DNA of 64,000 bases from Candidatus Nitrosopumilus sediminis. GTDB lineage: Archaea; Thermoproteota; Nitrososphaeria; Nitrososphaerales; Nitrosopumilaceae. The DNA is taken from assembly GCF_000299395.1 (NCBI RefSeq), contig NC_018656.1:310001-374000 (forward strand). Reading direction: 5' to 3'. The translations under genes were made by a program, and so were the position numbers. Under the pieces are notes generated by a model that was not told the origin of the DNA, did no database searches, and was given only the letters and a program-made list of their open reading frames with translations. Shown here one piece after another: positions 1-64,000 of the stretch (positions within the stretch are counted from its first letter, which is position 1; each line of letters begins with the position of its first letter).

Positions 1-685
1 ACCACGCCATCTATTGTATCACCATTTTCAAAATCACTTGCAAAAGTTCCTGCAGTAGTCGTTGCAACTCTGACAGATTGCTTAATATCCAACCCCTGAC
101 TTGTTGCATCAACATAATTTTTTGTTGCAGCATCAGTAGATGCTGTAGGGTCTGCAAGATTTGTAATCTTTTGATTGTTAAGGGATACATCAGATGTGGG
201 AGATGTCATTTGGTCTAGTCTTGATAGAATAACTTGATTGTCAAAATCTGAAATTGTTGAAGCTGTTTGAGTGCCAGTATGACTTGCTCTTGCCAGAGGA
301 TCAGTAGCTAGTTTTGATAGAGCAATGTTTGCTCCTGTTTTGATTTCAGAATCATCAATATTAGTAATAGTATTAGAATCGGCATCAATATTCTTTGATG
401 TCAGTGTTTGACTTGTATCTTCTAAGACAACAGTGCCAGATGAATCAGGGAACACATATGTTCTAACCTGAGTAAGACCTGCACCAGATAATTGGAGAAA
501 TTGATCAATAATGACTTGACCATCACTGAGGATTCTGAATAAAACAGTACTGGCACTATCATTAATGGTAAATGGGGGATCTGTTTGTGCAACTGCTTCA
601 TCTATTGTAATCTGAGGATCCGCATATGCCATACCATAAGTATGAAATCCTATTAACACTAAAAAAACAATAACTCTATTTTCAT
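1..685 (-). CDS. Secreted tail-fibre-like repeat protein, partial, frame broken in signal peptide
   Basis: The minus strand reads openly from about 650 to the left window edge, so the C-terminus lies outside. It encodes a mature N-terminus after a cleavage-like AYADP, then text typical of phage tail-fibre and collar-like proteins (SSGTVVLEDTSQTLTSKNI, DAATKNYVDATSQGLDIKQ). ATGs at 685 and 700 begin a good signal peptide (MKIELLFF), but that frame stops in the T7 run (A7 at 661-667 on the plus strand). One extra T would join it to LVLIGFHTYGMAYADP. No in-frame ATG, GTG or TTG other than a late GTG exists without the repair. The likely role is a cell-surface or particle structural protein; this is inferred from text resemblance only. 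Confidence 0.55.
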
Positions 686-815
686 ATCCAAGTCGTTCAT
701 TATGAAATGAGGTGACTATTAGATTTTATCAGAGTTTTATTAGATGAAATATCCACTTTTGGGAAATGTAGGCCGTCAAAGAGAACTGATTACCCAAATT
801 TTATCATTTTAAAAA

Positions 816-3680
816 CTATTCAATTAGTATTGCAGGCTTGAAAGGTCTTGCATGTCTTGCCTTTCCTTTTGGATCATAAATGTCGCCATCTGACTCTGAA
901 TACACTTCTATCTCCACTCCAAACTCTTTCTTTCCAATACTGGATAATTCAGATTTCAAAAATTCTTTTTCATTGAAATCATCTGATTCAAGCTTCATAT
1001 TTTTAATTTCTTCAGACTCTGAATGCAAATCTTTGATCACTTTTTGAATATAGTCTGGCATTTTTTTGGCCTCTGTAGTTTCAGGATCTGCAATTAACTC
1101 CTTCATTACAACTCCCATGTTGTTTTGACCTCCTACCATGATACTCAATACTTTGCGATACACTTTGGATTTTAAATCATCTGAGTTTACATAGAGTACA
1201 ATCTTCTTTGGAGTAATTTTTGTAACCTTGAGAATATTTGCAATATCATCTATGGTTGATTTTAGTAAATTCTCTGATTGAATTGACGTTGCATCCATTT
1301 CATCTTTAGAATAAACAGGCCATGCTGATTTTGATACCTGATTATCATTTCCAAGCTTCTCCCACATTTCCTCAGCTATGTGTGGTGCAAATGGAGACAA
1401 CATTGCAACTCGTGCAGAATTTATTTTATACAATATTCCTGAAACATCTTTTCTCTCTTTAGCTTCTGTTCTTTTGTTGTACCAGCTCAAGTCAGATTCG
1501 AATGAAAACAAAATCTCGTGCAATCCTTCCCTTAGTCTCATTTTTTCTAGGGATTCAGTAACTGTACCAATCATGCTCTGTAATTTGGATAAAATCCATC
1601 TATCTTCTGCCTGTAACTCGGAAATTGGCTCATTTTTGAGCCTAGAGCATTCATCTAAAAGAGATGCAAGCTTGTTTTGAATACCATAAACTGATTCCAT
1701 GTTAAAATCAGCATCCTGGAGTAGCTCAGCTGATGAAATTATTGCCAATCTAATTGGATCTGCACCATGGTCTCTGATTGCAGTTCGTAGTGGAATGATA
1801 TTTCCCATACTCTTTGACATTTTAGCACCATCCATCATTACACTACCATTGACAACAATTTCTTGCGGCCAGAATTTTTTCTCAAATATTGCAACGTGAT
1901 TTAACACAAAAAATGACAAATGGTTCTGTACCAAATCTCTACCTGAATGTCTTGAATCAACTGGATAGAAGTATTGGAACTCTTTCTTCATTGTTTCAAT
2001 AATATCTTCAGAAAGTTTTGATGTACTTGCAGCTAACGACAAATCTCCTTTATCTAATAAAATGTAATCAAAGAACTCTGGAGTCAAATTCTCAGGTTGT
2101 ACAGTTCCATCATTTACAAATCGTGAAATGGTATAGTATGCCATGTAAATTACACTATCAGACAATGACTCTACAATCCAGTCTTTATCCCATGGAAGCT
2201 TAGTTCCCAGTCCCTGTTGTCTTGCACATGCTCTCTCGTGCAACCAATCAATTACTTCTTTGAACTCTGTTCTGATGTTACTTGGTAGAATATTCATCTC
2301 GTCAAAGCAATTGCGAGCAAGTGCTTTCCATGATTCATCTCCATAATTGAGAAACCATTGGTTATTCAATACTTTAACAACACATTCTGCTCCACATCTG
2401 CAGTGCACTGGAGAATTCTCAAGCACTGGGAATTTTTCTAGTGTTTTATTTTCTTGGAGCCATGCTCTGATTTTGTCTCGTCCAAACTGGACCTTTTCAT
2501 TGTTGAATTGTCCACACTTTTCATTTAGTTTTCCATCGGTAAACTCTTTGAGGTATAATTCCTTTGTAGCCTCTTCTAGCTTTTCATCTGACTGGTCTGA
2601 AACTCCTAGTTTCTCACAAATCTGTTTTGCAGGATAAACATCATATCCTTCTGTAACTATAATCGGAATAGGCTCAATTTTTGTGGCTAATTCGTGATTT
2701 GCAGCCTTCAAATCCATCAATGCCTGATAGTCTTTTGGTGCGTGAGCTGGTACTGACATTACTAATCCAGTGCCCATGCTAGGTTCTACAAATTCAGCAG
2801 GCAATATTGGAATCTTCCGTCCATCATGATTGATGGCATTTTGTCCAATTATTTCACTGCCTGAAATATCTCCTATTACGCTAACTTGCTTTTCAAAGAA
2901 TTCTATTTTGTGTGCACATTCCTCAGAAATGATCCATTTCTCATCATCCACTGAAACTTTTTTGTATGTTACATTTGGGTTGACCCACAAGTTTGTAATT
3001 CCAAAAATTGTTTCAGGTCGCAGTGTAGTTACTGGGAAAATAAATTCTCCAAGCTTGAATTTGATCAAAAAGTTCTTCTCATCAATTTTTGGTTCTACAT
3101 CTCCCATTGTGTCATGTTGTGATACGGGATTCTGATCTTTGGGACACCATCCAACTGGATGACTCCCCTGAATGATTCTGCCGTTTTCTTTAAGTGTAGT
3201 AATCTGCCACTCGATAAACTTCTGATAGCCTGGAACTATAGTAGTAAACTCTCGTCTCCAGTCAATGGAATAGCCCATCTCAATCATTCCAGACTTTATC
3301 TCTTCATGGAAATAATCTGCAATCTTTATTGGTTCAACAAATGTTTTGATGTCTTCTTCTGGAACGTGGTAGATGTTTCTCAATCCATCAAGAATCTCTT
3401 TTTCTCCAGCTTCAATTCTCTTTGCCATCCCAAGTACGGGAGTTCCGGTATAATGGAATCCCATTGGGAACAATACGTTGTACCCTTGCATTCGATAATA
3501 TCTTGCATGAACATCAGCTAGTGTGTATGTTCGTCCGTGTCCAATGTGTTGGGGAGAGTTTGGATATGGATATGCAACTGTAATGAATTTTTTTGGTTTC
3601 TCATTTGGATTTGTCTCAAAGTCTTTTGATTCAATCCACTTGTTTCGCCATTTAGTTTCTAGTTCGTTCCAATTTATCAT
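816..3680 (-). CDS. leuS: Leucyl-tRNA synthetase
   Basis: Class Ia aminoacyl-tRNA synthetase that charges tRNA-Leu in the cytosol. The 954-residue length fits archaeal/eukaryotic-type LeuRS. The HIGH signature is at residues 45-48 (SPQHIGHGRTY) and KMSKS is near residue 620 (GAKMSKSMGN). The large insertion between them corresponds to the CP1 editing domain, which hydrolyses misacylated tRNA-Leu. The C-terminal third is the helical anticodon-binding region plus the archaeal C-terminal extension. The ATG start lies 4 bases after the alaS stop, so the two synthetases form an operon transcribed on the minus strand. No key motif is missing. Confidence 0.97.
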   Translation of the reverse strand: MINWNELETKWRNKWIESKDFETNPNEKPKKFITVAYPYPNSPQHIGHGRTYTLADVHARYYRMQGYNVLFPMGFHYTGTPVLGMAKRIEAGEKEILDGLRNIYHVPEEDIKTFVEPIKIADYFHEEIKSGMIEMGYSIDWRREFTTIVPGYQKFIEWQITTLKENGRIIQGSHPVGWCPKDQNPVSQHDTMGDVEPKIDEKNFLIKFKLGEFIFPVTTLRPETIFGITNLWVNPNVTYKKVSVDDEKWIISEECAHKIEFFEKQVSVIGDISGSEIIGQNAINHDGRKIPILPAEFVEPSMGTGLVMSVPAHAPKDYQALMDLKAANHELATKIEPIPIIVTEGYDVYPAKQICEKLGVSDQSDEKLEEATKELYLKEFTDGKLNEKCGQFNNEKVQFGRDKIRAWLQENKTLEKFPVLENSPVHCRCGAECVVKVLNNQWFLNYGDESWKALARNCFDEMNILPSNIRTEFKEVIDWLHERACARQQGLGTKLPWDKDWIVESLSDSVIYMAYYTISRFVNDGTVQPENLTPEFFDYILLDKGDLSLAASTSKLSEDIIETMKKEFQYFYPVDSRHSGRDLVQNHLSFFVLNHVAIFEKKFWPQEIVVNGSVMMDGAKMSKSMGNIIPLRTAIRDHGADPIRLAIISSAELLQDADFNMESVYGIQNKLASLLDECSRLKNEPISELQAEDRWILSKLQSMIGTVTESLEKMRLREGLHEILFSFESDLSWYNKRTEAKERKDVSGILYKINSARVAMLSPFAPHIAEEMWEKLGNDNQVSKSAWPVYSKDEMDATSIQSENLLKSTIDDIANILKVTKITPKKIVLYVNSDDLKSKVYRKVLSIMVGGQNNMGVVMKELIADPETTEAKKMPDYIQKVIKDLHSESEEIKNMKLESDDFNEKEFLKSELSSIGKKEFGVEIEVYSESDGDIYDPKGKARHARPFKPAILIE

Positions 3681-3684
3681 AGTA

Positions 3685-6360
3685 TTATCCTAAAATCATT
3701 GATTTTGCTTTGGCTATTGCCTCGTCTTTTTTAGATGTGTCTTTTCCTCCCCCTTGGGCAAATTTGGCATCTCCTCCGCCAGAGCCGCCCAAAATTGAGG
3801 CTATCTCCTTGGCAATCTCGCCTGAATTGATACCTGATTCTGCCCCTGCATGCACCATTATTCGAATGGTTGGCCCTGATTCAAAAATTCCGCAAAATGC
3901 AGCGGTACTATCCTTGGCAACTAGCTTTTTACCAAAATTCTGATGGAAATACTCATCAAAATTCTCACTTGATGTAAAACACAATTTTCCTTTGGTGCTG
4001 ATTCCATCTGACTCTGTTGATTCTCCAGCTAGAATCTTCTCTAGTAGTATAGGAATCTGCTCTCTAGCTTTGGCTTTGTTTTCCTCTCGCTGTTTTTCTA
4101 ACTGCTCTTTTTGTTTTGCCTCTTCAGCTTGTTTTTTAGATTCTTCTTCTTGCTGTTTTACATACTCAAATGCGGTAGGACCTGAAACAAACTCTAGACG
4201 AACCACTCCGTCTTGAATTCGTTTAGTCTTTGTAATTTTGATTAGTTCGATATCTCCAGTCTTCTTTACATGTGTTCCACCACATGCCTCTACATCCTGA
4301 TCTTCAATTGATACAATTCTTACTGACTTTACTGGGACTACGCCGCCCTGGTAAATTCTAAAACCGTATGTCTGCTCTGCAGTTCCCCTGTCATAGTAAT
4401 CGATGCTTACTGTAAGGTTCTGTTTTACCATAGAGTTTGCAGCATCTTCAATTTCTTTTACTTGCTCATTAGTTAGTGATGAATGGTGTGTAATGTCTAG
4501 TCTGGCATGATCATCTTCTTTGAATGCAGAGTGCTGCCAAATCCATGAACCCAAAATTTTTCTCGATGATGCGTTTAGTATGTGAGTACTGGTATGGTTT
4601 TTTGTAATGTTTGCGCGTCTTGTTTCATCAACCTTACATTGTACAGTCTCGCCTTCTTTTGGAACTCCTCCTTCTAGCTTGTGAACAATAATGTTTGCAT
4701 GTTTGTCTACGTTAACTACCTTGAATCCTGCAATAGTCCCATAGTCTGGCTCTTGTCCTCCACCTCTTGCGTAAAATGAAGTTCTATCTAATACTACTTG
4801 GTCATCAAATACCTTGAGAACTTTGGCTTCAAACTCCATTGGGTCATCTTTGTAAAATAGAGTCTCAGTTTCAGGCAATGATTCCAGTGGAAGTTCTGCT
4901 ATTGCCTTTTTCTTTTCAGACTGGTGCAGATCAGATAGTTTTGAGTAAAATTGTGATGGGATTTCAGATATTGCATCAACTTCTTTGAGGTATTCAGGCG
5001 TGATACCGTCTGATTCGTACAGTGTAATGAGTTCATCAACTGTTGGCACGCCTCTCTCGCGAATCTTTTCTGCCTTTTTCTTCATGTGAACTTTGGAATC
5101 CTCGTATCTTGCAGATTCCAGCTTGAGTATTTTCTTGACGTCATCTCGTTTCTCATCTAGTTCTGGATATGTATCCTTGAGATAGTCAATGTGAGTATCA
5201 ATCAAATCATCAATGTCTAGCTTTAGATTCAATCTGTTAATTGTTCCATTGATTCTTCGCAGCATCATTCTGAGATTGTATCCGCCCCCGACATTTGATG
5301 GCAGTGCACCATCAGTAATTGCAAAGATTAGAGTTCGCAAATGATCTGCAATTAGATATACTCCTTCAAGGGGTGTGATCATTTTGTTTAGCTGCTCATC
5401 TGTAATTCCTGCATTTTTTACTGCAAGACGTCTTACTTGATTCAAATCATCATAGTGATCAATCTCCTTTGCAATCTCTGTAAAGTATTTTCTCAAAATT
5501 TCTGAATCAGAATCAATTCCAACTTTTTCAAACAACTTTTGATTGATTGGACCAAAACAGCAGTCATATGCAGTTGGTGTTCCCATTGTAATCCATGCAA
5601 ACCTCTCAAGTCCTGCACCCATGTCTATGACTCGCTGATCAAGTGTGGTGTGTTTTCCAAGCTCCCCCTGAAATTCTGTAAACACTGCATTTCCAAGCTC
5701 CAGTCCCCTGACAAAGTATTCCAGTGATGGTCCAAAAGATCCACCACCTGCCCACACGTCCTCTACAAAGACGACTTCTTCTTTTTTAATTCCAAACTGA
5801 TCAGTGAGTAATCTAAAGTCCAAATCAACGCATTCATCTTTCCAGTATCCCCCCAAGTCCGGAACACTGTGCTGTCCAATCATACAAAAGCTTGAAAAGT
5901 GTCTTCCCGTTACTCCGACATTTTCCAAGTCCTTGAATCGCAAACAAGTCTGCGGAACTACAAGTGGGTTTGCAGGAAACTCAAAGACTACTTTGCTTCC
6001 CATCACTCTTTGAAAATCAACAACTGATGCAATTGTAAAAAACAGATCGTCTCGCCATCTGCAAACTACTGGATATCTGGAAACTGAAGTGTGATTGTTT
6101 TTTACAAAAAACTCTTCGACTTGTTTCCATGATTGCGTATAATCAAATCTCTTGCTAGTTGGAGGCTCGCCGATGAAAGAGTATGTGTCTGTTCCATCAT
6201 CAGGACACAAATTCCTATCTGCATTTAGAGTCCAAAAGAATCTGCCACATTTTGCACAAGATTTTCTGACAAACCCCTGCTCTGAGAATAATTTGACATT
6301 ATAGTATCTATCAGGATCTGCTGAAAACTCTTTTAGAATCTCTTTTTTATCCAACGACAA
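3685..6360 (-). CDS. alaS: Alanyl-tRNA synthetase
   Basis: Class II synthetase charging tRNA-Ala, 891 residues, with the archaeal architecture: an N-terminal Cys-rich segment (CAKCGRFFW), the catalytic core, then the editing domain. The editing-site zinc ligands are visible as NHTSTHILNAS near residue 592 and CGGTH near residue 693. A charged Glu/Lys-rich coiled coil and a glycine-rich C-Ala end (GGSGGGDAKFAQGGG) follow. The start is TTG at 6360. A TATA-like TTAATATT lies about 22 bases upstream on the minus strand, which fits a leaderless transcript. It is the first gene of the alaS-leuS operon. Confidence 0.97.
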   Translation of the reverse strand: MSLDKKEILKEFSADPDRYYNVKLFSEQGFVRKSCAKCGRFFWTLNADRNLCPDDGTDTYSFIGEPPTSKRFDYTQSWKQVEEFFVKNNHTSVSRYPVVCRWRDDLFFTIASVVDFQRVMGSKVVFEFPANPLVVPQTCLRFKDLENVGVTGRHFSSFCMIGQHSVPDLGGYWKDECVDLDFRLLTDQFGIKKEEVVFVEDVWAGGGSFGPSLEYFVRGLELGNAVFTEFQGELGKHTTLDQRVIDMGAGLERFAWITMGTPTAYDCCFGPINQKLFEKVGIDSDSEILRKYFTEIAKEIDHYDDLNQVRRLAVKNAGITDEQLNKMITPLEGVYLIADHLRTLIFAITDGALPSNVGGGYNLRMMLRRINGTINRLNLKLDIDDLIDTHIDYLKDTYPELDEKRDDVKKILKLESARYEDSKVHMKKKAEKIRERGVPTVDELITLYESDGITPEYLKEVDAISEIPSQFYSKLSDLHQSEKKKAIAELPLESLPETETLFYKDDPMEFEAKVLKVFDDQVVLDRTSFYARGGGQEPDYGTIAGFKVVNVDKHANIIVHKLEGGVPKEGETVQCKVDETRRANITKNHTSTHILNASSRKILGSWIWQHSAFKEDDHARLDITHHSSLTNEQVKEIEDAANSMVKQNLTVSIDYYDRGTAEQTYGFRIYQGGVVPVKSVRIVSIEDQDVEACGGTHVKKTGDIELIKITKTKRIQDGVVRLEFVSGPTAFEYVKQQEEESKKQAEEAKQKEQLEKQREENKAKAREQIPILLEKILAGESTESDGISTKGKLCFTSSENFDEYFHQNFGKKLVAKDSTAAFCGIFESGPTIRIMVHAGAESGINSGEIAKEIASILGGSGGGDAKFAQGGGKDTSKKDEAIAKAKSMILG

Positions 6361-6573
6361 GCCTGCTAGAGACCAATATTAAGAATTACCGATGAGAAAT
6401 CGGTCAAAGAAATTACAATAGAAAATGCAATGGGATACAAAGTTGAATTGATAGATTGCCACAATCTAGTCATTGTGATCTTCTGATTGAGATGACAAAT
6501 TCTAACATGAATGTCATTGCTGATAATCTCAAATGATAAATAAAGACATCCTCCCAAAAAGTATGGTGTAAAA

Positions 6574-7581
6574 TTGAGAAAGATTGAGGTAATCTGTTAT
6601 GATCAGCAAAGCCAAAGCATCGAATTCACTTTAAAAAAATACAAGATTCCGTTTCATTCGGAATTGACAATGTCAGATAATCAAAAATTGCTACGATACA
6701 CTGCAATCTGTCCTGACTCGTTGGCAAATGGATTAACCGATGAATTAAATAAAATCATAGACACCAGAACAAAAGATCTCTATGTCACAAGTTTTGTAAT
6801 CGAAGCTACGCTATCTGATTACATTTCAAACTATATCAAAGAACTTGAAACAAAACAAGTCAAAGTAAAAAAGAAAAAACTAATTGAAGAATACGAATCC
6901 ATAATTGAACCAAGCGTAAAATTTAACAGAAATCTACTTTTCATGATTATCATTGCTGCAAGCGTTGCAGTTGTGGGGTTGTTTGCAAATAATGCTTCAT
7001 TGGTTATTGGCGCAATGCTGATTTCTCCATTATTAGGACCACTTTCCGCTTTTTCATTTAGCACTGCAGTTGGCAAAACAGACAAAATGTTCAAGTCATT
7101 TATTTCAGGACTTGCTCTATTATCGGCAGTAATTGGTACAGGTGCACTGTTAACACTAATTGCACTTCAGTTTACGGATCTGCCGTTAACAAACGAAATT
7201 TTATCAAGAACTGAAATGTCTCCGGTGTTCTTGGCAGTTGCAATTGCACTTGGATTGGCAGGTGGAATTGCACTTTCTACAAACATTCCTGGAATTCTTG
7301 TAGGTGTAGCTATTGCAGCTGCTTTAGTACCTCCTGCAACTGTTGCAGGTATCGGAATCGCGTTATGGGATTTTGATATTTTCTTTAGTGCGTTTACACT
7401 TACTGCGGCAAATATTATAGGATTAGTTTTAGGTATGATGGTTGTCTTTTTCGTTGGTGGGGTTACTCCAAGAAAGTTCTACGAAAAAGAAAAGGCCCAA
7501 AAACATATGATAGTTACAATATCTATTTTCATTGGGCTGAGTATTTTGCTAGGATTTTTGTCTTTAAAGCCGGAAATCTAA
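6574..7581 (+). CDS. DUF389 / TIGR00341 family membrane protein
   Basis: Integral membrane protein of 335 residues. The N-terminal ~115 residues are soluble and charged. They are followed by multiple hydrophobic helices from about residue 120, including the family-typical NASLVIGAMLISPLLGPL and the glycine/alanine-rich segment near residues 220-260. DUF389 proteins have no firmly established function; a transporter or channel role is inferred for the family. The gene starts with TTG at 6574 and is divergent from alaS. The frame is intact and the length is normal for the family. Confidence 0.88.
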   Translation: MRKIEVICYDQQSQSIEFTLKKYKIPFHSELTMSDNQKLLRYTAICPDSLANGLTDELNKIIDTRTKDLYVTSFVIEATLSDYISNYIKELETKQVKVKKKKLIEEYESIIEPSVKFNRNLLFMIIIAASVAVVGLFANNASLVIGAMLISPLLGPLSAFSFSTAVGKTDKMFKSFISGLALLSAVIGTGALLTLIALQFTDLPLTNEILSRTEMSPVFLAVAIALGLAGGIALSTNIPGILVGVAIAAALVPPATVAGIGIALWDFDIFFSAFTLTAANIIGLVLGMMVVFFVGGVTPRKFYEKEKAQKHMIVTISIFIGLSILLGFLSLKPEI

Positions 7582-7772
7582 ACCTCGTTCAGAAAAACCC
7601 TGATTCTAAAATGAATTTGGCAATTGGATAAGAATTGTAATTGCTTTCATTGTAAAAATTTCAACTTTTTATCCCAGTATCAAATGAGATGATAAAATCT
7701 GCAAATATTTGTGAAACATTAAGAATTGTCGATTAATGATACATTAAATACACTACAAGATATAGTGATTTT

Positions 7773-8282
7773 ATGTTTGGCAGGAAACCTCAACTAAAAG
7801 AAGGAACTCATATTTTCTCAATTAAAAAAAATGGCGAGTTTAATGACTTTATTTTCGGCGTAGTTACCGGAGTTGATGGAAGAAAAGTAGGAGTCAACGG
7901 AGTGATTGTAAATCCAATAGGACTCAAAAACAAGATTGCTCAAGGAAAGACCGGTGAGCGCTCAAGAGAAATCCTTGAACATCCAAATCCTGACAATGTA
8001 ATTCTGGCTTTGGTGTATAGAGTAGAGCATGAAAATTATGCCGAAGTGCTAGATCTTGATGTTGACAAGTGTGATATTATTCCTCCAAAAATCTACGCAA
8101 TGCTAGATGGCTGGATTCGTGAATCATTACCTGAATTTTTCAATGCTGTCTTGTCATTACCTGAAGGCTCCGAAAGGGATGAGGCAAAACGAGTTTTGCG
8201 ACAAAGAAAGGACACTTTGACTGATCCAAATCTGAAACGAACAGTGTATGCTGTTTGTCGAAGTCTGAAAATTCTGAACTGA
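7773..8282 (+). CDS. Conserved hypothetical protein (169 aa)
   Basis: I do not recognise a named family. The protein is soluble, with no signal peptide or membrane helix. It has an N-terminal beta-rich half (GVVTGVDGRKVGVNGVIVNPIG) and a helical C-terminal half ending in an Arg/Lys-rich stretch (AKRVLRQRKDTL). Codon use resembles the neighbouring core genes. A TATA-like TTAAATAC about 25-30 bases upstream of the ATG suggests a leaderless transcript. It lies just upstream of the ribosomal stalk gene on the same strand, so it may belong to a translation-related neighbourhood, but no function can be read from the sequence. Confidence 0.75.
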   Translation: MFGRKPQLKEGTHIFSIKKNGEFNDFIFGVVTGVDGRKVGVNGVIVNPIGLKNKIAQGKTGERSREILEHPNPDNVILALVYRVEHENYAEVLDLDVDKCDIIPPKIYAMLDGWIRESLPEFFNAVLSLPEGSERDEAKRVLRQRKDTLTDPNLKRTVYAVCRSLKILN

Positions 8283-8308
8283 GTTTTTCAGGCGTGAGTT
8301 CTCCATAG

Positions 8309-8318
8309 TTTTATATTA
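8309..8318 (+). promoter_or_regulatory. TATA-box promoter of the P1 stalk gene
   Basis: TTTTATATTA lies about 24-33 bases upstream of the ATG of the ribosomal P1 gene. This places the expected transcription start at or next to the start codon, so the mRNA is probably leaderless. Confidence 0.5.
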
Positions 8319-8341
8319 TCCAGTAAGAAAATCTCGATACA

Positions 8342-8641
8342 ATGGAATATGTTTACGCTGCTTTACTTCTTCATAAACTAGACAAAGAAGTTAACGAGGC
8401 AAACCTCACATCAGTTGTCAAAGCATCTGGTGCTGAAGTAAATGAAGCCCAAGTTAAATCTCTAGTCGCAGCCTTAGCCGATGTTAACATCGATGAGGCA
8501 GTTAAAGCCGCACCAGTAGCAGTTGCAGCAGCCGCAGCACCGGCAGCAGACGCAGCAGCAGCACCGGCAAAAGAGGAGAAGAAAGAAGAACCTAAAAACG
8601 AAGAAGCAGCCATGGAAGGATTGTCTTCCTTATTTGGCTAA
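8342..8641 (+). CDS. rpl12: Ribosomal protein P1 (archaeal L12, stalk)
   Basis: Acidic ribosomal stalk protein of 99 residues that recruits translation GTPases to the large subunit. The N-terminal dimerization helices ([13 protein letters not shown]) are followed by an Ala-rich hinge from about residue 60. A Lys/Glu cluster and the diagnostic C-terminal tail GLSSLFG bind elongation factors. It is encoded apart from and opposite to L10/L1, although these genes are contiguous in many other archaea. The C-terminal motif and hinge are complete. Confidence 0.97.
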
Positions 8642-8707
8642 ACAACTTTTCTTTTATCAATTTAATTTTGTTAATCTTAATTACTCCTAGATCCCACTTT
8701 ATATTGA

Positions 8708-9343
8708 TTGGTTGATTTTTCTTTTCCCATAGATGGCTTTATCAGTATTCTCGATTACTTGGGTACGATAGCTTTTGCAGTTACGGGAGCTTCTAAAGCA
8801 ATTGCACACAAGGCAGATATTTTTGGAATCATTGTTCTAGCTACTGTAGTTGGTGTTGGTGGTGGTGTAACACGTGATGTTATCTTTGGAAGATTTCCAA
8901 CTGCCTTCTCTGATCCTATCTATGTATCATTGACAGTATTGGTTGGAGTTGTGATGTTCTTTTTGTTTAGACGACTCCAAAAACAAATGAATGTCTGGTT
9001 GGTCTTTGATGCAGTTGGGTTGGGTGTGTTTTCAATTTTGGGCGCATCAATTGCATACCAAGTGGTAGGATTAGAATTTCTTCCAATGCTCTTTGGCGGA
9101 ATGATTACAGCTATCGGTGGTGGAATATTACGAGATGTCTTTGTTCGAGAGATTCCTATAGTATTTGTAAAAGAGGTGTATGCCATTGCAAGCATCATTG
9201 GAATTGTAGTGTTTTATGCAATATTATCTTCAGGTGTGGACATTCAGATTGCGTCTATACTAGGAATTGTTGTGGGAACTGGAATTAGATTATTGGCAAT
9301 GAAGTTTAACTGGAATTTACCAAAGGTTAGAGAATTAGACTAG
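8708..9343 (+). CDS. UPF0126 / TRIC-like small membrane protein
   Basis: A 211-residue protein with about seven hydrophobic helices and two homologous glycine-rich halves: GASKAIAHKADIFGII with GVGGGVTRDVIFG, then GGMITAIGGGILRDVFVREI. This doubled GG-RD arrangement is characteristic of UPF0126, the prokaryotic family related to trimeric intracellular cation (TRIC) channels. Cation transport is therefore a family-based inference. The start is TTG at 8708. It lies downstream of the stalk gene with a short T-rich spacer and convergent to the small genes on the minus strand. Confidence 0.85.
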   Translation: MVDFSFPIDGFISILDYLGTIAFAVTGASKAIAHKADIFGIIVLATVVGVGGGVTRDVIFGRFPTAFSDPIYVSLTVLVGVVMFFLFRRLQKQMNVWLVFDAVGLGVFSILGASIAYQVVGLEFLPMLFGGMITAIGGGILRDVFVREIPIVFVKEVYAIASIIGIVVFYAILSSGVDIQIASILGIVVGTGIRLLAMKFNWNLPKVRELD

Positions 9344-9345
9344 TT

Positions 9346-9564
9346 CTATAGTCTGAGTTTGCCTGACTCTATTCCTTGTTGTATAATATCAATCAAATTC
9401 TCAACACTGCAATTTCTCATCGACTCTGGCATGGTATGTGCATCATACTCTCGGAATCTACTAATCATCTTTTTGCGTATTACCATCTTTACAATTCCTG
9501 GTACTTCCTCATCGAACTTTTGCTTTACGTGGTTTAGTATCTCGTCTATGTCTTTTTGATCCAT
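9346..9564 (-). CDS. Small conserved hypothetical protein (72 aa)
   Basis: Family not recognised. It is a charged, helical, cytosolic protein starting MDQKDIDEILNHVKQKFDEE, with a compact C-terminal helix (ENLIDIIQQGIESGKLRL). It has no Cys or membrane segment. An ATG start, good amphipathic periodicity and a tight position 2 bases from the convergent TRIC-like gene support a real gene rather than a shadow. The opposite-strand reading of the same region has no plausible protein features. Confidence 0.65.
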   Translation of the reverse strand: MDQKDIDEILNHVKQKFDEEVPGIVKMVIRKKMISRFREYDAHTMPESMRNCSVENLIDIIQQGIESGKLRL

Positions 9565-9624
9565 TTTGCTTCTTCAGTAATGATGCTCATAAAGCATTCT
9601 ACTTTTAAAATCTAAACATTAGGA

Positions 9625-9846
9625 TTATTTTCTAACATCCAAAGTTACTATGATCTCAGTTTCGTCCTTGTCAAAGTCATCATCTAATGTAATTTTCTTA
9701 TCGACAAGTTTGAATTCTTCAATTAAAGAACCATCCTCTGCAAATGTTTTAACTAGTTTGCTTTTTGGTAAAACCGATACATCACTAGCATCGCGATACA
9801 CTTTAACTGATTCACCGTTTTTTACTATGATCTTCAATCTGTTCAT
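9625..9846 (-). CDS. Small conserved hypothetical protein (73 aa)
   Basis: Family not recognised. The product is a small acidic, beta-rich protein (MNRLKIIVKNGESVKVYRD) with a Lys/Asp-rich C-terminal half (DDDFDKDETEIIVTLDVRK). It has no signal peptide, Cys or transmembrane helix. The ATG start at 9846 is preceded by an AT-rich stretch (TTATAAT on the minus strand). It is transcribed in the same direction as the downstream 72-aa gene, with a 60-base spacer, and may share its transcript. Confidence 0.6.
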   Translation of the reverse strand: MNRLKIIVKNGESVKVYRDASDVSVLPKSKLVKTFAEDGSLIEEFKLVDKKITLDDDFDKDETEIIVTLDVRK

Positions 9847-9951
9847 TAGACAAAATTAGATTATAAAAAGTAGATTATCTTACAATACATAAAATTTCTA
9901 ATTACGGAGAAAATTGTTTGCTGATTTGTAGACTGGTTAGTCCTTGAGAAA

Positions 9952-10818
9952 TTATGCAGGTGTGTAGTCTTTTGCTTGACTTGCAACTGCTTTTGCTTGT
10001 GCATCTGCTTTTTGCAAGATTTGCTCTTTTGTCTCATCTGTCATGAATCCAGATTCGATAGACAAAGAGCGGGCATATTGTGATGCTTTGCCAAGTATTT
10101 GTGAGATGTTGTCTGCAGTAACGTATGCTGCCTCGATTGACAATGATACTGCTTCTTGGTGTGCTTGTGCAAAAGAATCTCTAATCTTCTCAACATCGAT
10201 TACCATTTCTGCTTCTGCATACTTTAGGCCGTCTTCTAATGCTGAATAAAGTGAAATTCCTGCCTCTACTGGCTTGATATCTAATTTACCTAGAATTGAT
10301 GCTAATTTTTCATTGATTACTCCTCCTTTTTCAACTGGAGTACTGTCCTTTGCAATCCAAATTGTTCCTTGATCAATCTTTGTTGGGATTCCTGCCTCTT
10401 TGAATTCAGTAAGCATTGGTCCTGGTGCAATTCCCGTATTTTTTGCAGGGACTACAATGTCGACACTTGCAACATCTCCGCCTCTTGCTGCCATCATGAT
10501 CTTGTTTTTGGCAAGAAGAACGTTTAGCTTGAATGGTGACATGTCTGTAAATATGAACATTATCTGACCTTTCAAATCATCAATCAGGTCTTTGATTCCT
10601 GGAACGTCTAATGTCTCAAGTGCTTTTACTGCAACTTTATCTTTGACACAGACAAATTCCACTTGACCCTTGAGTGTTTTTCTTAATGGTAAAATTTGAG
10701 TTGAACGAACTTTTCTCATCTGGATAATTGATACAACTTTGTATTTTTTTGGTAGCTCTAGTAGTTGTTGGTACATCTGGGTTTTTCTTTTAGGATAAGA
10801 AGTTCTATTTTCATGCAA
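9952..10818 (-). CDS. rplP0: Ribosomal protein L10 (P0)
   Basis: Base of the ribosomal stalk; it binds 23S rRNA and anchors P1 dimers. The 288-residue length and long helical C-terminal spine with repeated A-x-x-Q/A-LSIE segments (residues ~205-275) match archaeal P0, which carries several P1-binding helices. The start is TTG and overlaps the end of the L1 gene by 8 bases, which indicates translational coupling. The far C-terminus ends in KDYTPA and lacks the acidic SLFG-type tail often found on archaeal P0. Confidence 0.93.
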   Translation of the reverse strand: MHENRTSYPKRKTQMYQQLLELPKKYKVVSIIQMRKVRSTQILPLRKTLKGQVEFVCVKDKVAVKALETLDVPGIKDLIDDLKGQIMFIFTDMSPFKLNVLLAKNKIMMAARGGDVASVDIVVPAKNTGIAPGPMLTEFKEAGIPTKIDQGTIWIAKDSTPVEKGGVINEKLASILGKLDIKPVEAGISLYSALEDGLKYAEAEMVIDVEKIRDSFAQAHQEAVSLSIEAAYVTADNISQILGKASQYARSLSIESGFMTDETKEQILQKADAQAKAVASQAKDYTPA

Positions 10819-11473
10819 ATTTCTTCTTAACCTCTTGTGCTTGTTTGATTGGCTTGCCCATTGTAGTTTTAATTAAAATCTTTTTGATATTTTTCTCACC
10901 GTTTGGTAATTTCTTTTCAATTGCATTGAGAACTGCATGTGCATTAATTGCCAAATCTGAATCTTCCATAGTTACATCACCAATCTTTGATGAGATAGAT
11001 AGTGATGCTCTTGTTCTAACTTTGATGCATGATCTGAATCTTTGCAAGAATGCTTCAATGGATGCATCAAACGGAACCGGTGTTGGCATTTTTCCCCTTG
11101 GACCTAAAAGTTGACCCAAAGTTTTACCGACAGTTGGCATTACTTTGGTATCTGCTAAGAAGAAATCATATTTGTTAATGAATTTTCTAGACTCTCTTTT
11201 GTTAGTTCCAAATTTTTCCAACTCTTCTGTTCCGATTACTGAATCTGCTTTTGCAGCTTTTGCTTTTTGGTTCATCTCTCCTGTTGCAATAATACATACA
11301 GTTGCAGGAGAGCTGGTCTTTGGTAATTGAACTACTTCGTTAATTGCAAATCCTTTCTTTACATCAATATCTTTGAAAGTAATGATCAGTTCTACGGATT
11401 GTTTGAATTTTCTCTCTTTTGTTGCAGCTTTTGCCTCTTTTACAAGATCAACTAGCTGAGCCTCTGTAATCAT
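10811..11473 (-). CDS. rpl1: Ribosomal protein L1
   Basis: Component of the L1 stalk of the large subunit, involved in E-site tRNA release. The 220-residue length is typical. The central motif PTVGKTLGQLLGPRGKMPTP (about residues 112-131) is the family signature. L1 and L10 form a two-gene operon on the minus strand, starting with an ATG at 11473. L1 is autoregulatory in many archaea, but no mRNA binding site was identified here. Confidence 0.96.
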   Translation of the reverse strand: MITEAQLVDLVKEAKAATKERKFKQSVELIITFKDIDVKKGFAINEVVQLPKTSSPATVCIIATGEMNQKAKAAKADSVIGTEELEKFGTNKRESRKFINKYDFFLADTKVMPTVGKTLGQLLGPRGKMPTPVPFDASIEAFLQRFRSCIKVRTRASLSISSKIGDVTMEDSDLAINAHAVLNAIEKKLPNGEKNIKKILIKTTMGKPIKQAQEVKKKFA

Positions 11474-11640
11474 TACGAAACAATTTCTAGAAAACCTACT
11501 TAAAATCGTTTAGAGATTGAGTTTTTTGCCAACCATTTATTTTAAAAAATTACAAATTTTTGCTAAAATTATTACAAATAAGGTGCAAATATTGCTGAAA
11601 ACCTACATATATTAAATCAGAACCATGTTTTTCGAATACG

Positions 11641-12096
11641 TTGCATCGTTTTGATGAATTAGATATGAAATTACTTTATGAATTAACTAAAGATGGCTCC
11701 ATTTCTGTTCCTACCCTATCGAAAAAACTTGGAATTAATGCCTCAGTGCTGTATAGCCGAATTAAGAGACTGATGAAAAAGAAGCTCATCAAGAAATTCA
11801 CCATCGAAATCGATGATTCTCTCTTGGGAATAGGAGTAAAAGCAAATGTCGGGATTAATCGAGATCCAAAACTAAAGGATTCCATCCACAAGAAATTCCT
11901 GGAGACTCCTGAGGTGGTTTCCATTTCGGAGGTCACAGGCAGGTTTGACATTATGATTCAGGTTTATGCCAAGAACCTTGAAGCACTTCACTCTATTGTA
12001 ATTGAAAAAATCGGAAAAATTGAAGGCATTCAAAATACTGAGACCTTTGTAGAACTACAAAAAACCGATAAAGATCCTGTCTATCTGATTCAATAA
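11641..12096 (+). CDS. Lrp/AsnC family transcriptional regulator
   Basis: DNA-binding regulator of 151 residues. The N-terminal winged helix (ELTKDGSISVPTLSKKLGIN, residues ~10-29) is followed by an alpha-beta RAM ligand-binding domain (SISEVTGRFDIMIQVYAKNL). The start is TTG at 11641, with a TATA-like ATATATTAAA about 30 bases upstream. The gene is inserted on the plus strand between the L1 and L11 genes, which run the other way, and its stop abuts the L11 stop. Ligand and targets cannot be inferred. Confidence 0.92.
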   Translation: MHRFDELDMKLLYELTKDGSISVPTLSKKLGINASVLYSRIKRLMKKKLIKKFTIEIDDSLLGIGVKANVGINRDPKLKDSIHKKFLETPEVVSISEVTGRFDIMIQVYAKNLEALHSIVIEKIGKIEGIQNTETFVELQKTDKDPVYLIQ

Positions 12097-12576
12097 TTAT
12101 TGGAATTTCTCATCCCACTTGCCTTCGTTAATTTCGGCAGTGATTTCTTTTGGAGTCTTTCCTTCCACTTTGACTCCTAATGCAAGACATGTTCCAATGA
12201 TTGTCTTTGCAACTGATTTTAGTGATGAAGCATAAGATTTGTCTAGTTTTGTGTTTGCGACTTTGAGTACCGAATCCATTGTAACATCGCCTGCCCATTC
12301 AGTGCCAGATGTACCTGAGCCTTTCTGAATTCCAGCTTCCTTCATGATTAGTGCAGCAGCTGATGGAATTCCGATTTCGATATCATAACTTTTTGTATCC
12401 GTATCAACGATTACTGTAACTGGAACTTTCATTCCTTCAAAGTCTTTTGTCTTTTCATTAATTGAATTGATGACTTCCATGATGTTGACTCCTAGAGGAC
12501 CTAGTGCTGGACCCAAAGGTGGACCTGCTGATGCTCCTCCGCCGGTTACAAGTGATGATACTTTTTGTTCTCCCAT
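12097..12576 (-). CDS. rpl11: Ribosomal protein L11
   Basis: Part of the GTPase-associated centre of the large subunit, 159 residues. The N-terminal glycine/proline-rich motif (ASAGPPLGPALGPLGVNI) is diagnostic. The C-terminal rRNA-binding domain contains GSGTSGTEWAGDVT. It follows spt5 by about 35 bases and ends the secE-spt5-rpl11 operon. The archaeal-style C-terminal extension (ITAEINEGKWDEKFQ) is present. Confidence 0.96.
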   Translation of the reverse strand: MGEQKVSSLVTGGGASAGPPLGPALGPLGVNIMEVINSINEKTKDFEGMKVPVTVIVDTDTKSYDIEIGIPSAAALIMKEAGIQKGSGTSGTEWAGDVTMDSVLKVANTKLDKSYASSLKSVAKTIIGTCLALGVKVEGKTPKEITAEINEGKWDEKFQ

Positions 12577-12611
12577 GTTAAATCAGACTCTAAATGAAAA
12601 TTTAATCCTTC

Positions 12612-13070
12612 CTAAGCCTCACTAGACAGCTTTAGATAGTTTGCGTCTACTGTGACTGGTAATTGGTATGATGCATCTAGTAGCACTACAGTTGCCTCTT
12701 CCTTGTCGACATCAATTCTCGTAATTGTTGCCTTCATTCCCTTGAATGGACCTCCTGTAATCTCTACTACATCATCGACTGTTAATTGTGAAACTGTTGA
12801 TTTCTTGATTAGATATCCTTCAATGTCTTTGAATTCCAATTCTCCTCTTAATTGACCTCTGATGTGCCTTACACCTTCTACTGCCAAGTATGCATCACTT
12901 GGATTGACTGCTTCAATGACGACATAGCCTTTTAGATCACTTACCCAAAATACGGATTGAATGTTGATCTGATTTGCATTGGCTTTAGCTTCTAATAACC
13001 TCATTACCACTTTTTCTTGTCCTCCTGTGGTTCTTATTGCAAACAAATGTGATTTGATTTCTTCTGACAT
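12612..13070 (-). CDS. spt5: Transcription elongation factor Spt5 (NusG)
   Basis: Processivity factor for RNA polymerase with an N-terminal NGN domain (HLFAIRTTGGQEKVVMRLLE) and a C-terminal KOW domain (GPFKGMKATITRID). I chose the ATG at 13070 (MSEEIKSHLF, 152 aa). An upstream in-frame ATG at 13082 would overlap the end of secE by 11 bases and add only MVGN. The GGTAGG just upstream of 13070 could serve as a ribosome-binding site. The gene sits between secE and rpl11, the usual archaeal order. Confidence 0.93.
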   Translation of the reverse strand: MSEEIKSHLFAIRTTGGQEKVVMRLLEAKANANQINIQSVFWVSDLKGYVVIEAVNPSDAYLAVEGVRHIRGQLRGELEFKDIEGYLIKKSTVSQLTVDDVVEITGGPFKGMKATITRIDVDKEEATVVLLDASYQLPVTVDANYLKLSSEA

Positions 13071-13071
13071 G

Positions 13072-13245
13072 TTACCTACCAAATGTAATTACCGAAAAGA
13101 CAAACTGAATTGTAAAACCAATAGCTCCTACTCCTGCTATTCCTAACAAAACAAGTCTAAGATGCTGTGAATACTCATCTCTGTCAGGCTTCTTGGCCAT
13201 TTTCATAGTGTTGGCCATGTTCTTGACAGTCTGCTTAGGGTTCAT
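13072..13245 (-). CDS. secE: Protein translocase subunit SecE (Sec61 gamma)
   Basis: Short gene of 57 codons reading MNPKQTVKNMANTMKMAKKP, then DRDEYSQHLRLVLLGIAGVG and a single C-terminal transmembrane helix (about residues 30-54). This matches archaeal SecE/Sec61 gamma: an amphipathic helix followed by one membrane span that clamps SecY. It lies immediately upstream of spt5, the standard archaeal arrangement. SecY is encoded elsewhere in this window. The start ATG at 13245 is the only good candidate. Confidence 0.9.
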   Translation of the reverse strand: MNPKQTVKNMANTMKMAKKPDRDEYSQHLRLVLLGIAGVGAIGFTIQFVFSVITFGR

Positions 13246-13284
13246 TGCTGGAAATTAATAAGGTGTCCTTATATCTCTTATCTC

Positions 13285-14061
13285 ATGGAACTACTGGTTG
13301 CATATCAAGATGACCCCGCCGGTCATAATATGGCAAAATATCTTTCAAAAGAAATGACTTTGAAAGATGATGTTTTTCATGGGAAATATTATGATCTTCT
13401 AATAATTCCTACACCTGCAATTTCTGCTGATTGGTTGGAAGAAAAATATGATTATGACGGATTTATTTTTCTCTCAAAACATGCTGCAGAATCTGGGGAA
13501 CTAGCTTTGACTTGCCACAGCACTGGAAATTTCTCCACGGCAAAGTTTGGTGGAAACGATAAACAAGTTGCAATCCCAAAACCTGACTTTCAAAAAGTTT
13601 ATCTTCAAACTCTAAAGAAAAACCAGTCCAAGTTCTCTGAATTTCAAATTACTATAGAGGCGACTCACCATGGACCAACTGCACTGACAAAGCCATCAAT
13701 ATTTGTAGAAATTGGAACTACTGAAAAACAATGGAATGATGAATCACTATGCAGTTCCGTTGCATCATTGGTTCACCAAGTACTGTCACAACCAATCAAA
13801 GAGCATCCAGTAGCAATTTGTTTTGGTGGAACTCACTATCCTTCAAAATTTACCGATGAGTTGTTAGATGGCAAGTTTGCACTTGGGACTGTCATTCCAA
13901 AACATACTCTAGGTGATCTAGATGAAAAGTTATTTTCTCATATTATGCAACAAAACAGTATGGCAAAAGCTGCACTCTTGGATTGGCGAGGACTTGGTCC
14001 AAACAAGCAGAAGGTACTTGATCTTTTAAAATCTACAGACCTTGAGGTAATCAAGCTTTGA
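13285..14061 (+). CDS. dtdA: D-aminoacyl-tRNA deacylase (DtdA/GEK1 type)
   Basis: Hydrolyses D-amino acids mischarged onto tRNA. The archaeal/plant DtdA family is unrelated to bacterial DTD1. Family motifs visible in the 258 residues are LTCHSTGNF (near 74), EATHHGPTAL (near 129) and CFGGTHYPSKFT (near 180), with conserved His residues suited to metal binding. The gene is divergent from secE. The downstream ogt start overlaps its stop codon (TTGA), so the two genes form an operon with a quality-control and repair theme. Confidence 0.93.
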   Translation: MELLVAYQDDPAGHNMAKYLSKEMTLKDDVFHGKYYDLLIIPTPAISADWLEEKYDYDGFIFLSKHAAESGELALTCHSTGNFSTAKFGGNDKQVAIPKPDFQKVYLQTLKKNQSKFSEFQITIEATHHGPTALTKPSIFVEIGTTEKQWNDESLCSSVASLVHQVLSQPIKEHPVAICFGGTHYPSKFTDELLDGKFALGTVIPKHTLGDLDEKLFSHIMQQNSMAKAALLDWRGLGPNKQKVLDLLKSTDLEVIKL

Positions 14062-14357
14062 ATATCCAAGAAAAGATTTACAAAAAATTACTCGAAGTAC
14101 CCAAAGGACAAATCACAACTTATGGGGATTTGGCAAAAGCTGTTGGACTAAAAAATGGCCAAAGAGCTGTTGGAAAAATCATGAACAAAAATCCATATCC
14201 TGTGATCATTCCTTGCCATAGAGTTGTAATGTCTACTGGAAAAATCGGTGGATATGCATATGGAGAGCATGTCAAAACCAAGATGCTAAATGACGAAGGG
14301 ATAGAAATTCAAAATGGCAAAATTGTAAAACTAGAAAATGTACTTTATAGATTCTAA
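14058..14357 (+). CDS. ogt: Methylated-DNA-protein cysteine methyltransferase-like protein
   Basis: A 99-residue protein equal to the C-terminal active-site domain of O6-alkylguanine-DNA alkyltransferases. The acceptor motif IPCHRVV is at about residues 51-57. It is preceded by the helix-turn-helix with its arginine finger region (GLKNGQRAVGKIMNKNPYPV), so the acceptor Cys is present and direct repair activity is plausible. The short length without the N-terminal domain is common in archaea. The start is TTG, overlapping dtdA by 4 bases. An ATL-like non-catalytic role is less likely because Cys is retained. Confidence 0.9.
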   Translation: MNIQEKIYKKLLEVPKGQITTYGDLAKAVGLKNGQRAVGKIMNKNPYPVIIPCHRVVMSTGKIGGYAYGEHVKTKMLNDEGIEIQNGKIVKLENVLYRF

Positions 14358-14815
14358 TCTTTTCGTTTTTCTCTAATCTCATCCATCAAAAGTCTGAGAT
14401 GGGCTTTGTTTCTAACTGTGTTACCACCGACTTTCTTGTATAGAGCCCAGAATTCTGGATTAGTCAAATCTTTTCTGTCTTTTGCAATTTTTAATAATCG
14501 TCTCAATGAGCGAACCTTTGCAACATAGACTTCTTTCTTACCTACTCTAGCTCCTTTTCTTCCTTGTTTGGAACCTTGAGTTGTACCTCTCTTGTTTTTC
14601 TGAGATTTCTTCTCATGTGCTCTTCCTTTTGAAGTGCCGGTAAATGATTTGATTTTGATAGTGTTTGCTGTGATCAGACTGCGAATGTTTTCTCTAGTAA
14701 TTGCATCTGCAATATCGTCTAGATGGTCACTGTCGAATCTAATTCTGTGAACACCTACACCAGTAACTCTGGCTGCGAGTCTTTTTTTAGCTTTAAGATT
14801 TACTACCACTTGCAC
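14354..14815 (-). CDS. rpl19e: Ribosomal protein L19e
   Basis: Archaeal/eukaryotic-specific large-subunit protein of 153 residues. It is highly basic, starting with VVNLKAKKRLAARVTGVGVH, with an Arg/Lys-rich middle (KKSQKNKRGTTQGSKQGRKG) and a helical C-terminus. The start is GTG at 14815. The gene overlaps the 3' end of rpl32e by 23 bases, so the pair is translationally coupled. It converges with ogt, with a 4-base overlap of the reading frames. Confidence 0.95.
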   Translation of the reverse strand: MQVVVNLKAKKRLAARVTGVGVHRIRFDSDHLDDIADAITRENIRSLITANTIKIKSFTGTSKGRAHEKKSQKNKRGTTQGSKQGRKGARVGKKEVYVAKVRSLRRLLKIAKDRKDLTNPEFWALYKKVGGNTVRNKAHLRLLMDEIREKRKD

Positions 14816-15197
14816 TCACTCTTGCGTTAAATATTTTGAATTTTTGTTCAATTGCTTTTACGATAATTTCTTTTCTCTTTTTAGTGCCCACACCGTGTCC
14901 AAATCTGACTCCGTCTTTCTTTGGGTCTAACTTTTCTAAATCATTCAAGTTGTAAACTAGATTATCTGTAAATCCTGATGGATGTAATCCTCTTGCATCT
15001 TTTGGTCCACCATATCCTACTTTGACTAGACCTGGACGGCCTCTGCTCTTTTGTTTTCTTTGGTGGTGATCAATACCTTTTGGCTTTCTCCAATTGGTTT
15101 GTAATCTAACATAACGCCAACTCTCTGGTCTTACAAAGTCTGGCTTGTTTTCTTTAGCCTCTTCTCTCTTTGCAAGTAGATCCTTGTTGATCGTCAT
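14793..15197 (-). CDS. rpl32e: Ribosomal protein L32e
   Basis: Archaeal/eukaryotic large-subunit protein of 134 residues. The core signature is visible as FVRPESWRYVRLQTNWRKPK, then KSRGRPGLVKVGYGGPKDAR and GLHPSGF. It lies upstream of and overlaps L19e, as in the archaeal spc operon. Here the pair is detached from the L18-S5-L30-L15 block found at 22.5-24.7 kb on the other strand. The frame and length are normal. Confidence 0.95.
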   Translation of the reverse strand: MTINKDLLAKREEAKENKPDFVRPESWRYVRLQTNWRKPKGIDHHQRKQKSRGRPGLVKVGYGGPKDARGLHPSGFTDNLVYNLNDLEKLDPKKDGVRFGHGVGTKKRKEIIVKAIEQKFKIFNARVSASGSKS

Positions 15198-15442
15198 AAG
15201 ATTGAGTCTTGAATTTTGGAATAAATACGTTCCTAGGCCAGAAAAAAATTATCTATAAGAAAAAGATAATAAGGAAACTTTGGGCGGATCGAATATCTCA
15301 TGAACCAGCCTGGGATTGAACTAATAATTTTTGGGGGCATGTACCTCTGACCCAAGTATTAGGTACTGCTGCAACTGAGAAATTTTCTTCACAATTAACC
15401 GCCTTTGGAATCAAACCATCCAAAGTCCACAGAAACCTAAGC

Positions 15443-16951
15443 GTGGATGAGATGGTCCGATTGGCAGTAGAGCGAAAGGAGGGCGTTGTAAATTCAACAG
15501 GCTCATTATCAGTAAATACTGGAAAATATACAGGCAGATCCCCTGATGACCGATTCATCGTATATGATGATAAGACTCATGACACTGTAGATTGGGGGCC
15601 AATCAACCACCAATTCCCAACTGGCAAATTTGAAAAACTCTTTGAAAAAATGAGAGCCTTTGTTGATAACAAGGAACTCTTTGTCTTTGATGGCTTTGTA
15701 GGTGCTGATCCTGAAACTCGTTTGCCAATCAGAGTAATCAATGACCATGTATGGCAAAGCATGTTTGCAAGTAACTTGTTTATCAGACCTACTTCGGAAG
15801 AATTAGAAAAGCATGAACCTGAATTTACTATTTTGTGCATCAATGATTTCTTTGCAGACCCTGAAGTTGATGGAACTAGAACTGATGTCTTTATACTAAT
15901 TGATTTGACAAGAAAAATTGTTTTGATTGGCGGAACCGAGTATGCCGGCGAGATGAAAAAATCAATGTTTGGTGTGATGAACTTTCTGTTACCTGAACGC
16001 GGCATCTTCCCAATGCACTGTTCTGCAAACATTGGTGAGAAAGGCGACACTGCTTTGTTCTTTGGATTATCCGGCACTGGTAAAACAACTCTTTCTGCAG
16101 ATCCTAACAGAAAATTAATTGGTGATGATGAACATGGGTGGTCTGACAATGGGACATTTAATTTTGAAGGGGGCTGCTATGCAAAATGTATCAACCTCAG
16201 CCAAGAAGCAGAACCTGAAATTTGGAATGCAATCAAACCCGGCGCACTTTTAGAAAATGTTGTGCTAAAAGACAATGTCCCAGACTATGATGACAACACA
16301 TTGACAGAAAATACTCGTGTTGGATATCCTCTAGACTTTATCCCCGGAGCTGTAATTCCAAGTGTCGGTGGAAATCCTAGAGTTATTGTATTTTTGACAG
16401 CAGATGCATTGGGGGTATTGCCACCTGTTTCAAGACTTACCCGAGAAGGGGCAATGTATCATTTCATGTCCGGATATACTAGTAAGTTGGCAGGAACTGA
16501 AAGAGGAATCAAGGAGCCAAAATCTGTGTTTTCTCAGTGTTTTGGAGCGCCATTCATGCCTAGACCAGCCTCAGTTTATGCAAAACTATTAGGAGAAAAA
16601 ATCAAAAAACACAATACCGTAGTTTATCTCATCAATACTGGATGGTCTGGAGGACCTTACGGTGTTGGAAAAAGAATCAAAATAAAATACAGTAGGGCAA
16701 TGGTTACTGCCGCTCTTTCAGGTGCACTTGATATTGTAAAATACAGACATGATGATTTGTTTAATCTAGATATTCCAACTGAAGTTGAAGGGGTGCCTTC
16801 TGAGATTTTAGATCCAAAACATACCTGGATTGACAAAGACGCCTATGATCTTTCTGCAAAGAAATTAGCTCAAATGTTTGTTGAAAACTTTAAGAAATTT
16901 GAAAATGTCTCACCTGAGATAATCGAAGCCGGTCCTAAACACAAACTATAG
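15443..16951 (+). CDS. pckA: Phosphoenolpyruvate carboxykinase (ATP), N-terminus uncertain
   Basis: Interconverts oxaloacetate and PEP using ATP, feeding gluconeogenesis. The 502 residues include the PEPCK P-loop GLSGTGKTTL (about residue 208), the metal-binding GDDEHGW, NFEGGCYAK and TENTRVGYP. The GTG at 15443 is the first canonical start, but homologous sequence continues upstream in frame (EKFSSQLTAFGIKPSKVHRN). That reading runs back to a TGA at 15317 without any ATG, GTG or TTG. A CTG near 15354 (MTQVLGTAATEKF) or a lost base in the T5G5 run near 15330, reached from the ATG at 15300, are candidate true starts. Confidence 0.93.
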   Translation: MDEMVRLAVERKEGVVNSTGSLSVNTGKYTGRSPDDRFIVYDDKTHDTVDWGPINHQFPTGKFEKLFEKMRAFVDNKELFVFDGFVGADPETRLPIRVINDHVWQSMFASNLFIRPTSEELEKHEPEFTILCINDFFADPEVDGTRTDVFILIDLTRKIVLIGGTEYAGEMKKSMFGVMNFLLPERGIFPMHCSANIGEKGDTALFFGLSGTGKTTLSADPNRKLIGDDEHGWSDNGTFNFEGGCYAKCINLSQEAEPEIWNAIKPGALLENVVLKDNVPDYDDNTLTENTRVGYPLDFIPGAVIPSVGGNPRVIVFLTADALGVLPPVSRLTREGAMYHFMSGYTSKLAGTERGIKEPKSVFSQCFGAPFMPRPASVYAKLLGEKIKKHNTVVYLINTGWSGGPYGVGKRIKIKYSRAMVTAALSGALDIVKYRHDDLFNLDIPTEVEGVPSEILDPKHTWIDKDAYDLSAKKLAQMFVENFKKFENVSPEIIEAGPKHKL

Positions 16952-16952
16952 G

Positions 16953-18992
16953 TTATTTTCTTTTTAGTACTCCAAACACTGCTATTGCAATTACAATGCT
17001 GCCAATTATGAAAATCTGTTTTTCTGGAATATCTGTTATGCCTGGTATTTGCTGATTCTCATCTAGTGAATTAATTTCAATCACATTGAATGCACTTGAT
17101 GTAGTTCCATTAACTCTGATTTTTGCATCAACCCAGTACAGTGAATTCTCATAAACGTCAATTGATGCTTTCTTGTCCGGTGTTGCAGTTGTAGTGTGAA
17201 CGCTTCCGTCTTTGCTGTTAATTACTGAAATTTTTGCAAAGCTCCATTCTTCTGGATGGTAAATATCAAATGACAGTTTCTCATTTTGTTGGTTTACTGA
17301 AACAGAACCAGGTGTGTAATGCAACAAAAATGGTACCCTGTACTGTATGCCCTCATGACTGATCATCATTGTTCCTTCATGGTCTCCAAAATTATCTTCT
17401 GTAATGCTCATCTTTATTTTCAAAATGTCTCCATCCAACACTCCTCCAAACTTTACAAATTCCGGTCCGTCAAATGTCACATCAAATCCTCCCCATGATC
17501 CATCCGTTGATTTTAGCTGGAATTGCTTTTCGACAATTCTATCATCTGATGACGCAATGGCAACAAAGTTTGGGGGCTCTATGATCAGTTTTGCATTAAA
17601 TGCATTTGCAATGTCCAGTCTCCCGGCACCTGCCTCATGAATGGAGAATTCTTGCTCATAGGCGTCTGATACAGGCTCAACTGTAGTAAGTAGCAGGGAT
17701 TTGATTTCATGGTGGTGGAGTTCTGGGTTTTTTTGAAGCAATAAGGCTGCTGCTCCACTAACGTGAGGGGCAGCATAGCTTGTTCCACTGGTAAAGTTGT
17801 ATCCTGCATTGTTTTGTGTGGTGTTGATATACGCCCCAGGTGCTACGATTTCTGGTTTAATGTAAAATGGTGATACAGGTCCCCTGGAACTAAAATGTGC
17901 AACAAAGTCTGGATTGTAAAACAGTTGCAAAATCCCACTGCTCTTCTCTGTGATTGATTCTTTGATTTCAAGTCCTTCTTCTCTGTCTATTGACACAACT
18001 GGAATTCTTGGCGCATAGTCTGGTTCTATAAACTCATGAATCAGCTCTCCCAAAAAAATTCCTGGATTGTTATTGTAAACAATCAGTGCCTTAGCTCCTG
18101 CGTCAGCTGCATTTTTTTCTTTAATTGAAAAATACAACAACTCTCCTTCAACATCGCTTCCCCTTTCGACAATTGCTATTGCATCCTTTACATCCACTTT
18201 TTCAAAGTCTTCAATCTTTCCATAACCTGCAGAAACAATTTTTGCAATGATTGACTCTTCTAGTTTTGTAGAGCCGACCATTGGAATTACGGTATATGGT
18301 TTTTCATCTATCTCTAATGTTGCAACTAAACTCGATGTAAGATTGTTATATGTTGCACCCACTGTAACTGAGCCAAAATTTCTTCCAGGACTTCCAATTG
18401 TTTCTAGTTCTGGTCCATCGTTTCCAGCTGCAGTTACCACAAAAATTTCTTTTTCTAATGCTTCATTGACTGCACGATCAATCTTTGCATTTGTTCTGTT
18501 TACCCCTAAACTGATATTGATAATGTCTGCATCGTCCTCAATTGCTTTCTGAATTGCCCTTATGATTAGATCTGATGATACTCCCTCTCCGTCCTCTGAA
18601 ACTTTGTAAGCTAGAATTTTTGCCTTGGGTGCAACTCCTGACATTTCACCATCAGCTGCAATCACTCCTGCAACCTGAGTTCCATGACCGTTTGTATCAA
18701 GTGGGGTTTCATTCTCGCGAATGAAATTGTATCCGCCAATCACTTTCCCATCAGGACCCCATCCAAACAAATCTGGATGGTTGTAATCTACCCCCGTATC
18801 AATTACTGCAATCTTTATCCCCGCACCATCAATTCCCTCCATCCTTGGAATGTCTACTCCGATGTATGGAACACTTCTATCCAGATACAGTTCTGATTCG
18901 TTTTGTGTTTCTAGCTGTGATAAAACCAAAATTACTGTAAATATTAGAATTGTAGAAAAAGCTAGTAATAATTTCACAAATTTCCTATCCAT
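16953..18992 (-). CDS. Secreted, membrane-anchored S8 subtilisin-like serine protease
   Basis: A 679-residue exported protease. An N-terminal hydrophobic helix (residues ~9-25) serves as a signal or anchor. The catalytic triad motifs are complete: IDTGVDYNHPDL (Asp65), NGHGTQVAGV (His103) and GTSYAAPHVSG (Ser near 404). A protease-associated (PA)-like insertion lies between the His and Ser motifs (KALIVYNNNPGIFLGELI). Fn3/Ig-like C-terminal domains precede a final transmembrane helix and a KRK stop-transfer end. It probably degrades or matures cell-envelope proteins. It is convergent with pckA and divergent from sodA. Confidence 0.92.
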   Translation of the reverse strand: MDRKFVKLLLAFSTILIFTVILVLSQLETQNESELYLDRSVPYIGVDIPRMEGIDGAGIKIAVIDTGVDYNHPDLFGWGPDGKVIGGYNFIRENETPLDTNGHGTQVAGVIAADGEMSGVAPKAKILAYKVSEDGEGVSSDLIIRAIQKAIEDDADIINISLGVNRTNAKIDRAVNEALEKEIFVVTAAGNDGPELETIGSPGRNFGSVTVGATYNNLTSSLVATLEIDEKPYTVIPMVGSTKLEESIIAKIVSAGYGKIEDFEKVDVKDAIAIVERGSDVEGELLYFSIKEKNAADAGAKALIVYNNNPGIFLGELIHEFIEPDYAPRIPVVSIDREEGLEIKESITEKSSGILQLFYNPDFVAHFSSRGPVSPFYIKPEIVAPGAYINTTQNNAGYNFTSGTSYAAPHVSGAAALLLQKNPELHHHEIKSLLLTTVEPVSDAYEQEFSIHEAGAGRLDIANAFNAKLIIEPPNFVAIASSDDRIVEKQFQLKSTDGSWGGFDVTFDGPEFVKFGGVLDGDILKIKMSITEDNFGDHEGTMMISHEGIQYRVPFLLHYTPGSVSVNQQNEKLSFDIYHPEEWSFAKISVINSKDGSVHTTTATPDKKASIDVYENSLYWVDAKIRVNGTTSSAFNVIEINSLDENQQIPGITDIPEKQIFIIGSIVIAIAVFGVLKRK

Positions 18993-19055
18993 TTAAACAA
19001 GTAAAAATGAATTGCTTAGTAAAGCAATAAATGGAATAAACCACAAACCCTTCTC

Positions 19056-19676
19056 ATGGGAAAATACACACTTCCTGAAATGCCATATGCTTATGATGCA
19101 TTGGAACCTCACATTGACGCAAGAACAATGGAGATTCATCACACAAAACATCATCAAGCATACACTGACAAACTAAATGCAGCTCTTGAAACTTGTCCAG
19201 CTGAAATTCAAGGCAAAGATATTGTTGATATCTTGTCTGATATCAATTCAGTACCTGAGGACAAAAGAAGTGCAGTTAATTTCAACGGTGGTGGTTATGA
19301 CAACCACAGGTTATTTTGGAATAACATGAAAGCAAACGGAGGCGGAGAACCTGGAGGATCAATTGCAGATGCAATCAACAGTTCTTTTGGAAGCTTCTCT
19401 GACTTCAAAGAGAAATTCTCATCTACTACAGCAGTAATCCAAGGCAGTGGTTGGGGATGGTTAGTATACAATCCTTCTACATCAAAGGTTGAATACAAAT
19501 CAATGCCAAATCAAACTAGCCCAAGAACAGAGGGATTAATTCCATTGTTGGGCTGTGATGTTTGGGAGCATGCATACTATCTCAACTATCAAAACAAGAG
19601 ACCTGACTATATCGCCGCATGGTGGAATGTAGTCAACTGGGACGAAGTAGAAGATAGATTCTCAAAAGCAAAATAA
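19056..19676 (+). CDS. sodA: Superoxide dismutase (Fe/Mn family)
   Basis: Detoxifies superoxide formed in aerobic metabolism. The 206 residues contain the metal ligands HHTKHHQAY (first and second His) and [12 protein letters not shown] (Asp and His). [13 protein letters not shown] and [10 protein letters not shown] are also typical. It has no signal peptide, so it is cytosolic. The ATG start at 19056 is preceded by an AT-rich promoter region. Fe versus Mn preference cannot be decided by eye. Confidence 0.96.
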
Positions 19677-19677
19677 A

Positions 19678-19720
19678 GTTAAATCTTTATTTTTTCTTTA
19701 TCTCTTTATTTTGATTTTCT
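19678..19720 (+). terminator. T-rich terminator after sodA
   Basis: Several T-runs (CTTTATTTTTTCTTTATCTC and following) directly after the sodA stop match the T-rich, hairpin-free termination signals typical of archaea. They precede the promoter of the pfdA-ftsY-argF operon. Confidence 0.4.
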
Positions 19721-19769
19721 CAAGTATCCATGAATGAATTTATAACCATAAGAGAAAGATTTGCTGTAA

Positions 19770-20198
19770 ATGAGTGAAGAACAGGCAGAGCAATTGATGC
19801 AGCAGATGCAAATGCTTGAAACATATTTTTCAGATTTATCTCAAAGGGAAGTTACTTTCATGAATATTTTGAGAGAGGCAACTGCTTCAATAGAATCCAT
19901 TCAGTCTCTTGGCAAAAATCCTGAATCTGAAACTCTAGTTCCAATTGGAATGGGCACATATGTTCCCACAAAAATTTCATCTAATTCCAAAATTGTAATG
20001 AATATAGGTGCAGGTGTTGCAGTCGAAAAAGATTTTCCATCTGCAATTAATTATCTTGAAGCAAGAATAAAAGAAGTTGAAGTTGCTTTACAAGATACAG
20101 CTGCCAAAAAGCAAGATGCAGCAGCAAGATTAGAGCAAGGAAAAGCACAGATGAATCAAATGATGCAGCAAATGCAAAAACCTCCAACTTCGGGATAA
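19770..20198 (+). CDS. pfdA: Prefoldin subunit alpha
   Basis: Subunit of the jellyfish-shaped archaeal chaperone that hands unfolded proteins to the thermosome. Two long coiled-coil helices (residues ~1-50 and ~95-135) flank a beta-hairpin core (ETLVPIGMGTYVPTKISSNS). This is the alpha-class layout and the length (142 aa) is typical. The C-terminal coil is Gln/Met-rich (MNQMMQQMQKPP). It starts the pfdA-ftsY-argF operon, with 3 bases separating its stop from the ftsY ATG. Confidence 0.93.
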   Translation: MSEEQAEQLMQQMQMLETYFSDLSQREVTFMNILREATASIESIQSLGKNPESETLVPIGMGTYVPTKISSNSKIVMNIGAGVAVEKDFPSAINYLEARIKEVEVALQDTAAKKQDAAARLEQGKAQMNQMMQQMQKPPTSG

Positions 20199-20201
20199 AC
20201 C

Positions 20202-21623
20202 ATGTTTGATAAACTTCGTAATGCATTTTCTAATGCAGCGAAAAGTCTTGGTGAGAAAGAACTTAATGAAAAAGACATTGAAGACATTCTTTTTGAACTA
20301 GAAATTTCTTTATTGGAATCTGATGTTGCAACTGCAGTAATTGATTCTATAAAGTCTGATCTTAAAGAAAAATTAATCGGCTCAAAAGTTGACAAGAAAG
20401 AAATTGAAAAATTTGTAAAAGATAGTTTGATTTCATCTATCTCTAAATTATTTGATGAAGCAGGAGAATATGATCTCTTTGAAAAAATTAATGAAAAAAA
20501 GAAACAAGGCCAACCTTTTTTGATTTTGTTTGTAGGAATTAACGGAACTGGAAAAACTACTTCGCTGGCCAAAGTTGCACATATGTTAAAGGAAGCAAAA
20601 TATTCTATAGTCATTGCAGCAGCCGATACTTTTCGAGCAGGTGCAATTGAGCAATTAAAAGAGCATGCAAATCGTCTAAACCTAAAACTTGTTGCACAAA
20701 ATTACAACTCTGATCCTGCAGCTGTTGCACGAGACGCAGTATTGTATGCAAAGTCACACAAAACAGACTGTGTACTAATTGACACTGCAGGAAGAATGCA
20801 AACAAGTGAAAACTTGATGCAGCAAATTGAAAAAATCACCAAAGTAGTAAACCCTGACATGAAAATTTTTGTAGGTGACTCTTTAGCTGGAAATGACACT
20901 GTTAACCAGGCAAGAGAATTTCATGAACATGTAAAATTTGACGGTTCAATATTGACCAAAAGTGATGCAGACGCCAGAGGCGGAGCTGCATTGTCTATTG
21001 TCAAAGTAACATCTACTCCTGTTCTCTATGTAGGAGTTGGACAAGAATACCCTGATCTGAAACCATTTGACAAGGAACTTTTCTTAGAAACTGTTTTTGG
21101 TTCATTGGATAATGTCAATATTGCAAAAACTGCAGAACCAACACCAGAACCAACACCAGAACCAGAACCAACACCAGAACCAGAACCAACACCAGAACCA
21201 GAACCAACACCAGAACCAGAACCAACACCAGAACCAGAACCAACACCAGAACCAGAACCAACACCAGAACCAGAACCAACACCAGAACCAGAACCAACAC
21301 CAGAACCAGAACCAACACCAGAACCAGAACCAACACCAGAACCAGAACCAACACCAGAACCAGAACCAACATCTGATGATCCGTTTGACGGAATCGAAGA
21401 TGATGACATTGCAACTTATTCAGACTTGTTTGATATTCCTCCTCCTGAAAACGACAAGGAAGCAAACAGATTAGCTAACAATATTCGTCAATGGATCAAA
21501 GATGGCAGACCAAAGCCTGGAGAACCAAGCAAGATATCTGATGCAGATGAGGAAGAGATACCAAAACAAGATAAAGAAGAAGAGCCTAAAAAGAAAAGGA
21601 GATTTGGATTCTTTAGAAAATGA
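20202..21623 (+). CDS. ftsY: Signal recognition particle receptor FtsY with C-terminal PEPTPE repeat extension
   Basis: SRP receptor GTPase that docks ribosome-SRP complexes at the membrane near SecY. It has an N-terminal four-helix N domain (residues ~1-100) and a complete NG GTPase: [10 protein letters not shown] (G1), DTAGRM (G3), [10 protein letters not shown] (G4) and a closing [10 protein letters not shown]. At about residue 315, where most FtsY proteins end, a roughly 80-residue tract of EPEPTP hexapeptides begins. It leads to an acidic linker and a basic/aromatic tail [11 protein letters not shown]. Archaeal FtsY normally carries its acidic or membrane-targeting region at the N-terminus, so this C-terminal layout is odd. 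The argF ATG overlaps its stop. Confidence 0.93.
21138..21370 (+). repeat. In-gene tandem repeat, 18-bp unit, in ftsY
   Basis: CCAACACCAGAACCAGAA is repeated 12 times without visible mismatch from 21150 to 21365, preceded by one shorter 12-bp unit (CCAACACCAGAA) and followed by a partial unit. The unit length is a multiple of three, so copy-number changes keep the frame. The encoded tract is EPEPTP repeated. Confidence 0.95.
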
Positions 21624-22533
21624 AACTAAAAACAAAACATTTACTCACTTTAGCGGAACTTACACCAAAGGAGTTTGTAGGATTAATCGATGACTCCATC
21701 AAACTAAAAAAGGAACTCAAAAAAGGTACAAGCAAACCGATTCTAAAAAATAAAACATTAACGATGATCTTTCAAAAGCCATCAACTCGAACACGTGTTA
21801 GTTTTGAAATTGGAATGTATCAGTTGGGAGGACATGCAGTTAACCTGTCTTCTAATGACATGCAACTGTCTCGAGGAGAATCAGTTGAAGATACTGCAAA
21901 AACTCTTTCACGATACTCTGATTGCATAATGGCACGAGTCTATGAACACAGCTTGCTTGAGAATCTAGCAAAACATGCAACGATACCTGTCATTAACGGG
22001 CTCTCTGATTCTTTTCATCCTTGTCAAATATTGGCAGACTTTATGACGATAAAGGAAAAAAGAAAAAACTCAAGGGGATAAAGATTGCATGGATTGGAGA
22101 TGGCAACAACGTCTGCAACTCTATGATTTACGGCGCTGCATTGTCTGGAGTTGACATGTCCATTGCAACTCCTAAAGGATTTGAACCTGACAAGAATGTA
22201 ATCAAGCAAGCCAAGAAATCAACTAGCATTGAATTAACCACCGATCCATTCATTGCAGTCAAAAATGCAGATGTAGTAGTAGCTGACACTTTCTCCTCAA
22301 TTCATAATCTTGACAAGAAACGATTGAAAAAATTCCTCCCAAAGTATCAGGTAAATGACAAATTAATGAAGTCTGCAAAAAAAGATGCGATCTTTTTGCA
22401 CTGTCTTCCTGCAAAGAGAGAACAAGAAGTTACATCATCTATAATTGACGGTCCTCAGTCTGTTGTTTGGGATGAGGCAGAAAATCGTTTACATACTCAG
22501 AAAGCTTTGTTAGCTGCTCTGATTCGCGCTTAA
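21620..22533 (+). CDS. argF: Ornithine carbamoyltransferase, split by a single-base frameshift
   Basis: Transfers carbamoyl phosphate to ornithine, giving citrulline for arginine synthesis. The N-terminal half has [10 protein letters not shown] (carbamoyl phosphate binding) and HPCQ. The C-terminal half has [21 protein letters not shown] and the closing [17 protein letters not shown]. The first frame stops at 22081 and the second is open from about 22021. One extra A in either A6 run (22055-22060 or 22063-22068) would give a continuous [20 protein letters not shown] and a protein of about 304 aa, the normal length. Both halves are otherwise well conserved, so a base-calling error is likelier than decay. 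It overlaps ftsY by ATGA. Confidence 0.85.
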
Positions 22534-22534
22534 C

Positions 22535-22543
22535 GTATATAAG
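22535..22543 (+). promoter_or_regulatory. TATA-box promoter of the L18 operon
   Basis: GTATATAAG sits 27-35 bases before the ATG of rpl18, the position expected for a leaderless archaeal transcript. It starts the L18 to cbf5 gene string. Confidence 0.55.
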
Positions 22544-22569
22544 AGCAGATTCAAACTCGGTTTCTATAG

Positions 22570-23052
22570 ATGGCCTATTCAAAAATATTAAGAAGGTTAA
22601 GGGAAGAAAAAACCAATTATCGTAAACGTGGAACCATGTTGATGGGCAAACGCGATTTTATCACTGTAAATATTACTAATGAAAATACCCAAGTCCAAAT
22701 TCTCACACCTGGCATGGCTGGAGACAAAGTTGTAGCCTCTGCCCATTCTAGATATCTGCTTGAGAAAGGTTGGAAAGGTTCTAGAAAAAGTGTACCTGCT
22801 GCATATCTTACAGGATACTTGGCAGGAAAGAAAGCATTAGGCAAAGGAGCAAAGGATGCTATCTTGTACACTGGAACTAGAAGATACACACAACGAATGG
22901 CAGCTGCTCTCAAAGGAGTAATTGATGCCGGCGTTGAAGTACCTGCAGATGCAGAAACATTCCCATCTGATGAAAGAATTAACGGCGAACATCTTAAAGT
23001 AAAAAACGAAGTTTCTAAAATAAAATCTACAATCGATACTGAGGTCAAATAG
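22570..23052 (+). CDS. rpl18: Ribosomal protein L18
   Basis: 5S rRNA-binding large-subunit protein, 160 residues. Visible family features are KRRLREEKTNYRKR-like basic N-terminal text, AHSRYLLEKGWKGSRKSVPA and AAYLTGYLAGKKALGKGAKD. It opens the operon L18-S5-L30-L15-secY-adk-EMC3-cmk-cbf5. The ATG start follows a TATA box by about 27 bases. Confidence 0.95.
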   Translation: MAYSKILRRLREEKTNYRKRGTMLMGKRDFITVNITNENTQVQILTPGMAGDKVVASAHSRYLLEKGWKGSRKSVPAAYLTGYLAGKKALGKGAKDAILYTGTRRYTQRMAAALKGVIDAGVEVPADAETFPSDERINGEHLKVKNEVSKIKSTIDTEVK

Positions 23053-23054
23053 AA

Positions 23055-23777
23055 ATGAGTCAAGCAACACAATCTAAACCCGGTCAAGGCGGACAAAGAG
23101 GTAGAGGCCCACCAGTATATGGGAGAGGACCACCAGGTGGAGCTAAAGGCGGAGATCGTCCAAGAAGACCAAGAAGAGAACCAGAAGAAGAAGTTTGGGT
23201 TCCAAAAACTATCTTGGGACAAAAAGTTGCATCAGGAGAAATTACATCTTTAGAAGAGATTATCGAATTAGGATTAAGAATTCAAGAGTCCGGAATCATC
23301 AAGAAACTGTTACCTGACTTGAAAAGTGAAGTCGTCGATGTTGGAATCATTCAAAAAATGACTTCAAACGGACAATCAACTAGATTCAAAGCAATTGTAG
23401 CTACAGGAAATGAAAACGGATACTTGGGAATCGGCCAAGGAAAATCAAAACAAATGAGAATTGCAATTGAGAAAGCAACTAGTCAGGCTTTCATTAACGT
23501 ACAGCCAATCAAGATGGGATGTGGCAGTTGGGAATGCAAATGTGATCAAAAACATTCTGTCCCATTCAAAGTAAAAGGAAAAGGTGGAAGTGTAACCATT
23601 GAAATCATTCCTGCACCACGTGGATTGGGCCTTGTAGCAGGCGGTAAGATTAAACGATTATTGGAATTGGCAGGATTAAAGGATGCATGGACTACAGCAA
23701 AAGGTTCAACTCCTACAATGAACTCCACTTCAAAAGCAGTATTGGATTGTCTAAGACAGACATTTAGTCAGGGTTGA
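23055..23777 (+). CDS. rps5: Ribosomal protein S5
   Basis: Small-subunit protein of the decoding and helicase region, 240 residues. The core begins at EEEVWVPKTILGQKVASGEI, and the S5 signature surrounds GNENGYLGIGQGKSKQM. The C-terminal domain contains APRGLGLVAGGKIKRLL. The N-terminal ~45 residues are a Gly/Arg/Pro-rich tail (GQGGQRGRGPPVYGRGPPGG) that is likely disordered. It lies 2 bases after rpl18. Confidence 0.96.
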   Translation: MSQATQSKPGQGGQRGRGPPVYGRGPPGGAKGGDRPRRPRREPEEEVWVPKTILGQKVASGEITSLEEIIELGLRIQESGIIKKLLPDLKSEVVDVGIIQKMTSNGQSTRFKAIVATGNENGYLGIGQGKSKQMRIAIEKATSQAFINVQPIKMGCGSWECKCDQKHSVPFKVKGKGGSVTIEIIPAPRGLGLVAGGKIKRLLELAGLKDAWTTAKGSTPTMNSTSKAVLDCLRQTFSQG

Positions 23778-23783
23778 TAAAAA

Positions 23784-24251
23784 ATGGCAAATGCATATCT
23801 CGTTGTTAGAATAAAAGGTCAAGCAGATTGTCCATACTGGGCAACACACACAATGATGCTTTTACAATTGGACAAAAAATATCGAGCAACAATTCTTCCT
23901 GCAAAAGACACTACTTTGGGAATGCTAAGAAAAGTACAGCACTATATTTCCTGGATTGAGCTTGATGCATCTTTAGCAAAGGAATTGCTTGACAAGAAAG
24001 CAAGAAAGTCTGGTTATCAAAAAATTACTCCTGAAGATCTTAAAGAACTTGGATTTGCAAGTACTGATGAATTAGCAACAGCACTAGCTGATGGAAAAGC
24101 AGTACTATCAAAATTAAAACCCTTAAAGCCTTGGTTTGCTTTGGCACCTCCAGTACACGGATTCAAAAGAAGCACCAAGAAACTTTATGGACAGAAAGGA
24201 ATTCTCGGTCTAAACAAAGAGCTTGACACTATTGTAAGGAGAATGATTTAA
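23784..24251 (+). CDS. rpl30: Ribosomal protein L30
   Basis: Large-subunit protein, 155 residues, in the longer archaeal (L7e-like) form. It has YLVVRIKGQADCPYWATHTM at the N-terminus and a C-terminal region LAPPVHGFKRSTKKLYGQKG. It sits between S5 and L15 as in other archaeal spc operons. No unusual features are present. Confidence 0.95.
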   Translation: MANAYLVVRIKGQADCPYWATHTMMLLQLDKKYRATILPAKDTTLGMLRKVQHYISWIELDASLAKELLDKKARKSGYQKITPEDLKELGFASTDELATALADGKAVLSKLKPLKPWFALAPPVHGFKRSTKKLYGQKGILGLNKELDTIVRRMI

Positions 24252-24252
24252 C

Positions 24253-24678
24253 ATGGCATCTCGATTAAGAAAAACAAGACGACTTAGAGGCGGACGACAC
24301 ATGGGATGGGGACAAGTAGGTCAACACCGTGCAAGTGGTCACAAAGGTGGTCTTGGAGTTACTGGTATGAAGAAACATCATAGAAGTTCTATGATGATGT
24401 ATGAACCAGATCATTATGGACATGATATACCTAAAACACCTCACCCAAATATTATAAAAAAATGGACCAGCCTTAGAGACCTAGATGACTTGTTCACAAA
24501 GTTCGGTAAAGAAGAGGGAGGCAAAAAAATCATAGACCTTGTAAGTGCAGGATATGATAAACTCCTTGGTGGCGGAAAAATAACAAATGCTTATTCCGTC
24601 AAAGTTAAACAATTTACAGCATCTGCCGAAGAGAAACTAAAAGCTGTTGGGGGAGAAGTGTTAACCGAGAATGGCTGA
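24253..24678 (+). CDS. rpl15: Ribosomal protein L15
   Basis: Large-subunit protein, 141 residues. Its glycine/basic N-terminus (RLRKTRRLRGGRHMGWGQVG) binds rRNA, and the C-terminal globular domain ends in VKVKQFTASAEEKLKAVGGE. It starts 2 bases after rpl30 and overlaps secY by 8 bases. Confidence 0.96.
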   Translation: MASRLRKTRRLRGGRHMGWGQVGQHRASGHKGGLGVTGMKKHHRSSMMMYEPDHYGHDIPKTPHPNIIKKWTSLRDLDDLFTKFGKEEGGKKIIDLVSAGYDKLLGGGKITNAYSVKVKQFTASAEEKLKAVGGEVLTENG

Positions 24679-26104
24679 GGGTACACTAACTGCCACTATT
24701 CGAAAAGTAGTTTTCAAAGCAGAACCATACTTACCACAAGTTCCAAAACCTAAAAAGAAAATTCCACTACAAGTAAGATTACTTTGGTGTGGAATTGCAT
24801 TACTCATCTACATGATAATGGGACAAACCCCGTTATTTGGAGCAACAGCACCACAGTTTGACTTTCTAGCATTTGCTAGAGTAATTTTTGCATCTCAACA
24901 GGGTACTTTGGTGGAACTGGGGATTGGGCCGATAGTAACTGCTGGACTCTTGATGCAGTTGTTGAGAGGTTCAGACATTCTAAAGTTTGATTTCAAAAAG
25001 CCTGAGGAGAGAGGAATCTTCCAAACAGCTACTAAACTTGTAACCTATGTTGTAATTGTAGCAGAATCTATTGTATATGCCATGGCAGTTTATGGTCCAG
25101 GTGTAACTGAGCCATACGTACTGTATGTTCTAATTGGGCAGCTGATGGCGGCGTCAATAATTATCATGTTCTTAGACGAGTTAATTCAGAAAGGTTGGGG
25201 TCTGGGCAGTGGAATCAGTCTGTTCATTATGGCAGGTGTCGCCCAGCAGATTCTCTGGAGTATGTTCAGTCCATTGCCTGCAGGAGATGGCGGAATGATT
25301 GGTATTATTCCATATATCGTTCAGTCTTTGACTGGAAGTGGCGACATTACAAATATTCTATTTCGTTCTAATCAATTACCGAGTATCTTTGGCCTGTTCC
25401 TCACAGCTGGAATTTTGCTAATTCTAGTATTCACACAAGGAATGAAAATTGAAATCCCAATTGTCTCTACAAAATACAGAGGCTTTTCAGCAGTTTATCC
25501 AATCAAACTGATGTATGTCTCAAACATTCCAGTAATTTTGGCTTCTGCACTCACTGCAAATGCTGTCTTCATTTTCCAGATGCTGTGGGCAAACATGAAT
25601 CCACGTAACAATAATTTCTTCATGAACTTTATCGCACAATTCGATCCTACAAGCCCTAACACTCCTGTGGGTGGTATCATCTACTACATTACTCCTCCAA
25701 GAGGATTAGATGTTGCAGCTTTGGATCCAATGCGTGCAGTAGGTTATGTTTTGTTTATGATAGGAATTGTAGTTGTGTTTGGTAGATTATGGGTTGAGCT
25801 TGGTGGTTTGTCTCCAAAGAGTGCAGCTCAGAACTTGCTTGATGCAGATGTGCAAATTCCTGGATTTAGAAGATCAAACAAACCAGTTGAAGCATTGTTA
25901 AACAAATACATTCCATCTGTTACAATCATCGGCTCAATGATTTTAGGTCTGTTGGCCGGAGTTTCAGATGTTCTTGGAGTCTTTGGTTCTGGAATCGGAA
26001 TTTTACTTATGGTAGATATTCTCATCAACTATTACACACAACTAGTTAGAGAACAAGTCGAAGTTGTAATGCCGCGTTTGGGTGCTCTACTTGGCAGAAA
26101 GTAA
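24671..26104 (+). CDS. secY: Preprotein translocase subunit SecY
   Basis: Channel-forming subunit of the Sec translocon, 477 residues, with about ten hydrophobic helices. Typical text includes IPLQVRLLWCGIALLIYMIM (TM1), a plug region with FGATAPQ and GLGSGISLFI. The cytosolic loop STKYRGFSAVYPIKLMYVSN and the C-terminal LGALLGRK region are also present. It partners with SecE (13.1 kb) and receives cargo from FtsY. The start overlaps L15, and adk overlaps its 3' end. Confidence 0.97.
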   Translation: MAEGTLTATIRKVVFKAEPYLPQVPKPKKKIPLQVRLLWCGIALLIYMIMGQTPLFGATAPQFDFLAFARVIFASQQGTLVELGIGPIVTAGLLMQLLRGSDILKFDFKKPEERGIFQTATKLVTYVVIVAESIVYAMAVYGPGVTEPYVLYVLIGQLMAASIIIMFLDELIQKGWGLGSGISLFIMAGVAQQILWSMFSPLPAGDGGMIGIIPYIVQSLTGSGDITNILFRSNQLPSIFGLFLTAGILLILVFTQGMKIEIPIVSTKYRGFSAVYPIKLMYVSNIPVILASALTANAVFIFQMLWANMNPRNNNFFMNFIAQFDPTSPNTPVGGIIYYITPPRGLDVAALDPMRAVGYVLFMIGIVVVFGRLWVELGGLSPKSAAQNLLDADVQIPGFRRSNKPVEALLNKYIPSVTIIGSMILGLLAGVSDVLGVFGSGIGILLMVDILINYYTQLVREQVEVVMPRLGALLGRK

Positions 26105-26669
26105 AAAAATCGTCATGGTTGGAATCCCAGGTGTTGGGAAGACTACTCTATTATCAAAGATTGTAGAGCATATCAAAGATCATCAAAAAAGTATTCAGGT
26201 AATTAGTTTTGGAACTCTGATGTTTGAGGTAGCAAAAGAAAATGGCATTAAGGACAGAGATGAGCTACGACGTTTATCGATACCAAGACAGCAAGAACTG
26301 CAAAAGATTGCAGCTGAAAAGATTGCATCTCAAACTGAGGAAGTTGTAATTATTGATACTCATGCATTCATCAGTTCCCCTGAAGGATACTATCCTGGGT
26401 TGCCAGAACACGTTCTCAAAATTATCAAACCCTCAAACTTTATCTCAGTTTCTGCAAAACCTGAAGAAATCTACAGCAGAAGAATGACTGATGAAACCCG
26501 CAACAGGGACAAAAATACCATTGAAAATGTTAAAAAGGAATTAGATGTTCAGTCAGGCATGATTTCTGCATGTGCTGTTATTACAGGCTCGCCAGTCAAA
26601 CATGTTCTTAATCGCGAGGGAAAGGTTGATGAAGCAGCAGATAAGATCATTCAATCATTAGGACTGTAA
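26091..26669 (+). CDS. adkA: Archaeal adenylate kinase
   Basis: Balances AMP, ADP and ATP. The P-loop GIPGVGKTTL lies near residue 12, followed by the archaeal AdkA pattern (ISFGTLMFEVAKENGIKDRD, RRLSIPRQQELQKIAAEKI). The chosen start is TTG at 26091 (MAESKKIVMVGIPG), because archaeal homologues place the P-loop about 10 residues in. A GTG at 26082 would extend it by three residues. Either start overlaps the end of secY. The spc-operon position is the archaeal norm. Confidence 0.92.
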   Translation: MAESKKIVMVGIPGVGKTTLLSKIVEHIKDHQKSIQVISFGTLMFEVAKENGIKDRDELRRLSIPRQQELQKIAAEKIASQTEEVVIIDTHAFISSPEGYYPGLPEHVLKIIKPSNFISVSAKPEEIYSRRMTDETRNRDKNTIENVKKELDVQSGMISACAVITGSPVKHVLNREGKVDEAADKIIQSLGL

Positions 26670-26672
26670 AAA

Positions 26673-27302
26673 ATGGATTTCAGCTTTATTCTACTATTTA
26701 TCGAGTCTATCCCCCTGCAGTTTGATATCTTTGGTGGTGAAGGGAGACAGGCTTTGGGAAGTGATGATCCTATGATCAAAGGAGTGGTTCTTTCAATGTT
26801 TGCAGTAACTGGGTTTGGTATATTGTTAAATCTGTTTAATTCTGGGGTACGAAAGAAGATGGTTGATAGTGTGAAACTAAAACGCATTATGAAAGAAACC
26901 AAAGCTTGGCAAAAAGAAAGAATGGCTGCAATGAGAGCAAAAGATCAAGCAAAGATTGCAGAGCTAGGAAAAAAATCATCATACATGAACAAAATGTCAA
27001 TGGAGATGATGCAGATGAATATGCGACCTATGATGATTACCTTTGTTCCACTTATTTTGATATTTTATCTTGTATTGCCTGCACTATTTTCTTATACTGT
27101 TGCAATATCTCCAATTCCGCTAAATGTAATTCCCGGCGACATGTTCCAATTGACATGTTCAGCGGAACATGCAGCAATAGAAGGTGATCCTTGTTTTGGT
27201 AAAGAAAATGCATTGTATCTGTGGGCTTGGTATTTCCTTTCATCAATTGCATTTAGTGGGATTATCATGAGACTTACAAAAACCTCAATGGATCTCAGTT
27301 GA
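26673..27302 (+). CDS. EMC3/TMCO1-family membrane insertase (DUF106, YidC-like)
   Basis: A 209-residue membrane protein with an N-terminal helix, a charged coiled coil (KETKAWQKERMAAMRAKDQA) and two further helices (MMITFVPLILIFYLVLPALF and the C-terminal WYFLSSIAFSGIIMRL). This matches the archaeal DUF106/Ylp1 group, related to YidC/Oxa1, EMC3 and TMCO1, which help insert membrane proteins. Its location after secY and adk is conserved in archaea and supports the assignment. A periplasmic-side insert with two Cys (QLTCSAEH, DPCFGKEN) is visible. Confidence 0.88.
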   Translation: MDFSFILLFIESIPLQFDIFGGEGRQALGSDDPMIKGVVLSMFAVTGFGILLNLFNSGVRKKMVDSVKLKRIMKETKAWQKERMAAMRAKDQAKIAELGKKSSYMNKMSMEMMQMNMRPMMITFVPLILIFYLVLPALFSYTVAISPIPLNVIPGDMFQLTCSAEHAAIEGDPCFGKENALYLWAWYFLSSIAFSGIIMRLTKTSMDLS

Positions 27303-27859
27303 CCAAATCTATCGTCATATCTGGTCCTCCCGCAGTAGGAAAGACAACTGTTGCTAAAGGATTAGCAGAAGAATTTCAATTACAATATCTCAGCGGCGGT
27401 GATGTGCTCAAGGAGATGGCAAATGAACATGGATTTGATTCTCATGGTGATGACTGGTGGGATACTGAAGAAGGGATGAAATTTCTTAACCAACGCGAAC
27501 AGAATCCTGAATTTGATAAGAAGCTAGATGAGAAACTAATTGCTCTTTTTGAAAAGGGTGGAATGGTAATCACCAGCTATACCTTGCCATGGTTAATCAA
27601 AGACGGGATAAGAATCTGGCTGGAAGGCTCTCATGAAAGCAGCACAAAAAGAATGCAATCCAGAGACAGCATGAGTCCTGAAGATGCCTATGAGATCACT
27701 AAAAAAAGATTTGACAAGAACAAGGCCCTTTACAAAAAACTATACAACTTTGATTTCGGTGAGGATAAATCTGTGTTTGACTTGATAATAAATACAGATA
27801 ATTTGACAGCACAACAAGTAATTGATGTAACAAAAGAAACTGTGAGAAAATTACTATGA
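27299..27859 (+). CDS. cmk: Cytidylate kinase (archaeal type)
   Basis: Phosphorylates CMP/dCMP. The P-loop GPPAVGKTTVAKGLA is at about residues 8-22, with the short archaeal architecture (186 aa). The LID-like Arg region includes GSHESSTKRMQSRDSMSPED. The start is TTG, overlapping the preceding insertase gene by 4 bases, and its end overlaps cbf5 by ATGA, showing tight translational coupling. Confidence 0.92.
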   Translation: MTKSIVISGPPAVGKTTVAKGLAEEFQLQYLSGGDVLKEMANEHGFDSHGDDWWDTEEGMKFLNQREQNPEFDKKLDEKLIALFEKGGMVITSYTLPWLIKDGIRIWLEGSHESSTKRMQSRDSMSPEDAYEITKKRFDKNKALYKKLYNFDFGEDKSVFDLIINTDNLTAQQVIDVTKETVRKLL

Positions 27860-28857
27860 CTCTAAAGCAACTAGAAAATCTAATTGAAATTGATCAGGAC
27901 ATCACCGATGATGCATACGGAACATATTATGACAAAAGAACAATTGAGCAATTACTAAATTATGGAATTATTCTTTTAGACAAACCGCCAGGCCCTACAA
28001 GTCATGAAACAGTAGCTTGGACTAAACGTCTACTGAAACTCCCAAAAATTGGTCACAGTGGTACACTAGATCCTCAGGTTTCTGGAGTCTTGCCTTTGGG
28101 ATTGGGTGAGGCAACAAAGGCATTAGGTGTTTTACTTTATGGTCCAAAAGAATATCATGCACTAGGACGTGTTCACTCTCTTCCATCAAAAGAAAAACTG
28201 CAAGAAGTTGTAGATATGTTCAGAGGCGAAATTTTCCAAAAACCTCCTCAACGTTCTGCAGTTCTCAGACAAACTAGAACCAGAACAATTTACGAGTTTG
28301 AAATTATAGAACAAAAAGAAAGACTGCTCTTAACGAGAATCCTATGTGAGGCTGGAACTTATATCAGAAAACTATACTATGACATTGGAGAAATACTAGG
28401 GCCTGGTGCCACAATGGTTGAGCTTAGAAGAACCAGAGTTGATCAGTTCTCCGAACGCGATGGATTAGTAACACTACACGAACTTGCAGATGCATTTGCA
28501 TTGTGGGAGGAGAAAAAAGATGATAGCAAACTAATGAAGATGATCAAACCTGTTGAGCTAGCACTAAGTGAATTAAAGTCTGTGATAATTCGCGATTCTG
28601 CAGTTGATGCAATGTGCCATGGTGCACAACTTGCAATTCCTGGAATCTTGAAAATTTCTCCTAATTTGAAGAAAGGAGATATTGTTGGAGTTTATACCCA
28701 AAAAGGAGAGGCAGTCGCATTAGCTGAGGCAACAATGTCTGAAGAGGAAATTCGTGATGCAACAAAAGGTTATGCATTTGAAACAAAGAGAATCATTATG
28801 GCTCCTAACACATATCCTAAAAAGTGGAGGACAAAACCCACTCCTCCAAAGGATTAA
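27856..28857 (+). CDS. cbf5: tRNA/rRNA pseudouridine synthase Cbf5 (TruB family)
   Basis: Catalytic subunit of archaeal H/ACA ribonucleoproteins; it makes pseudouridine in rRNA and tRNA (position 55). The catalytic Asp motif GHSGTLDPQVSGVLPLGLGE lies near residues 70-90. The N-terminal LDKPPGPTSHE and a C-terminal PUA domain (residues ~235-310) are present. The 333-residue length is standard for archaea. It is the last core gene of the spc-type operon. Confidence 0.96.
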   Translation: MTLKQLENLIEIDQDITDDAYGTYYDKRTIEQLLNYGIILLDKPPGPTSHETVAWTKRLLKLPKIGHSGTLDPQVSGVLPLGLGEATKALGVLLYGPKEYHALGRVHSLPSKEKLQEVVDMFRGEIFQKPPQRSAVLRQTRTRTIYEFEIIEQKERLLLTRILCEAGTYIRKLYYDIGEILGPGATMVELRRTRVDQFSERDGLVTLHELADAFALWEEKKDDSKLMKMIKPVELALSELKSVIIRDSAVDAMCHGAQLAIPGILKISPNLKKGDIVGVYTQKGEAVALAEATMSEEEIRDATKGYAFETKRIIMAPNTYPKKWRTKPTPPKD

Positions 28858-29330
28858 AAAATCAAATAATTATTCTAAAGAAATTGTTAGCAAAAAGCCT
28901 TGTAATCTTTATTGGAATTGGTGTGATTGCAGCTCTTGGATTTGGAGTTTATCTAATCGATGTTAAAAATACCGGCCAGCTAGTTTTTGTTGATGGTCCA
29001 TCAGTTTCTATAGTTACTGAAAAGTTTGATTTTAAGAAAGGTGAAGAGATAACCATTCGAATTGTAAATTCTGGAACAGTCCCGTTAACCTTTTCTGATG
29101 CCTCATATGGACTACGAATTACCGGCTTGTCTGGAATACTGATGTATACTCCTGTATCTGCTCAGGTAATATCTAATTTGGATCCTGGTGATGAAATTGA
29201 ATTTTCATGGAATCAAATTAAAAATGATGGCGACACAGCTTTAGAAGGACTCTACAAAATCTCTGTGAAAGGAATGGATGATGTAGGAAAGAATGTCGAA
29301 AAATCTACAACGATAACAATTTGGAAATAA
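28824..29330 (+). CDS. Membrane-anchored Ig-like hypothetical protein
   Basis: Family not firmly recognised. The frame overlaps the end of cbf5 by 34 bases if read from the ATG at 28824; a TTG near 28884 is an alternative start. A single N-terminal transmembrane helix (SLVIFIGIGVIAALGFGVYL, residues ~25-44) precedes a beta-rich extracellular domain with EEITIRIVNSGTVPLTF and a second NLDPGDEIEFSW strand pair. This resembles small Ig-like or BsuPI-type folds. It is co-directional with cbf5 and ends before the tRNA-Ser promoter. Confidence 0.75.
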   Translation: MEDKTHSSKGLKNQIIILKKLLAKSLVIFIGIGVIAALGFGVYLIDVKNTGQLVFVDGPSVSIVTEKFDFKKGEEITIRIVNSGTVPLTFSDASYGLRITGLSGILMYTPVSAQVISNLDPGDEIEFSWNQIKNDGDTALEGLYKISVKGMDDVGKNVEKSTTITIWK

Positions 29331-29342
29331 CTCAGTAACATA

Positions 29343-29350
29343 ATTTATAA
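29343..29350 (+). promoter_or_regulatory. TATA-box promoter of tRNA-Ser
   Basis: An ATTTATAA element starts about 44 bases before the first base of the mature tRNA, consistent with transcription starting a short distance upstream of the 5' end. Confidence 0.4.
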
Positions 29351-29386
29351 TCGCATTTTCTTCAATACAATTGTCGCAAGACTTGT

Positions 29387-29488
29387 GCCGGGGTCGCCTA
29401 GCCTGGTAGGGCGCGCGCCTGGAAATTGTTTAACCATAAAGCGCGTTCTCGCAAGGGAACGGGAGTTCAAATCTCCCTCCCGGCGCCA
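29387..29488 (+). tRNA. tRNA-Ser (GGA) with a 15-nt intron
   Basis: A complete cloverleaf can be drawn. The acceptor stem GCCGGGG pairs with TCCCGGC, with discriminator G and an encoded CCA. The D arm is GCCT/GGGC. The anticodon stem is CGCGC/GCGCG and the T arm is GGGAG/CTCCC with a TTCAAAT loop. A long variable arm TTCTC-GCAA-GGGAA marks a class II tRNA; with discriminator G this means Ser rather than Leu. The anticodon is GGA at 29421-29423. The loop is 22 nt, leaving a 15-nt intron (29425-29439) at the canonical 37/38 position. Its 3' end is repeated at 30683. Confidence 0.93.
29468..29486 (+). repeat. Direct repeat, tRNA copy (attL-like)
   Basis: CAAATCTCCCTCCCGGCGC within the 3' end of tRNA-Ser. 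It matches 30683-30701 at 18 of 19 positions. Confidence 0.8.
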
Positions 29489-29667
29489 TTTTTTAAAGTG
29501 TTAATGCAATGTTACAAATCTCACTTTAGACTGCAAGAGTAAAAGGTTCGAAGTACTTATGAATATCATAATTTTAACTTGATTAATTGAAAACTAGTTG
29601 AAAGAATTAGAGTTGAGATTATTTTCAATAGACCAATGATTACATTATAGAGGTCCTGTTTAAAATA

Positions 29668-30480
29668 ATGGTGCGAAAATACAAACCAACTATATCATAC
29701 AGATTAAGAGAGATTCCAATAAAGCAGATCAAAATATGGAAAGAGGCACAGGCACGAAAGCTTGACAGAGAAAACATCGCAGAACTTGCAAAGTCAATAA
29801 AAAATGAAGGACTGTTGAATCCACCTTTGGTTCAAAAAGAAGGTAAAAACACGTTTTTGCTAATGTCAGGCCAAAGACGTTTAGCTGCATTAAAGAGATT
29901 AGGCGCCAAGAAAATACCAGTGCATGTGCTTACAAAACAGACATCATATGATCTTGAGAATGCAAAGGCCGCATCAGTAGTTGAAAATATACATAGAAAA
30001 GACATGAATCACAAAGAGATTGCAGATTCGTGTAAATTTTTGACAGAACATGTTGGAAAATCATCTGCAGCAAAATCAATGGGAATGTCTATTCCAACCC
30101 TTAACAAATATCTGGGATTTGCAGGAGTTCCAGACAAATTAAAGTCGATGGTGCCTCAATTGTTATCTCGAGATGAGGTGACAAAACTATATCTAATAAT
30201 ACCTAACATTGCAAAAGCACAAAAAATAGCAGATAGAATTTCCAAACTAGATTCAGGTTTACGAAAAAGATATCTTCAGGCATTATCCCAATCACCAAAA
30301 TCATCGCATCAAAAGCTGATTAAACGAGCAAAGAACATGAGAATCAAACAGAATTTATCTATAAAACTATCAAAGACCAATGCAAGAAAGCTTGCATCTC
30401 GATCAAACAAAAAAGAATTGACACCAGACGAGTTGGCATTAAAAATAATTTCAGACTACCTTAAGCGCAAAAGAAAATAA
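29668..30480 (+). CDS. ParB-like partition protein
   Basis: DNA-binding protein of 270 residues with an N-terminal ParB/Srx domain. KQIKIWKEAQARKLDRENIA precedes the ParB nucleotide-binding-type motif MSGQRRLAALKRLGAKKIPV near residues 65-85, and NIHRKDMNHKEIADSC follows. A helix-turn-helix (KSSAAKSMGMSIPTLNKYLG, ~130-150) follows, then a Lys-rich C-terminal tail. The usual ParA ATPase partner is not adjacent. It lies between the two tRNA-Ser 3'-end copies and is followed at once by palindromes that could be its binding sites. It may be a plasmid-derived partition protein or a chromosomal regulator. Confidence 0.85.
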   Translation: MVRKYKPTISYRLREIPIKQIKIWKEAQARKLDRENIAELAKSIKNEGLLNPPLVQKEGKNTFLLMSGQRRLAALKRLGAKKIPVHVLTKQTSYDLENAKAASVVENIHRKDMNHKEIADSCKFLTEHVGKSSAAKSMGMSIPTLNKYLGFAGVPDKLKSMVPQLLSRDEVTKLYLIIPNIAKAQKIADRISKLDSGLRKRYLQALSQSPKSSHQKLIKRAKNMRIKQNLSIKLSKTNARKLASRSNKKELTPDELALKIISDYLKRKRK

Positions 30481-30482
30481 TT

Positions 30483-30501
30483 CATTATTTTTGAAATAAT
30501 G
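30483..30501 (+). terminator. Hairpin at end of the parB-like gene
   Basis: CATTATTT-TTG-AAATAATG is an 8-bp perfect inverted repeat with a 3-base loop, starting 3 bases after the ParB-like stop. It may end the transcript or be the first element of the inverted-repeat cluster. Confidence 0.5.
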
Positions 30502-30509
30502 CCACATAA

Positions 30510-30525
30510 CCAAGAAATTTCTTGG
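30510..30525. repeat. Perfect 16-bp palindrome CCAAGAAATTTCTTGG
   Basis: The two 8-bp halves are exact reverse complements with no spacer. It lies 30 bases downstream of the ParB-like gene. The size equals that of bacterial parS sites, although the sequence differs. A binding site for the adjacent ParB-like protein is an inference. Confidence 0.6.
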
Positions 30526-30556
30526 AACCATGCTTTCGTTATAAATGAAAGGGCAC

Positions 30557-30628
30557 GGCATCAAACTAATTTCATAAATCCCGCTCAAAGTACACAACCA
30601 AAAAGTTCTGTTAAATTAGTTTGATGCC
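30557..30628. repeat. 16-bp inverted repeat with 40-nt spacer
   Basis: GGCATCAAACTAATTT (30557-30572) is the exact reverse complement of AAATTAGTTTGATGCC (30613-30628). The spacer has no coding potential. It could form a long hairpin RNA or a DNA site for a dimeric protein. Confidence 0.75.
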
Positions 30629-30682
30629 CTCCTTTTGCTGTATGTCGTGCCTAACTCTTATTGGAGTGTCAATGTGATCTGA

Positions 30683-30701
30683 CAAATCGCCCTCCCGGCG
30701 C
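30683..30701 (+). repeat. Direct repeat, distal copy of tRNA-Ser 3' end (attR-like)
   Basis: CAAATCGCCCTCCCGGCGC differs from the tRNA copy at one base. It stands out as a GC-rich patch in AT-rich intergenic DNA. Confidence 0.75.
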
Positions 30702-30774
30702 GGGAACTCTACCACCATTATGGGATTAAAAGTGGACGCAAGTATGCGTGAAAATTGTAATTTTAAAAATTAGA

Positions 30775-31440
30775 TTATGGTTTGTAATCTTCAGCTGTTT
30801 TTTTCATTTCTTCTGACTTTACCATGGCATCATCTTTGTACTCAACATCTTGTTTCTCTGTTCCTGTAGAGTTGGATTTATGATCTTCAGCTGTTTTTTT
30901 CATTTCTTCTGATTTTTCCATAGCATCAGCATAGTTTGAGAGTTCTTTCATTGCAATACCAATGTCTTTTTTAGAATTATCGATTATCACTTGGATTCTT
31001 AATTGTGCTTGTTCTGGAAGTGTGTCTTTGAGTTCAGTTAGAACTTCCACATGTTTGGATGATGCAGACACTATATCTTCAGTTAAAGATGCCTTGTCTG
31101 CAGCTTTTGATGCAGAGTCTGCAATTTTCTTTGCATCAGATACTTGTTTTTCATAGTCTTTTGTTAAATCGTCAACTTGTTCAGGCATTCCTTTTTGAAC
31201 CATTGCATTTGCTTCACTTAGTCGAAGTTCTGCAAATTTCAGATGTTTTGTAACTTTATCGTTTTGATTAAATGTAAATGCCAAGTCTAATCCTTCAAAT
31301 GCTTTTTTGAATCCATATACAAATGAGTCAGGAGTGGTTCCAGGTTCAGGTAGATCATCAATACTTTGAGCATAGATACTAGGAATTGTCATTATCAATA
31401 ATGAAATAGTAAGTAATGCTGTGATGCTATATTGATTCAT
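30775..31440 (-). CDS. Secreted DUF5667-type helical protein
   Basis: Exported 221-residue protein with a clear signal peptide (ITALLTISLLIMTIPSIYAQ). It then has the DUF5667 text PGTTPDSFVYGFKKAFEGLD and KVTKHLKFAELRLSEANAM, which is predicted to be a long helical bundle. The C-terminus carries an internal duplication, EKSEEMKKTAEDHK and VKSEEMKKTAEDYK. Function is unknown; such proteins are frequent on thaumarchaeal surfaces. A CAGCG/TTAATA promoter-like motif lies about 110 bases upstream, with a tiny ORF in between. Confidence 0.85.
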   Translation of the reverse strand: MNQYSITALLTISLLIMTIPSIYAQSIDDLPEPGTTPDSFVYGFKKAFEGLDLAFTFNQNDKVTKHLKFAELRLSEANAMVQKGMPEQVDDLTKDYEKQVSDAKKIADSASKAADKASLTEDIVSASSKHVEVLTELKDTLPEQAQLRIQVIIDNSKKDIGIAMKELSNYADAMEKSEEMKKTAEDHKSNSTGTEKQDVEYKDDAMVKSEEMKKTAEDYKP

Positions 31441-31457
31441 ACTAAAGCAGTGTCTTC

Positions 31458-31526
31458 CTAATATGACTGAGTAGAAACCAATACTGCTAATACAGGAAGT
31501 ATTAGAATTTGTTTTGTTCTCGTCAT
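31458..31526 (-). CDS. Possible 22-aa leader-like peptide upstream of the DUF5667 gene
   Basis: MTRTKQILILPVLAVLVSTQ followed by SY and a stop. It looks like a basic n-region plus hydrophobic h-region of a signal peptide. The ATG lies about 24 bases downstream of a TTAATA box, ideal for a leaderless start, and 86 bases upstream of the DUF5667 ATG. It could be a secreted micro-peptide, a regulatory upstream ORF or an artefact. Confidence 0.35.
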   Translation of the reverse strand: MTRTKQILILPVLAVLVSTQSY

Positions 31527-31549
31527 TGTTAATATAATTGCAAATAGTG

Positions 31550-31570
31550 TATTAAGCCGCGCTGACATGG
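31550..31570 (-). promoter_or_regulatory. CAGCG/TTAATA promoter motif, copy c
   Basis: On the minus strand it reads CCATGTCAGCGCGGCTTAATA. It is one of the recurring elements upstream of secreted or stress genes in this window. Confidence 0.55.
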
Positions 31571-31604
31571 ATGTTATTTTTACTTACACATTTGTTACCA
31601 TTTC

Positions 31605-31730
31605 TTAGGTTTTAGTTAGCATTGATTCCTCTTCTGCAAGTAATTTTTCTACTTCGATTTTGTGAGGCTTACAATACAATCCATTTTCTACACATTCGGG
31701 GCATCTTAGATATTTGTAATAATCAATCAT
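31605..31730 (-). CDS. 41-aa zinc-ribbon-like microprotein
   Basis: The short gene reads MIDYYKYLRCPECVENGLYC, then KPHKIEVEKLLAEEESMLTK and T. CPEC and YCKPH supply a possible C-x2-C/C-x2-H metal site, followed by an acidic helix. A TATTATAAC box lies about 27 bases before the ATG on the minus strand, which supports leaderless expression. The opposite-strand 81-codon frame over this stretch has no such features. Function unknown. Confidence 0.6.
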   Translation of the reverse strand: MIDYYKYLRCPECVENGLYCKPHKIEVEKLLAEEESMLTKT

Positions 31731-31852
31731 GTTGCAACTCGTTTCTTATTTGTTATAATACATTTCACCTGATTCCCCACATACAACGTTGTGTGTTTTT
31801 GTCAAAAAATATATCCGCTGCTTGCGAAATAGATAGTCTAAAAAAGAAAAAA

Positions 31853-32038
31853 TTATTTTTGGCGTAATGATTCTACAACAAGTCTGTTCAAATCAATTAC
31901 AAGACATGCAGGGTGAGTAATTTTTTCTGCTTCTATTCCACATGTATGACAAAACAATCTTGTTGGCTCCTCACATACTTTGCATATGTGTTCAACTTCC
32001 AACTTTGACTCACATATTCTACAAGAATTACTATGCAT
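31853..32038 (-). CDS. 60-aa double zinc-finger microprotein, family member 1
   Basis: A 61-residue protein with eight metal ligands in the exact spacing C-x2-C-x9-C-x2-C-x7-C-x2-C-x8-H-x2-C (Cys6 to Cys45). The text includes SCRICESKLEVEHICKVCEE and FCHTCG. Identical spacing occurs in the proteins at 38921-39103 and 46234-46416, so they are paralogues. It is cytosolic and probably binds two zinc ions. The function is unknown; protein or nucleic-acid binding is possible. Confidence 0.75.
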   Translation of the reverse strand: MHSNSCRICESKLEVEHICKVCEEPTRLFCHTCGIEAEKITHPACLVIDLNRLVVESLRQK

Positions 32039-32155
32039 AGATATACAGTAGATAAATTAACTTAAAAATAATACTAAAATTAGAAACAGCTAATTAGTCT
32101 GGACTATTAATTCTAATCTTATAGAACATGTTAAGATCTATTTTTAATCTCAGAA

Positions 32156-32647
32156 TCAATCTTTATGTTGTTTGTATAATTTTTGTTTTTGTGAATTATT
32201 AATCACTATAACCTCTTCATCGAATTTTTTATTTGGAATAAGCATTATTCTTGAATCCTCTAACTCAACAATTGTTTTTGTCAATCCGATCTGAATTATT
32301 TTACCATTTTTTTTGTCAAACTCGATTTCACTTCCCACATTCATTCTTCTTCCTAGAGCAATACTCATACCAGAAATTGCATTTTGTAGTTTGTTCAAAT
32401 ATACAAATGTGAAAAACAATAAAATAACACTGAGGGATGTGACGACTTCTATTGCCGGGGTTAGAATTTTCAGTGTTGCAGAAACATACATGATTTCAGC
32501 TATTGCGATGATTATGAAAATTACTCCTGTGGCCTTTCCTGAACCTAATAATGTTCTAAATTTTGTGAATTCTACTATTTTAATAATGATGAAAACTAGT
32601 GCGGTAATTACAATTGAAATAATTGCATACATTACATTACTATCCAT
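32156..32647 (-). CDS. MscS-type mechanosensitive channel-like protein
   Basis: A 163-residue protein with three hydrophobic helices (YAIISIVITALVFIIIKIVE, GVIFIIIAIAEIMYVSATLK, VTSLSVILLFFTFVYL). They are followed by a beta domain like that of MscS (LGRRMNVGSEIEFDKKNGKI, ELEDSRIMLIPNKKFDEEVI). It is shorter than E. coli MscS (286 aa) and lacks the C-terminal cage. It lies divergently next to the ect operon. An MscS-type gene beside ectABCD is known from Nitrosopumilus, which suggests solute release on hypo-osmotic shock. Confidence 0.8.
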   Translation of the reverse strand: MDSNVMYAIISIVITALVFIIIKIVEFTKFRTLLGSGKATGVIFIIIAIAEIMYVSATLKILTPAIEVVTSLSVILLFFTFVYLNKLQNAISGMSIALGRRMNVGSEIEFDKKNGKIIQIGLTKTIVELEDSRIMLIPNKKFDEEVIVINNSQKQKLYKQHKD

Positions 32648-32754
32648 TTTTCTAACTAATTTGATAAAGAATAAAAGAATCTGTATTGTTTCTAGCTTAA
32701 TTTACACACATTTGCTGACAAAATATTAACTAATTCTTTTTACAAAAGATTTCA

Positions 32755-33132
32755 ATGACTGAAAATAACGATTTGGTAAAAAATCTAGCAGAATGTTTTC
32801 AAACTAATGGATTAGAAGTTCTAACTGCAAAATGTAATGGCTTTGAAGAGCCTCCTGACATTCAAGGTATCAAACCTGATGTTGTTGGATGGGATTCTAA
32901 AGACGAAGTATATCATTTAGCAATTGTTGCTGATTCTAATACGTTTGAACATGATTATATTACAGAAAAAATAACTGTCTTATCCAAACAAGCAATGGGT
33001 ACCGGACCTTCTTATGGAAAACGTTTGCCATTTTATGTTGGTGTTACCAAAGATGCAAATGCTGTAGTTGATAAAAAATTGCAAGAAATCGACCAAGTAT
33101 CTAGAGAAAACATCAAAAAAATTCTAATTTAA
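32755..33132 (+). CDS. Hypothetical protein upstream of ectA (125 aa)
   Basis: Soluble protein of 125 residues that I cannot assign firmly. The segment GIKPDVVGWDSKDEVYHLAI resembles the beta-hairpin of PD-(D/E)XK nuclease-like folds. The distal catalytic Gln/Lys pattern is not certain, so this is only a structural hint. It lies 4 bases before the ectA ATG and is probably the first gene of the ect transcript, so a role in osmostress regulation or an unrelated passenger are both possible. Confidence 0.7.
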   Translation: MTENNDLVKNLAECFQTNGLEVLTAKCNGFEEPPDIQGIKPDVVGWDSKDEVYHLAIVADSNTFEHDYITEKITVLSKQAMGTGPSYGKRLPFYVGVTKDANAVVDKKLQEIDQVSRENIKKILI

Positions 33133-33136
33133 GGAA

Positions 33137-33640
33137 ATGTCTTCAATTATTTTCAGAGAACCATTAGTAAGCGATGCTGATTCCATATGGAATTTGGTAA
33201 ATTCTAACAAACCTCTTGATGAAAATTCAAAATATCTTTATGTTTTGCTTTGCCATCAATTTTCAAAAACCTGTGTAGTTGCAGAATCTGATTCTAAAAT
33301 CATTGGTTTTCTTTCCGGCTTCATTTCTCCAAAAAATCCTGACACTCTATTTGTTTGGCAGGCCGCAGTAGATGATGAGTTCAGAAATAAAGGAATAGCA
33401 AAAGAACTTGTCTTAAAAGCATTATCTCAAACAGATCCCACTGTACAGTTTGTTGAGGCCACAGTCACTCCTTCTAACAAGGCATCCTTGAAATTTTTAC
33501 AGAATTTTGCCTCTCAACTTGACGCTGACTTTACAAAATCACCTTTGTTTTCAACTGAAATCTTGGGACATAATCATGAGCCTGAAGATTTGATACGAAT
33601 TGGCCCAATACAAAAAAGTCTTTTGGAGGTTACTGCATGA
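33137..33640 (+). CDS. ectA: L-2,4-diaminobutyrate N-acetyltransferase
   Basis: Second step of ectoine synthesis: acetylates diaminobutyrate at the gamma-amino group. GNAT-fold protein of 167 residues starting with IIFREPLVSDADSIWNLVNS. The acetyl-CoA motif is VWQAAVDDEFRNKGIAKELV and VEATVTPSNKASLKFL follows. These match EctA closely. Its stop overlaps the ectB start by ATGA, so it is coupled with the rest of ectABCD. Confidence 0.95.
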   Translation: MSSIIFREPLVSDADSIWNLVNSNKPLDENSKYLYVLLCHQFSKTCVVAESDSKIIGFLSGFISPKNPDTLFVWQAAVDDEFRNKGIAKELVLKALSQTDPTVQFVEATVTPSNKASLKFLQNFASQLDADFTKSPLFSTEILGHNHEPEDLIRIGPIQKSLLEVTA

Positions 33641-34932
33641 AACGAATCAATACAATTGAATCTCAAGTAAGATCTTACTGTAGATCTTATCCTGTAATGT
33701 TTGATAAAGCAAAAGGTCCGTTCCTCTTTGACAAAGATGAAAATAAATACTATGATTTTTTGTGTGGAGCTGGCTCATTAAATTATGGACATAATAATCC
33801 TATTTTGAAAAAAGAGATTATTGATTATTTGAATCAAGACGGAATAATTCATAGTTTAGATCTTACTACAAAATCCAAAGAAGAATTTCTGAATTCCTTT
33901 TCAAAAAATATCTTGGCAACTAGGAATCTAAATTATAAAATTCAGTTTACTGGACCTACTGGAACAAATGCAGTAGAAGCAGCACTAAAAATTGCAAGAA
34001 AAGTAACTGGTAGAACCAATATTATTTCATTTACAAATGCTTTTCATGGTGTAACTTTAGGTTCTGTATCTGCCACAGGAAATAGTCATCATAGAGGTGG
34101 TGCAGGAACATCACTAAATGATGTCACATTTATGCCCTATGATGGTTACATGGGAAAGAAAATTAACACCATTGATTACCTACGACGTGTTCTGGAGGAT
34201 AATAGTAGTGGAATAGATATGCCAGCTGCAGTTATTTTGGAAACAGTCCAAGGTGAAGGTGGAATTAATGTTGCAAGCTCTAAATGGCTTCAATCATTAC
34301 AAGATCTTTGTCATGAATTTGGAATCTTAATGATTGTAGATGACATTCAAGCAGGATGTGGTCGCACAGGTACCTTTTTCAGTTTTGAAAATTCAGGAAT
34401 CGAGCCTGATCTTATAGTTTTGTCTAAATCCATTAGTGGGTTTGGATTACCGTTTTCATTACTTTTACTGAAACCCGAATTTGATAAATGGAAACCTGGG
34501 GAGCATAATGGAACATTCAGAGGAAACAACATGGCCTTTGTTACTGCCAGGGCTACTATTGATAATTTTTGGACTACTCAGGAATTAGAAGCAGAGATTG
34601 CAATAAAATCCAATATTTTAAAAACTAGGCTTGAAAAAATTGCTCAAGAAAATATTTCCTCTGATGTTGAAGTTCGTGGAAAAGGAATGATCTATGGAAT
34701 TGATTGTATTCTAGAAGATCTGGCAAGTGCAATTCAACAAAGGTGTTTTGAAAATGGATTGATTCTTGAAACATGTGGGTCTGATGATCAAGTTGTAAAA
34801 CTTCTTCCCGCCTTGACAATCAATGAAAATGATTTGATAGGGGGATTAAATATTTTGGAAAAAAGCATTAAACAAGTGATGAGTCAATCTGACTTTCAGA
34901 AAAAACTTGAAGATTGGGTTGTTCAAAAATGA
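33637..34932 (+). CDS. ectB: Diaminobutyrate-2-oxoglutarate transaminase
   Basis: First step of ectoine synthesis: transaminates aspartate-semialdehyde to L-2,4-diaminobutyrate using glutamate. Class III PLP aminotransferase of 431 residues with [18 protein letters not shown], the PLP-phosphate/active-site Asp region [19 protein letters not shown] and the Schiff-base Lys in [12 protein letters not shown] (about residue 265). EctB-specific text [15 protein letters not shown] is present. It overlaps both ectA and ectC. Confidence 0.96.
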
Positions 34933-35318
34933 TAGTGCGAAATATTGAATCTCTTCGTGGAACAGAACGTCAAATTGATTCGGAAAATTGGTCTAGTATT
35001 AGACTGATTCTTAAAGATGATAACATGGGTTTTTCATTTCATGAAACAACTCTTTATCCTGACACTGAAACTGAAATTTACTACAAAAATCATCTTGAGA
35101 CAGTATATTGTATCGAGGGAACTGGTCAGATACAAGAAGATGATGGAACTGTACACAACATAAATCCAGGCACAGTTTATGCTTTAGATAAACATGATAA
35201 ACATGTTCTTAGAGCATTTTCAAAAATGAGAATGATTTGTGTGTTTAATCCTGCATTGGTTGGCCCTGAAAAACATGACGAGAATGGCGTTTATCCTTTG
35301 ATCAATCCTGGATCTTGA
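34929..35318 (+). CDS. ectC: Ectoine synthase
   Basis: Cyclises N-gamma-acetyl-diaminobutyrate to ectoine. Small cupin of 129 residues starting [15 protein letters not shown], as in other EctC proteins. The cupin core includes [20 protein letters not shown] and [21 protein letters not shown] chose the ATG at 34929, which gives an ATGA overlap with ectB. An upstream in-frame ATG at 34914 would add five residues inside ectB. Confidence 0.95.
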
Positions 35319-35320
35319 TA

Positions 35321-36241
35321 ATGGCTGAAAATAAGTTTTATTTGGATTCTTATCCTACACGAACAAGTTCTGAATCAAAAATTATTCAAAGAACGAACTC
35401 TGTTGTATATTGTGATTCTTATGATGAATTAAATAAAGAACAAGTAGATTTTTTTGAAAAAAATGGTTATCTAATATTTGAAAATTTATTTTCTTCTGAT
35501 GAGATAACTAAACTGTTTGATGAGCTTACCTCTCTTTCACAAGATGAAATAAAAAAAGATCTTCCTCAATTCATTTTAGAAGAAACACAAAGAGATGTAC
35601 GTTCTATTTTTGAAATTCATAAAATTAGTAAACTATATGGCAAACTTTGTAGAGATAAGAGAATTTTAAAAATAGCACAACAACTTTTGGGAAGTAAGGT
35701 CTACATTCATCAATCCCGTGTAAACCTTAAACCTGGATTTGATGGTAAAGAATTCTATTGGCATTCTGATTTTGAAACATGGCACTCTGAGGATGGTATG
35801 CCAAACATGCGTGCTGTTTCATGTTCAATTAGTTTGACTAAAAATTATGAATTTAATGGACCCTTGATGGTAATCCCTGGTTCACATAAGGAATTTGTAT
35901 CTTGCAGTGGGAAAACACCTGATGAACACTATAAGCAATCTCTAAAAAGACAGGAAATAGGCACTCCTCAAAAAGAATTTCTAGAACAAATGGTTGAAAA
36001 AAGTAAGATTGTATCTGCAAAAGGAGATGCAGGTTCAGTAATCTTTTTTGATTGTAATATTATGCATGGTTCAAACGGCAATATCACGCCTTATCCTAGA
36101 AGTAATGCCTTTTTTGTTTATAATAGCATCCATAATACCTTGGTTGATCCATTTTGTGGTTTAAATCCCAGACCTACCTATATTGCAGAAAGAGAATTTT
36201 TGCCTCTTGAGCCTGTTGATAATTTTCTTGATTCAAAATAG
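35321..36241 (+). CDS. ectD: Ectoine hydroxylase
   Basis: Fe(II)/2-oxoglutarate dioxygenase converting ectoine to 5-hydroxyectoine. The EctD signature WHSDFETWHSEDGMPNMRAV (near residue 147) contains the HxD iron ligands, and FFDCNIMHGSNGN supplies the distal His. Length is 306 aa with the ATG at 35321; TTG at 35315 would add two residues and overlap the ectC stop. It is the last gene of ectABCD, so this organism can make hydroxyectoine, as known for Nitrosopumilus maritimus. Confidence 0.95.
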   Translation: MAENKFYLDSYPTRTSSESKIIQRTNSVVYCDSYDELNKEQVDFFEKNGYLIFENLFSSDEITKLFDELTSLSQDEIKKDLPQFILEETQRDVRSIFEIHKISKLYGKLCRDKRILKIAQQLLGSKVYIHQSRVNLKPGFDGKEFYWHSDFETWHSEDGMPNMRAVSCSISLTKNYEFNGPLMVIPGSHKEFVSCSGKTPDEHYKQSLKRQEIGTPQKEFLEQMVEKSKIVSAKGDAGSVIFFDCNIMHGSNGNITPYPRSNAFFVYNSIHNTLVDPFCGLNPRPTYIAEREFLPLEPVDNFLDSK

Positions 36242-36833
36242 ATTCTAATAAATCTAAAAACAAAACAACGCTTTATTCGATCTAATTATTTCTGATCATG
36301 TCTAAAACAAATGGCTCTGTTTTTAATTATGTGGTGCCTCATGTAGGGTAAGAACATCATGTATGTTGTCTAGATGATGCAAAATTGACTACATTATAAG
36401 ATCCAATCTTTTCTGTTTTTACAACACGACCCTATGCACCAAATGTGGAATTACTTCCTTAATGCGGCAATGTAAGTTTTTTGTCAAAACTTTTTGTGTG
36501 TGGTGATAGAAGACGCAGCATAAGGAAGATTCCACATAAACAATATCAAATGTGTAATTCATAATACCTTTTTAGCTATTTAATTGAAATTAAGCTTATG
36601 ATGATAAAATTAAGTATTGTCTTTATCATGATATGTGATCAAAAATAAAAGTCATTCATCTAAAAATATTTTTTTATATTAAAAATTATTTATCTGCAAA
36701 GGAAAGACTAGAATTTCAAAATTCATCAACATAACATTGGTTTTTATAAAATATAAACATCTGTAAACAAAAAAAGGTAATATCATGAATTTAGCTTATG
36801 AATTAATAATAATGATTTTATTGTAAGTGGTTT
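36242..36833. other. 592-bp gene-free stretch after ectD
   Basis: No convincing ORF on either strand (the longest open readings are under 20 codons). It contains the structured segment 36331-36537, a further inverted repeat ATGATAAA/TTTATCAT (36601-36629) and very AT-rich DNA leading to the promoter of the AsnC-like gene at 36834. Confidence 0.6.
36331..36537. ncRNA. Candidate structured RNA or long hairpin
   Basis: Arm ATGTGGAATTACTTCCTTAA plus TGC (36443-36465) pairs with GCATAAGGAAGATTCCACAT (36518-36537): 20 pairs interrupted only by 3 unpaired bases. An outer region GTGCCTCATGTAGGGT (36334-36349) can partly pair with ACCCTATGCAC (36429-36439), and CATCAT/ATGATG (36355-36379) forms an inner hairpin. 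Strand and expression are unknown. Confidence 0.4.
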
Positions 36834-37088
36834 ATGGGAGTTTCTTATTTGCTTCTTACATGTGCGATTCATAAAAACACTGAAGTTGCAAACACTATTC
36901 GTAAACTGTCTGGTGTACGAGAAGCTGTGCCTGTACACGGTGCATATGATTGTATTGTAAAAGTTGAAAAATCAACACCAGATGATGCCATCCAATTTAT
37001 TTTGTCTAGTATACGTCCGCTAGATGATATACGAAATATTATTACTTTACATGATGCACCACCCCTGATTATGAAACAAAATGTTTGA
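36834..37088 (+). CDS. Stand-alone AsnC/Lrp RAM-domain protein
   Basis: An 84-residue protein equal to the ligand-binding RAM domain of Lrp/AsnC regulators without the DNA-binding helix-turn-helix. It includes LLTCAIHKNTEVANTIRKLS, EAVPVHGAYDCIVKVEK and DIRNIITLHDAPPL. Such single-domain proteins can bind amino acids or form mixed oligomers with full-length regulators. A 54-aa ORF overlaps its 3' end. No DNA-binding segment is encoded upstream in any frame. Confidence 0.88.
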   Translation: MGVSYLLLTCAIHKNTEVANTIRKLSGVREAVPVHGAYDCIVKVEKSTPDDAIQFILSSIRPLDDIRNIITLHDAPPLIMKQNV

Positions 37089-37245
37089 ACACTTGAAATT
37101 AAATATATTTGTGTTAGATGATTCAATAGTTGTACAAAACCAAAAATACAAGTCCAAACATTTTCCTCGTTGTGGAATTACTGAAGTGGAATCATTTGTT
37201 TTGAATATGGTTAAAGATGGACAATTAGATGATCTCTTACATTAG
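37081..37245 (+). CDS. 54-aa hypothetical protein overlapping the AsnC-like gene
   Basis: The reading frame starts MFEHLKLNIFVLDDSIVVQN, contains FPRCGITEVESFVLNMV and ends QLDDLLH. Its ATG overlaps the preceding stop by 8 bases (ATGTTTGA), a layout suggesting translational coupling. No family is recognised. Modest amphipathic character and the coupling are the only support. Confidence 0.45.
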   Translation: MFEHLKLNIFVLDDSIVVQNQKYKSKHFPRCGITEVESFVLNMVKDGQLDDLLH

Positions 37246-37385
37246 ACATTCCAAAAAGCGTTAGAGCAAAACAAACTCTATAACCCTGTTTTTTATTTAT
37301 TATGAAATAATTTGGCAATAACCTGAGCTGAAATTATCTATATTAGCTTATGATTTGTTATATCTTAATAATTGATAATAATCTC

Positions 37386-37577
37386 ATGAAAAATCTTTTA
37401 GATCCTAATCATGATTATCTTAAAACAGAGAAAAATGTGCGTAAATATCTAAAATCTTTGCCAAATTCCCAAATAAAATTATTTTATGAAGCTATTGAAT
37501 ATACATCATTTCCAGTATTATTAGCTCATGAATACACATCCAGGTTTAAGAAAAAAAAATCAAAACCTAAAAAATAA
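37386..37577 (+). CDS. 63-aa basic hypothetical protein
   Basis: Starts MKNLLDPNHDYLKTEKNVRK and ends in a Lys-rich tail (RFKKKKSKPKK). I chose the ATG at 37386; a frame extension to 37350 adds a poor hydrophobic leader with no start context. The protein is small, helical and highly basic at its end, possibly nucleic-acid-binding. It lies 41 bases upstream of the HTH regulator at 37619. Confidence 0.55.
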   Translation: MKNLLDPNHDYLKTEKNVRKYLKSLPNSQIKLFYEAIEYTSFPVLLAHEYTSRFKKKKSKPKK

Positions 37578-37618
37578 TTTGTGTGCTAATAAGGCTTTAA
37601 ATTACATCATCATATAAT

Positions 37619-38425
37619 TTGTTTATTATGGATAAATTTGAAATTGTGTCTTCTAATTTTTTAGAATTAGCAAGTGAACAAAGATTAAGAATCTTATCTG
37701 CTTTAAACTCTAAGCCTCATAGAGTAACCATGCTTGCAAAAAAATTAGATGTAACATCTCAAGAAATTCATAGAAATCTAGAACGATTATCAAATTCTGG
37801 ATTCGTAATTAAAAAACCTGATGAGCATTATTACATTACTACTACAGGACAATTGATGTTGAGCCAAATGCCAATAATGTTTTTTGTAACTAAAAATCAA
37901 AAATATTTTTCAACCCATGATATTGGAATATTGCCAGCTAAATTTAGTCGTAGATTGGGGGTTCTTGAAAATTGTGAACATGTCAAAGGCGTTACTAATG
38001 TTCTAGATAAATGGAAAAAAATCTATCAAAATTCTACAGAATTTATTAATGATATGATTAATGAATCTCCTTCTGGAATGGATGAAATTCTGATAAAGAG
38101 GGTCAATAACGGTGTAAAATATCGTCATATAGTGACCAGTGATCTTGAGGAACCAGAAGATAGGGTATCGGATTTAAAAAAATTAGGTTATTATGATTTA
38201 ATCAAGAATAACAAAATTGAGAGAAAGGAAATTACAACCACTAAAACAATATTGATTCTAAATGAAAAAGAAGCTGGAATAATCTTCCCTACTCTTGATG
38301 GTCAACCTGATCTTCGACATATGTTTTATGGAAATAGTGGTATGTTCTTAGATTGGGCTGTTGATTATTTTGAGTATTATTGGAAAAAGGCAAAAAATAT
38401 TTCCAGAGTGAATAATCATAAATAA
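37619..38425 (+). CDS. ArsR-like winged-helix regulator with large C-terminal domain, paralogue 1
   Basis: A 268-residue regulator. The N-terminal winged helix (SEQRLRILSALNSKPHRVTM, LDVTSQEIHRNLERLSNSGF) is followed by a long C-terminal domain of the kind found in archaeal COG4742-like regulators. KYFSTHDIGILPAKFSRRLG lies in the middle, and ILNEKEAGIIFPTLDGQPDL is near residue 218. The protein at 39456-40256 is a paralogue with the same layout. The effector is unknown. It starts at ATG 37628 or the in-frame codon at 37619. Confidence 0.85.
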   Translation: MFIMDKFEIVSSNFLELASEQRLRILSALNSKPHRVTMLAKKLDVTSQEIHRNLERLSNSGFVIKKPDEHYYITTTGQLMLSQMPIMFFVTKNQKYFSTHDIGILPAKFSRRLGVLENCEHVKGVTNVLDKWKKIYQNSTEFINDMINESPSGMDEILIKRVNNGVKYRHIVTSDLEEPEDRVSDLKKLGYYDLIKNNKIERKEITTTKTILILNEKEAGIIFPTLDGQPDLRHMFYGNSGMFLDWAVDYFEYYWKKAKNISRVNNHK

Positions 38426-38500
38426 TTACTCATTTGAATGACTTTTTTCCACATCTGATACATTGAGTTTGATAATCGACCAATCAAATCCCTCTGTAAT

Positions 38501-38734
38501 TCAGTTTCTTATATTATGTCTAATGGTAACTGTCTCGCCTTCTTTAACTTTCAATCTCGGTTTGTTATCTGAATGATTCGTTACTACCATTAATGTCTCA
38601 CAGTTTGGACAAAGTAAAGTGTCCATTCCAGATTTTTCAATAATTATGTTTGTTTCTAAATGCGCTTTTCCACAATTAACACATGTTTCTGATTTATCAT
38701 TGACGGTGTTTATTTTTGATACATAATATGTCAT
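38501..38734 (-). CDS. 77-aa zinc-ribbon protein
   Basis: C-x2-C (ETCVNCGKAH) and C-x2-C (LLCPNCETLM) separated by about 20 residues form a zinc ribbon. A basic C-terminal tail with KVKEGETVTIRHN follows. The ATG at 38734 is a good start. It lies between the two paralogous HTH regulators, on the opposite strand. Function unknown. Confidence 0.7.
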   Translation of the reverse strand: MTYYVSKINTVNDKSETCVNCGKAHLETNIIIEKSGMDTLLCPNCETLMVVTNHSDNKPRLKVKEGETVTIRHNIRN

Positions 38735-38920
38735 ATCATAAATCTCCTGATTCCAAATTAACTATGTGTAATCCTAAGATATGCTTCATGGATACTATTT
38801 TTACTAATGTTTTATTATGACTCGTAAAATAATTAGCTGAAAATCATATTTGAAGCTGATTGCAGTTACTGTTTTGCCCTATTTGTTACTTTTACCGTCT
38901 TTTACCTGCAATTCTTGGCA

Positions 38921-39103
38921 TTATGCTGTTTCTGAAATTAATGGGTTATGATTCATATCTACTAATCTGCATAATGAATGAATTTGCTCTTCTGGTTCAA
39001 AATAGCATTCTTTACAATTGAACTTGTTTGGTTCATTACAAATTGAACATTCTTGTTTGATTGTTAGTTCCATTCCACATTTTCTACAACTATCAACTCT
39101 CAT
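38921..39103 (-). CDS. 60-aa double zinc-finger microprotein, family member 2
   Basis: Starts MRVDSCRKCGMELTIKQECS and has the C-x2-C-x9-C-x2-C-x7-C-x2-C-x8-H-x2-C spacing seen at 31853 and 46234, with the ligands at identical residue numbers (6, 9, 19, 22, 30, 33, 42, 45). Sequence outside the ligands is diverged, so the spacing is under constraint. Function unknown. Confidence 0.75.
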   Translation of the reverse strand: MRVDSCRKCGMELTIKQECSICNEPNKFNCKECYFEPEEQIHSLCRLVDMNHNPLISETA

Positions 39104-39203
39104 AATACAAGTACATCAAAATTTGCAATATATCTTGGTCAGCTGCATAGCTTACTTGTAATCTACTAGTTTTACCTGATTCTATCTATAACTATCACTA
39201 AAT

Positions 39204-39359
39204 ATGATCATGAAATCACAACAAATCTCAAACTGGGATAAAATGGTTCATGCCCCTTTCAAAAAGGTCGTAAAATTCGATCTTATCTGCATGGGAATCG
39301 GTGTGGTGATGGGAGTTGGCATTGGAGCATATTCAGTTGCTAGCGGTATCTTAAGCTAG
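39204..39359 (+). CDS. 51-aa single-span membrane protein
   Basis: The small gene reads MIMKSQQISNWDKMVHAPFK, then KVVKFDLICMGIGVVMGVGI with a C-terminal glycine-rich helix GAYSVASGILS. It has a soluble amphipathic N-terminus and one transmembrane segment, similar in design to small subunits of membrane complexes. An in-frame second ATG lies at 39210. No family assigned. Confidence 0.6.
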   Translation: MIMKSQQISNWDKMVHAPFKKVVKFDLICMGIGVVMGVGIGAYSVASGILS

Positions 39360-39455
39360 CAACACAACTCTTTTTTATAAAAACTTGAAACTGTTTTCTT
39401 AGTTACAGCTTATTTCCCTCTAGTTTTTATCTTTCAAAATTATAATGAGTTTCTA

Positions 39456-40256
39456 ATGGGTGACTTGATTGATGAAACTGCTGACTATGTTTTGGAATTA
39501 GCTAGTTCTCAAAGATTGAATATTTTATTTAGATTGTCAAGCAAAAATTTGACTCCTACTGCACTTGCAAAAGAAATTGATGCAACAAAACAGGAAGTAC
39601 ACAGAAATTTCACAAGACTAGAAGAAAATGGGTTAATAAAAAAGAAAATTGATGGAACATACACATTAACGACATTTGGACAGATAGTGTGTACCCAGGT
39701 CCCATCGTTAGTATTTCTTACACAAAACAGGAAATATTTTGAAGAGCACAATTTTGGAGAAATTCCACACAAATTTCAAATGCGTTGTGGCCAATTAGCA
39801 GTGTGTCAACGTGTTAAGGGTTTTTCTAAAACAATAGAACAATGGAAAAATATTTACAAAAATTCTGATGATTACATATACGAAATATTATCAGAAGTTC
39901 CTCTAGATCTGATTGAGCCACTCATAAAGAAAGTCAAGAAAGGAATAAAATTTGATTACATTTTTTCTGAATCTGCAGTAGTTCCAAAAGGAAGGAAGGC
40001 ACTTCTTAAGAAATTAGGGTTTGATAAATTAATGGAAGATGGATTGATTCAAAGAAAAATGACAAAAAATGTTCAAACAGTTCTTGTAATGAATGAGAAA
40101 GAGGCATGCATAATGTTTCCTACAGTAAATGGAGAGTCTGATATTAGTGAAATGTTCTATTCAGATGATCCAATGTTTCATGAATGGTGTCTTGATTATT
40201 TCAGATATTGCTGGTATGGCTCTGATGTTTTCAAAGAGAGCAAATTAAAAGAATAA
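39456..40256 (+). CDS. ArsR-like winged-helix regulator, paralogue 2
   Basis: A 266-residue paralogue of the regulator at 37619. The winged helix is ASSQRLNILFRLSSKNLTPT with EIDATKQEVHRNFTRLEENG, followed by the shared C-terminal domain (GEIPHKFQMRCGQLAVCQRV, VMNEKEACIMFPTVNGESDI). It contains several Cys residues absent from paralogue 1. It is immediately followed on the other strand by a 36-aa zinc-ribbon gene. Target genes unknown. Confidence 0.85.
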   Translation: MGDLIDETADYVLELASSQRLNILFRLSSKNLTPTALAKEIDATKQEVHRNFTRLEENGLIKKKIDGTYTLTTFGQIVCTQVPSLVFLTQNRKYFEEHNFGEIPHKFQMRCGQLAVCQRVKGFSKTIEQWKNIYKNSDDYIYEILSEVPLDLIEPLIKKVKKGIKFDYIFSESAVVPKGRKALLKKLGFDKLMEDGLIQRKMTKNVQTVLVMNEKEACIMFPTVNGESDISEMFYSDDPMFHEWCLDYFRYCWYGSDVFKESKLKE

Positions 40257-40257
40257 A

Positions 40258-40368
40258 TCACAATGATTTAGAACATTTCTCGCATAGCACAGGTTTATCT
40301 GTTGAATAAATTAATTTTGCATCTTTTTCTGTAATGCCGCATTTAAAACATTCAACAATTCTTACCAT
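40258..40368 (-). CDS. 36-aa zinc-ribbon microprotein
   Basis: MVRIVECFKCGITEKDAKLI then YSTDKPVLCEKCSKSL. Two C-x2-C knuckles 18 residues apart form a minimal zinc ribbon. ATG start at 40368; the stop lies next to the end of the HTH regulator. It is too short for normal gene finders. Function unknown. Confidence 0.6.
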   Translation of the reverse strand: MVRIVECFKCGITEKDAKLIYSTDKPVLCEKCSKSL

Positions 40369-40465
40369 GTTACTGTTCTATTTTCATCATTAAAAAATCA
40401 TATGTCTATTTTTTTAAATTTTATAATCACGAATAAGTTTAATAGTTAATTGAGTAATATTATTC

Positions 40466-40762
40466 ATGTCTATACAAAGACCTACAATTAGAAAACCAAA
40501 AATCCCAAAAATAAAAAAACCTCTAATTTCTAAACGTAAACGTATTGTAAAAAAAGCCCCTACACTTTCAGTGGGACGAATCAAGACAAAAACATCTCAT
40601 AAAAAACACATCACACACAAAAAACATACTACAATTGTGGGAACATGTTATCTTGAAGAAAATTGCAAGGGTGTCATATCTAGGAAAATTACAAAATCCC
40701 AATGCAAGCGTCAGGGTGGAAAGAGCTGGAAGAAAGTTGGTGGAAAATGTGAGAAATTATAG
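40466..40762 (+). CDS. Lys-rich protein with C-terminal Cys motif (98 aa)
   Basis: The N-terminal 55 residues are extremely basic and Pro-rich (TIRKPKIPKIKKPLISKRKR). The C-terminal 40 residues form a compact Cys domain (GTCYLEENCKGVISRKITKS, QCKRQGGKSWKKVGGKC) with four Cys. The composition suggests nucleic-acid or polyanion binding. No family was recognised. The ATG is preceded by an AT-rich promoter region. Confidence 0.65.
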   Translation: MSIQRPTIRKPKIPKIKKPLISKRKRIVKKAPTLSVGRIKTKTSHKKHITHKKHTTIVGTCYLEENCKGVISRKITKSQCKRQGGKSWKKVGGKCEKL

Positions 40763-40892
40763 TTTCTCTAATTTAGCTTTTTGTAATATGGATATGCTTA
40801 CAAAGAAATTATGCGAGTAATTATGCTCAAAACAACAAAAATAGGTATTGTAAATATCATATGATGTATTCAGGTTAAAATAAAACCGCTCC

Positions 40893-41327
40893 TCAAATGT
40901 TTAACATTGCACATTTAACACTAACATAAATATGATTTACGGTGCTATCGTGGTAAATTTTTTCAGGACTGACTTTAGAGGATTTACCCATAACAATTAG
41001 ATCGATTTTATGGGATTTTACATAAGATATGATACATGTTGAGGCAACGTTACAACTAGAAATTTTTGAATTACATTGAATGTTGGATTCTTTTGCTATC
41101 TGTTCTAATTCTGATAACTTTTTTTCCATTACTTCATTTCTTTTCTTCATGTCTTTTTTTTCGGATTTTGTATCAAAAAATCCAAAGGTAGAGTTTTTTT
41201 CCATACAAGCAAGGATAGTGATTTTAGAAGAAAATTTTTTTGCAAGTTGAATTGCACTATTAAATGCCTTATCTCCAGGCTTTGTTCCATCATAGGGTAC
41301 AAGAATATGTCGAAAGAGTAATTCCAT
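40893..41327 (-). CDS. Universal stress protein (UspA family)
   Basis: A 144-residue UspA-fold protein beginning FRHILVPYDGTKPGDKAFNS and ending with the phosphate-binding-like segment VMGKSSKVSPEKIYHDSTVN. The usual ATP motif G-x2-G-x9-G-S is degenerate here, so nucleotide binding is uncertain. A TATCAGGAGTTAATA promoter-like element lies about 65 bases upstream. Likely a general stress response protein. Confidence 0.88.
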   Translation of the reverse strand: MELLFRHILVPYDGTKPGDKAFNSAIQLAKKFSSKITILACMEKNSTFGFFDTKSEKKDMKKRNEVMEKKLSELEQIAKESNIQCNSKISSCNVASTCIISYVKSHKIDLIVMGKSSKVSPEKIYHDSTVNHIYVSVKCAMLNI

Positions 41328-41390
41328 GTGTTAAAACCAACTATGTTGCATGTTGAATATATCCCATTGTTTATTTTATGAAATTTTCTT

Positions 41391-41480
41391 TATTAACTCC
41401 TGATATGATGGTGTATTTGACGTACAAACATGATGATATAGTAGACATATTGGTAAGAATTGTAAAATAATTAGATAATT
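41391..41480. repeat. Duplicated intergenic module, copy 1
   Basis: About 90 bp align with 43238-43330 at roughly three quarters identity. The closest part is GACATATTGGTAAG then ATTGTAAA (one mismatch over 23 bases). It carries a TTAATA box serving the minus-strand uspA gene, and its far end reaches the 3' end of the winged-helix gene at 41471. Confidence 0.6.
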
Positions 41481-41830
41481 CTTGCAATTATTTTTGCAAA
41501 GTCTCTACCATCTTTAGTTAATGAGATGTGGATTTTATTATCATAAATTGTAGATTTAGCAAGGCCTTTTTTTTCCATCCAGACAACATGTTTTGCAAGT
41601 CTTGCATAGTTTAGTTTGGTATCTAATGCCATCTGTGTTTTTCCTTCTGAAGGATGTTCAAGCATAAATTTTACTATCCTCATCAGAGTTTTCATACTGG
41701 GATCAAAAGTAGGTGCGATGGATTTGGATTTTATGATGTCTAACACTTTAGGATTGACAATTTTACTCAATATTGGCCCAATTACCTTTCTAAATGGTAG
41801 CTTATAATCCATATCTCCATAGACAGGCAT
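41471..41830 (-). CDS. Winged-helix transcriptional regulator (119 aa)
   Basis: A small DNA-binding protein. The N-terminal helices (PFRKVIGPILSKIVNPKVLD) are followed by a winged helix at residues ~45-110 (VKFMLEHPSEGKTQMALDTK, LNYARLAKHVVWMEKKGLAK and the wing STIYDNKIHISLTKDGRDFA). It resembles archaeal PadR/ArsR-like regulators of unknown effector. It is co-directional with the PEFG-CTERM gene 8 bases upstream and may be in its operon. Confidence 0.8.
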   Translation of the reverse strand: MPVYGDMDYKLPFRKVIGPILSKIVNPKVLDIIKSKSIAPTFDPSMKTLMRIVKFMLEHPSEGKTQMALDTKLNYARLAKHVVWMEKKGLAKSTIYDNKIHISLTKDGRDFAKIIARII

Positions 41831-41837
41831 ATCTAAT

Positions 41838-42434
41838 CTACAGTTTGAGAGATAACTTGCTTTTGGTACTAATTACCACTATACTTACAATTGACACAAC
41901 CAAAATCATCATTGCAATTGTTCCAAATTCAGGAACCACTTTAATCTCAAGAGATTCTCCATGAGGTCCAGTTATAGGAATATTTGCTCCCGTTCCTTGC
42001 AGTGTTATCTTGATGTTTACATTCTCATTACTAGGCAATTCTTCAGTAAGATGATCTCCGATGCCCATTTGTTGGTTAACCATAGTTTTATCCAAAATAA
42101 TTTGATCGTCTTGAGTTACAATTATGTCATAGTTTACATCTGTTATTTCTTGTCCATTTTTATCTGTAAATCTTACATTGATTGTCATATGTTCTCTCTC
42201 TACAGGTTCTGTAGATGTAACGAATATCCAAGTAGAGCCATCATCTGAAACAGTTTCTATTTTGATCATTGATCCCAGGTGATTTGCACCCAGACTAAGA
42301 GGAGTTAAAATAATCTCTTCTTGAGCAAAAACATTCACACTAAAACTAGATAGAACAAATAATGAAACTATAACAATAGAGAAACCATGAATAAACTTCA
42401 TTTTCTTTGGGTGTATTTTAAATGATTTTGACAA
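41838..42434 (-). CDS. Secreted PEFG-CTERM protein
   Basis: Exported protein with a signal peptide (KFIHGFSIVIVSLFVLSSFS then VFAQ) and a C-terminal PEFG motif: VVPEFGTIAMMILVVSIVSI followed by a basic end. This is the PEFG-CTERM sorting signal typical of Thaumarchaeota, thought to be processed by an archaeosortase. The middle is a beta-sandwich-like domain (GSTWIFVTSTEPVEREHMTI). The frame starts with TTG at 42434, 23 bases after a TTAATA box; an ATG at 42401 gives the better signal peptide. Confidence 0.85.
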   Translation of the reverse strand: MSKSFKIHPKKMKFIHGFSIVIVSLFVLSSFSVNVFAQEEIILTPLSLGANHLGSMIKIETVSDDGSTWIFVTSTEPVEREHMTINVRFTDKNGQEITDVNYDIIVTQDDQIILDKTMVNQQMGIGDHLTEELPSNENVNIKITLQGTGANIPITGPHGESLEIKVVPEFGTIAMMILVVSIVSIVVISTKSKLSLKL

Positions 42435-42456
42435 TACATTATCTCATGTTATAGAT

Positions 42457-42476
42457 TATTAACTAACGCTGACATG
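42457..42476 (-). promoter_or_regulatory. CAGCGTTA/TTAATA promoter motif, copy b
   Basis: On the minus strand it reads CATGTCAGCGTTAGTTAATA, ending 23 bases before the first possible start of the PEFG-CTERM gene. TTAATA acts as a TATA box, with TGTCAGCGT just upstream. Confidence 0.6.
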
Positions 42477-42646
42477 AATGTTGGTTTAATGTACATATTT
42501 GAAATTAACATGGACAAAATTGTCAATGTTGGAATTATTAAAAATGGACATCCGACATTGAAGAATAAACATCACATAGAATGAATTATCAAAAGTCTAG
42601 TTTTCATTTCCTAATCTCAAGTCTAATTTTCAATTCTAAATAAAAA

Positions 42647-43210
42647 TTAGTAGAGGGTTCCCCATCCTCGTGTTTCAAGAGATATCGCAGTTAATGGTTC
42701 AACGCATGCAACTGAATCTCTGTGGTTGCTCTGAACTAGCATGTGCTTATCCATGCAAATAACTTGTGCAGCATTTGTACCTAATTCAATTTGTTTCAAG
42801 GGGGTCAAATACATCCCTGTTGATTGATCATGTACCAAGTCGTTAATTCCAATTACAATTAGGGCTTTGTTAGTTGCAGACACATGTGAGGCCTCAATTC
42901 CGTAAACTCCTTTGTCAAACGAGCCTAAAGGACCAGTGATCAAGGCAGAAAATTTACCATCCTCTACATTGCTTCGGTCTTGAATTATTTTATTACCATT
43001 TGAGTCATAGACTACAATTGTAACTAGTTCATAGAATGCATCTCCCGGAACTACTGTACCTGTAAGAAATATTCTCGCAGTTGGTTCAAAAACAGTTTTT
43101 TCTAAAACTAAAGTTATTTCAGATTCTGCTAATGCATAACCATGACTCAATGACGATGCGATTATTATTGAGACTATGATCATACTTAGTTTGTTTATTT
43201 TATTGTTCAT
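42647..43210 (-). CDS. Secreted protein with Ig-like domain (187 aa)
   Basis: The signal peptide (SMIIVSIIIASSLSHGYALA) is followed by a beta-sandwich domain typical of thaumarchaeal surface proteins (ITLVLEKTVFEPTARIFLTG, VTIVVYDSNGNKIIQDRSNV). A C-terminal Cys pair (QVICMDKH, SVACVEPL) follows. No sorting signal or membrane anchor is seen, so it may be released or bound. The ATG at 43210 lies 28 bases from a GTTAATA box. Confidence 0.8.
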   Translation of the reverse strand: MNNKINKLSMIIVSIIIASSLSHGYALAESEITLVLEKTVFEPTARIFLTGTVVPGDAFYELVTIVVYDSNGNKIIQDRSNVEDGKFSALITGPLGSFDKGVYGIEASHVSATNKALIVIGINDLVHDQSTGMYLTPLKQIELGTNAAQVICMDKHMLVQSNHRDSVACVEPLTAISLETRGWGTLY

Positions 43211-43237
43211 GTATTGTATGTTTTATGATATTTACAG

Positions 43238-43256
43238 TATTAACTGACGCTGATAT
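43238..43256 (-). promoter_or_regulatory. CAGCGTCA/TTAATA promoter motif, copy a
   Basis: On the minus strand it reads AATATCAGCGTCAGTTAATA, 28 bases before the ATG of the secreted protein at 43210. This is the best-defined copy of the recurring motif. Confidence 0.6.
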
Positions 43257-43330
43257 TACGGTGTGTTTGATGAACATATCTAATAATATAATTGACATAT
43301 TGGTAAGTATTGTAAACTTACTAGATGATT
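43238..43330. repeat. Duplicated intergenic module, copy 2
   Basis: Aligns with 41391-41480. Both copies place the TTAATA box at the same end, facing a minus-strand gene, and both end in a TTAGAT/CTAGAT stretch. Confidence 0.6.
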
Positions 43331-43368
43331 ATCAAAATTATATTTTGTTAGAAAAAATCTAAAGGTGA

Positions 43369-43653
43369 TCAAGCTTCTCGTCCATTAACTGTTCGTTCTG
43401 CTGCTTCACTGAAAGCTTTTTCTGAAACTTCTTTTCCTTTTTTAATAGGTTTTTTAGATAGTGTTTTTGGACCTTTACCACTAGGGGTGACTGTTCGCTC
43501 TGCTGCATTATCGTAAGCTTCTTTTGTAATGGCCTTTCCTTTCTTATCCGCAACTGTTTTTTGCGGTATTGGTTTGTTTTCTGCTGCTATGACAGTTCTT
43601 TTTGCAACAGTATTCCATGCTGATTCTTTAGATTTCTTGATTTTTTCACTCAT
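43369..43653 (-). CDS. AERTV-repeat basic protein (94 aa)
   Basis: A soluble Lys-rich protein with three copies of an A(W/Y/F)-x2-(V/A)-A-x-RTV motif: ESAWNTVAKRTV, EAYDNAAERTV and KAFSEAAERTV. Basic linkers (KPIPQKTVADKKGKA, KPIKKGKEVSE) separate them. The regular ~30-residue period suggests short helical repeats that bind a polymer or form filaments. No family recognised. Confidence 0.7.
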   Translation of the reverse strand: MSEKIKKSKESAWNTVAKRTVIAAENKPIPQKTVADKKGKAITKEAYDNAAERTVTPSGKGPKTLSKKPIKKGKEVSEKAFSEAAERTVNGREA

Positions 43654-43717
43654 AATTTTTTATGGTGAAATAGCTAATTAAGAAGAACGGATGTTTATGT
43701 AAAGAAGATGTACAGAA

Positions 43718-43735
43718 TTGTCAGCGTCGTTTAAT
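43718..43735 (+). promoter_or_regulatory. CAGCGTCG/TTAATG promoter motif, copy d
   Basis: TTGTCAGCGTCGTTTAATG on the plus strand lies about 25 bases before the ATG at 43759. It has the same core as the minus-strand copies at 42457 and 43238. Confidence 0.55.
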
Positions 43736-43758
43736 GTATTATTTTAGAAAATAAGATC

Positions 43759-43908
43759 ATGATAAATTATCTACAAAGAATTTTATGTATTTCTGCATTA
43801 TTTGTTTTCATATTAAGGATTTCTTCTATACCTAGTTCGTATGCTGATCATACTAATGTTAATGTGAATATCACTATGGGATCTTCAGTACCAGCATATG
43901 AAAATTGA
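43759..43908 (+). CDS. 49-aa secreted peptide, possibly a truncated cupredoxin
   Basis: A signal peptide (MINYLQRILCISALFVFILR to SYA) followed by DHTNVNVNITMGSSVPAYEN and a stop. The mature text resembles the first strand of thaumarchaeal plastocyanin-like proteins (EVxIVPGSSTPxxEE-like), but the copper-binding remainder is missing in all frames downstream. It may be a remnant or a genuine small secreted peptide. The promoter motif upstream is intact. Confidence 0.5.
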   Translation: MINYLQRILCISALFVFILRISSIPSSYADHTNVNVNITMGSSVPAYEN

Positions 43909-44008
43909 AATAATTGAAAAGATTTTGATAAGTAATGAGTAAAACAAATCCAGATAAGATTCAATTTTACATAGGCATAAATTCTATTGTCATGGTAAGA
44001 GAAACTGT

Positions 44009-44500
44009 ATGAATATCGATTCTCATATTGAAAATGCAACAAGAGCAATTCATAATGCAAAAATAGTTAGAAATACATCCAAAAAAATTCTATCAAAAAA
44101 ATCAAACATTCACCCTGAACATATTGTGGAATTAAGTAAGATTATGCAAAGTGTAATTTCAAGTACAGATAAGGCCATGAAAGGAGCTAAATTGGCAGAA
44201 TCTAGAGCAAAATCTCGATTAGCTGCCGTAAAAAAAGAAACATCAAAAACAATCACTCATACTAGAAATGCAAAACATGCTGCAATAGCATCAAGAAAAT
44301 CAGCTAATTCAGCACTGATTACATCAAAGAAAATGACAAATCCGCACCTTGTAAAAAAATATCAAAAAACATACAATATACAAATAGAGTCATCAATTCG
44401 TGCAGCTAAGATGGCAGAAAATGAAACTGCAAAAGCACTAATGGCATCTAAGACTGCCCGAATTGCAGCAAGAATGGCTCTAAAAGAATTACAAATTTAA
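44009..44500 (+). CDS. Ala/Lys-rich all-helical protein (163 aa)
   Basis: Almost entirely helical and basic, with A-K-x-A spacing repeated throughout (SSTDKAMKGAKLAESRAKSR, NAKHAAIASRKSANSALITS, AAKMAENETAKALMASKTAR). It has no Cys, signal peptide or transmembrane helix. The composition resembles DNA-binding or histone-H1-like proteins and stress proteins. A function cannot be assigned. The ATG at 44009 is the first in frame. Confidence 0.7.
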   Translation: MNIDSHIENATRAIHNAKIVRNTSKKILSKKSNIHPEHIVELSKIMQSVISSTDKAMKGAKLAESRAKSRLAAVKKETSKTITHTRNAKHAAIASRKSANSALITSKKMTNPHLVKKYQKTYNIQIESSIRAAKMAENETAKALMASKTARIAARMALKELQI

Positions 44501-44815
44501 TTAAAACCCGTCAAGTATTTGCTAAATTCCTATTTTGGTACAAAATAGAATCTTAAAATCAAATTTTGTGTGTAGAATAAGTAGACTTGAATTCTTTGTT
44601 TATCTGACTATTTTTGTAAAAAATCAAACAAATGTTTAGAATTTTCAAACCACATTCTTGTATAAGTGCAACGCAATAATGTTATGGTATACTCTTATGC
44701 AATTTATTTTACATCCGAATTTGATAGATTAACTGATGTGATACTTTCAAGTTTTTATGTAAAACAAAAACGTAAATAAAATTTTCAAATACTCTGTTGT
44801 TAGGCTAGAAATACT
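44501..44815. other. 315-bp gene-free stretch
   Basis: No supported ORF, RNA or strong dyad was seen. It contains an ATTAACTGATGTGATAC segment (about 44727) with weak similarity to the CAGCGTCA/TTAATA motif, but no minus-strand gene follows it. Confidence 0.5.
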
Positions 44816-44956
44816 ATGAACAAAGAAAAAAACATGAAACATTTTATAAAATGCACCTTTTGTGGCAAGTCTGATCGTGTCGAATATTTGGGTGGCCTTG
44901 ATTGGTTTTGTAATAAGAGATGCCATTACAATTTTAGACATAAAAATATAATCTAA
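44816..44956 (+). CDS. 46-aa zinc-finger microprotein
   Basis: MNKEKNMKHFIKCTFCGKSD, RVEYLGGLDWFCNKRCHYNF, then RHKNII. C-x2-C and C-x3-C-H make one treble-clef-like zinc site. A second ATG at position 7 is possible. The frame on the opposite strand (64 codons) lacks features. Function unknown. Confidence 0.6.
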   Translation: MNKEKNMKHFIKCTFCGKSDRVEYLGGLDWFCNKRCHYNFRHKNII

Positions 44957-45058
44957 AATAGAAAAAAATTATAATTTATGTTTGAGAGGTCCAAAATCCT
45001 AAAAATTTGAACCTACGATAAAACTATTGTTTAAATTAAATAAAATGCTAATTGTTTT

Positions 45059-45163
45059 GTGAAACCTCAATCATGTCGAAATTGTGGAAAAGAACTTTTT
45101 CAAAACCAAAGAACATGTCCTCACTGTGGTAGGGAAAGTGGTTATGATGATACTGAAATTTAG
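45059..45163 (+). CDS. 34-aa zinc-ribbon microprotein
   Basis: GTG start; reads MKPQSCRNCGKELFQNQRTC, then PHCGRESGYDDTEI. Two C-x2-C knuckles with typical CRNCGKEL and CPHCGRE turns form a complete minimal zinc ribbon. Same strand as the hsp20 gene 420 bases further on. Function unknown. Confidence 0.55.
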   Translation: MKPQSCRNCGKELFQNQRTCPHCGRESGYDDTEI

Positions 45164-45586
45164 ATCTTAAAATAATTCCATGTTCATCTACTTTCAATTT
45201 ATTCTCACAATCATAGGCAAACCTATGTCATCTTGTTTCTCACCCTTATTTGCTGTAATACGCACTAATCTACAATTTATTCAAGAACAAATTACTCGTC
45301 AAGTTTTTATCTATGGATTTGTGTCTTGTTTTGCCGTTACAAGGTTTGTAGGCAAAACCTAGTTGGTAAAGTCCATACGGAAAGAAAAACCTTCATCTAT
45401 TAAGACAAATTAGATTTTGATGGCAAAATCAGAATTGCTTGTATGTGATTAATTTTCATTTACTAGTTTGCCTGAAACCTTGAAATCTAAATATTGTAAT
45501 ATCTATGACAATATGTTATTTATGGATGATTTCTGCAAAAAATTTATATTTTGTAATCCCTATTACATTAATTCGGTGATTAAAAG
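45164..45586. other. 423-bp stretch without a supported gene
   Basis: A 60-codon ORF (45180-45362) lacks coding features. Two near-identical sequences occur: TAGGCAAACCTA (in hairpin CATAGG-CAAA-CCTATG, 45212-45227) and TAGGCAAAACCTA (in hairpin AGGTTT/AAACCT, 45342-45360). The rest is the hsp20 upstream region. Confidence 0.45.
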
Positions 45587-46081
45587 ATGTTTGATGACCA
45601 ATTCGAAACAGCATTTCGAAGATTGTCAAATCCCTTTTTTTCAGTGGGTGATGTCTTCGAAAATCCCAGAGGAGGCAATATTCAAACTATTGGGCCCTAC
45701 TACTATGGTTATGTAAAGACTGTAGGAGAGGACGGTATTCCTCATGTAACTGAATGGGGAAACACAAAACCTTCAAACTCTCTAACTGATTCTACAGTAA
45801 GAGATCCATATGTTGATGTTTCAGTAGATGAAAAAACCAGTACTCTCAAGATAGTCTCTGAGATGCCAGGAATTGAAAAATCTGACATTAAGTTAAATGT
45901 GTCAGATAAACTCGTCTTGCTCTCAGCAGAACATGAAGACAGAAAGTACGAAAAGAAAATCCCACTACCATCAAAAGTAGATGAAAACTCTGCAAAAGCC
46001 AAATACACAAACGGGGTTTTACAAGTGACTCTGACACTTGCAAAAGAAAAACCCAAAGGAAAGATGGTTACTGTAGAGTAA
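45587..46081 (+). CDS. hsp20: Small heat shock protein (Hsp20/alpha-crystallin)
   Basis: ATP-independent holdase of 164 residues. The alpha-crystallin domain spans about residues 75-160 (DPYVDVSVDEKTSTLKIVSE, MPGIEKSDIKLNVSDKLVLL), with the conserved A-x-x-x-N-G-V-L motif AKYTNGVLQVTL and a C-terminal KPKGKMVTVE. The N-terminal region is Phe/Gly-rich. It is followed by a tiny gene with a strong ribosome-binding site, possibly in the same transcript. Confidence 0.94.
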   Translation: MFDDQFETAFRRLSNPFFSVGDVFENPRGGNIQTIGPYYYGYVKTVGEDGIPHVTEWGNTKPSNSLTDSTVRDPYVDVSVDEKTSTLKIVSEMPGIEKSDIKLNVSDKLVLLSAEHEDRKYEKKIPLPSKVDENSAKAKYTNGVLQVTLTLAKEKPKGKMVTVE

Positions 46082-46097
46082 TTTAGGAGGGAAGAAG

Positions 46098-46220
46098 ATG
46101 CGAAACAATACGCCAATAGATCAAATCAAGTCTTCTGTAAAATCTTCTGTGGAAAAAATTTCTTCATACTCTGAAGAAGTTATTTCAAAATGGAAGATTG
46201 GCAGGAGAAATTTCCCTTGA
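46098..46220 (+). CDS. 40-aa hypothetical protein
   Basis: MRNNTPIDQIKSSVKSSVEK, then ISSYSEEVISKWKIGRRNFP. A strong ribosome-binding site AGGAGGGA lies 6-13 bases before the ATG, unusual in a genome dominated by leaderless genes, which suggests an internal operon gene after hsp20. It is helical with a basic end. No family recognised. Confidence 0.55.
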   Translation: MRNNTPIDQIKSSVKSSVEKISSYSEEVISKWKIGRRNFP

Positions 46221-46233
46221 GGTGGTGATAAAA

Positions 46234-46416
46234 ATGCCAGACACTCTGTGTAGACAATGCGGAGGAGAGTTGGATGTTGAAAAGCAATGTTTTCATTGTG
46301 ATCAACCTATCCAACTAGTTTGTACAAAATGCACAAATCCTACAGAAATCAGATTCCACAGTCAATGCATATACGGTGAGGAGAACATATGTCATACAGT
46401 AGCAGCTCTTGCATAA
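46234..46416 (+). CDS. 60-aa double zinc-finger microprotein, family member 3
   Basis: MPDTLCRQCGGELDVEKQCF and on to CTKCTNPTEIRFHSQC: the third protein with C-x2-C-x9-C-x2-C-x7-C-x2-C-x8-H-x2-C spacing and ligands at residues 6, 9, 19, 22, 30, 33, 42 and 45. I chose the ATG at 46234, because its spacing then matches members 1 and 2 exactly and GGTGGTGA lies upstream; the frame opens earlier at 46198. Follows hsp20 and the 40-aa gene. Confidence 0.75.
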   Translation: MPDTLCRQCGGELDVEKQCFHCDQPIQLVCTKCTNPTEIRFHSQCIYGEENICHTVAALA

Positions 46417-46583
46417 GTCATAAAACACCTAATTCAAACATGTGGGGGATTTCATCCTCTCCACATGTTCCAACTTTTTTGGGGCTGTGCCATAAATGTT
46501 GGACAAGCAATACTGTTGTATACCTTACAGAGTCTGATGAAATTTTGTGTAACAAATGCTTTGGTGAATACTCAAAATGCTAA
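46389..46583 (+). CDS. 64-aa zinc-finger protein
   Basis: Starts MSYSSSSCISHKTPNSNMWG and contains GLCHKCWTSNTVVYLTESDE then ILCNKCFGEYSKC: two C-x2-C knuckles form a zinc ribbon in the C-terminal half. The ATG overlaps the previous gene by 28 bases; an ATG at 46440 would remove the overlap. It is probably in one transcript with hsp20 and family member 3. Confidence 0.6.
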   Translation: MSYSSSSCISHKTPNSNMWGISSSPHVPTFLGLCHKCWTSNTVVYLTESDEILCNKCFGEYSKC

Positions 46584-46611
46584 AACATACTGGCAAAACA
46601 AAAAGGGAGAT

Positions 46612-47103
46612 TTGACATTGAATATCAAAATCCCCAAAATTATTTTTGGACCTATAATCGCCGTTTTAATAGCTATGCTTCTTAGTTTTGTTCTAAGTGA
46701 TACAAGCATTGAATCGCTAGCTCCTGTGGATTCTAGGAATTTAGAATTTGAAAATATTGGAAAAAACTCTGAATCTGAAATATTTTCAAAAAATTTGTAT
46801 TCTGGACCATTTGCTATTTTAGATGGAACATATGGTGTAGATGATACTGTATTTCTAATTGGAAGTGAAATTCCGGTGAATTCAAAGGGCACAATTGATT
46901 TTATTCGTCCTGATGGGAAAATCCACCATTCATTTCCTTTTGATGGATCAAAAAGCGCAGTAAACCACTATTTCACTCCTGTATCATCAAGTGATTTACG
47001 AGAATGCCTTGACTGTGAATTCTTTGGAACATGGACAATTTCTTTTAGAAGTGATGAAGGTATTTCATATTCTTCTATTAATTTTGAAGTAATTGATGAA
47101 TAA
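46612..47103 (+). CDS. Membrane-anchored extracellular protein (163 aa)
   Basis: I chose the TTG at 46612 (MTLNIKIPKIIFGPIIAVLI), preceded by GGGAGA. The frame is open back to 46465, but that part overlaps the zinc-finger gene and lacks sense. The N-terminal transmembrane helix is followed by a beta-rich exterior domain (GPFAILDGTYGVDDTVFLIG, GTIDFIRPDGKIHHSFPFDG) with a Cys pair ECLDCEF. No family recognised. Likely an envelope protein. Confidence 0.7.
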   Translation: MTLNIKIPKIIFGPIIAVLIAMLLSFVLSDTSIESLAPVDSRNLEFENIGKNSESEIFSKNLYSGPFAILDGTYGVDDTVFLIGSEIPVNSKGTIDFIRPDGKIHHSFPFDGSKSAVNHYFTPVSSSDLRECLDCEFFGTWTISFRSDEGISYSSINFEVIDE

Positions 47104-47142
47104 AACATAACTATGTGCATTTGGTAAAAATAATGATTCGAG

Positions 47143-47529
47143 TTGACATTTAATTATACTGTAAAAACCCAGAAAAATATCGATAAAGTAATTGAAGAAA
47201 TTACTGCCAAACTTTCAGAAATAAAATTTGGCGTTCTTGGAATATTAGATTTTAAGGCAATTTTTGCAAAAAAAGGAGTAGAATACCCACATGAGTACAA
47301 ATTATTAGAAGTATGCAACCCTCAGGCAGCAAAACAAGCCTTGGATTCAGATCCAAACATTGGTCTTTTACTTCCTTGCACTATTGCAGTGTTTGAGAAA
47401 AACGGCGAAAATTATATCAGCTTGGCAAAGCCTACCGAGTTACTTTTTGTTGCATCAAATGTTGAATTAGAATCGATGGGAAAAGACATTGAAACAAAAT
47501 TAACCAAAATCATCGATGATGTAAAATAA
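47143..47529 (+). CDS. DUF302 family protein
   Basis: A 128-residue protein with DUF302 text: TEEITAKLSEIKFGVLGILD-like helix, HEYKLLEVCNPQAAKQALDS, then IGLLLPCTIAVFEKNGENYI. The conserved C-N-P and L-P-C segments are retained. DUF302 has a small alpha-beta fold of unknown activity, often linked to metal or redox stress. The start is TTG at 47143. Confidence 0.87.
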   Translation: MTFNYTVKTQKNIDKVIEEITAKLSEIKFGVLGILDFKAIFAKKGVEYPHEYKLLEVCNPQAAKQALDSDPNIGLLLPCTIAVFEKNGENYISLAKPTELLFVASNVELESMGKDIETKLTKIIDDVK

Positions 47530-47592
47530 TTAATTTTATCTCTTAAGAGTAAAGTTAGTATTTGTAAATTTGAAAATAAAAAGTGATAGAGA

Positions 47593-47910
47593 TTATGGCT
47601 GAACCATTTCAACTCTATCGTTTAGTCTGTCATAGTATCCATTAACTTCCATTGAAGGAACATAAAACGTAGCAGATACTATATCTCCAACTTGAGCATC
47701 ACACTCAGACACGACTACGCTGACACCATATTGAGACTCTCCAACACAACCGTATTCTGTAACTGCTAGTACTGTTACATCTTCAGTAATTTGAGTTGGA
47801 ATAATGTTCCAAGGCGTTACTGTGAATACTGTAATTACAGCTATTCCTGTTATCATTATTGCCATTAGTGTACGTCGTGACAATCTTTTTTCTGTTTGTT
47901 CTGTTAACAT
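47593..47910 (-). CDS. Membrane-anchored small exterior protein (105 aa)
   Basis: Basic N-terminus (EKRLSRRTLMAIMITGIAVI) with one transmembrane helix and a short exterior domain containing a Cys pair (EYGCVGESQYG, VSECDAQVGDIV). No family recognised. It shares strand and direction with the fur-like gene upstream and could be its downstream partner, with a 76-base gap. Confidence 0.65.
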   Translation of the reverse strand: MLTEQTEKRLSRRTLMAIMITGIAVITVFTVTPWNIIPTQITEDVTVLAVTEYGCVGESQYGVSVVVSECDAQVGDIVSATFYVPSMEVNGYYDRLNDRVEMVQP

Positions 47911-47986
47911 TTCCTTTCACTGTATTTACGCGTTCACCAGATAAAAGGAAAGATATTTTTTTAGATTTGAAATCACAAAATAACTT

Positions 47987-48415
47987 CTAAATTTTCATCT
48001 TTGATTTACAATCATTGCAATAACCATGCAATTCAAAATTGCTCTTTAAGATTAGGTATTTTGATTTTTTAGCAGCTTTGATCTGAATGTCTTTTAGAGA
48101 TGCTTCATCAAGATCATCTATTTTTCCACATTTTAAACAGACAAGATTGATATGCTCATTAGTATGTGCATCAAATCTTGTTTCCCCTTCAACTTCTATT
48201 TCGTTAACAAGCTTCTTCTCTCTGAGTAACTCTAATGTTTTGTATACTGTAGACAGGCTTACCATTGGGTATCTTTTTCTTACAACCTTGTAGATAAGCT
48301 CTGCACTGGGATGGTCCTCTGTTTTTAATAGATAGTCTACTATTGCCATTCTCTGAGGCGTAATTCTAAACCCTTCATCTCTTAATGATGCGACGATCTG
48401 TTCTATCTGCTGCAT
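47987..48415 (-). CDS. Fur-family metal-responsive repressor (Fur/PerR/Zur)
   Basis: A 142-residue regulator. The winged helix (RITPQRMAIVDYLLKTEDHP, YPMVSLSTVYKTLELLREKK) is followed by the metal and dimerization domain with FDAHTNEHINLVCLKCGK and GYCNDCK, two C-x2-C structural zinc pairs. The sensory metal (Fe, Mn or Zn) cannot be told. It is divergent from a cluster of tiny Cys-rich genes, with 9-1-9 Fur-type palindromes in the shared promoter region. Confidence 0.93.
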   Translation of the reverse strand: MQQIEQIVASLRDEGFRITPQRMAIVDYLLKTEDHPSAELIYKVVRKRYPMVSLSTVYKTLELLREKKLVNEIEVEGETRFDAHTNEHINLVCLKCGKIDDLDEASLKDIQIKAAKKSKYLILKSNFELHGYCNDCKSKMKI

Positions 48416-48450
48416 ATACTATTATTCACATATACTACTATTTAATAACT

Positions 48451-48510
48451 ATTCCTTATTGATAATAATTCCTAATTAATAATAACACTTAATTAGGAAT
48501 AATTCCTAAT
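48451..48510. promoter_or_regulatory. Fur-type operator cluster between fur and the zinc-microprotein operon
   Basis: ATTAGGAAT-A-ATTCCTAAT (48492-48510) is a perfect 9-1-9 palindrome, the classic Fur-box geometry. A further perfect half-site ATTCCTAAT is at 48468-48476 and a near match ATTCCTTAT at 48451-48459. The 48468 and 48492 half-sites together form a 12-bp inverted repeat, ATTCCTAATTAA/TTAATTAGGAAT. The 19-bp site ends 6 bases before the ATG at 48517. Confidence 0.75.
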
Positions 48511-48516
48511 AATATT

Positions 48517-48684
48517 ATGCAAGCATTTCAAGATACACAACTAGAATTAAACAAAAAGACTGTAAACAACGCAGTTAGAATTTGTATTGACTGTGGCAAT
48601 ATAGCCGTCAAAATACAAAATCATGGCATCTTTTGCAAGGATTGCGGTTCATTCTTTGATATGGAGAAAAATTATGATGAGTGA
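48517..48684 (+). CDS. 55-aa zinc-ribbon microprotein, first gene of Fur-flanked operon
   Basis: MQAFQDTQLELNKKTVNNAV, RICIDCGNIAVKIQNHGIFC, KDCGSFFDMEKNYDE. Two C-x2-C knuckles form a ribbon. Its ATG is 6 bases from a 9-1-9 Fur-type palindrome, so repression by the divergent Fur protein is likely. Its end overlaps the next gene. Confidence 0.6.
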   Translation: MQAFQDTQLELNKKTVNNAVRICIDCGNIAVKIQNHGIFCKDCGSFFDMEKNYDE

Positions 48685-48850
48685 GCATTCTTGTAGAAGT
48701 GTTTGTGGGTATTATGATGCAAATGCTGAATTTCGAAATTCAGGAAATAACACCTTTAAAAAATACTGCAAGATCTGTGATTTAGAACTAATTTCAAAAT
48801 ACTCTAGCTGTCCTTGTTGTCACAAATCTTTTGAGGAGATTGGAGTATAA
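48674..48850 (+). CDS. 58-aa Cys-rich microprotein
   Basis: Start chosen at ATG 48674 (MMSEHSCRSVCGYYDANAEF); the frame is open upstream but overlaps the preceding gene. Six Cys plus one in a C-x3-C, C-x2-C and C-P-C-C arrangement (YCKICDLELI, SCPCCHKSFEE). It shares this pattern with the next gene, so the two are paralogues. Likely zinc-binding. Confidence 0.65.
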   Translation: MMSEHSCRSVCGYYDANAEFRNSGNNTFKKYCKICDLELISKYSSCPCCHKSFEEIGV

Positions 48851-49029
48851 TGGGATTTGTTTGTAAAGGAGTATGCGACAGTCTCAAGGGAGAAAAAATT
48901 CCCAATGGCTCCAAATATGGATATGGCCAAAAGAGATGCACATTGTGTAGTATTTTTATGACCGTTTCCGGGTTTCGTTGTCCTTGTTGTAGTGCTCTTT
49001 TGAGAACAAAATCAAGGAGTAAAAAATAA
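48850..49029 (+). CDS. 59-aa Cys-rich microprotein, paralogue of the preceding one
   Basis: MGFVCKGVCDSLKGEKIPNG, SKYGYGQKRCTLCSIFMTVS, GFRCPCCSALLRTKSRSKK. C-x3-C, C-x2-C and CPCC match the upstream gene, plus a basic tail that suggests nucleic-acid contact. ATG and stop interlock with both neighbours (ATAATG and TAATG). I recall similar small proteins as common in Thaumarchaeota, but no function is established. Confidence 0.65.
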   Translation: MGFVCKGVCDSLKGEKIPNGSKYGYGQKRCTLCSIFMTVSGFRCPCCSALLRTKSRSKK

Positions 49030-49169
49030 TGGCAAAAAGAATCACTGTGCTATTAAGTGATGATAATCTAAAAAAACTATATTCAAAACAAGCAGCGGAG
49101 ATTAAAAAATCATCAAAATCTGTTAGTTTCTCAAAAATAGTTAATGATACACTCCGAAAATCTCTCTAA
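49029..49169 (+). CDS. 46-aa ribbon-helix-helix-like protein
   Basis: MAKRITVLLSDDNLKKLYSK, QAAEIKKSSKSVSFSKIVND, TLRKSL. A short beta-strand (RITVLLS) followed by two helices with S-F-S-K-I-V-N matches the ribbon-helix-helix fold of CopG/Arc/MetJ-type repressors and antitoxins. The ATG overlaps the preceding stop (TAATG), so it is the last gene of the Fur-flanked operon. No toxin gene is adjacent. Confidence 0.6.
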   Translation: MAKRITVLLSDDNLKKLYSKQAAEIKKSSKSVSFSKIVNDTLRKSL

Positions 49170-49256
49170 ATTCATTTTAATTTCTAATATTGCTTAGGTA
49201 ACTTGGGATTTAACAAACAGGATGCTTTATGACTGGTTATTTTCTAGAAAAAGCAA

Positions 49257-50315
49257 ATGAAAACAACTCTTGGGCCTATAGAGATTACCCCGCTTGAGTG
49301 GATATCAATTAACCAATTTCTACATGAAATAAAAAAGATTGATTCTCAATGTGTATCAGTGTATTATCCCTATGGAAAGGGGCAAGACACAATATCACTA
49401 CTCCAGGAAACAAAGCGAAACGAAACTCTGGAAAGAATAGAGTCAAAAATTGAAAACAAAATTGCTGAACTTAAAAAAAATCCTGTCTCTGTAGGGAAAT
49501 TTGCCAAAACACTGTGCATCTTTGGATGGATAAAAAACGGCAAAGTCGATATCAAAGTTATTGGCACTTCAAAAAAATTGCCATACGTCTACATGGCAAG
49601 CAAAAAGCCATTTATCAAACCATTCAATGATATTTTGGAAACTAATTATGATGTCTTACTGGTAACGCTAGATCAAAAATCTGCAAGAATTCAAAAATTT
49701 CATGGCAGTCAAATAATTCAAGAGGCTAAGCTTGGAATTGATTTGCAAGGCAGGCATCGCAAGGGGGGACAGAGTCAGGGAAGGTTCCTCAGAGCAAGAC
49801 AAACCAAAATCCATGTTTTCTTCAAGAAGGTGGCAAACAAAGTCAAAGAGATGGATTCGAATTCTTTGCTAATTTTATTGGGTGGAATTGGACCTGCAAA
49901 AACCGAGTTTTATGATGAACTCAATTCAGAATTGGTAAAAAAATGCCGATTTGTAGAAAACTTGTCCTTTTCTACATCTATGAAGGAGATTAACAAAAAA
50001 ATAATTCGGCATTTGTATCAGCACAGACGAAAATATGTTACAGAACTAATTGAAAAATACGAGACTCTAGTCAAAGATGGACTAACTGCTAAAAGAAATG
50101 ATGTAATTTACAAAGCATTAGAAATTGGCGCAGTAGATACCCTAATTGTTTCTGCAAATTATCATACAAATTCACAATTCAAGAAAATAATGAAGATGTT
50201 AGAGATTGCAAAAAATACCTCCTGTAAAATAGAGTTTGCAGTTTCCTCAAAAATAATAAAAAAACTAGACATTGACAACTCTGTCCTGGCCATACTTCGA
50301 TACAAAATAACATAA
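49257..50315 (+). CDS. eRF1-related GGQ protein without a stop-codon reading domain (Vms1-like)
   Basis: A 352-residue relative of aRF1/eRF1. The peptide-release motif GGQ is at residues 170-172 in QGRHRKGGQSQGRFLRARQ. It is followed by an eRF1-type central and C-terminal domain (LLILLGGIGPAKTEFYDELN, GAVDTLIVSANYHTNSQFKK). The N-terminal ~130 residues are short and lack the NIKS and YxCxxxF stop-codon motifs. This is the layout of Vms1-like release factors that free nascent chains on stalled ribosomes without codon recognition. A canonical aRF1 presumably exists elsewhere. The start is ATG. Confidence 0.82.
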   Translation: MKTTLGPIEITPLEWISINQFLHEIKKIDSQCVSVYYPYGKGQDTISLLQETKRNETLERIESKIENKIAELKKNPVSVGKFAKTLCIFGWIKNGKVDIKVIGTSKKLPYVYMASKKPFIKPFNDILETNYDVLLVTLDQKSARIQKFHGSQIIQEAKLGIDLQGRHRKGGQSQGRFLRARQTKIHVFFKKVANKVKEMDSNSLLILLGGIGPAKTEFYDELNSELVKKCRFVENLSFSTSMKEINKKIIRHLYQHRRKYVTELIEKYETLVKDGLTAKRNDVIYKALEIGAVDTLIVSANYHTNSQFKKIMKMLEIAKNTSCKIEFAVSSKIIKKLDIDNSVLAILRYKIT

Positions 50316-50522
50316 TTTTATTCATGATTGTACATTAAATACAGATACTCAAAAATTCCTAGAATCCACTTTAATTCTGTGATTTCTTTATGTAAAACAA
50401 TAATTATCAATAATAAGAATTAGAATTCATTTGAAATAAGATCAATATGTGTAAATTTTTATGGATTTGAATCCCGATAAACAATCAAAATCAATTAATG
50501 ATAAGGAATACACTATTTCATT
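50316..50522. other. 207-bp intergenic region
   Basis: No ORF or strong dyad seen. It is AT-rich and holds the promoter region of the LhgO-like gene. Confidence 0.4.
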
Positions 50523-51818
50523 ATGAACAAATATGATGTTGCTATAATAGGTGGGGGGATTTTAGGTACATCAATCTCCTATTGGTTGTCTACACTGTAT
50601 GATCTTAAAGTCTGCGTAATTGAAAAAGAAGATGATGTGGCAAAGCACACTAGTAGTAGAAATACAGGAGTGGTCCATTCGCCTTTTTACTTGGATCCTT
50701 CAAAAAGAAAAATTTCATCAGTATCTTCTTTAATATCTCATGATTTATGGGAAATTTTTGCAAAGAAAAAATCCTTACCTTGGTTTGAAGTTGGAACAAT
50801 TGAGGTAGCATCTGATGAACATCAACATAAAACATTAGAGAAATATCTTAAATGGTCTAAACAAAATGGCATTCCTGATGATCAAATTGCTTTGCTTGAT
50901 TCAAATGAACTTTTAAAAAAAGAGCCTAACCTTCATGCATATTCTGGACTTTATTGTTCACGAGATGTATCAACTGACTATGGAGTTTTTACAAGAGAGT
51001 TACATAAAGAATCTGAAAAACATGGAACCGAGTTTCTATTCAACAAAGATGTACTAGATGTTAATGATGATTCAGAAGCAGAAATTACCTTTTCTGATAA
51101 TTCAACTTTGACTGCAAAATTTATGATAAATTGTTCTGGTGGCAATTCATTAGATATTGCTAAAAAATGTAATCTTGCAAAACAATACGATGATCTTCAT
51201 TTTCGAGGAGAATATTGGGTATCTGATAAAATTCATGCAGATTTAGTTAAAACAAATATCTACACTGTTGCAAGATTTCCTGAATTTCCATTTTTAGATC
51301 CTCATTGGATTAAAAGAGCTGATGGTACAACTGAGATTGGTCCTAATGCAGTTCCTGTGGCAACTCCTGAAACATATGAGGGCTATACAGGTGAACTAAA
51401 TGTTGCAGTAGCTAAAATTCGTGAAATATTTGGAGGAAATGTTAGACGTCTTCTCACAAATCGCAGTTTCTTATCTATGCTGTCTAAAGAATTCCTTAGC
51501 TCTATTTCAAAAACAAAAATGGTTCACCGAGTTCAGCAATTTATTCCAAAAGTTCAACCTGAATACTTTACTCGACACGGAACAGCAGGAATTCGAACTC
51601 CTGTAATTTCTCCAAAGGGCGAGTTTGTTAAAGATATTTTGGAGATTGTCGGGAAAAATTCATTTCATATTGTAAACTATAACTCTCCAGGGGCAACTGG
51701 CGCTCCAGCTTATTCTGCATTTATTGTAAAAACATTACAAGATAAAGGATTCCTGGATTATCCCCAAAAACCCAAAGAATCATTTTGGGATTTTGATGAA
51801 ATTATCGATCTTTTTTAA
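50523..51818 (+). CDS. lhgO: FAD-dependent oxidoreductase, L-2-hydroxyglutarate oxidase-like
   Basis: FAD-binding protein of 431 residues. The Rossmann motif DVAIIGGGILGTSISYWLS is at the N-terminus, followed by the DAO-family SSRNTGVVHSPFYLDPSKRK. A second FAD-contact FMINCSGGNSLDIA lies near residue 200 and the C-terminal HIVNYNSPGATGAPAYSAFI closes the site. The pattern fits L-2-hydroxyglutarate oxidase (LhgO/YgaF); exact substrate unproven. Convergent with the CBS protein; frames overlap by 4 bases. Confidence 0.85.
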   Translation: MNKYDVAIIGGGILGTSISYWLSTLYDLKVCVIEKEDDVAKHTSSRNTGVVHSPFYLDPSKRKISSVSSLISHDLWEIFAKKKSLPWFEVGTIEVASDEHQHKTLEKYLKWSKQNGIPDDQIALLDSNELLKKEPNLHAYSGLYCSRDVSTDYGVFTRELHKESEKHGTEFLFNKDVLDVNDDSEAEITFSDNSTLTAKFMINCSGGNSLDIAKKCNLAKQYDDLHFRGEYWVSDKIHADLVKTNIYTVARFPEFPFLDPHWIKRADGTTEIGPNAVPVATPETYEGYTGELNVAVAKIREIFGGNVRRLLTNRSFLSMLSKEFLSSISKTKMVHRVQQFIPKVQPEYFTRHGTAGIRTPVISPKGEFVKDILEIVGKNSFHIVNYNSPGATGAPAYSAFIVKTLQDKGFLDYPQKPKESFWDFDEIIDLF

Positions 51819-52639
51819 TTTTCATATTCTGTTATATCTTCTGATAATAAACTCAAACAAATATCCCAAGGCGTGATAATTTGATCCTGGAACAATACGC
51901 ATGGATGTTCCATCTCATACATGATTTTTGAAATTTCTTGAATTCTCAAATCTTCTGTAATGTTCTTTGCTTCTTCAAGATTAAATTCACTAGTTGGCAA
52001 ATCCATAAAATTTTCTGTTTCTTTAAGACATTTCAACTCCTCTGTGATTTTTTGAAGAATTATTCTATCATTGATAAATTTGTTAGAATCTGCAAGAAAA
52101 AGTCTCCTCGCATTAATTTCTAGCATGGAATTCAAAACCTCCCCTATTGTGTCTTTTTCATTAAACGTAATTGTTTTCTTTTTAGGTAATTTGGAAATAG
52201 ATCTTTCCGTCCTAACTTTAATTCCCACTTCTAGAAGTTTTTTTGCAGACAATGCTGAATAATCTGAAAACTCATTGGGTATTGCAGCAAATGCTCTTCT
52301 TGTGTCTTTCCAAAAACCCACCAATTCTTTTAGTTTTGATTTTCCTGTTACTGTTGGAAATCTTTTTTCCATTACATTCTCTACTGTAGTATTGTAGAAC
52401 AAACTTGAATTTGGATTCTCTACTAAAGGAATTATGATGTCTTTTCCACCCACAATTCCAATCGGTTTATCATTTTCACGTACAACTACAGAATCAGTAA
52501 ATGATTCTAATTGCTGTACAAGCATCCCTGTCGCAACCCATGTTTCAGTACCTTTCTCAATATTGACACAAAGTGATGCTGTTAAAGAATCTCCAAACAG
52601 TGATTCAAGTGACATTTCAGATATTGGCGTCGTACTCAT
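51815..52639 (-). CDS. CBS-domain protein
   Basis: A 274-residue cytosolic protein with four divergent CBS motifs in two pairs (DSVVVRENDKPIGIVGGKDI near residue 55, RFPTVTGKSKLKELVGFW, TITFNEKDTIGEVLNSMLEI, HPCVLFQDQIITPWDI). CBS pairs bind adenosine nucleotides and often sense energy state. No catalytic domain is fused. It may regulate an unlinked partner. Confidence 0.82.
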   Translation of the reverse strand: MSTTPISEMSLESLFGDSLTASLCVNIEKGTETWVATGMLVQQLESFTDSVVVRENDKPIGIVGGKDIIIPLVENPNSSLFYNTTVENVMEKRFPTVTGKSKLKELVGFWKDTRRAFAAIPNEFSDYSALSAKKLLEVGIKVRTERSISKLPKKKTITFNEKDTIGEVLNSMLEINARRLFLADSNKFINDRIILQKITEELKCLKETENFMDLPTSEFNLEEAKNITEDLRIQEISKIMYEMEHPCVLFQDQIITPWDICLSLLSEDITEYEN

Positions 52640-52746
52640 ATCTCTACACTAGCTATGATATTCACATTAAATAAAATCAATTATTATTTTCAAACCTGAA
52701 TCTCTTCAAATTAAGCTTAATATCATACAAAAATTCAATTCATTCT

Positions 52747-53028
52747 ATGCTGCCTGACAAGTGTTCTGTAAAGGAGGAGGGAAAAGCATGTGTAAATCCA
52801 CCTGAATTTATTATATCAATTGTTTCCGGAGATGATGAATATATGGTGGGATTGACTTGTCAGAAACATAAACAGATTGTCTCTGGCAAAATAGGCATTT
52901 TACAAAATGAAGGCAAGATGCATGATGGAAAGGTTAGTTTTTCACCTGTAAAGGCAGTAGGTACTGATTGTGTTCATGGTGATTCTGATGATTTTGTTCA
53001 GATTGACATGAATCGCTCAAAAAACTGA
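52747..53028 (+). CDS. Cys/His hypothetical protein (93 aa)
   Basis: Starts MLPDKCSVKEEGKACVNPPE with further LTCQKHKQIVSGKI and GTDCVHGDSDDFVQID. Four Cys and two His are spread along a small beta-rich chain, compatible with one metal site. The ATG is preceded by an AT-rich region. Family not recognised. 26 bases separate it from the next gene on the same strand. Confidence 0.7.
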   Translation: MLPDKCSVKEEGKACVNPPEFIISIVSGDDEYMVGLTCQKHKQIVSGKIGILQNEGKMHDGKVSFSPVKAVGTDCVHGDSDDFVQIDMNRSKN

Positions 53029-53054
53029 AATAATTTCAATTATAATATTTTGTA

Positions 53055-53426
53055 ATGCTTTTAGAATTGTTATCAGATCTAGTCAAAATTGATGATCTCT
53101 TACTTATTGTAAAAAACAGCGGTGCGGTAAGCGAGGTTCGAAGCCCTCTTAGCATAAGGCAGAAAGAAAAATGGATTATTATTGGCGAAAACGATGGTCC
53201 TGCGCACCTCCATGTCAATTCAGAACTGATAAAATCTGCAGAATTTGTGGAGGAAAAAAAACCTGAACGTACAAGTTTCAGTGTTCGTTTCTTTGATGAA
53301 AAAGGTGATAGAATTGTTGCAGTGTTTTTTACAAAAATGTATGATGATTCTAAGCAGCTAATTCCTGAAAGACAAATAATCTATGATCAATTAAAGCAAA
53401 AATTCACTTCTAAAATTCAATTTTAA
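53055..53426 (+). CDS. Haem-utilisation-like protein (ChuX/HutX-type half domain)
   Basis: A 123-residue protein. The segment SFSVRFFDEKGDRIVAVFFT with LIPERQIIYDQLKQKF resembles the C-terminal part of ChuX/HutX/HemS haem-utilisation domains, and GENDGPAHLHVNSELIKSAE has a His pair that could bind haem. The match is by eye and partial, so this is an inference. It follows the Cys/His gene at 52747. Confidence 0.6.
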   Translation: MLLELLSDLVKIDDLLLIVKNSGAVSEVRSPLSIRQKEKWIIIGENDGPAHLHVNSELIKSAEFVEEKKPERTSFSVRFFDEKGDRIVAVFFTKMYDDSKQLIPERQIIYDQLKQKFTSKIQF

Positions 53427-53433
53427 AAAAAAA

Positions 53434-53454
53434 CCTTGTCTGAAAAAGACAAGG
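53434..53454 (-). terminator. Intrinsic-type hairpin terminator
   Basis: CCTTGTCT-GAAAA-AGACAAGG is a perfect 8-bp stem. On the minus strand the stem is followed by nine T, a bacterial-style rho-independent shape and unusual for archaea. It lies just after the small minus-strand ORF at 53466-53552. Confidence 0.65.
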
Positions 53455-53465
53455 AAAAAAATCTT

Positions 53466-53552
53466 TTATTGAGACTCTTTCTTCTTCTTATCTTTTTCAG
53501 TTTGTACCTTAGCTAATTCTAATTCTTCATTTGTATGCTTGAATTTTTTCAT
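53466..53552 (-). CDS. 28-aa charged micro-ORF
   Basis: MKKFKHTNEELELAKVQTEK, then DKKKKESQ. A short, highly charged helix. The hairpin-T9 signal directly downstream supports a separate minus-strand transcript. It could also be a small RNA whose frame is accidental. Confidence 0.4.
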   Translation of the reverse strand: MKKFKHTNEELELAKVQTEKDKKKKESQ

Positions 53553-53621
53553 TCTGCTTTAATGCACCCATTTAGTTATAAAAACTGCACATTTTATGCG
53601 ATGTCGTCTCAAGCGTAAAAG

Positions 53622-54602
53622 TCAGTACCCTACAGAGTAAATTGGCTTCTTGCCTTTCATTCCAAGATCCAGATTTTTAACAGTAATTTGTGCCATTTTA
53701 GCTCTTGTCTCTTTTGATGAGCTTCCTATGTGTGGGGCAAGCACAATGTTTGATAGTTTGACAAAAGGATGTTTGCCACTGATCGGCTCAGTCTCAAACA
53801 CGTCTAATCCTGCACCTGAAATAACCCTCTTCTTCAAAGCAACTACTAAATCTTTTTCATTGATTACCTTTCCTCTTGATGTGTTAATTAGAAATGCCGT
53901 TTTTTTCATTTTTTTCAAAATTTTCATGTCAAACAACTTGTCTGTTTCCTTTGTGTGAGGCACATGAATGGAAATAAAATCACTTTCTGTAATCAGTTTT
54001 TCAAATGATACGTATTTTGCATTTAGTGATTTTTCCTTAGATTTTGAAACATGTTTTCTGTTATGATATGTTATTTTCATATCAAATGCCTTTGCTCTTT
54101 TAGCAAGTGTACTTCCAATTCTACCCAAACCCAAAATCCCAAGTGTCTTGCCCTGAAGATCAACTCCGACATAATCATATGCTCCGTAGATTTCTTTCCA
54201 TTTGCCATTTCGAATAATCCTGTCCCCTTCTGACACTCTTCTTGAGATGTCAAGTAATAATGAGAATGCAAGATCTGCTGTTGCGTCTGTTAATACTTCT
54301 GGAGTGTATCCAACACGAATCTTCTTTTTCTTGGCATGCTCTGTATCTATATGATCAAAGCCTACACTGTATGTGCTAATCACTTTAAGATTTTCAGCAC
54401 AATTGATAACTTCTTTGTCAATCTTATCATATGGAAAACATACGAGTCCGTCAATCTCTTTAATTTTTGATCGCAATTTTGTTTTAGGTATTGGAATCTT
54501 TCCAGAGTGAATTTCAACCTGATATCTTTTTTTCAACTCTTTTAGTGCAAAGTCGTGTAAGGTTCTTGTTAGAAAGACTTTGTTTTTCATCAGTCTTGAC
54601 AT
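53622..54602 (-). CDS. D-isomer-specific 2-hydroxyacid dehydrogenase
   Basis: NAD(P)-dependent dehydrogenase. The Rossmann motif GKTLGILGLGRIGSTLAKRA lies near residue 150. Catalytic residues are visible in NTSRGKVINEKDLV (Arg), GLDVFETEP (Glu) and LAPHIGSS (His). Fits glyoxylate/hydroxypyruvate reductase or phosphoglycerate-dehydrogenase-like enzymes lacking an ACT domain. I chose the ATG at 54602 (MSRLMKNKVFLTR); the frame continues to 54653, overlapping the divergent zinc-ribbon gene. Substrate uncertain. Confidence 0.9.
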   Translation of the reverse strand: MSRLMKNKVFLTRTLHDFALKELKKRYQVEIHSGKIPIPKTKLRSKIKEIDGLVCFPYDKIDKEVINCAENLKVISTYSVGFDHIDTEHAKKKKIRVGYTPEVLTDATADLAFSLLLDISRRVSEGDRIIRNGKWKEIYGAYDYVGVDLQGKTLGILGLGRIGSTLAKRAKAFDMKITYHNRKHVSKSKEKSLNAKYVSFEKLITESDFISIHVPHTKETDKLFDMKILKKMKKTAFLINTSRGKVINEKDLVVALKKRVISGAGLDVFETEPISGKHPFVKLSNIVLAPHIGSSSKETRAKMAQITVKNLDLGMKGKKPIYSVGY

Positions 54603-54643
54603 TAATCTCAAACCATTTATACGATTTCTTTGTAATTCCTGTG

Positions 54644-54799
54644 ATGTCTTCAAAGGCTGAAGGAGAGGAACAAATAGAAGAATTTGCTATTTGTGTAGAA
54701 TGTGGAAATTCAATTGAAAAATGTGTATGCGTATGTCCTTATTGTGGTGAGCGTGATAAATGTGAATGTGCTTTGTTTGATGCAGCTACCGGAGGTTAG
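54644..54799 (+). CDS. 51-aa Cys-rich zinc-ribbon protein
   Basis: MSSKAEGEEQIEEFAICVEC, GNSIEKCVCVCPYCGERDKC, then ECALFDAATGG. Eight Cys in C-x2-C, CVCVC-x2-C and C-x-C patterns suit two metal sites. The start at 54644 removes a longer featureless extension. It lies 50 bases before korA on the same strand and may be co-transcribed. Confidence 0.65.
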   Translation: MSSKAEGEEQIEEFAICVECGNSIEKCVCVCPYCGERDKCECALFDAATGG

Positions 54800-54848
54800 A
54801 AGAAATGAACTATCATACTATTAAAATTCAGGAAATGAGTGAAAATCT

Positions 54849-56759
54849 GTGAGTTCAGTAGATTTTACTTGGTTAATTGGAGGCCCTCAAGGCAGTGGTG
54901 TAGAATCAGCTGCCAACATATTTTCTCAAGTATGTGCAGAAATGGGATACCAAATTTTTGGAAAGAGAGAATTTTATTCTAACATCAAAGGTGAACACAG
55001 TTATTTTACGGTAAGAGTTGCTGATAAAAAAATCAATTCAAATGTAAATGACGTAAATCTTATGGCGTCTTTTGATGCTGAAACAATTTTTCGACATTAT
55101 GATGAATTGATTTCTGGTGGGGGAATAATCTATGATTCTGATTTGGAGGAGACAAAAACAGATGCTGTACATACGCTTGATGCTCCATTCAAAGAAAGAT
55201 TGCACAAAGAATTGGAATCAAAAAACAAACCCTTTACAATTGCAGGTGTGTTGGAAATTGCCAAGGAAAATGGCGTAAAACTATTTCCAGTATCTTTTAA
55301 GACAATACTTGAAACTCTTTCTGAAGAAACTGAAAATCCGCGTTTCCGTGGACTAGTCAGAATGTATAATGTAATTGGAGTCTCGTTGTCATTGGGATTA
55401 GTTAAGATGCCGCCAGACTCTTTACGAAAAACTATAGGATCAATATTCTCAAAAAAGCCTGAGATTGCAAAGATCAACCAAGAGACTGCAAACTATTCGT
55501 ACAATTATGCAACTGCAAAATTTGAAAATTTTAATCATACTTTACCTGAAACAGAAAAAGAACCTCAAACAATTTTGGTTCAAGGTTTTCAAGGAACTGC
55601 TTTAGGAAAAATGGCATGCGGTTGTAGATTCCAACCATACTATCCTATTACTCCTGCATCTGATGAATCTGTTTTCTTAGAAACAAATGAGATTTTAGAT
55701 GTTGTTGATGATAGGCCTGGTTCTATTGCAGTAATACAAGCTGAAGATGAAATATGTGCAATGGGTATGACTATTGGCGGTGCACTAACTGGAACTCGTT
55801 CTGCAACTTGCACATCTGGTCCAGGATTTGCGCTGATGATGGAAATGCTGGGTTGGGCAGGAATGAATGAAGTTCCTATAGTAATCACTAATTATCAAAG
55901 AAGTGGGCCTTCAACAGGTCTTCCTACAAGACACGGTCAAGATGATTTGCTTTTTGCAATATTTGCAGGCCATGGTGATTTTCCAAAAATTGTGTATGCA
56001 TCTGGTGATATTGAAGAGAGTTTCTATGATACTGGCAATTGTTTTAACTATGCTGAAATTTTCCAGGTTCCTTTAATTCATCTAATGGACAAGTTTCTTG
56101 CAAGTTCTGTTATTACATGTAAGAGATTTGATCCACAAAAAATCTCCATCAATCGAGGAAAACTCTTAGAAAAAATAGATGGTGATTACAGGCGATTTGA
56201 GTTCACTGATGATGGAATATCTCCTCGTTCTAGATTAGGACTTGATAATGGGATATTCTGGAATACTGGTGATGAATCTGATGAAACAGGTCATATCACT
56301 GAAGATCCTATTTTACGTGTAAAAATGATGGATAAGAGAATGTCCCGTCTAGATGTGATTCTAAAAGAGATTCCTGATGATGATAAGGCAAAGTCATTTG
56401 GCATTGAGGAGTACACTATAATTTCATGGGGATCTGCCAAAGGCCCAATACTTGATGCATTAGAGATGCTCAAAAAAGAAGGCATCTCAATTGGGTTTAT
56501 CCAATTAAAATTACTACATCCATTCCCAAGTGATTACGTTAATTCTCTGCTAAACGATGTCAAGACCATCATTGACATTGAAGCAAATCATTCAGGACAA
56601 CTGGGAAAACTCTTCAAACAAAATATTGGACGTGATGTTGATTACTTTATCTTAAAATACTCTGGCAGAGCAATGACTAGCACCGAAGTCTATGACTCAC
56701 TTAAGAAAATTGTTGAAAATAAAGCAAACAAACGAGAGGTACTAATGCATGGCGCTTAA
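54849..56759 (+). CDS. korA: 2-oxoacid:ferredoxin oxidoreductase, fused gamma/alpha subunit
   Basis: Larger subunit of KorAB, which oxidises 2-oxoacids or, in reverse, carboxylates acyl-CoA with reduced ferredoxin. The N-terminal gamma domain ([20 protein letters not shown]) is fused to the alpha domain ([37 protein letters not shown]). A C-terminal [14 protein letters not shown] domain ends the 636 residues. The start is GTG. It overlaps korB by 11 bases. It probably acts on 2-oxoglutarate or pyruvate for biosynthesis. Confidence 0.94.
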
Positions 56760-57711
56760 ACTAGCTGATTACAAAACAGATGTCCATAACGATTGGTGTC
56801 CTGGTTGTGGAGACTTTGGAATAGTCAATGCAATCCAAATGGCATTAGCTGAGATGGGAATAGAACGAGACAAGGCTGCAATGTTTTCTGGAATTGGGTG
56901 CTCTGGCAAAACTTCTCATTTTATCAACACGTATGGAATTCATACATTACATGGAAGGGTATTGACATTTGCGCAAGGCGCAAAGATTGCAAATCCTGAA
57001 CTTACTGTTGTCGCAGTAGGGGGAGATGGTGATGGTTTAGGAATAGGTGCCGGCCATTTTGTTGCTGCTGGAAGACGAAACGTGGATATGACTTACATAA
57101 TTTTTGACAATGGAGTTTATGGTTTAACAAAGGGACAAGCTTCTCCTACTTTGAAACTCGGTGAAAAGACAAAATCACTACCATCTCCTAACACAAACTC
57201 AAATGTTAATCCAATTGGATTGGCAGTTGCAAGTGGTTTTACATTTGTAGCTCGAGGGTATTCATACGATGTACGACATCTCAAAGATTTGATAATTCAA
57301 GCAGTAAACCACAAGGGCTTGTCATTTTTAGATGTCTTACAGCCATGTCCAACTTACAATGATCTAAACACTAGAGACTGGTATGCTGGAACCGATTTAG
57401 TTGATGAAGCACAAAAAAGACATTCTAGAATATACAAACTAGAAGAGCAAGGGTATGAGCCAGTAGTCCACTATGATTCTGAAGTTGAAGTCAACGAGAA
57501 GCTATCTCAAGCTTTGATCAAATCTCTCGAATGGGGAAACAAAATCCCTATAGGTGTATTTTACAAAAATGAACTGGTTTCACCTTATACTCAGAGGGTA
57601 AAAGATAAGATTCCAAACTATTTGGAAAATCCTCCTGCAAAACAAAATATCTCCAAAAACGGTCACCCTAATACTGATATTTCAAAGATTTTGGATTCTC
57701 TAGAAGTATAG
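56749..57711 (+). CDS. korB: 2-oxoacid:ferredoxin oxidoreductase, beta subunit
   Basis: Thiamine-diphosphate-binding beta subunit of KorAB, 320 residues. The Cys motif [20 protein letters not shown] is N-terminal, with [20 protein letters not shown] next. The TPP/Mg motif [20 protein letters not shown] and [16 protein letters not shown] follow. The C-terminal Cys in LQPCPTYND is also conserved and is a likely iron-sulphur ligand. The ATG overlaps korA. Confidence 0.95.
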
Positions 57712-57750
57712 TTTTTTGTTTTAGACCTAAGAAGTTATAGGCAAGTTTCA

Positions 57751-58203
57751 TTGAATATTATTTTGCATTTGAATATTAATGAATCAAACAAAATATTTAG
57801 AAAATCTATCATAAAGGGTTTTTTTGAACCTGAGCTTTTGAATTTAGATTTTCAAAAGTCTTCTGTAAAACATCCTTTAATCAATGATGGTGGTCTGATG
57901 CAATCTGATTTGCTTCATGTGTTTTTTGATGTAGAGACTGGCTCTGATTATCCTGATGGAGATGAGTGGTTTATTGTTGAATTATTATTTCCCCATGATG
58001 TTCAACTTCCTGATTCTATGAAAGGGACTGATTATTTTACAACTCTGTCTGTTGAAGATGGCAAAACGTTCTGGCATCATCGTGAACTAATTCGTTACAA
58101 ATATGGAAAGTCTAAAAAATTAATTGATGCGTTAGAATTTTTAGAATCAAAATACAAAGAACTTCATGAATTACTTGAGCCTTTGCAAAAAGATCTCAAA
58201 TAA
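57751..58203 (+). CDS. Hypothetical protein (150 aa)
   Basis: Soluble acidic protein with no recognised family. It has an N-terminal half with HLNINESNKIFRKSIIKGFF, a middle DVETGSDYPDGDEWFIVELL and a helical Lys/Leu C-terminus. The start is TTG at 57751. Convergent with the next gene, overlapping by 8 bases. Confidence 0.7.
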   Translation: MNIILHLNINESNKIFRKSIIKGFFEPELLNLDFQKSSVKHPLINDGGLMQSDLLHVFFDVETGSDYPDGDEWFIVELLFPHDVQLPDSMKGTDYFTTLSVEDGKTFWHHRELIRYKYGKSKKLIDALEFLESKYKELHELLEPLQKDLK

Positions 58204-58729
58204 TCTCTTTCCACGAATCTCCTCTGAATGTATACTTTTTATTTTCAGTTGATGCCGTGTCTAAACGCCATCTGATTGATTTAGAATCAAATTTGTATAT
58301 TATTTTTGTAATCTCTGATGGTAGTTTCTCCGGATCTAGGTGAAATGGTAATAATTCCAAAACAAAATCAATTTTTTCTAGTGCGTTATCAAACCATTGC
58401 TTGTCTTCAATGTCTACGGTGAAAACTATTTTTGGATTCCCTGAAAAATTAATTACAATTTTCAAAGCATTACCGCTGCCTCTTCTTCGCTTCATTTCTT
58501 TGAAAACAGCTTTGATTTTCTCCCAACGTTTGAACTCAAACCATTGAAAAAACTCTTCATTGAATTGTAGTGGAATATCAATATCTAGAAAACTAACAAA
58601 ATTATCGTCATTTGCTTCAATTTCGTCCTGAATTATGGTAAAATGGGAATTGAGAAACCCATAAAGAACTTCGATCTCCCAAGGTGAAATTCCATAATAT
58701 CGTAATGTCGTTTTCACATTTTCTGACAA
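58196..58729 (-). CDS. Hypothetical protein (177 aa)
   Basis: Soluble, acidic, aromatic-rich protein (YYGISPWEIEVLYGFLNSHF, EEFFQWFEFKRWEKIKAVFK) with a C-terminal WRLDTASTENKKYTFRGDSW. It has no motif I can name. ATG start at 58729. Divergent from the Met-rich gene at 58810. Confidence 0.7.
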   Translation of the reverse strand: MSENVKTTLRYYGISPWEIEVLYGFLNSHFTIIQDEIEANDDNFVSFLDIDIPLQFNEEFFQWFEFKRWEKIKAVFKEMKRRRGSGNALKIVINFSGNPKIVFTVDIEDKQWFDNALEKIDFVLELLPFHLDPEKLPSEITKIIYKFDSKSIRWRLDTASTENKKYTFRGDSWKEII

Positions 58730-58809
58730 TGATTTAAAATCCCAAAAATTGTAATTAAAGCTTCAAATCTGTCTAAACTAGTACAAATCAACCTTAAAAT
58801 TAAAATTAT

Positions 58810-59160
58810 GTGGAATTAGAGGTGAGTATAGATATGAAGAAAGAATTTGTAGTAAAAAGCATTGATTCTGCACCTGATGGAGCACCATATGTTGTAGTGT
58901 CATTATCATCTCTGAAGGATCTCAAAGAAGGAACTCAAACTCAACAACCACCTTTTGGTAGCCCAAAAGTTATGGGGTTCTCAAACATGAATGACATGAT
59001 GAAAGATTTGAACAAGATGATGTCTGGAATGGGCGGAATTGGTATGCAATCTGGTATCACTCAATTAAAACTAGAAATGCATGAATACAAAGAGTTGGGT
59101 CTTTCAGTTGGGGATAAAGTCTTTTTAGAATTAAGTAAGGCTGAAACTTTGGGTGTCTAG
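58810..59160 (+). CDS. Met/Gly-rich hypothetical protein (116 aa)
   Basis: N- and C-terminal beta segments (MKKEFVVKSIDSAPDGAPYV, GITQLKLEMHEYKELGLSVG then DKVFLELSK) flank a Met-rich loop (MNDMMKDLNKMMSGMGGIGM). The ends could form one beta-barrel-like fold with a flexible Met loop. No family recognised. GTG or ATG start at 58810. Confidence 0.7.
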   Translation: MELEVSIDMKKEFVVKSIDSAPDGAPYVVVSLSSLKDLKEGTQTQQPPFGSPKVMGFSNMNDMMKDLNKMMSGMGGIGMQSGITQLKLEMHEYKELGLSVGDKVFLELSKAETLGV

Positions 59161-59162
59161 TC

Positions 59163-59717
59163 CTACCAGATTGTGTTAAAGTATTTCCAACCATAAAATG
59201 CTGCAATAGTTCCAATTACAAATAACATTGGTTTCCATGCAAACACTGGGATGCTTGGGGTTGCAAGTTTTACTTTGTAGTTATCTACAATGGCGTGAAT
59301 ATTTTTCTTAATTTTATCATGCCAAATACTATAGTCGATTTGGTATTTTTTCATAATCTCTTCCACTTCGTAAACAACTGGTGTTCTCTGTGAAAACAAA
59401 TGTTGAAGATAATCCCTTGACACTTCTACTTCTGCGTGAATTCCGATTAGTCCTTTTTTCAAATCTACCATTCTAATATGCATCTCCCATGGTTTTTTCA
59501 ATTTAAGATTAAGACCACTTCCAATTTGATCTGGTTGTTTATGTTCAAGTTTTACTTTGGTAAATCCCTCTTTTGTGAAAATTTTTGTTAGTTCTTCAAA
59601 ACTTTTTTTTACTACAATGTGGAGTTGTTCTACGCCATCTTTACTATCTATATCGATTTTGTGTTTAATCCCATCAAAAAACGATATAGTTTTCGGATAT
59701 GTGGTAAAGTACTCCAT
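59163..59717 (-). CDS. C-terminally anchored hypothetical protein (184 aa)
   Basis: A soluble domain of about 155 residues followed by one transmembrane helix (WKPMLFVIGTIAAFYGWKYF) at the C-terminus, so it is likely tail-anchored. The middle includes KPWEMHIRMVDLKKGLIGIH, which resembles lipid- or START-like beta strands, but no family was identified. ATG at 59717. Confidence 0.7.
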   Translation of the reverse strand: MEYFTTYPKTISFFDGIKHKIDIDSKDGVEQLHIVVKKSFEELTKIFTKEGFTKVKLEHKQPDQIGSGLNLKLKKPWEMHIRMVDLKKGLIGIHAEVEVSRDYLQHLFSQRTPVVYEVEEIMKKYQIDYSIWHDKIKKNIHAIVDNYKVKLATPSIPVFAWKPMLFVIGTIAAFYGWKYFNTIW

Positions 59718-59766
59718 TTAGTTTTTTCAACAAATTCCTCTATTTAAAGCAGAACCAAGTTTCAGG

Positions 59767-60543
59767 CTAGATGCTTGGGGGATTTGATAGCCCTCTGACG
59801 TAAACACACTGATCTGGTGAAATTGCCATCTCCGACGGACTAATTTTCCTGTCCGTGAGCTTTGCATCTGAATTTCTAATTATTGCAAATGGTTTTGATT
59901 CGGCACCTTCCCCCATCTTGTGATTTGCAATAGTTGCAAGATTGTCCACTACCGCTTGAAATGTAACTTTTAGTGGATTTCCGTCAAGATCTTTTTTTGC
60001 TCTCATATCCAAGACTGGTTCTATTCCTGCACATGCAATTGCAACACCGGATGTACCAATTCTTGCAGGCATCAATCTGCTGTCTACTAGAATTACTCCT
60101 ACGTGAATGAAGAATTTTAAGAAAATCTTTCTACGAATTTCTTCAGATGTCTGATACGGATTTGTTGGATATAGTATTGCTCTTCCCTTTCTTGCATTTG
60201 ATTTATCGATCCCTGCATTTGGAGCCATGATACTATCTGATGACGTGATAACAAATCCTCCAATCCCTCCAAAAATTTTATCTGATTCTCTAATAATTAT
60301 TTCAGCAATTTCTGATTTTAACTGGTATTTTTTTGAAATCTGTATGCCTTCTTCTGAAGCCTTAATTTTTTCTAAATCAACTATTCTTCCTTGAGAATTT
60401 GAGATGTATTTTGTTGAAATTACTAAAACATCTCCGTCTTTTAATTCTGCATTGTTTTTCTCCAGTGTTTTTAGTAAGGCCTCAAATACATCAAATTCTC
60501 CCTCCATCCTTTCAGCTAAGAGTGGTAAAACTGTTAATTGCAC
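59767..60543 (-). CDS. cofE: Coenzyme F420-0:L-glutamate ligase
   Basis: Adds glutamate to the lactyl phosphate side of coenzyme F420. The 258 residues show the CofE signature: DGDVLVISTKYISNSQGRIV, SDSIMAPNAGIDKSNARKG and VGVILVDSRLMPARIGTSGV. AIACAGIEPVLDMRAKKDLD is also present. Archaea of this group use F420, consistent with its presence here. It is divergent from the aconitase-family pair. Confidence 0.93.
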   Translation of the reverse strand: MQLTVLPLLAERMEGEFDVFEALLKTLEKNNAELKDGDVLVISTKYISNSQGRIVDLEKIKASEEGIQISKKYQLKSEIAEIIIRESDKIFGGIGGFVITSSDSIMAPNAGIDKSNARKGRAILYPTNPYQTSEEIRRKIFLKFFIHVGVILVDSRLMPARIGTSGVAIACAGIEPVLDMRAKKDLDGNPLKVTFQAVVDNLATIANHKMGEGAESKPFAIIRNSDAKLTDRKISPSEMAISPDQCVYVRGLSNPPSI

Positions 60544-60616
60544 ATTATTCTGAGTGTTCTTTTTCTTTTTTATTGTTCTGAAAAGCTTTTAATCTGTAGA
60601 ACAAGCTTTTTTTATC

Positions 60617-61888
60617 ATGAACATTGTTGAGAAGATTCTTGCACGTGGTGCTGGAAAATCTTCTGTTTCCCCAGATGATGTGGTTTTTGCTAATGTAGAC
60701 AAGGTAATGATGCATGATGTGTCTGGACCAGGCGTGATCAAGGTATTTGACAAACTAAAGAAACAAGGATTTTCAGTAGACAAACTATGGGATCCTACCA
60801 AAGTTTGGGTAGCTGAAGATCACTTTGTCCCTTCTGCAGAAAAAGTATCTGCTGAAAATATTGTAAAATTATCAAACTTTACAAAAAACTATGGAATTGA
60901 AAAACACTTCAAATATGGAATGGGCCAATATGGAATTTGTCATACTATATCTCATGAAGAAGCCATGGTCTTGCCCGGTGAAATTTATGTTGGCGGTGAT
61001 TCCCATACAAACACAACAGGTGCTTTGGGTGCTTTTGCTTGTGGTCTAGGACATACTGATATTGCTTATGTCTTACTGAATGGAAAAATTTGGTTCAAGG
61101 TTCCAGAAACTTACTACTTTAAGCTAAATGGGAAATTACCTGAACATGTCATGGCCAAAGATTTTATTCTAAAAATTATTGGTGATATAGGAAATGATGG
61201 AGGTGCATATAGAACTATGCAGTTTGGAGGTAGTGGAATTGATGAAATGTCTGTAGAAAGCAGATTGACATTATGTAACATGACTACAGAAGCTGGAGCA
61301 AAGAATGGTATTGTAGAGCCAGATCAAAAAGTATCTGACTATCTTTCTCAAAGAGGAGCTACCAACATGAATTTGATTAAAGGTGATGCGGATTCTGAAT
61401 ATGCTAAAGTGTTTGAATATGAGGCCTCTGAGATGGAACCGACTGTTGCAAAACCATTTTCTCCTGAAAACATCTGTGTTGTAAGAGAAGCACCTTCTGT
61501 AGAATTGGACAAATCATACATTGGTTCTTGTACTGGTGCAAAATACGAAGATTTGGTAGCTGCAGCAAGCATACTCAAAGGAAGAAAGGTAAAGATTAGA
61601 ACAGAAATTTTACCTGCAGCAATTTCTATTTATCAACGAGCTATGGAAAATGGATTACTAAAGATTTTCTTAGATGCTGGAGTAACAGTTGGACCTCCGA
61701 CATGTGGCGCATGTTGTGGAGCACACATGGGCGTCTTGGCAAAAGATGAAATCTGTATCAGTACAACAAATAGAAATTTCCCTGGTCGAATGGGACATGT
61801 AGAGTCTCAGACGTATCTTTCATCACCCCTAGTTGCAGCAGCTTCTGCAGTGACTGGAAAAATAACTGATCCGAGGGATTTACCATGA
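60617..61888 (+). CDS. Aconitase-family large subunit (isopropylmalate isomerase or homoaconitase type)
   Basis: 423-residue 4Fe-4S hydro-lyase of the archaeal LeuC/HacA class. Substrate motif GGDSHTNTTGALGAFACGLG near residue 130. Iron-sulphur Cys are in GSCTGAKYEDL (near 300) and PTCGACCGAHMGVLAK, then TTNRNFPGRMGH. It lies upstream of and overlaps its small subunit by ATGA. Substrate could be isopropylmalate, citramalate or homocitrate; it cannot be told from sequence here. Confidence 0.92.
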   Translation: MNIVEKILARGAGKSSVSPDDVVFANVDKVMMHDVSGPGVIKVFDKLKKQGFSVDKLWDPTKVWVAEDHFVPSAEKVSAENIVKLSNFTKNYGIEKHFKYGMGQYGICHTISHEEAMVLPGEIYVGGDSHTNTTGALGAFACGLGHTDIAYVLLNGKIWFKVPETYYFKLNGKLPEHVMAKDFILKIIGDIGNDGGAYRTMQFGGSGIDEMSVESRLTLCNMTTEAGAKNGIVEPDQKVSDYLSQRGATNMNLIKGDADSEYAKVFEYEASEMEPTVAKPFSPENICVVREAPSVELDKSYIGSCTGAKYEDLVAAASILKGRKVKIRTEILPAAISIYQRAMENGLLKIFLDAGVTVGPPTCGACCGAHMGVLAKDEICISTTNRNFPGRMGHVESQTYLSSPLVAAASAVTGKITDPRDLP

Positions 61889-62376
61889 AAGGCAACGTAA
61901 TAAAATACGCTCAAGATAATATTGACACAGATGTCATTATTCCAGGCCAATATCTCAAAGTACATGATTATGCAGAACTTGCAACTCATGCAATGGAGGG
62001 ATTAGATCCTGATTTTCATTCTAAAGTAAAAGAGGGCGATTTTATTTTATCTGGGAAAAATTTTGGCTGTGGCTCATCACGTGAACATGCTCCTATTGCG
62101 TTGTCTCATTCTGGAATAAAGGCAGTACTTGCATTATCTTTTGCAAGAATTTTTTACCGAAACGCAGTTGATGGTGCGTTTTTGTTACCTATTGAAATTG
62201 AACAGGATGCATATGATGGAATTTCAGATGGTGATGAAATCACAATTGACGTATCTGTAAATGAAATTAAAAATATAACAAAAAATCAAACATACAAAAT
62301 GAAACCTTTTTCAGAAATTATCGGAAAGATAATTGCTGCAGGTGGGCTCTTCAAGTACAAGCCAGACCAGGATTAA
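61885..62376 (+). CDS. Aconitase-family small subunit (archaeal LeuD/HacB type)
   Basis: 163-residue swivelling subunit with the substrate-specific loop region and [20 protein letters not shown], the family signature. [15 protein letters not shown] at the N-terminus is typical. ATGA overlap with the large subunit. The following gene starts a second, bacterial-type pair on the same strand. Confidence 0.93.
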
Positions 62377-62377
62377 A

Positions 62378-63793
62378 ATGGGAAAAACTCTTTTTGAAAA
62401 AATTTGGGAATCACACATTGTTGTTGAAAAAGAAAATAATCCATCCCTGATTTACATTGACCGACATCTTGTTCATGAAGTAACTTCTCCACAAGCCTTT
62501 GATGGGTTGCGCATGAATAATAGAAAAGTCAGACGACCTGATCTTACTATTGCTACGATGGATCATAATGTTCCGACAACAGACCGCTCACTCCCAATTT
62601 TAGATCAAACATCATCTATACAAATCAAAACCTTGGAAAAAAACTGTAAAGATTTTGGAATTAAACTATTTGATATTAACAGTCCTAATCAAGGAATAGT
62701 TCATGTGATAGGTCCTCAATTGGGAATCACTTTACCTGGTACTACTATTGTATGTGGTGACAGCCACACATCAACACATGGAGCATTTGGAGCTCTTGCA
62801 TTGGGTATTGGTACTAGTGATGTTGAGCATGTACTTGCATCTCAAACAATGTGGCTAGAAAAACCAAAACCTTTTGAAATCCGAGTTGAAGGAAAAAGAA
62901 AAAACCCTCATGCCGTGACTGCCAAAGATATAGTTCTCTCAATTATCAAAAATATAGGAACAGGAGGTGGTACAGGCACAGTAATTGAATATCGTGGTGA
63001 AGGAATTAGTGATCTTTCGATGGAGCAAAGAATGACTATTTGCAATATGTCCATTGAAGCAGGTGCTCGTGCAGGTTTGATAGCTCCTGATGAAAAAACT
63101 TTTGATTATTTGAGGGGTAGAGAATACACTCCAAAAAACTATGAATCCCTAGTTGATTCTTGGAGAGACAATCTCAAGACAGACAGTGATGCGACATTTG
63201 AAAAACAATTTACTTTACACATTGATGATATTGCACCTCAAGTAAGCTGGGGAACAAATCCTGGCATGACATCTGATGTGACTGAATCTATTCCATCACC
63301 TGATGAATTCTCCAAGGGTGATCCAAATCAAAAGAAGGGAGCTGAAAAAGCACTTGATTACATGGATTTAGAACCTGGCACTCCAATCGAAGATATCAAA
63401 ATCGATAGAGTGTTTATTGGTTCATGCACTAACGCAAGATTAGAAGATCTTATTGAGGCATCAAAAGTAATCAAGGGACAGAAAATCTCGCCTTCTGTAA
63501 AAGCTATGGTTGTACCTGGTTCTCAAATGGTGAAAAAACAAGCTGAAGAAATGGGATTGGATAAAATTTTCATTGATGCTAATTTTGAATGGCGTGAAGC
63601 TGGATGTAGTATGTGTCTTGGAATGAACCCTGATATCTTATCTCCAGGTGAGCGTTGTGCAAGTACATCTAATAGAAACTTTGAAGGAAGACAAGGAACT
63701 GGTGGCAGAACTCATTTGGTTAGTCCTGTAATGGCTGCAGCAGCTGCAATCAAAGGACATTTTGTAGATGTTAGGAAAATGGATTTGAATTAA
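62378..63793 (+). CDS. leuC: 3-isopropylmalate dehydratase large subunit, bacterial type
   Basis: Converts 2- to 3-isopropylmalate in leucine synthesis. Start chosen at ATG 62378 ([15 protein letters not shown]), as in bacterial LeuC; upstream frame overlaps the previous gene. Signature regions are [40 protein letters not shown] and [10 protein letters not shown]. The iron-sulphur Cys lie in [11 protein letters not shown] and the C-terminal [11 protein letters not shown]. It is longer (471 aa) than the archaeal-type paralogue upstream. Confidence 0.95.
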
Positions 63794-63794
63794 C

Positions 63795-64000
63795 ATGGAA
63801 TCCTTCAAACAAGTTTCTAGCATTGTTACTCCTCTTGATAAGGTCAATGTAGATACTGACCAAATTGTTCCAAAACAATTCTTGAAACTAGTTCAAAAAT
63901 CAGGATTTGGGAAATTCTTGTTTTTTAACTGGCGATATGATGAGAACGAGAATAAGAAATCTGATTTTATCCTAAATGATCCAAAATATGAAAATTCCAA
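63795..64000 (+). CDS. leuD: 3-isopropylmalate dehydratase small subunit, partial
   Basis: MESFKQVSSIVTPLDKVNVD, TDQIVPKQFLKLVQKSGFGK, then FLFFNWRYDENENKKSDFIL and on to the window edge. This is the N-terminus of bacterial-type LeuD. The C-terminal [10 protein letters not shown]-type motif lies beyond the window. It begins 1 base after leuC, so it is coupled. Confidence 0.93.
   Translation, partial: MESFKQVSSIVTPLDKVNVDTDQIVPKQFLKLVQKSGFGKFLFFNWRYDENENKKSDFILNDPKYENS

Follow-up and report, generated by a model that had tools for sequence, protein, structure and literature searches.

In the part of Krupovic et al. 2019 (PMC6563490) consulted here, the integrated elements of thaumarchaea are described as cryptic integrated elements (CIE) and ICEs, and TFIIB-ParB pairs are reported in the ICEs. 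The part of Park et al. 2014 (PMC4010524) consulted here places ectoine clusters in the middle of a genomic island in Nitrosopumilus AR1 and AR2. The window, which is the whole stretch of 64,000 nucleotides analysed (positions 310001-374000 of a single-contig Nitrosopumilus genome of 1,690,905 bases), contains next to a tRNA-Ser gene what is probably an orphaned attR. It would lie in a composite, decaying island, of a kind already known from thaumarchaeal integrated elements, in which a ParB-like gene is retained as cargo.

The tRNA-Ser gene, its distal repeat and the adjoining island

The features of the window to which the analysis refers are the following:

29387-29485, +: tRNA-Ser gene, class II, with an intron (Rfam tRNA, 40.5 bits); integration target
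29468-29486, +: tRNA-proximal repeat copy, the att core
29487-29514, +: flank of chromosomal type immediately following the tRNA, as opposed to an element left end (similarity to G025 and G012)
29490-49256: variable island with parB, DUF5667, MscS, ectABCD, HTH regulators, UspA and Hsp20
29525-29591, +: dispersed repeat C, promoter-like, upstream of the ParB gene, with copies elsewhere
29668-30480, +: solo ParB-like gene, intact, with ParB_N and HTH (Pfam PF02195, E 4e-14)
30557-30572 / 30613-30628: inverted repeat, 16 nt and perfect, within which motif B falls
30558-30580: motif B, a sibling sequence that lies 108 bp upstream of motif A
30650-30696, +: motif A, right-end sequence of tRNA-Ser elements (0 chance matches expected)
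30683-30701, +: distal copy of the tRNA-Ser 3' end, a putative orphan attR core
30702-30745, -: inverted match to the subterminal hairpin module preceding motif A in G012 (80% over 40 nt, E 4e-4; weak, tentative)
33137-36241, +: ectABCD, ectoine and hydroxyectoine (EctA and EctD by TIGR02406 and TIGR02408, above cutoff)
49257-50315, +: aRF1, conserved chromosomal neighbour of tRNA-Ser, where synteny resumes

The tRNA-Ser gene at 29387-29485 was missed by ARAGORN; its encoded CCA, read from the sequence, extends it to 29488, and its anticodon would be GGA. The original prediction was that the 3' end of this gene recurs 1,215 bp downstream, and that the interval holds one ParB-like gene and a cluster of inverted repeats but no integrase. 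Both statements are borne out. The two copies form a direct repeat of 19 nt with one mismatch and a spacing of 1215, and the distal one is the best match to the core (18) in the 19.8-kb stretch up to aRF1. In 500 doublet shuffles the maximum was 15 of 19 and the mean 12.0, so that the observed 18 was never attained, and the runner-up 20-mer match before aRF1 reached only 13/20. The shuffles thus rule out a random GC-rich patch, the origin that would have undone the prediction. A structured RNA at the distal repeat was likewise considered and rejected, there being no Rfam family and no common fold across 29 motif A copies folded singly.

The distal 19-mer is not isolated, but belongs to a longer conserved unit (30650-30701) in which it forms the 3' end of motif A, a conserved sequence of about 45 bp (CCTAACTCTTATTGGAGTGTCAATGTGATCTGACAAATCGCCCTCCC). 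Four copies of motif A are present in the window's own genome. With at most one mismatch, it occurs in 14 of 95 Nitrosopumilus genomes, while the reversed control pattern yields almost nothing, and it is absent from all 245 genomes that represent the order's other genera; it has been found only in Nitrosopumilus and appears to be specific to that genus. Pattern searches of viral contigs revealed no relatives of motif A, the ParB or the integrase.

The sibling motif B gives 15 matches in a scan of 1.44 Mb, against 0 for its reversed control. At three unrelated loci it lies 106-110 bp upstream of motif A (window 30558/30666; L220 11547/11653; L225 9629/9519), a spacing that suggests a fixed two-site architecture. 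Several motif A copies at non-tRNA sites (L126 9893, L127 9948, L213 4331, L221 3384) are followed by GCCCTCCCA and then by an inverted motif-B-like half, which in copies of the L213 type reads GATTTGAAATTAGTTTGACAC; these copies have two inverted half-sites around a spacer of 8-9 bp, like recombinase core sites.

The island between tRNA-Ser and aRF1 measures 19.8 kb in the window versus less than 0.2 kb in genomes G022, G032, G036 and G078. Its UspA, Hsp20 and regulators are named from sequence, and EctB and EctC are assigned from sequence and homologues. Dispersed sequences are found here as well. Repeat C has three further copies near 634-646 kb of the same genome (L126 1018, 4179 and 11241; 82-90% identity), two of which end at gene starts, and others in G031 and G034. 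A 65-bp segment at 45331-45395 has a counterpart of 98% identity in the tRNA-Ser to aRF1 interval of G025, and represents another dispersed island repeat family.

Integrated elements at tRNA-Ser in related genomes

In G012, tRNA-Ser is followed by an element with a 431-aa tyrosine integrase (Pfam Phage_integrase), ABC-3C genes, Pst/PhoU genes and motif A. Motif A and the tRNA 3' end (CCCTCCCGGCGCCAT) lie 11.7 kb downstream of tRNA-Ser, and the 3' end into which motif A runs is GCCCTCCCGGCGCCAT. This 11.7-kb element (1706-13445 of L070, which is G012 contig 5: 6500-26400) thus brings together a set of ABC-three-component defence genes and one for phosphate uptake (Pst/PhoU).

Other relatives exhibit the same arrangement in various states. 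In G070, a G012-type integrase follows tRNA-Ser on one contig, and a second contig has motif A with GGCGCT just before aRF1; a C-terminal ParB fragment lies 2.5 kb before its tRNA-Ser attR. G065 contains two successive motif A copies, with the tRNA 3' end on the outer copy, and G013 a broken or decayed integrase and motif A, 1.3 kb after the tRNA. The occupant in G066 is only 2.8 kb long and has no integrase, carrying instead a TFB gene and a DUF6659 gene. It was suggested that related genomes be compared for an empty tRNA-Ser site, and G079 is one that matches G066: with the occupant removed, the flanks of G066 align with G079, and the FAD-enzyme gene found at G066 stands directly after tRNA-Ser in G079. 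In addition, genes for the general transcription factors TFB and TBP are repeatedly met within or next to tRNA-Ser elements and copies of motif A (L209 of G065, L210 of G066 and L212 of G101).

The ends of these elements are well conserved. Wherever the left junction can be read, which is the case in five elements (G012, G013, G065, G066 and G070), the left end, CATCCAATTAGTATAAATCTCCGCC, is nearly identical, and the att core is duplicated at both element ends in G012, G065 and G066. In G012, G065, G066 and G070, the end of motif A coincides with the att core. The extension GGCGC after CCCTCCC, which lies beyond the motif A consensus, is present only in copies at tRNA-Ser (window, G012, G065 and G070). 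The distal sequence of the window is therefore of the type that forms the attR of elements inserted at tRNA-Ser in G012, G065, G066 and G070, and to judge from this comparison it is a true attR-type scar.

Among approximately 31 motif A copies, seven lie on the same strand within 12 kb downstream of tRNA-Ser, where about 0.1 would be expected (binomial p about 2e-11). The tRNA-Ser integrase family is present in 10 of the 14 genomes with motif A versus 10 of the 81 others (p 1e-5, phylogeny ignored). Because the elements of relatives end in motif A plus the tRNA 3' end, because G066 and G079 form an occupied and empty pair, and because motif A clusters behind the gene, the tRNA-Ser 3' end is, on genomic evidence, a genuine and repeatedly used integration site in Nitrosopumilus. 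The proposed use of this 3' end as an att site is thus upheld, and G066 with its TFB gene demonstrates that small integrase-less occupants, also proposed, occur there.

Junctions of the 1.2-kb interval and the ParB gene

The outer junctions of the interval differ from those of the elements above. The left end CATCCAATTAGTATAAATCTCCGCC is absent from the window and from the entire genome, and the tRNA is followed instead by a chromosomal-type flank: 29471-29514 shares 91% identity with the sequence that follows the tRNA in G025, and 85% over 40 nt with the flank on the far side of attR in G012. The flank of 28 nt is short, and could alternatively be a divergent element left end. On the other side, the sequence from 30702 on is unlike the chromosomal tRNA flank of relatives; its only match is the weak inverted one to the G012 module. 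An empty-site-type chromosomal flank after attR, which is present for G066 versus G079, is therefore absent in the window. When aligned to G025, the joined tRNA and right flank gives 41%, and the unjoined flank 75%. Because the left end is missing, the flank at the tRNA is of chromosomal type and the right flank is non-chromosomal, the 1.2-kb interval is not a clean element; 29468-30701 as one integrated unit is disfavoured by both outer junctions and is not supported.

The ParB gene exceeds the cutoff for TIGR00180 (87.6 bits) and matches ParB 7bnr (E 8e-15), and also Noc, in PDB. It is intact and under strong purifying selection, since its dN/dS is 0.07-0.10 against nearer relatives. Of the 95 genomes, 12 others encode close relatives (74-88% identity), which stand at loci different from this one. 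None of the relatives' ParB loci compared has a tRNA-Ser beside it, and an intact ParB between tRNA-Ser and motif A was found in no relative. The neighbours of ParB are EctB, TFB, HTH regulator and zinc-finger genes in G012 and G082; in G085 and G086, they encode UspA, MscS and HTH regulators. In several relatives, the genes beside ParB (ectoine, UspA, TFB, HTH) are of the cargo type that follows ParB here up to aRF1. In G085, ParB lies 8 kb after a tRNA, which is followed by an integrase of the tRNA-Ser integrase family. A second, Noc-like ParB is encoded at about 1.297 Mb of the window's genome (L127 8689-9540, minus strand), with a copy of motif A at a distance of about 0.4 kb.

The best reading of the gene is that it is retained island cargo, and not evidence of a 1.2-kb replicon. 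Its assignment to a stand-alone 1.2-kb element fails on the loci of its relatives, which lie elsewhere and in several cases amid the ectoine/UspA/TFB set; the ParB fragment in G070 would fit ParB as true cargo of a tRNA-Ser element. The protein is probably a DNA-binding or partition-type protein inherited from TFIIB-ParB integrative elements, and it may partition something.

Alternative readings and comparison with known systems

Four other readings have been weighed against that of an orphaned attR. According to one, 29468-30701 is a single minimal integrated element, or a satellite mobilised in trans, that runs from attL to attR and contains only parB and its sites. Both cores are present in the right orientation, its size class exists in the small TFB-bearing occupant of G066, and ParB has left a fragment in the G070 element. 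These points are outweighed by the family left end missing from window and genome, by the chromosomal-type flank on the wrong side, by the 41% of the joined flank against the 75% of the unjoined one, and by the absence of a cognate integrase, and this reading is improbable. No full relative of the tRNA-Ser integrase was found in the genome; among its three Pfam Phage_integrase matches is a different integrase at 631 kb, whose 39-aa C-terminal tail is the sole match. The search for a tRNA-Ser-targeting integrase, which the original prediction had proposed, thus returned no close relative, and since none is left in the genome, mobilisation by the integrase of another element is without a clear resident candidate. 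What survives of the predicted minimal or decayed replicon is the attR-type scar at a real integration site, whereas the single unit does not survive the evidence from the left end, the flanks and the ParB loci elsewhere. An unlikely reading, though hardly less so than the preceding one, is a cassette-like accretion, in which a tyrosine integrase working in trans would add small packets of genes without an integrase (TFB, ParB, aminotransferase) serially at tRNA-Ser via motif A, preceded by exchangeable hairpin modules, the scattered motif A copies being secondary recombination sites.

The two remaining readings concern the motifs themselves, and both are very unlikely. Motifs A and B may be bound by ParB in the manner of parS, or may regulate ParB/TFB genes, with the similarity to the tRNA being secondary. 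Motif A contains TGTCA-8-TGACA and lies 0.2-1 kb from a ParB gene in three places, namely the window, contig 52 of G101 and the second ParB at 1.297 Mb, and ParB is present in 10 of the 14 motif A genomes versus 20 of the 81 others (p 0.001, phylogeny ignored). However, those 20 genomes have ParB without motif A and four have motif A without ParB, motif A is more strongly associated with the integrase than with ParB (p 1e-5 versus 0.001, neither corrected for phylogeny), and motif A stops exactly at the att core in the four relatives named above. Alternatively, motif A may be a dispersed non-autonomous repeat that is found downstream of tRNA-Ser by chance. Most copies elsewhere indeed have differing flanks, and those at non-tRNA sites have no direct-repeat partner within up to about 20 kb around each, but the seven clustered same-strand copies and the restriction of the GGCGC extension to tRNA-Ser strongly disfavour this origin.

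Under the preferred reading, an orphaned attR in a composite island, the tRNA-Ser 3' end is the recurrent target of a Nitrosopumilus family of tyrosine-integrase elements, as the relatives show. Such an element has its conserved left end at the tRNA, and as its right end motif A, running into a copy of the tRNA T-arm and acceptor. Integration duplicates the core, so that attL stands at the tRNA and attR, made up of motif A and the core, at the other end, as comparison among the relatives shows. In the window, an element of this kind may have entered and subsequently lost its left end and integrase, or had them replaced, so that attR alone remains. Later rearrangement, in an order that we infer from the observed anatomy, would have placed the scar within the composite island of about 20 kb, and attR would have stayed there as the island grew and ParB and osmotic-stress genes were kept.

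An empty and occupied pair and a conserved end sequence thus pin down a site at which elements repeatedly integrate in ammonia-oxidising archaea and by which genes for defence, phosphate transport and general transcription factors enter the chromosome. The locus is also a warning that a gene standing between two tRNA-derived repeats is not necessarily a mini-element. Of most interest in what remains is the motif A family, specific to the genus; no description of motif A as a shared right end was found in the consulted part of Krupovic et al. 2019 (PMC6563490).

ParB/Noc CTPase-type proteins carry a GERRxRA-type motif. The window gene resembles such partition proteins in its ParB_N and HTH domains and in its matches to ParB 7bnr and Noc, and differs from them in having GQRRLAA at the position of that motif and no ParA recognised among the neighbouring ORFs. 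The locus differs from thaumarchaeal ICEs in that no TFIIB gene lies upstream of its ParB and no conjugation genes (VirB4/VirD4) were recognised by eye among the island ORFs. With its ectABCD it holds an ectoine cluster, as do the genomic islands of AR1 and AR2, for which the consulted part of the source (PMC4010524) gives no tie to a tRNA-Ser att site. Compared with the CIE, the smallest of which is 2.6 kb in the consulted part of the report (PMC6563490), the interval has no integrase between its repeats, where ParB is the sole gene, and no left end after the tRNA, although the tRNA 3'-end direct repeat that flanks it is present (18/19 nt). In the same part of that report (PMC6563490), the CIE and ICEs resemble the tRNA-Ser system in their tyrosine integrase, in their targeting of tRNA 3' ends including those of intron-containing tRNAs, in their short att repeats (median 17 bp), and in their UspA and other auxiliary cargo.
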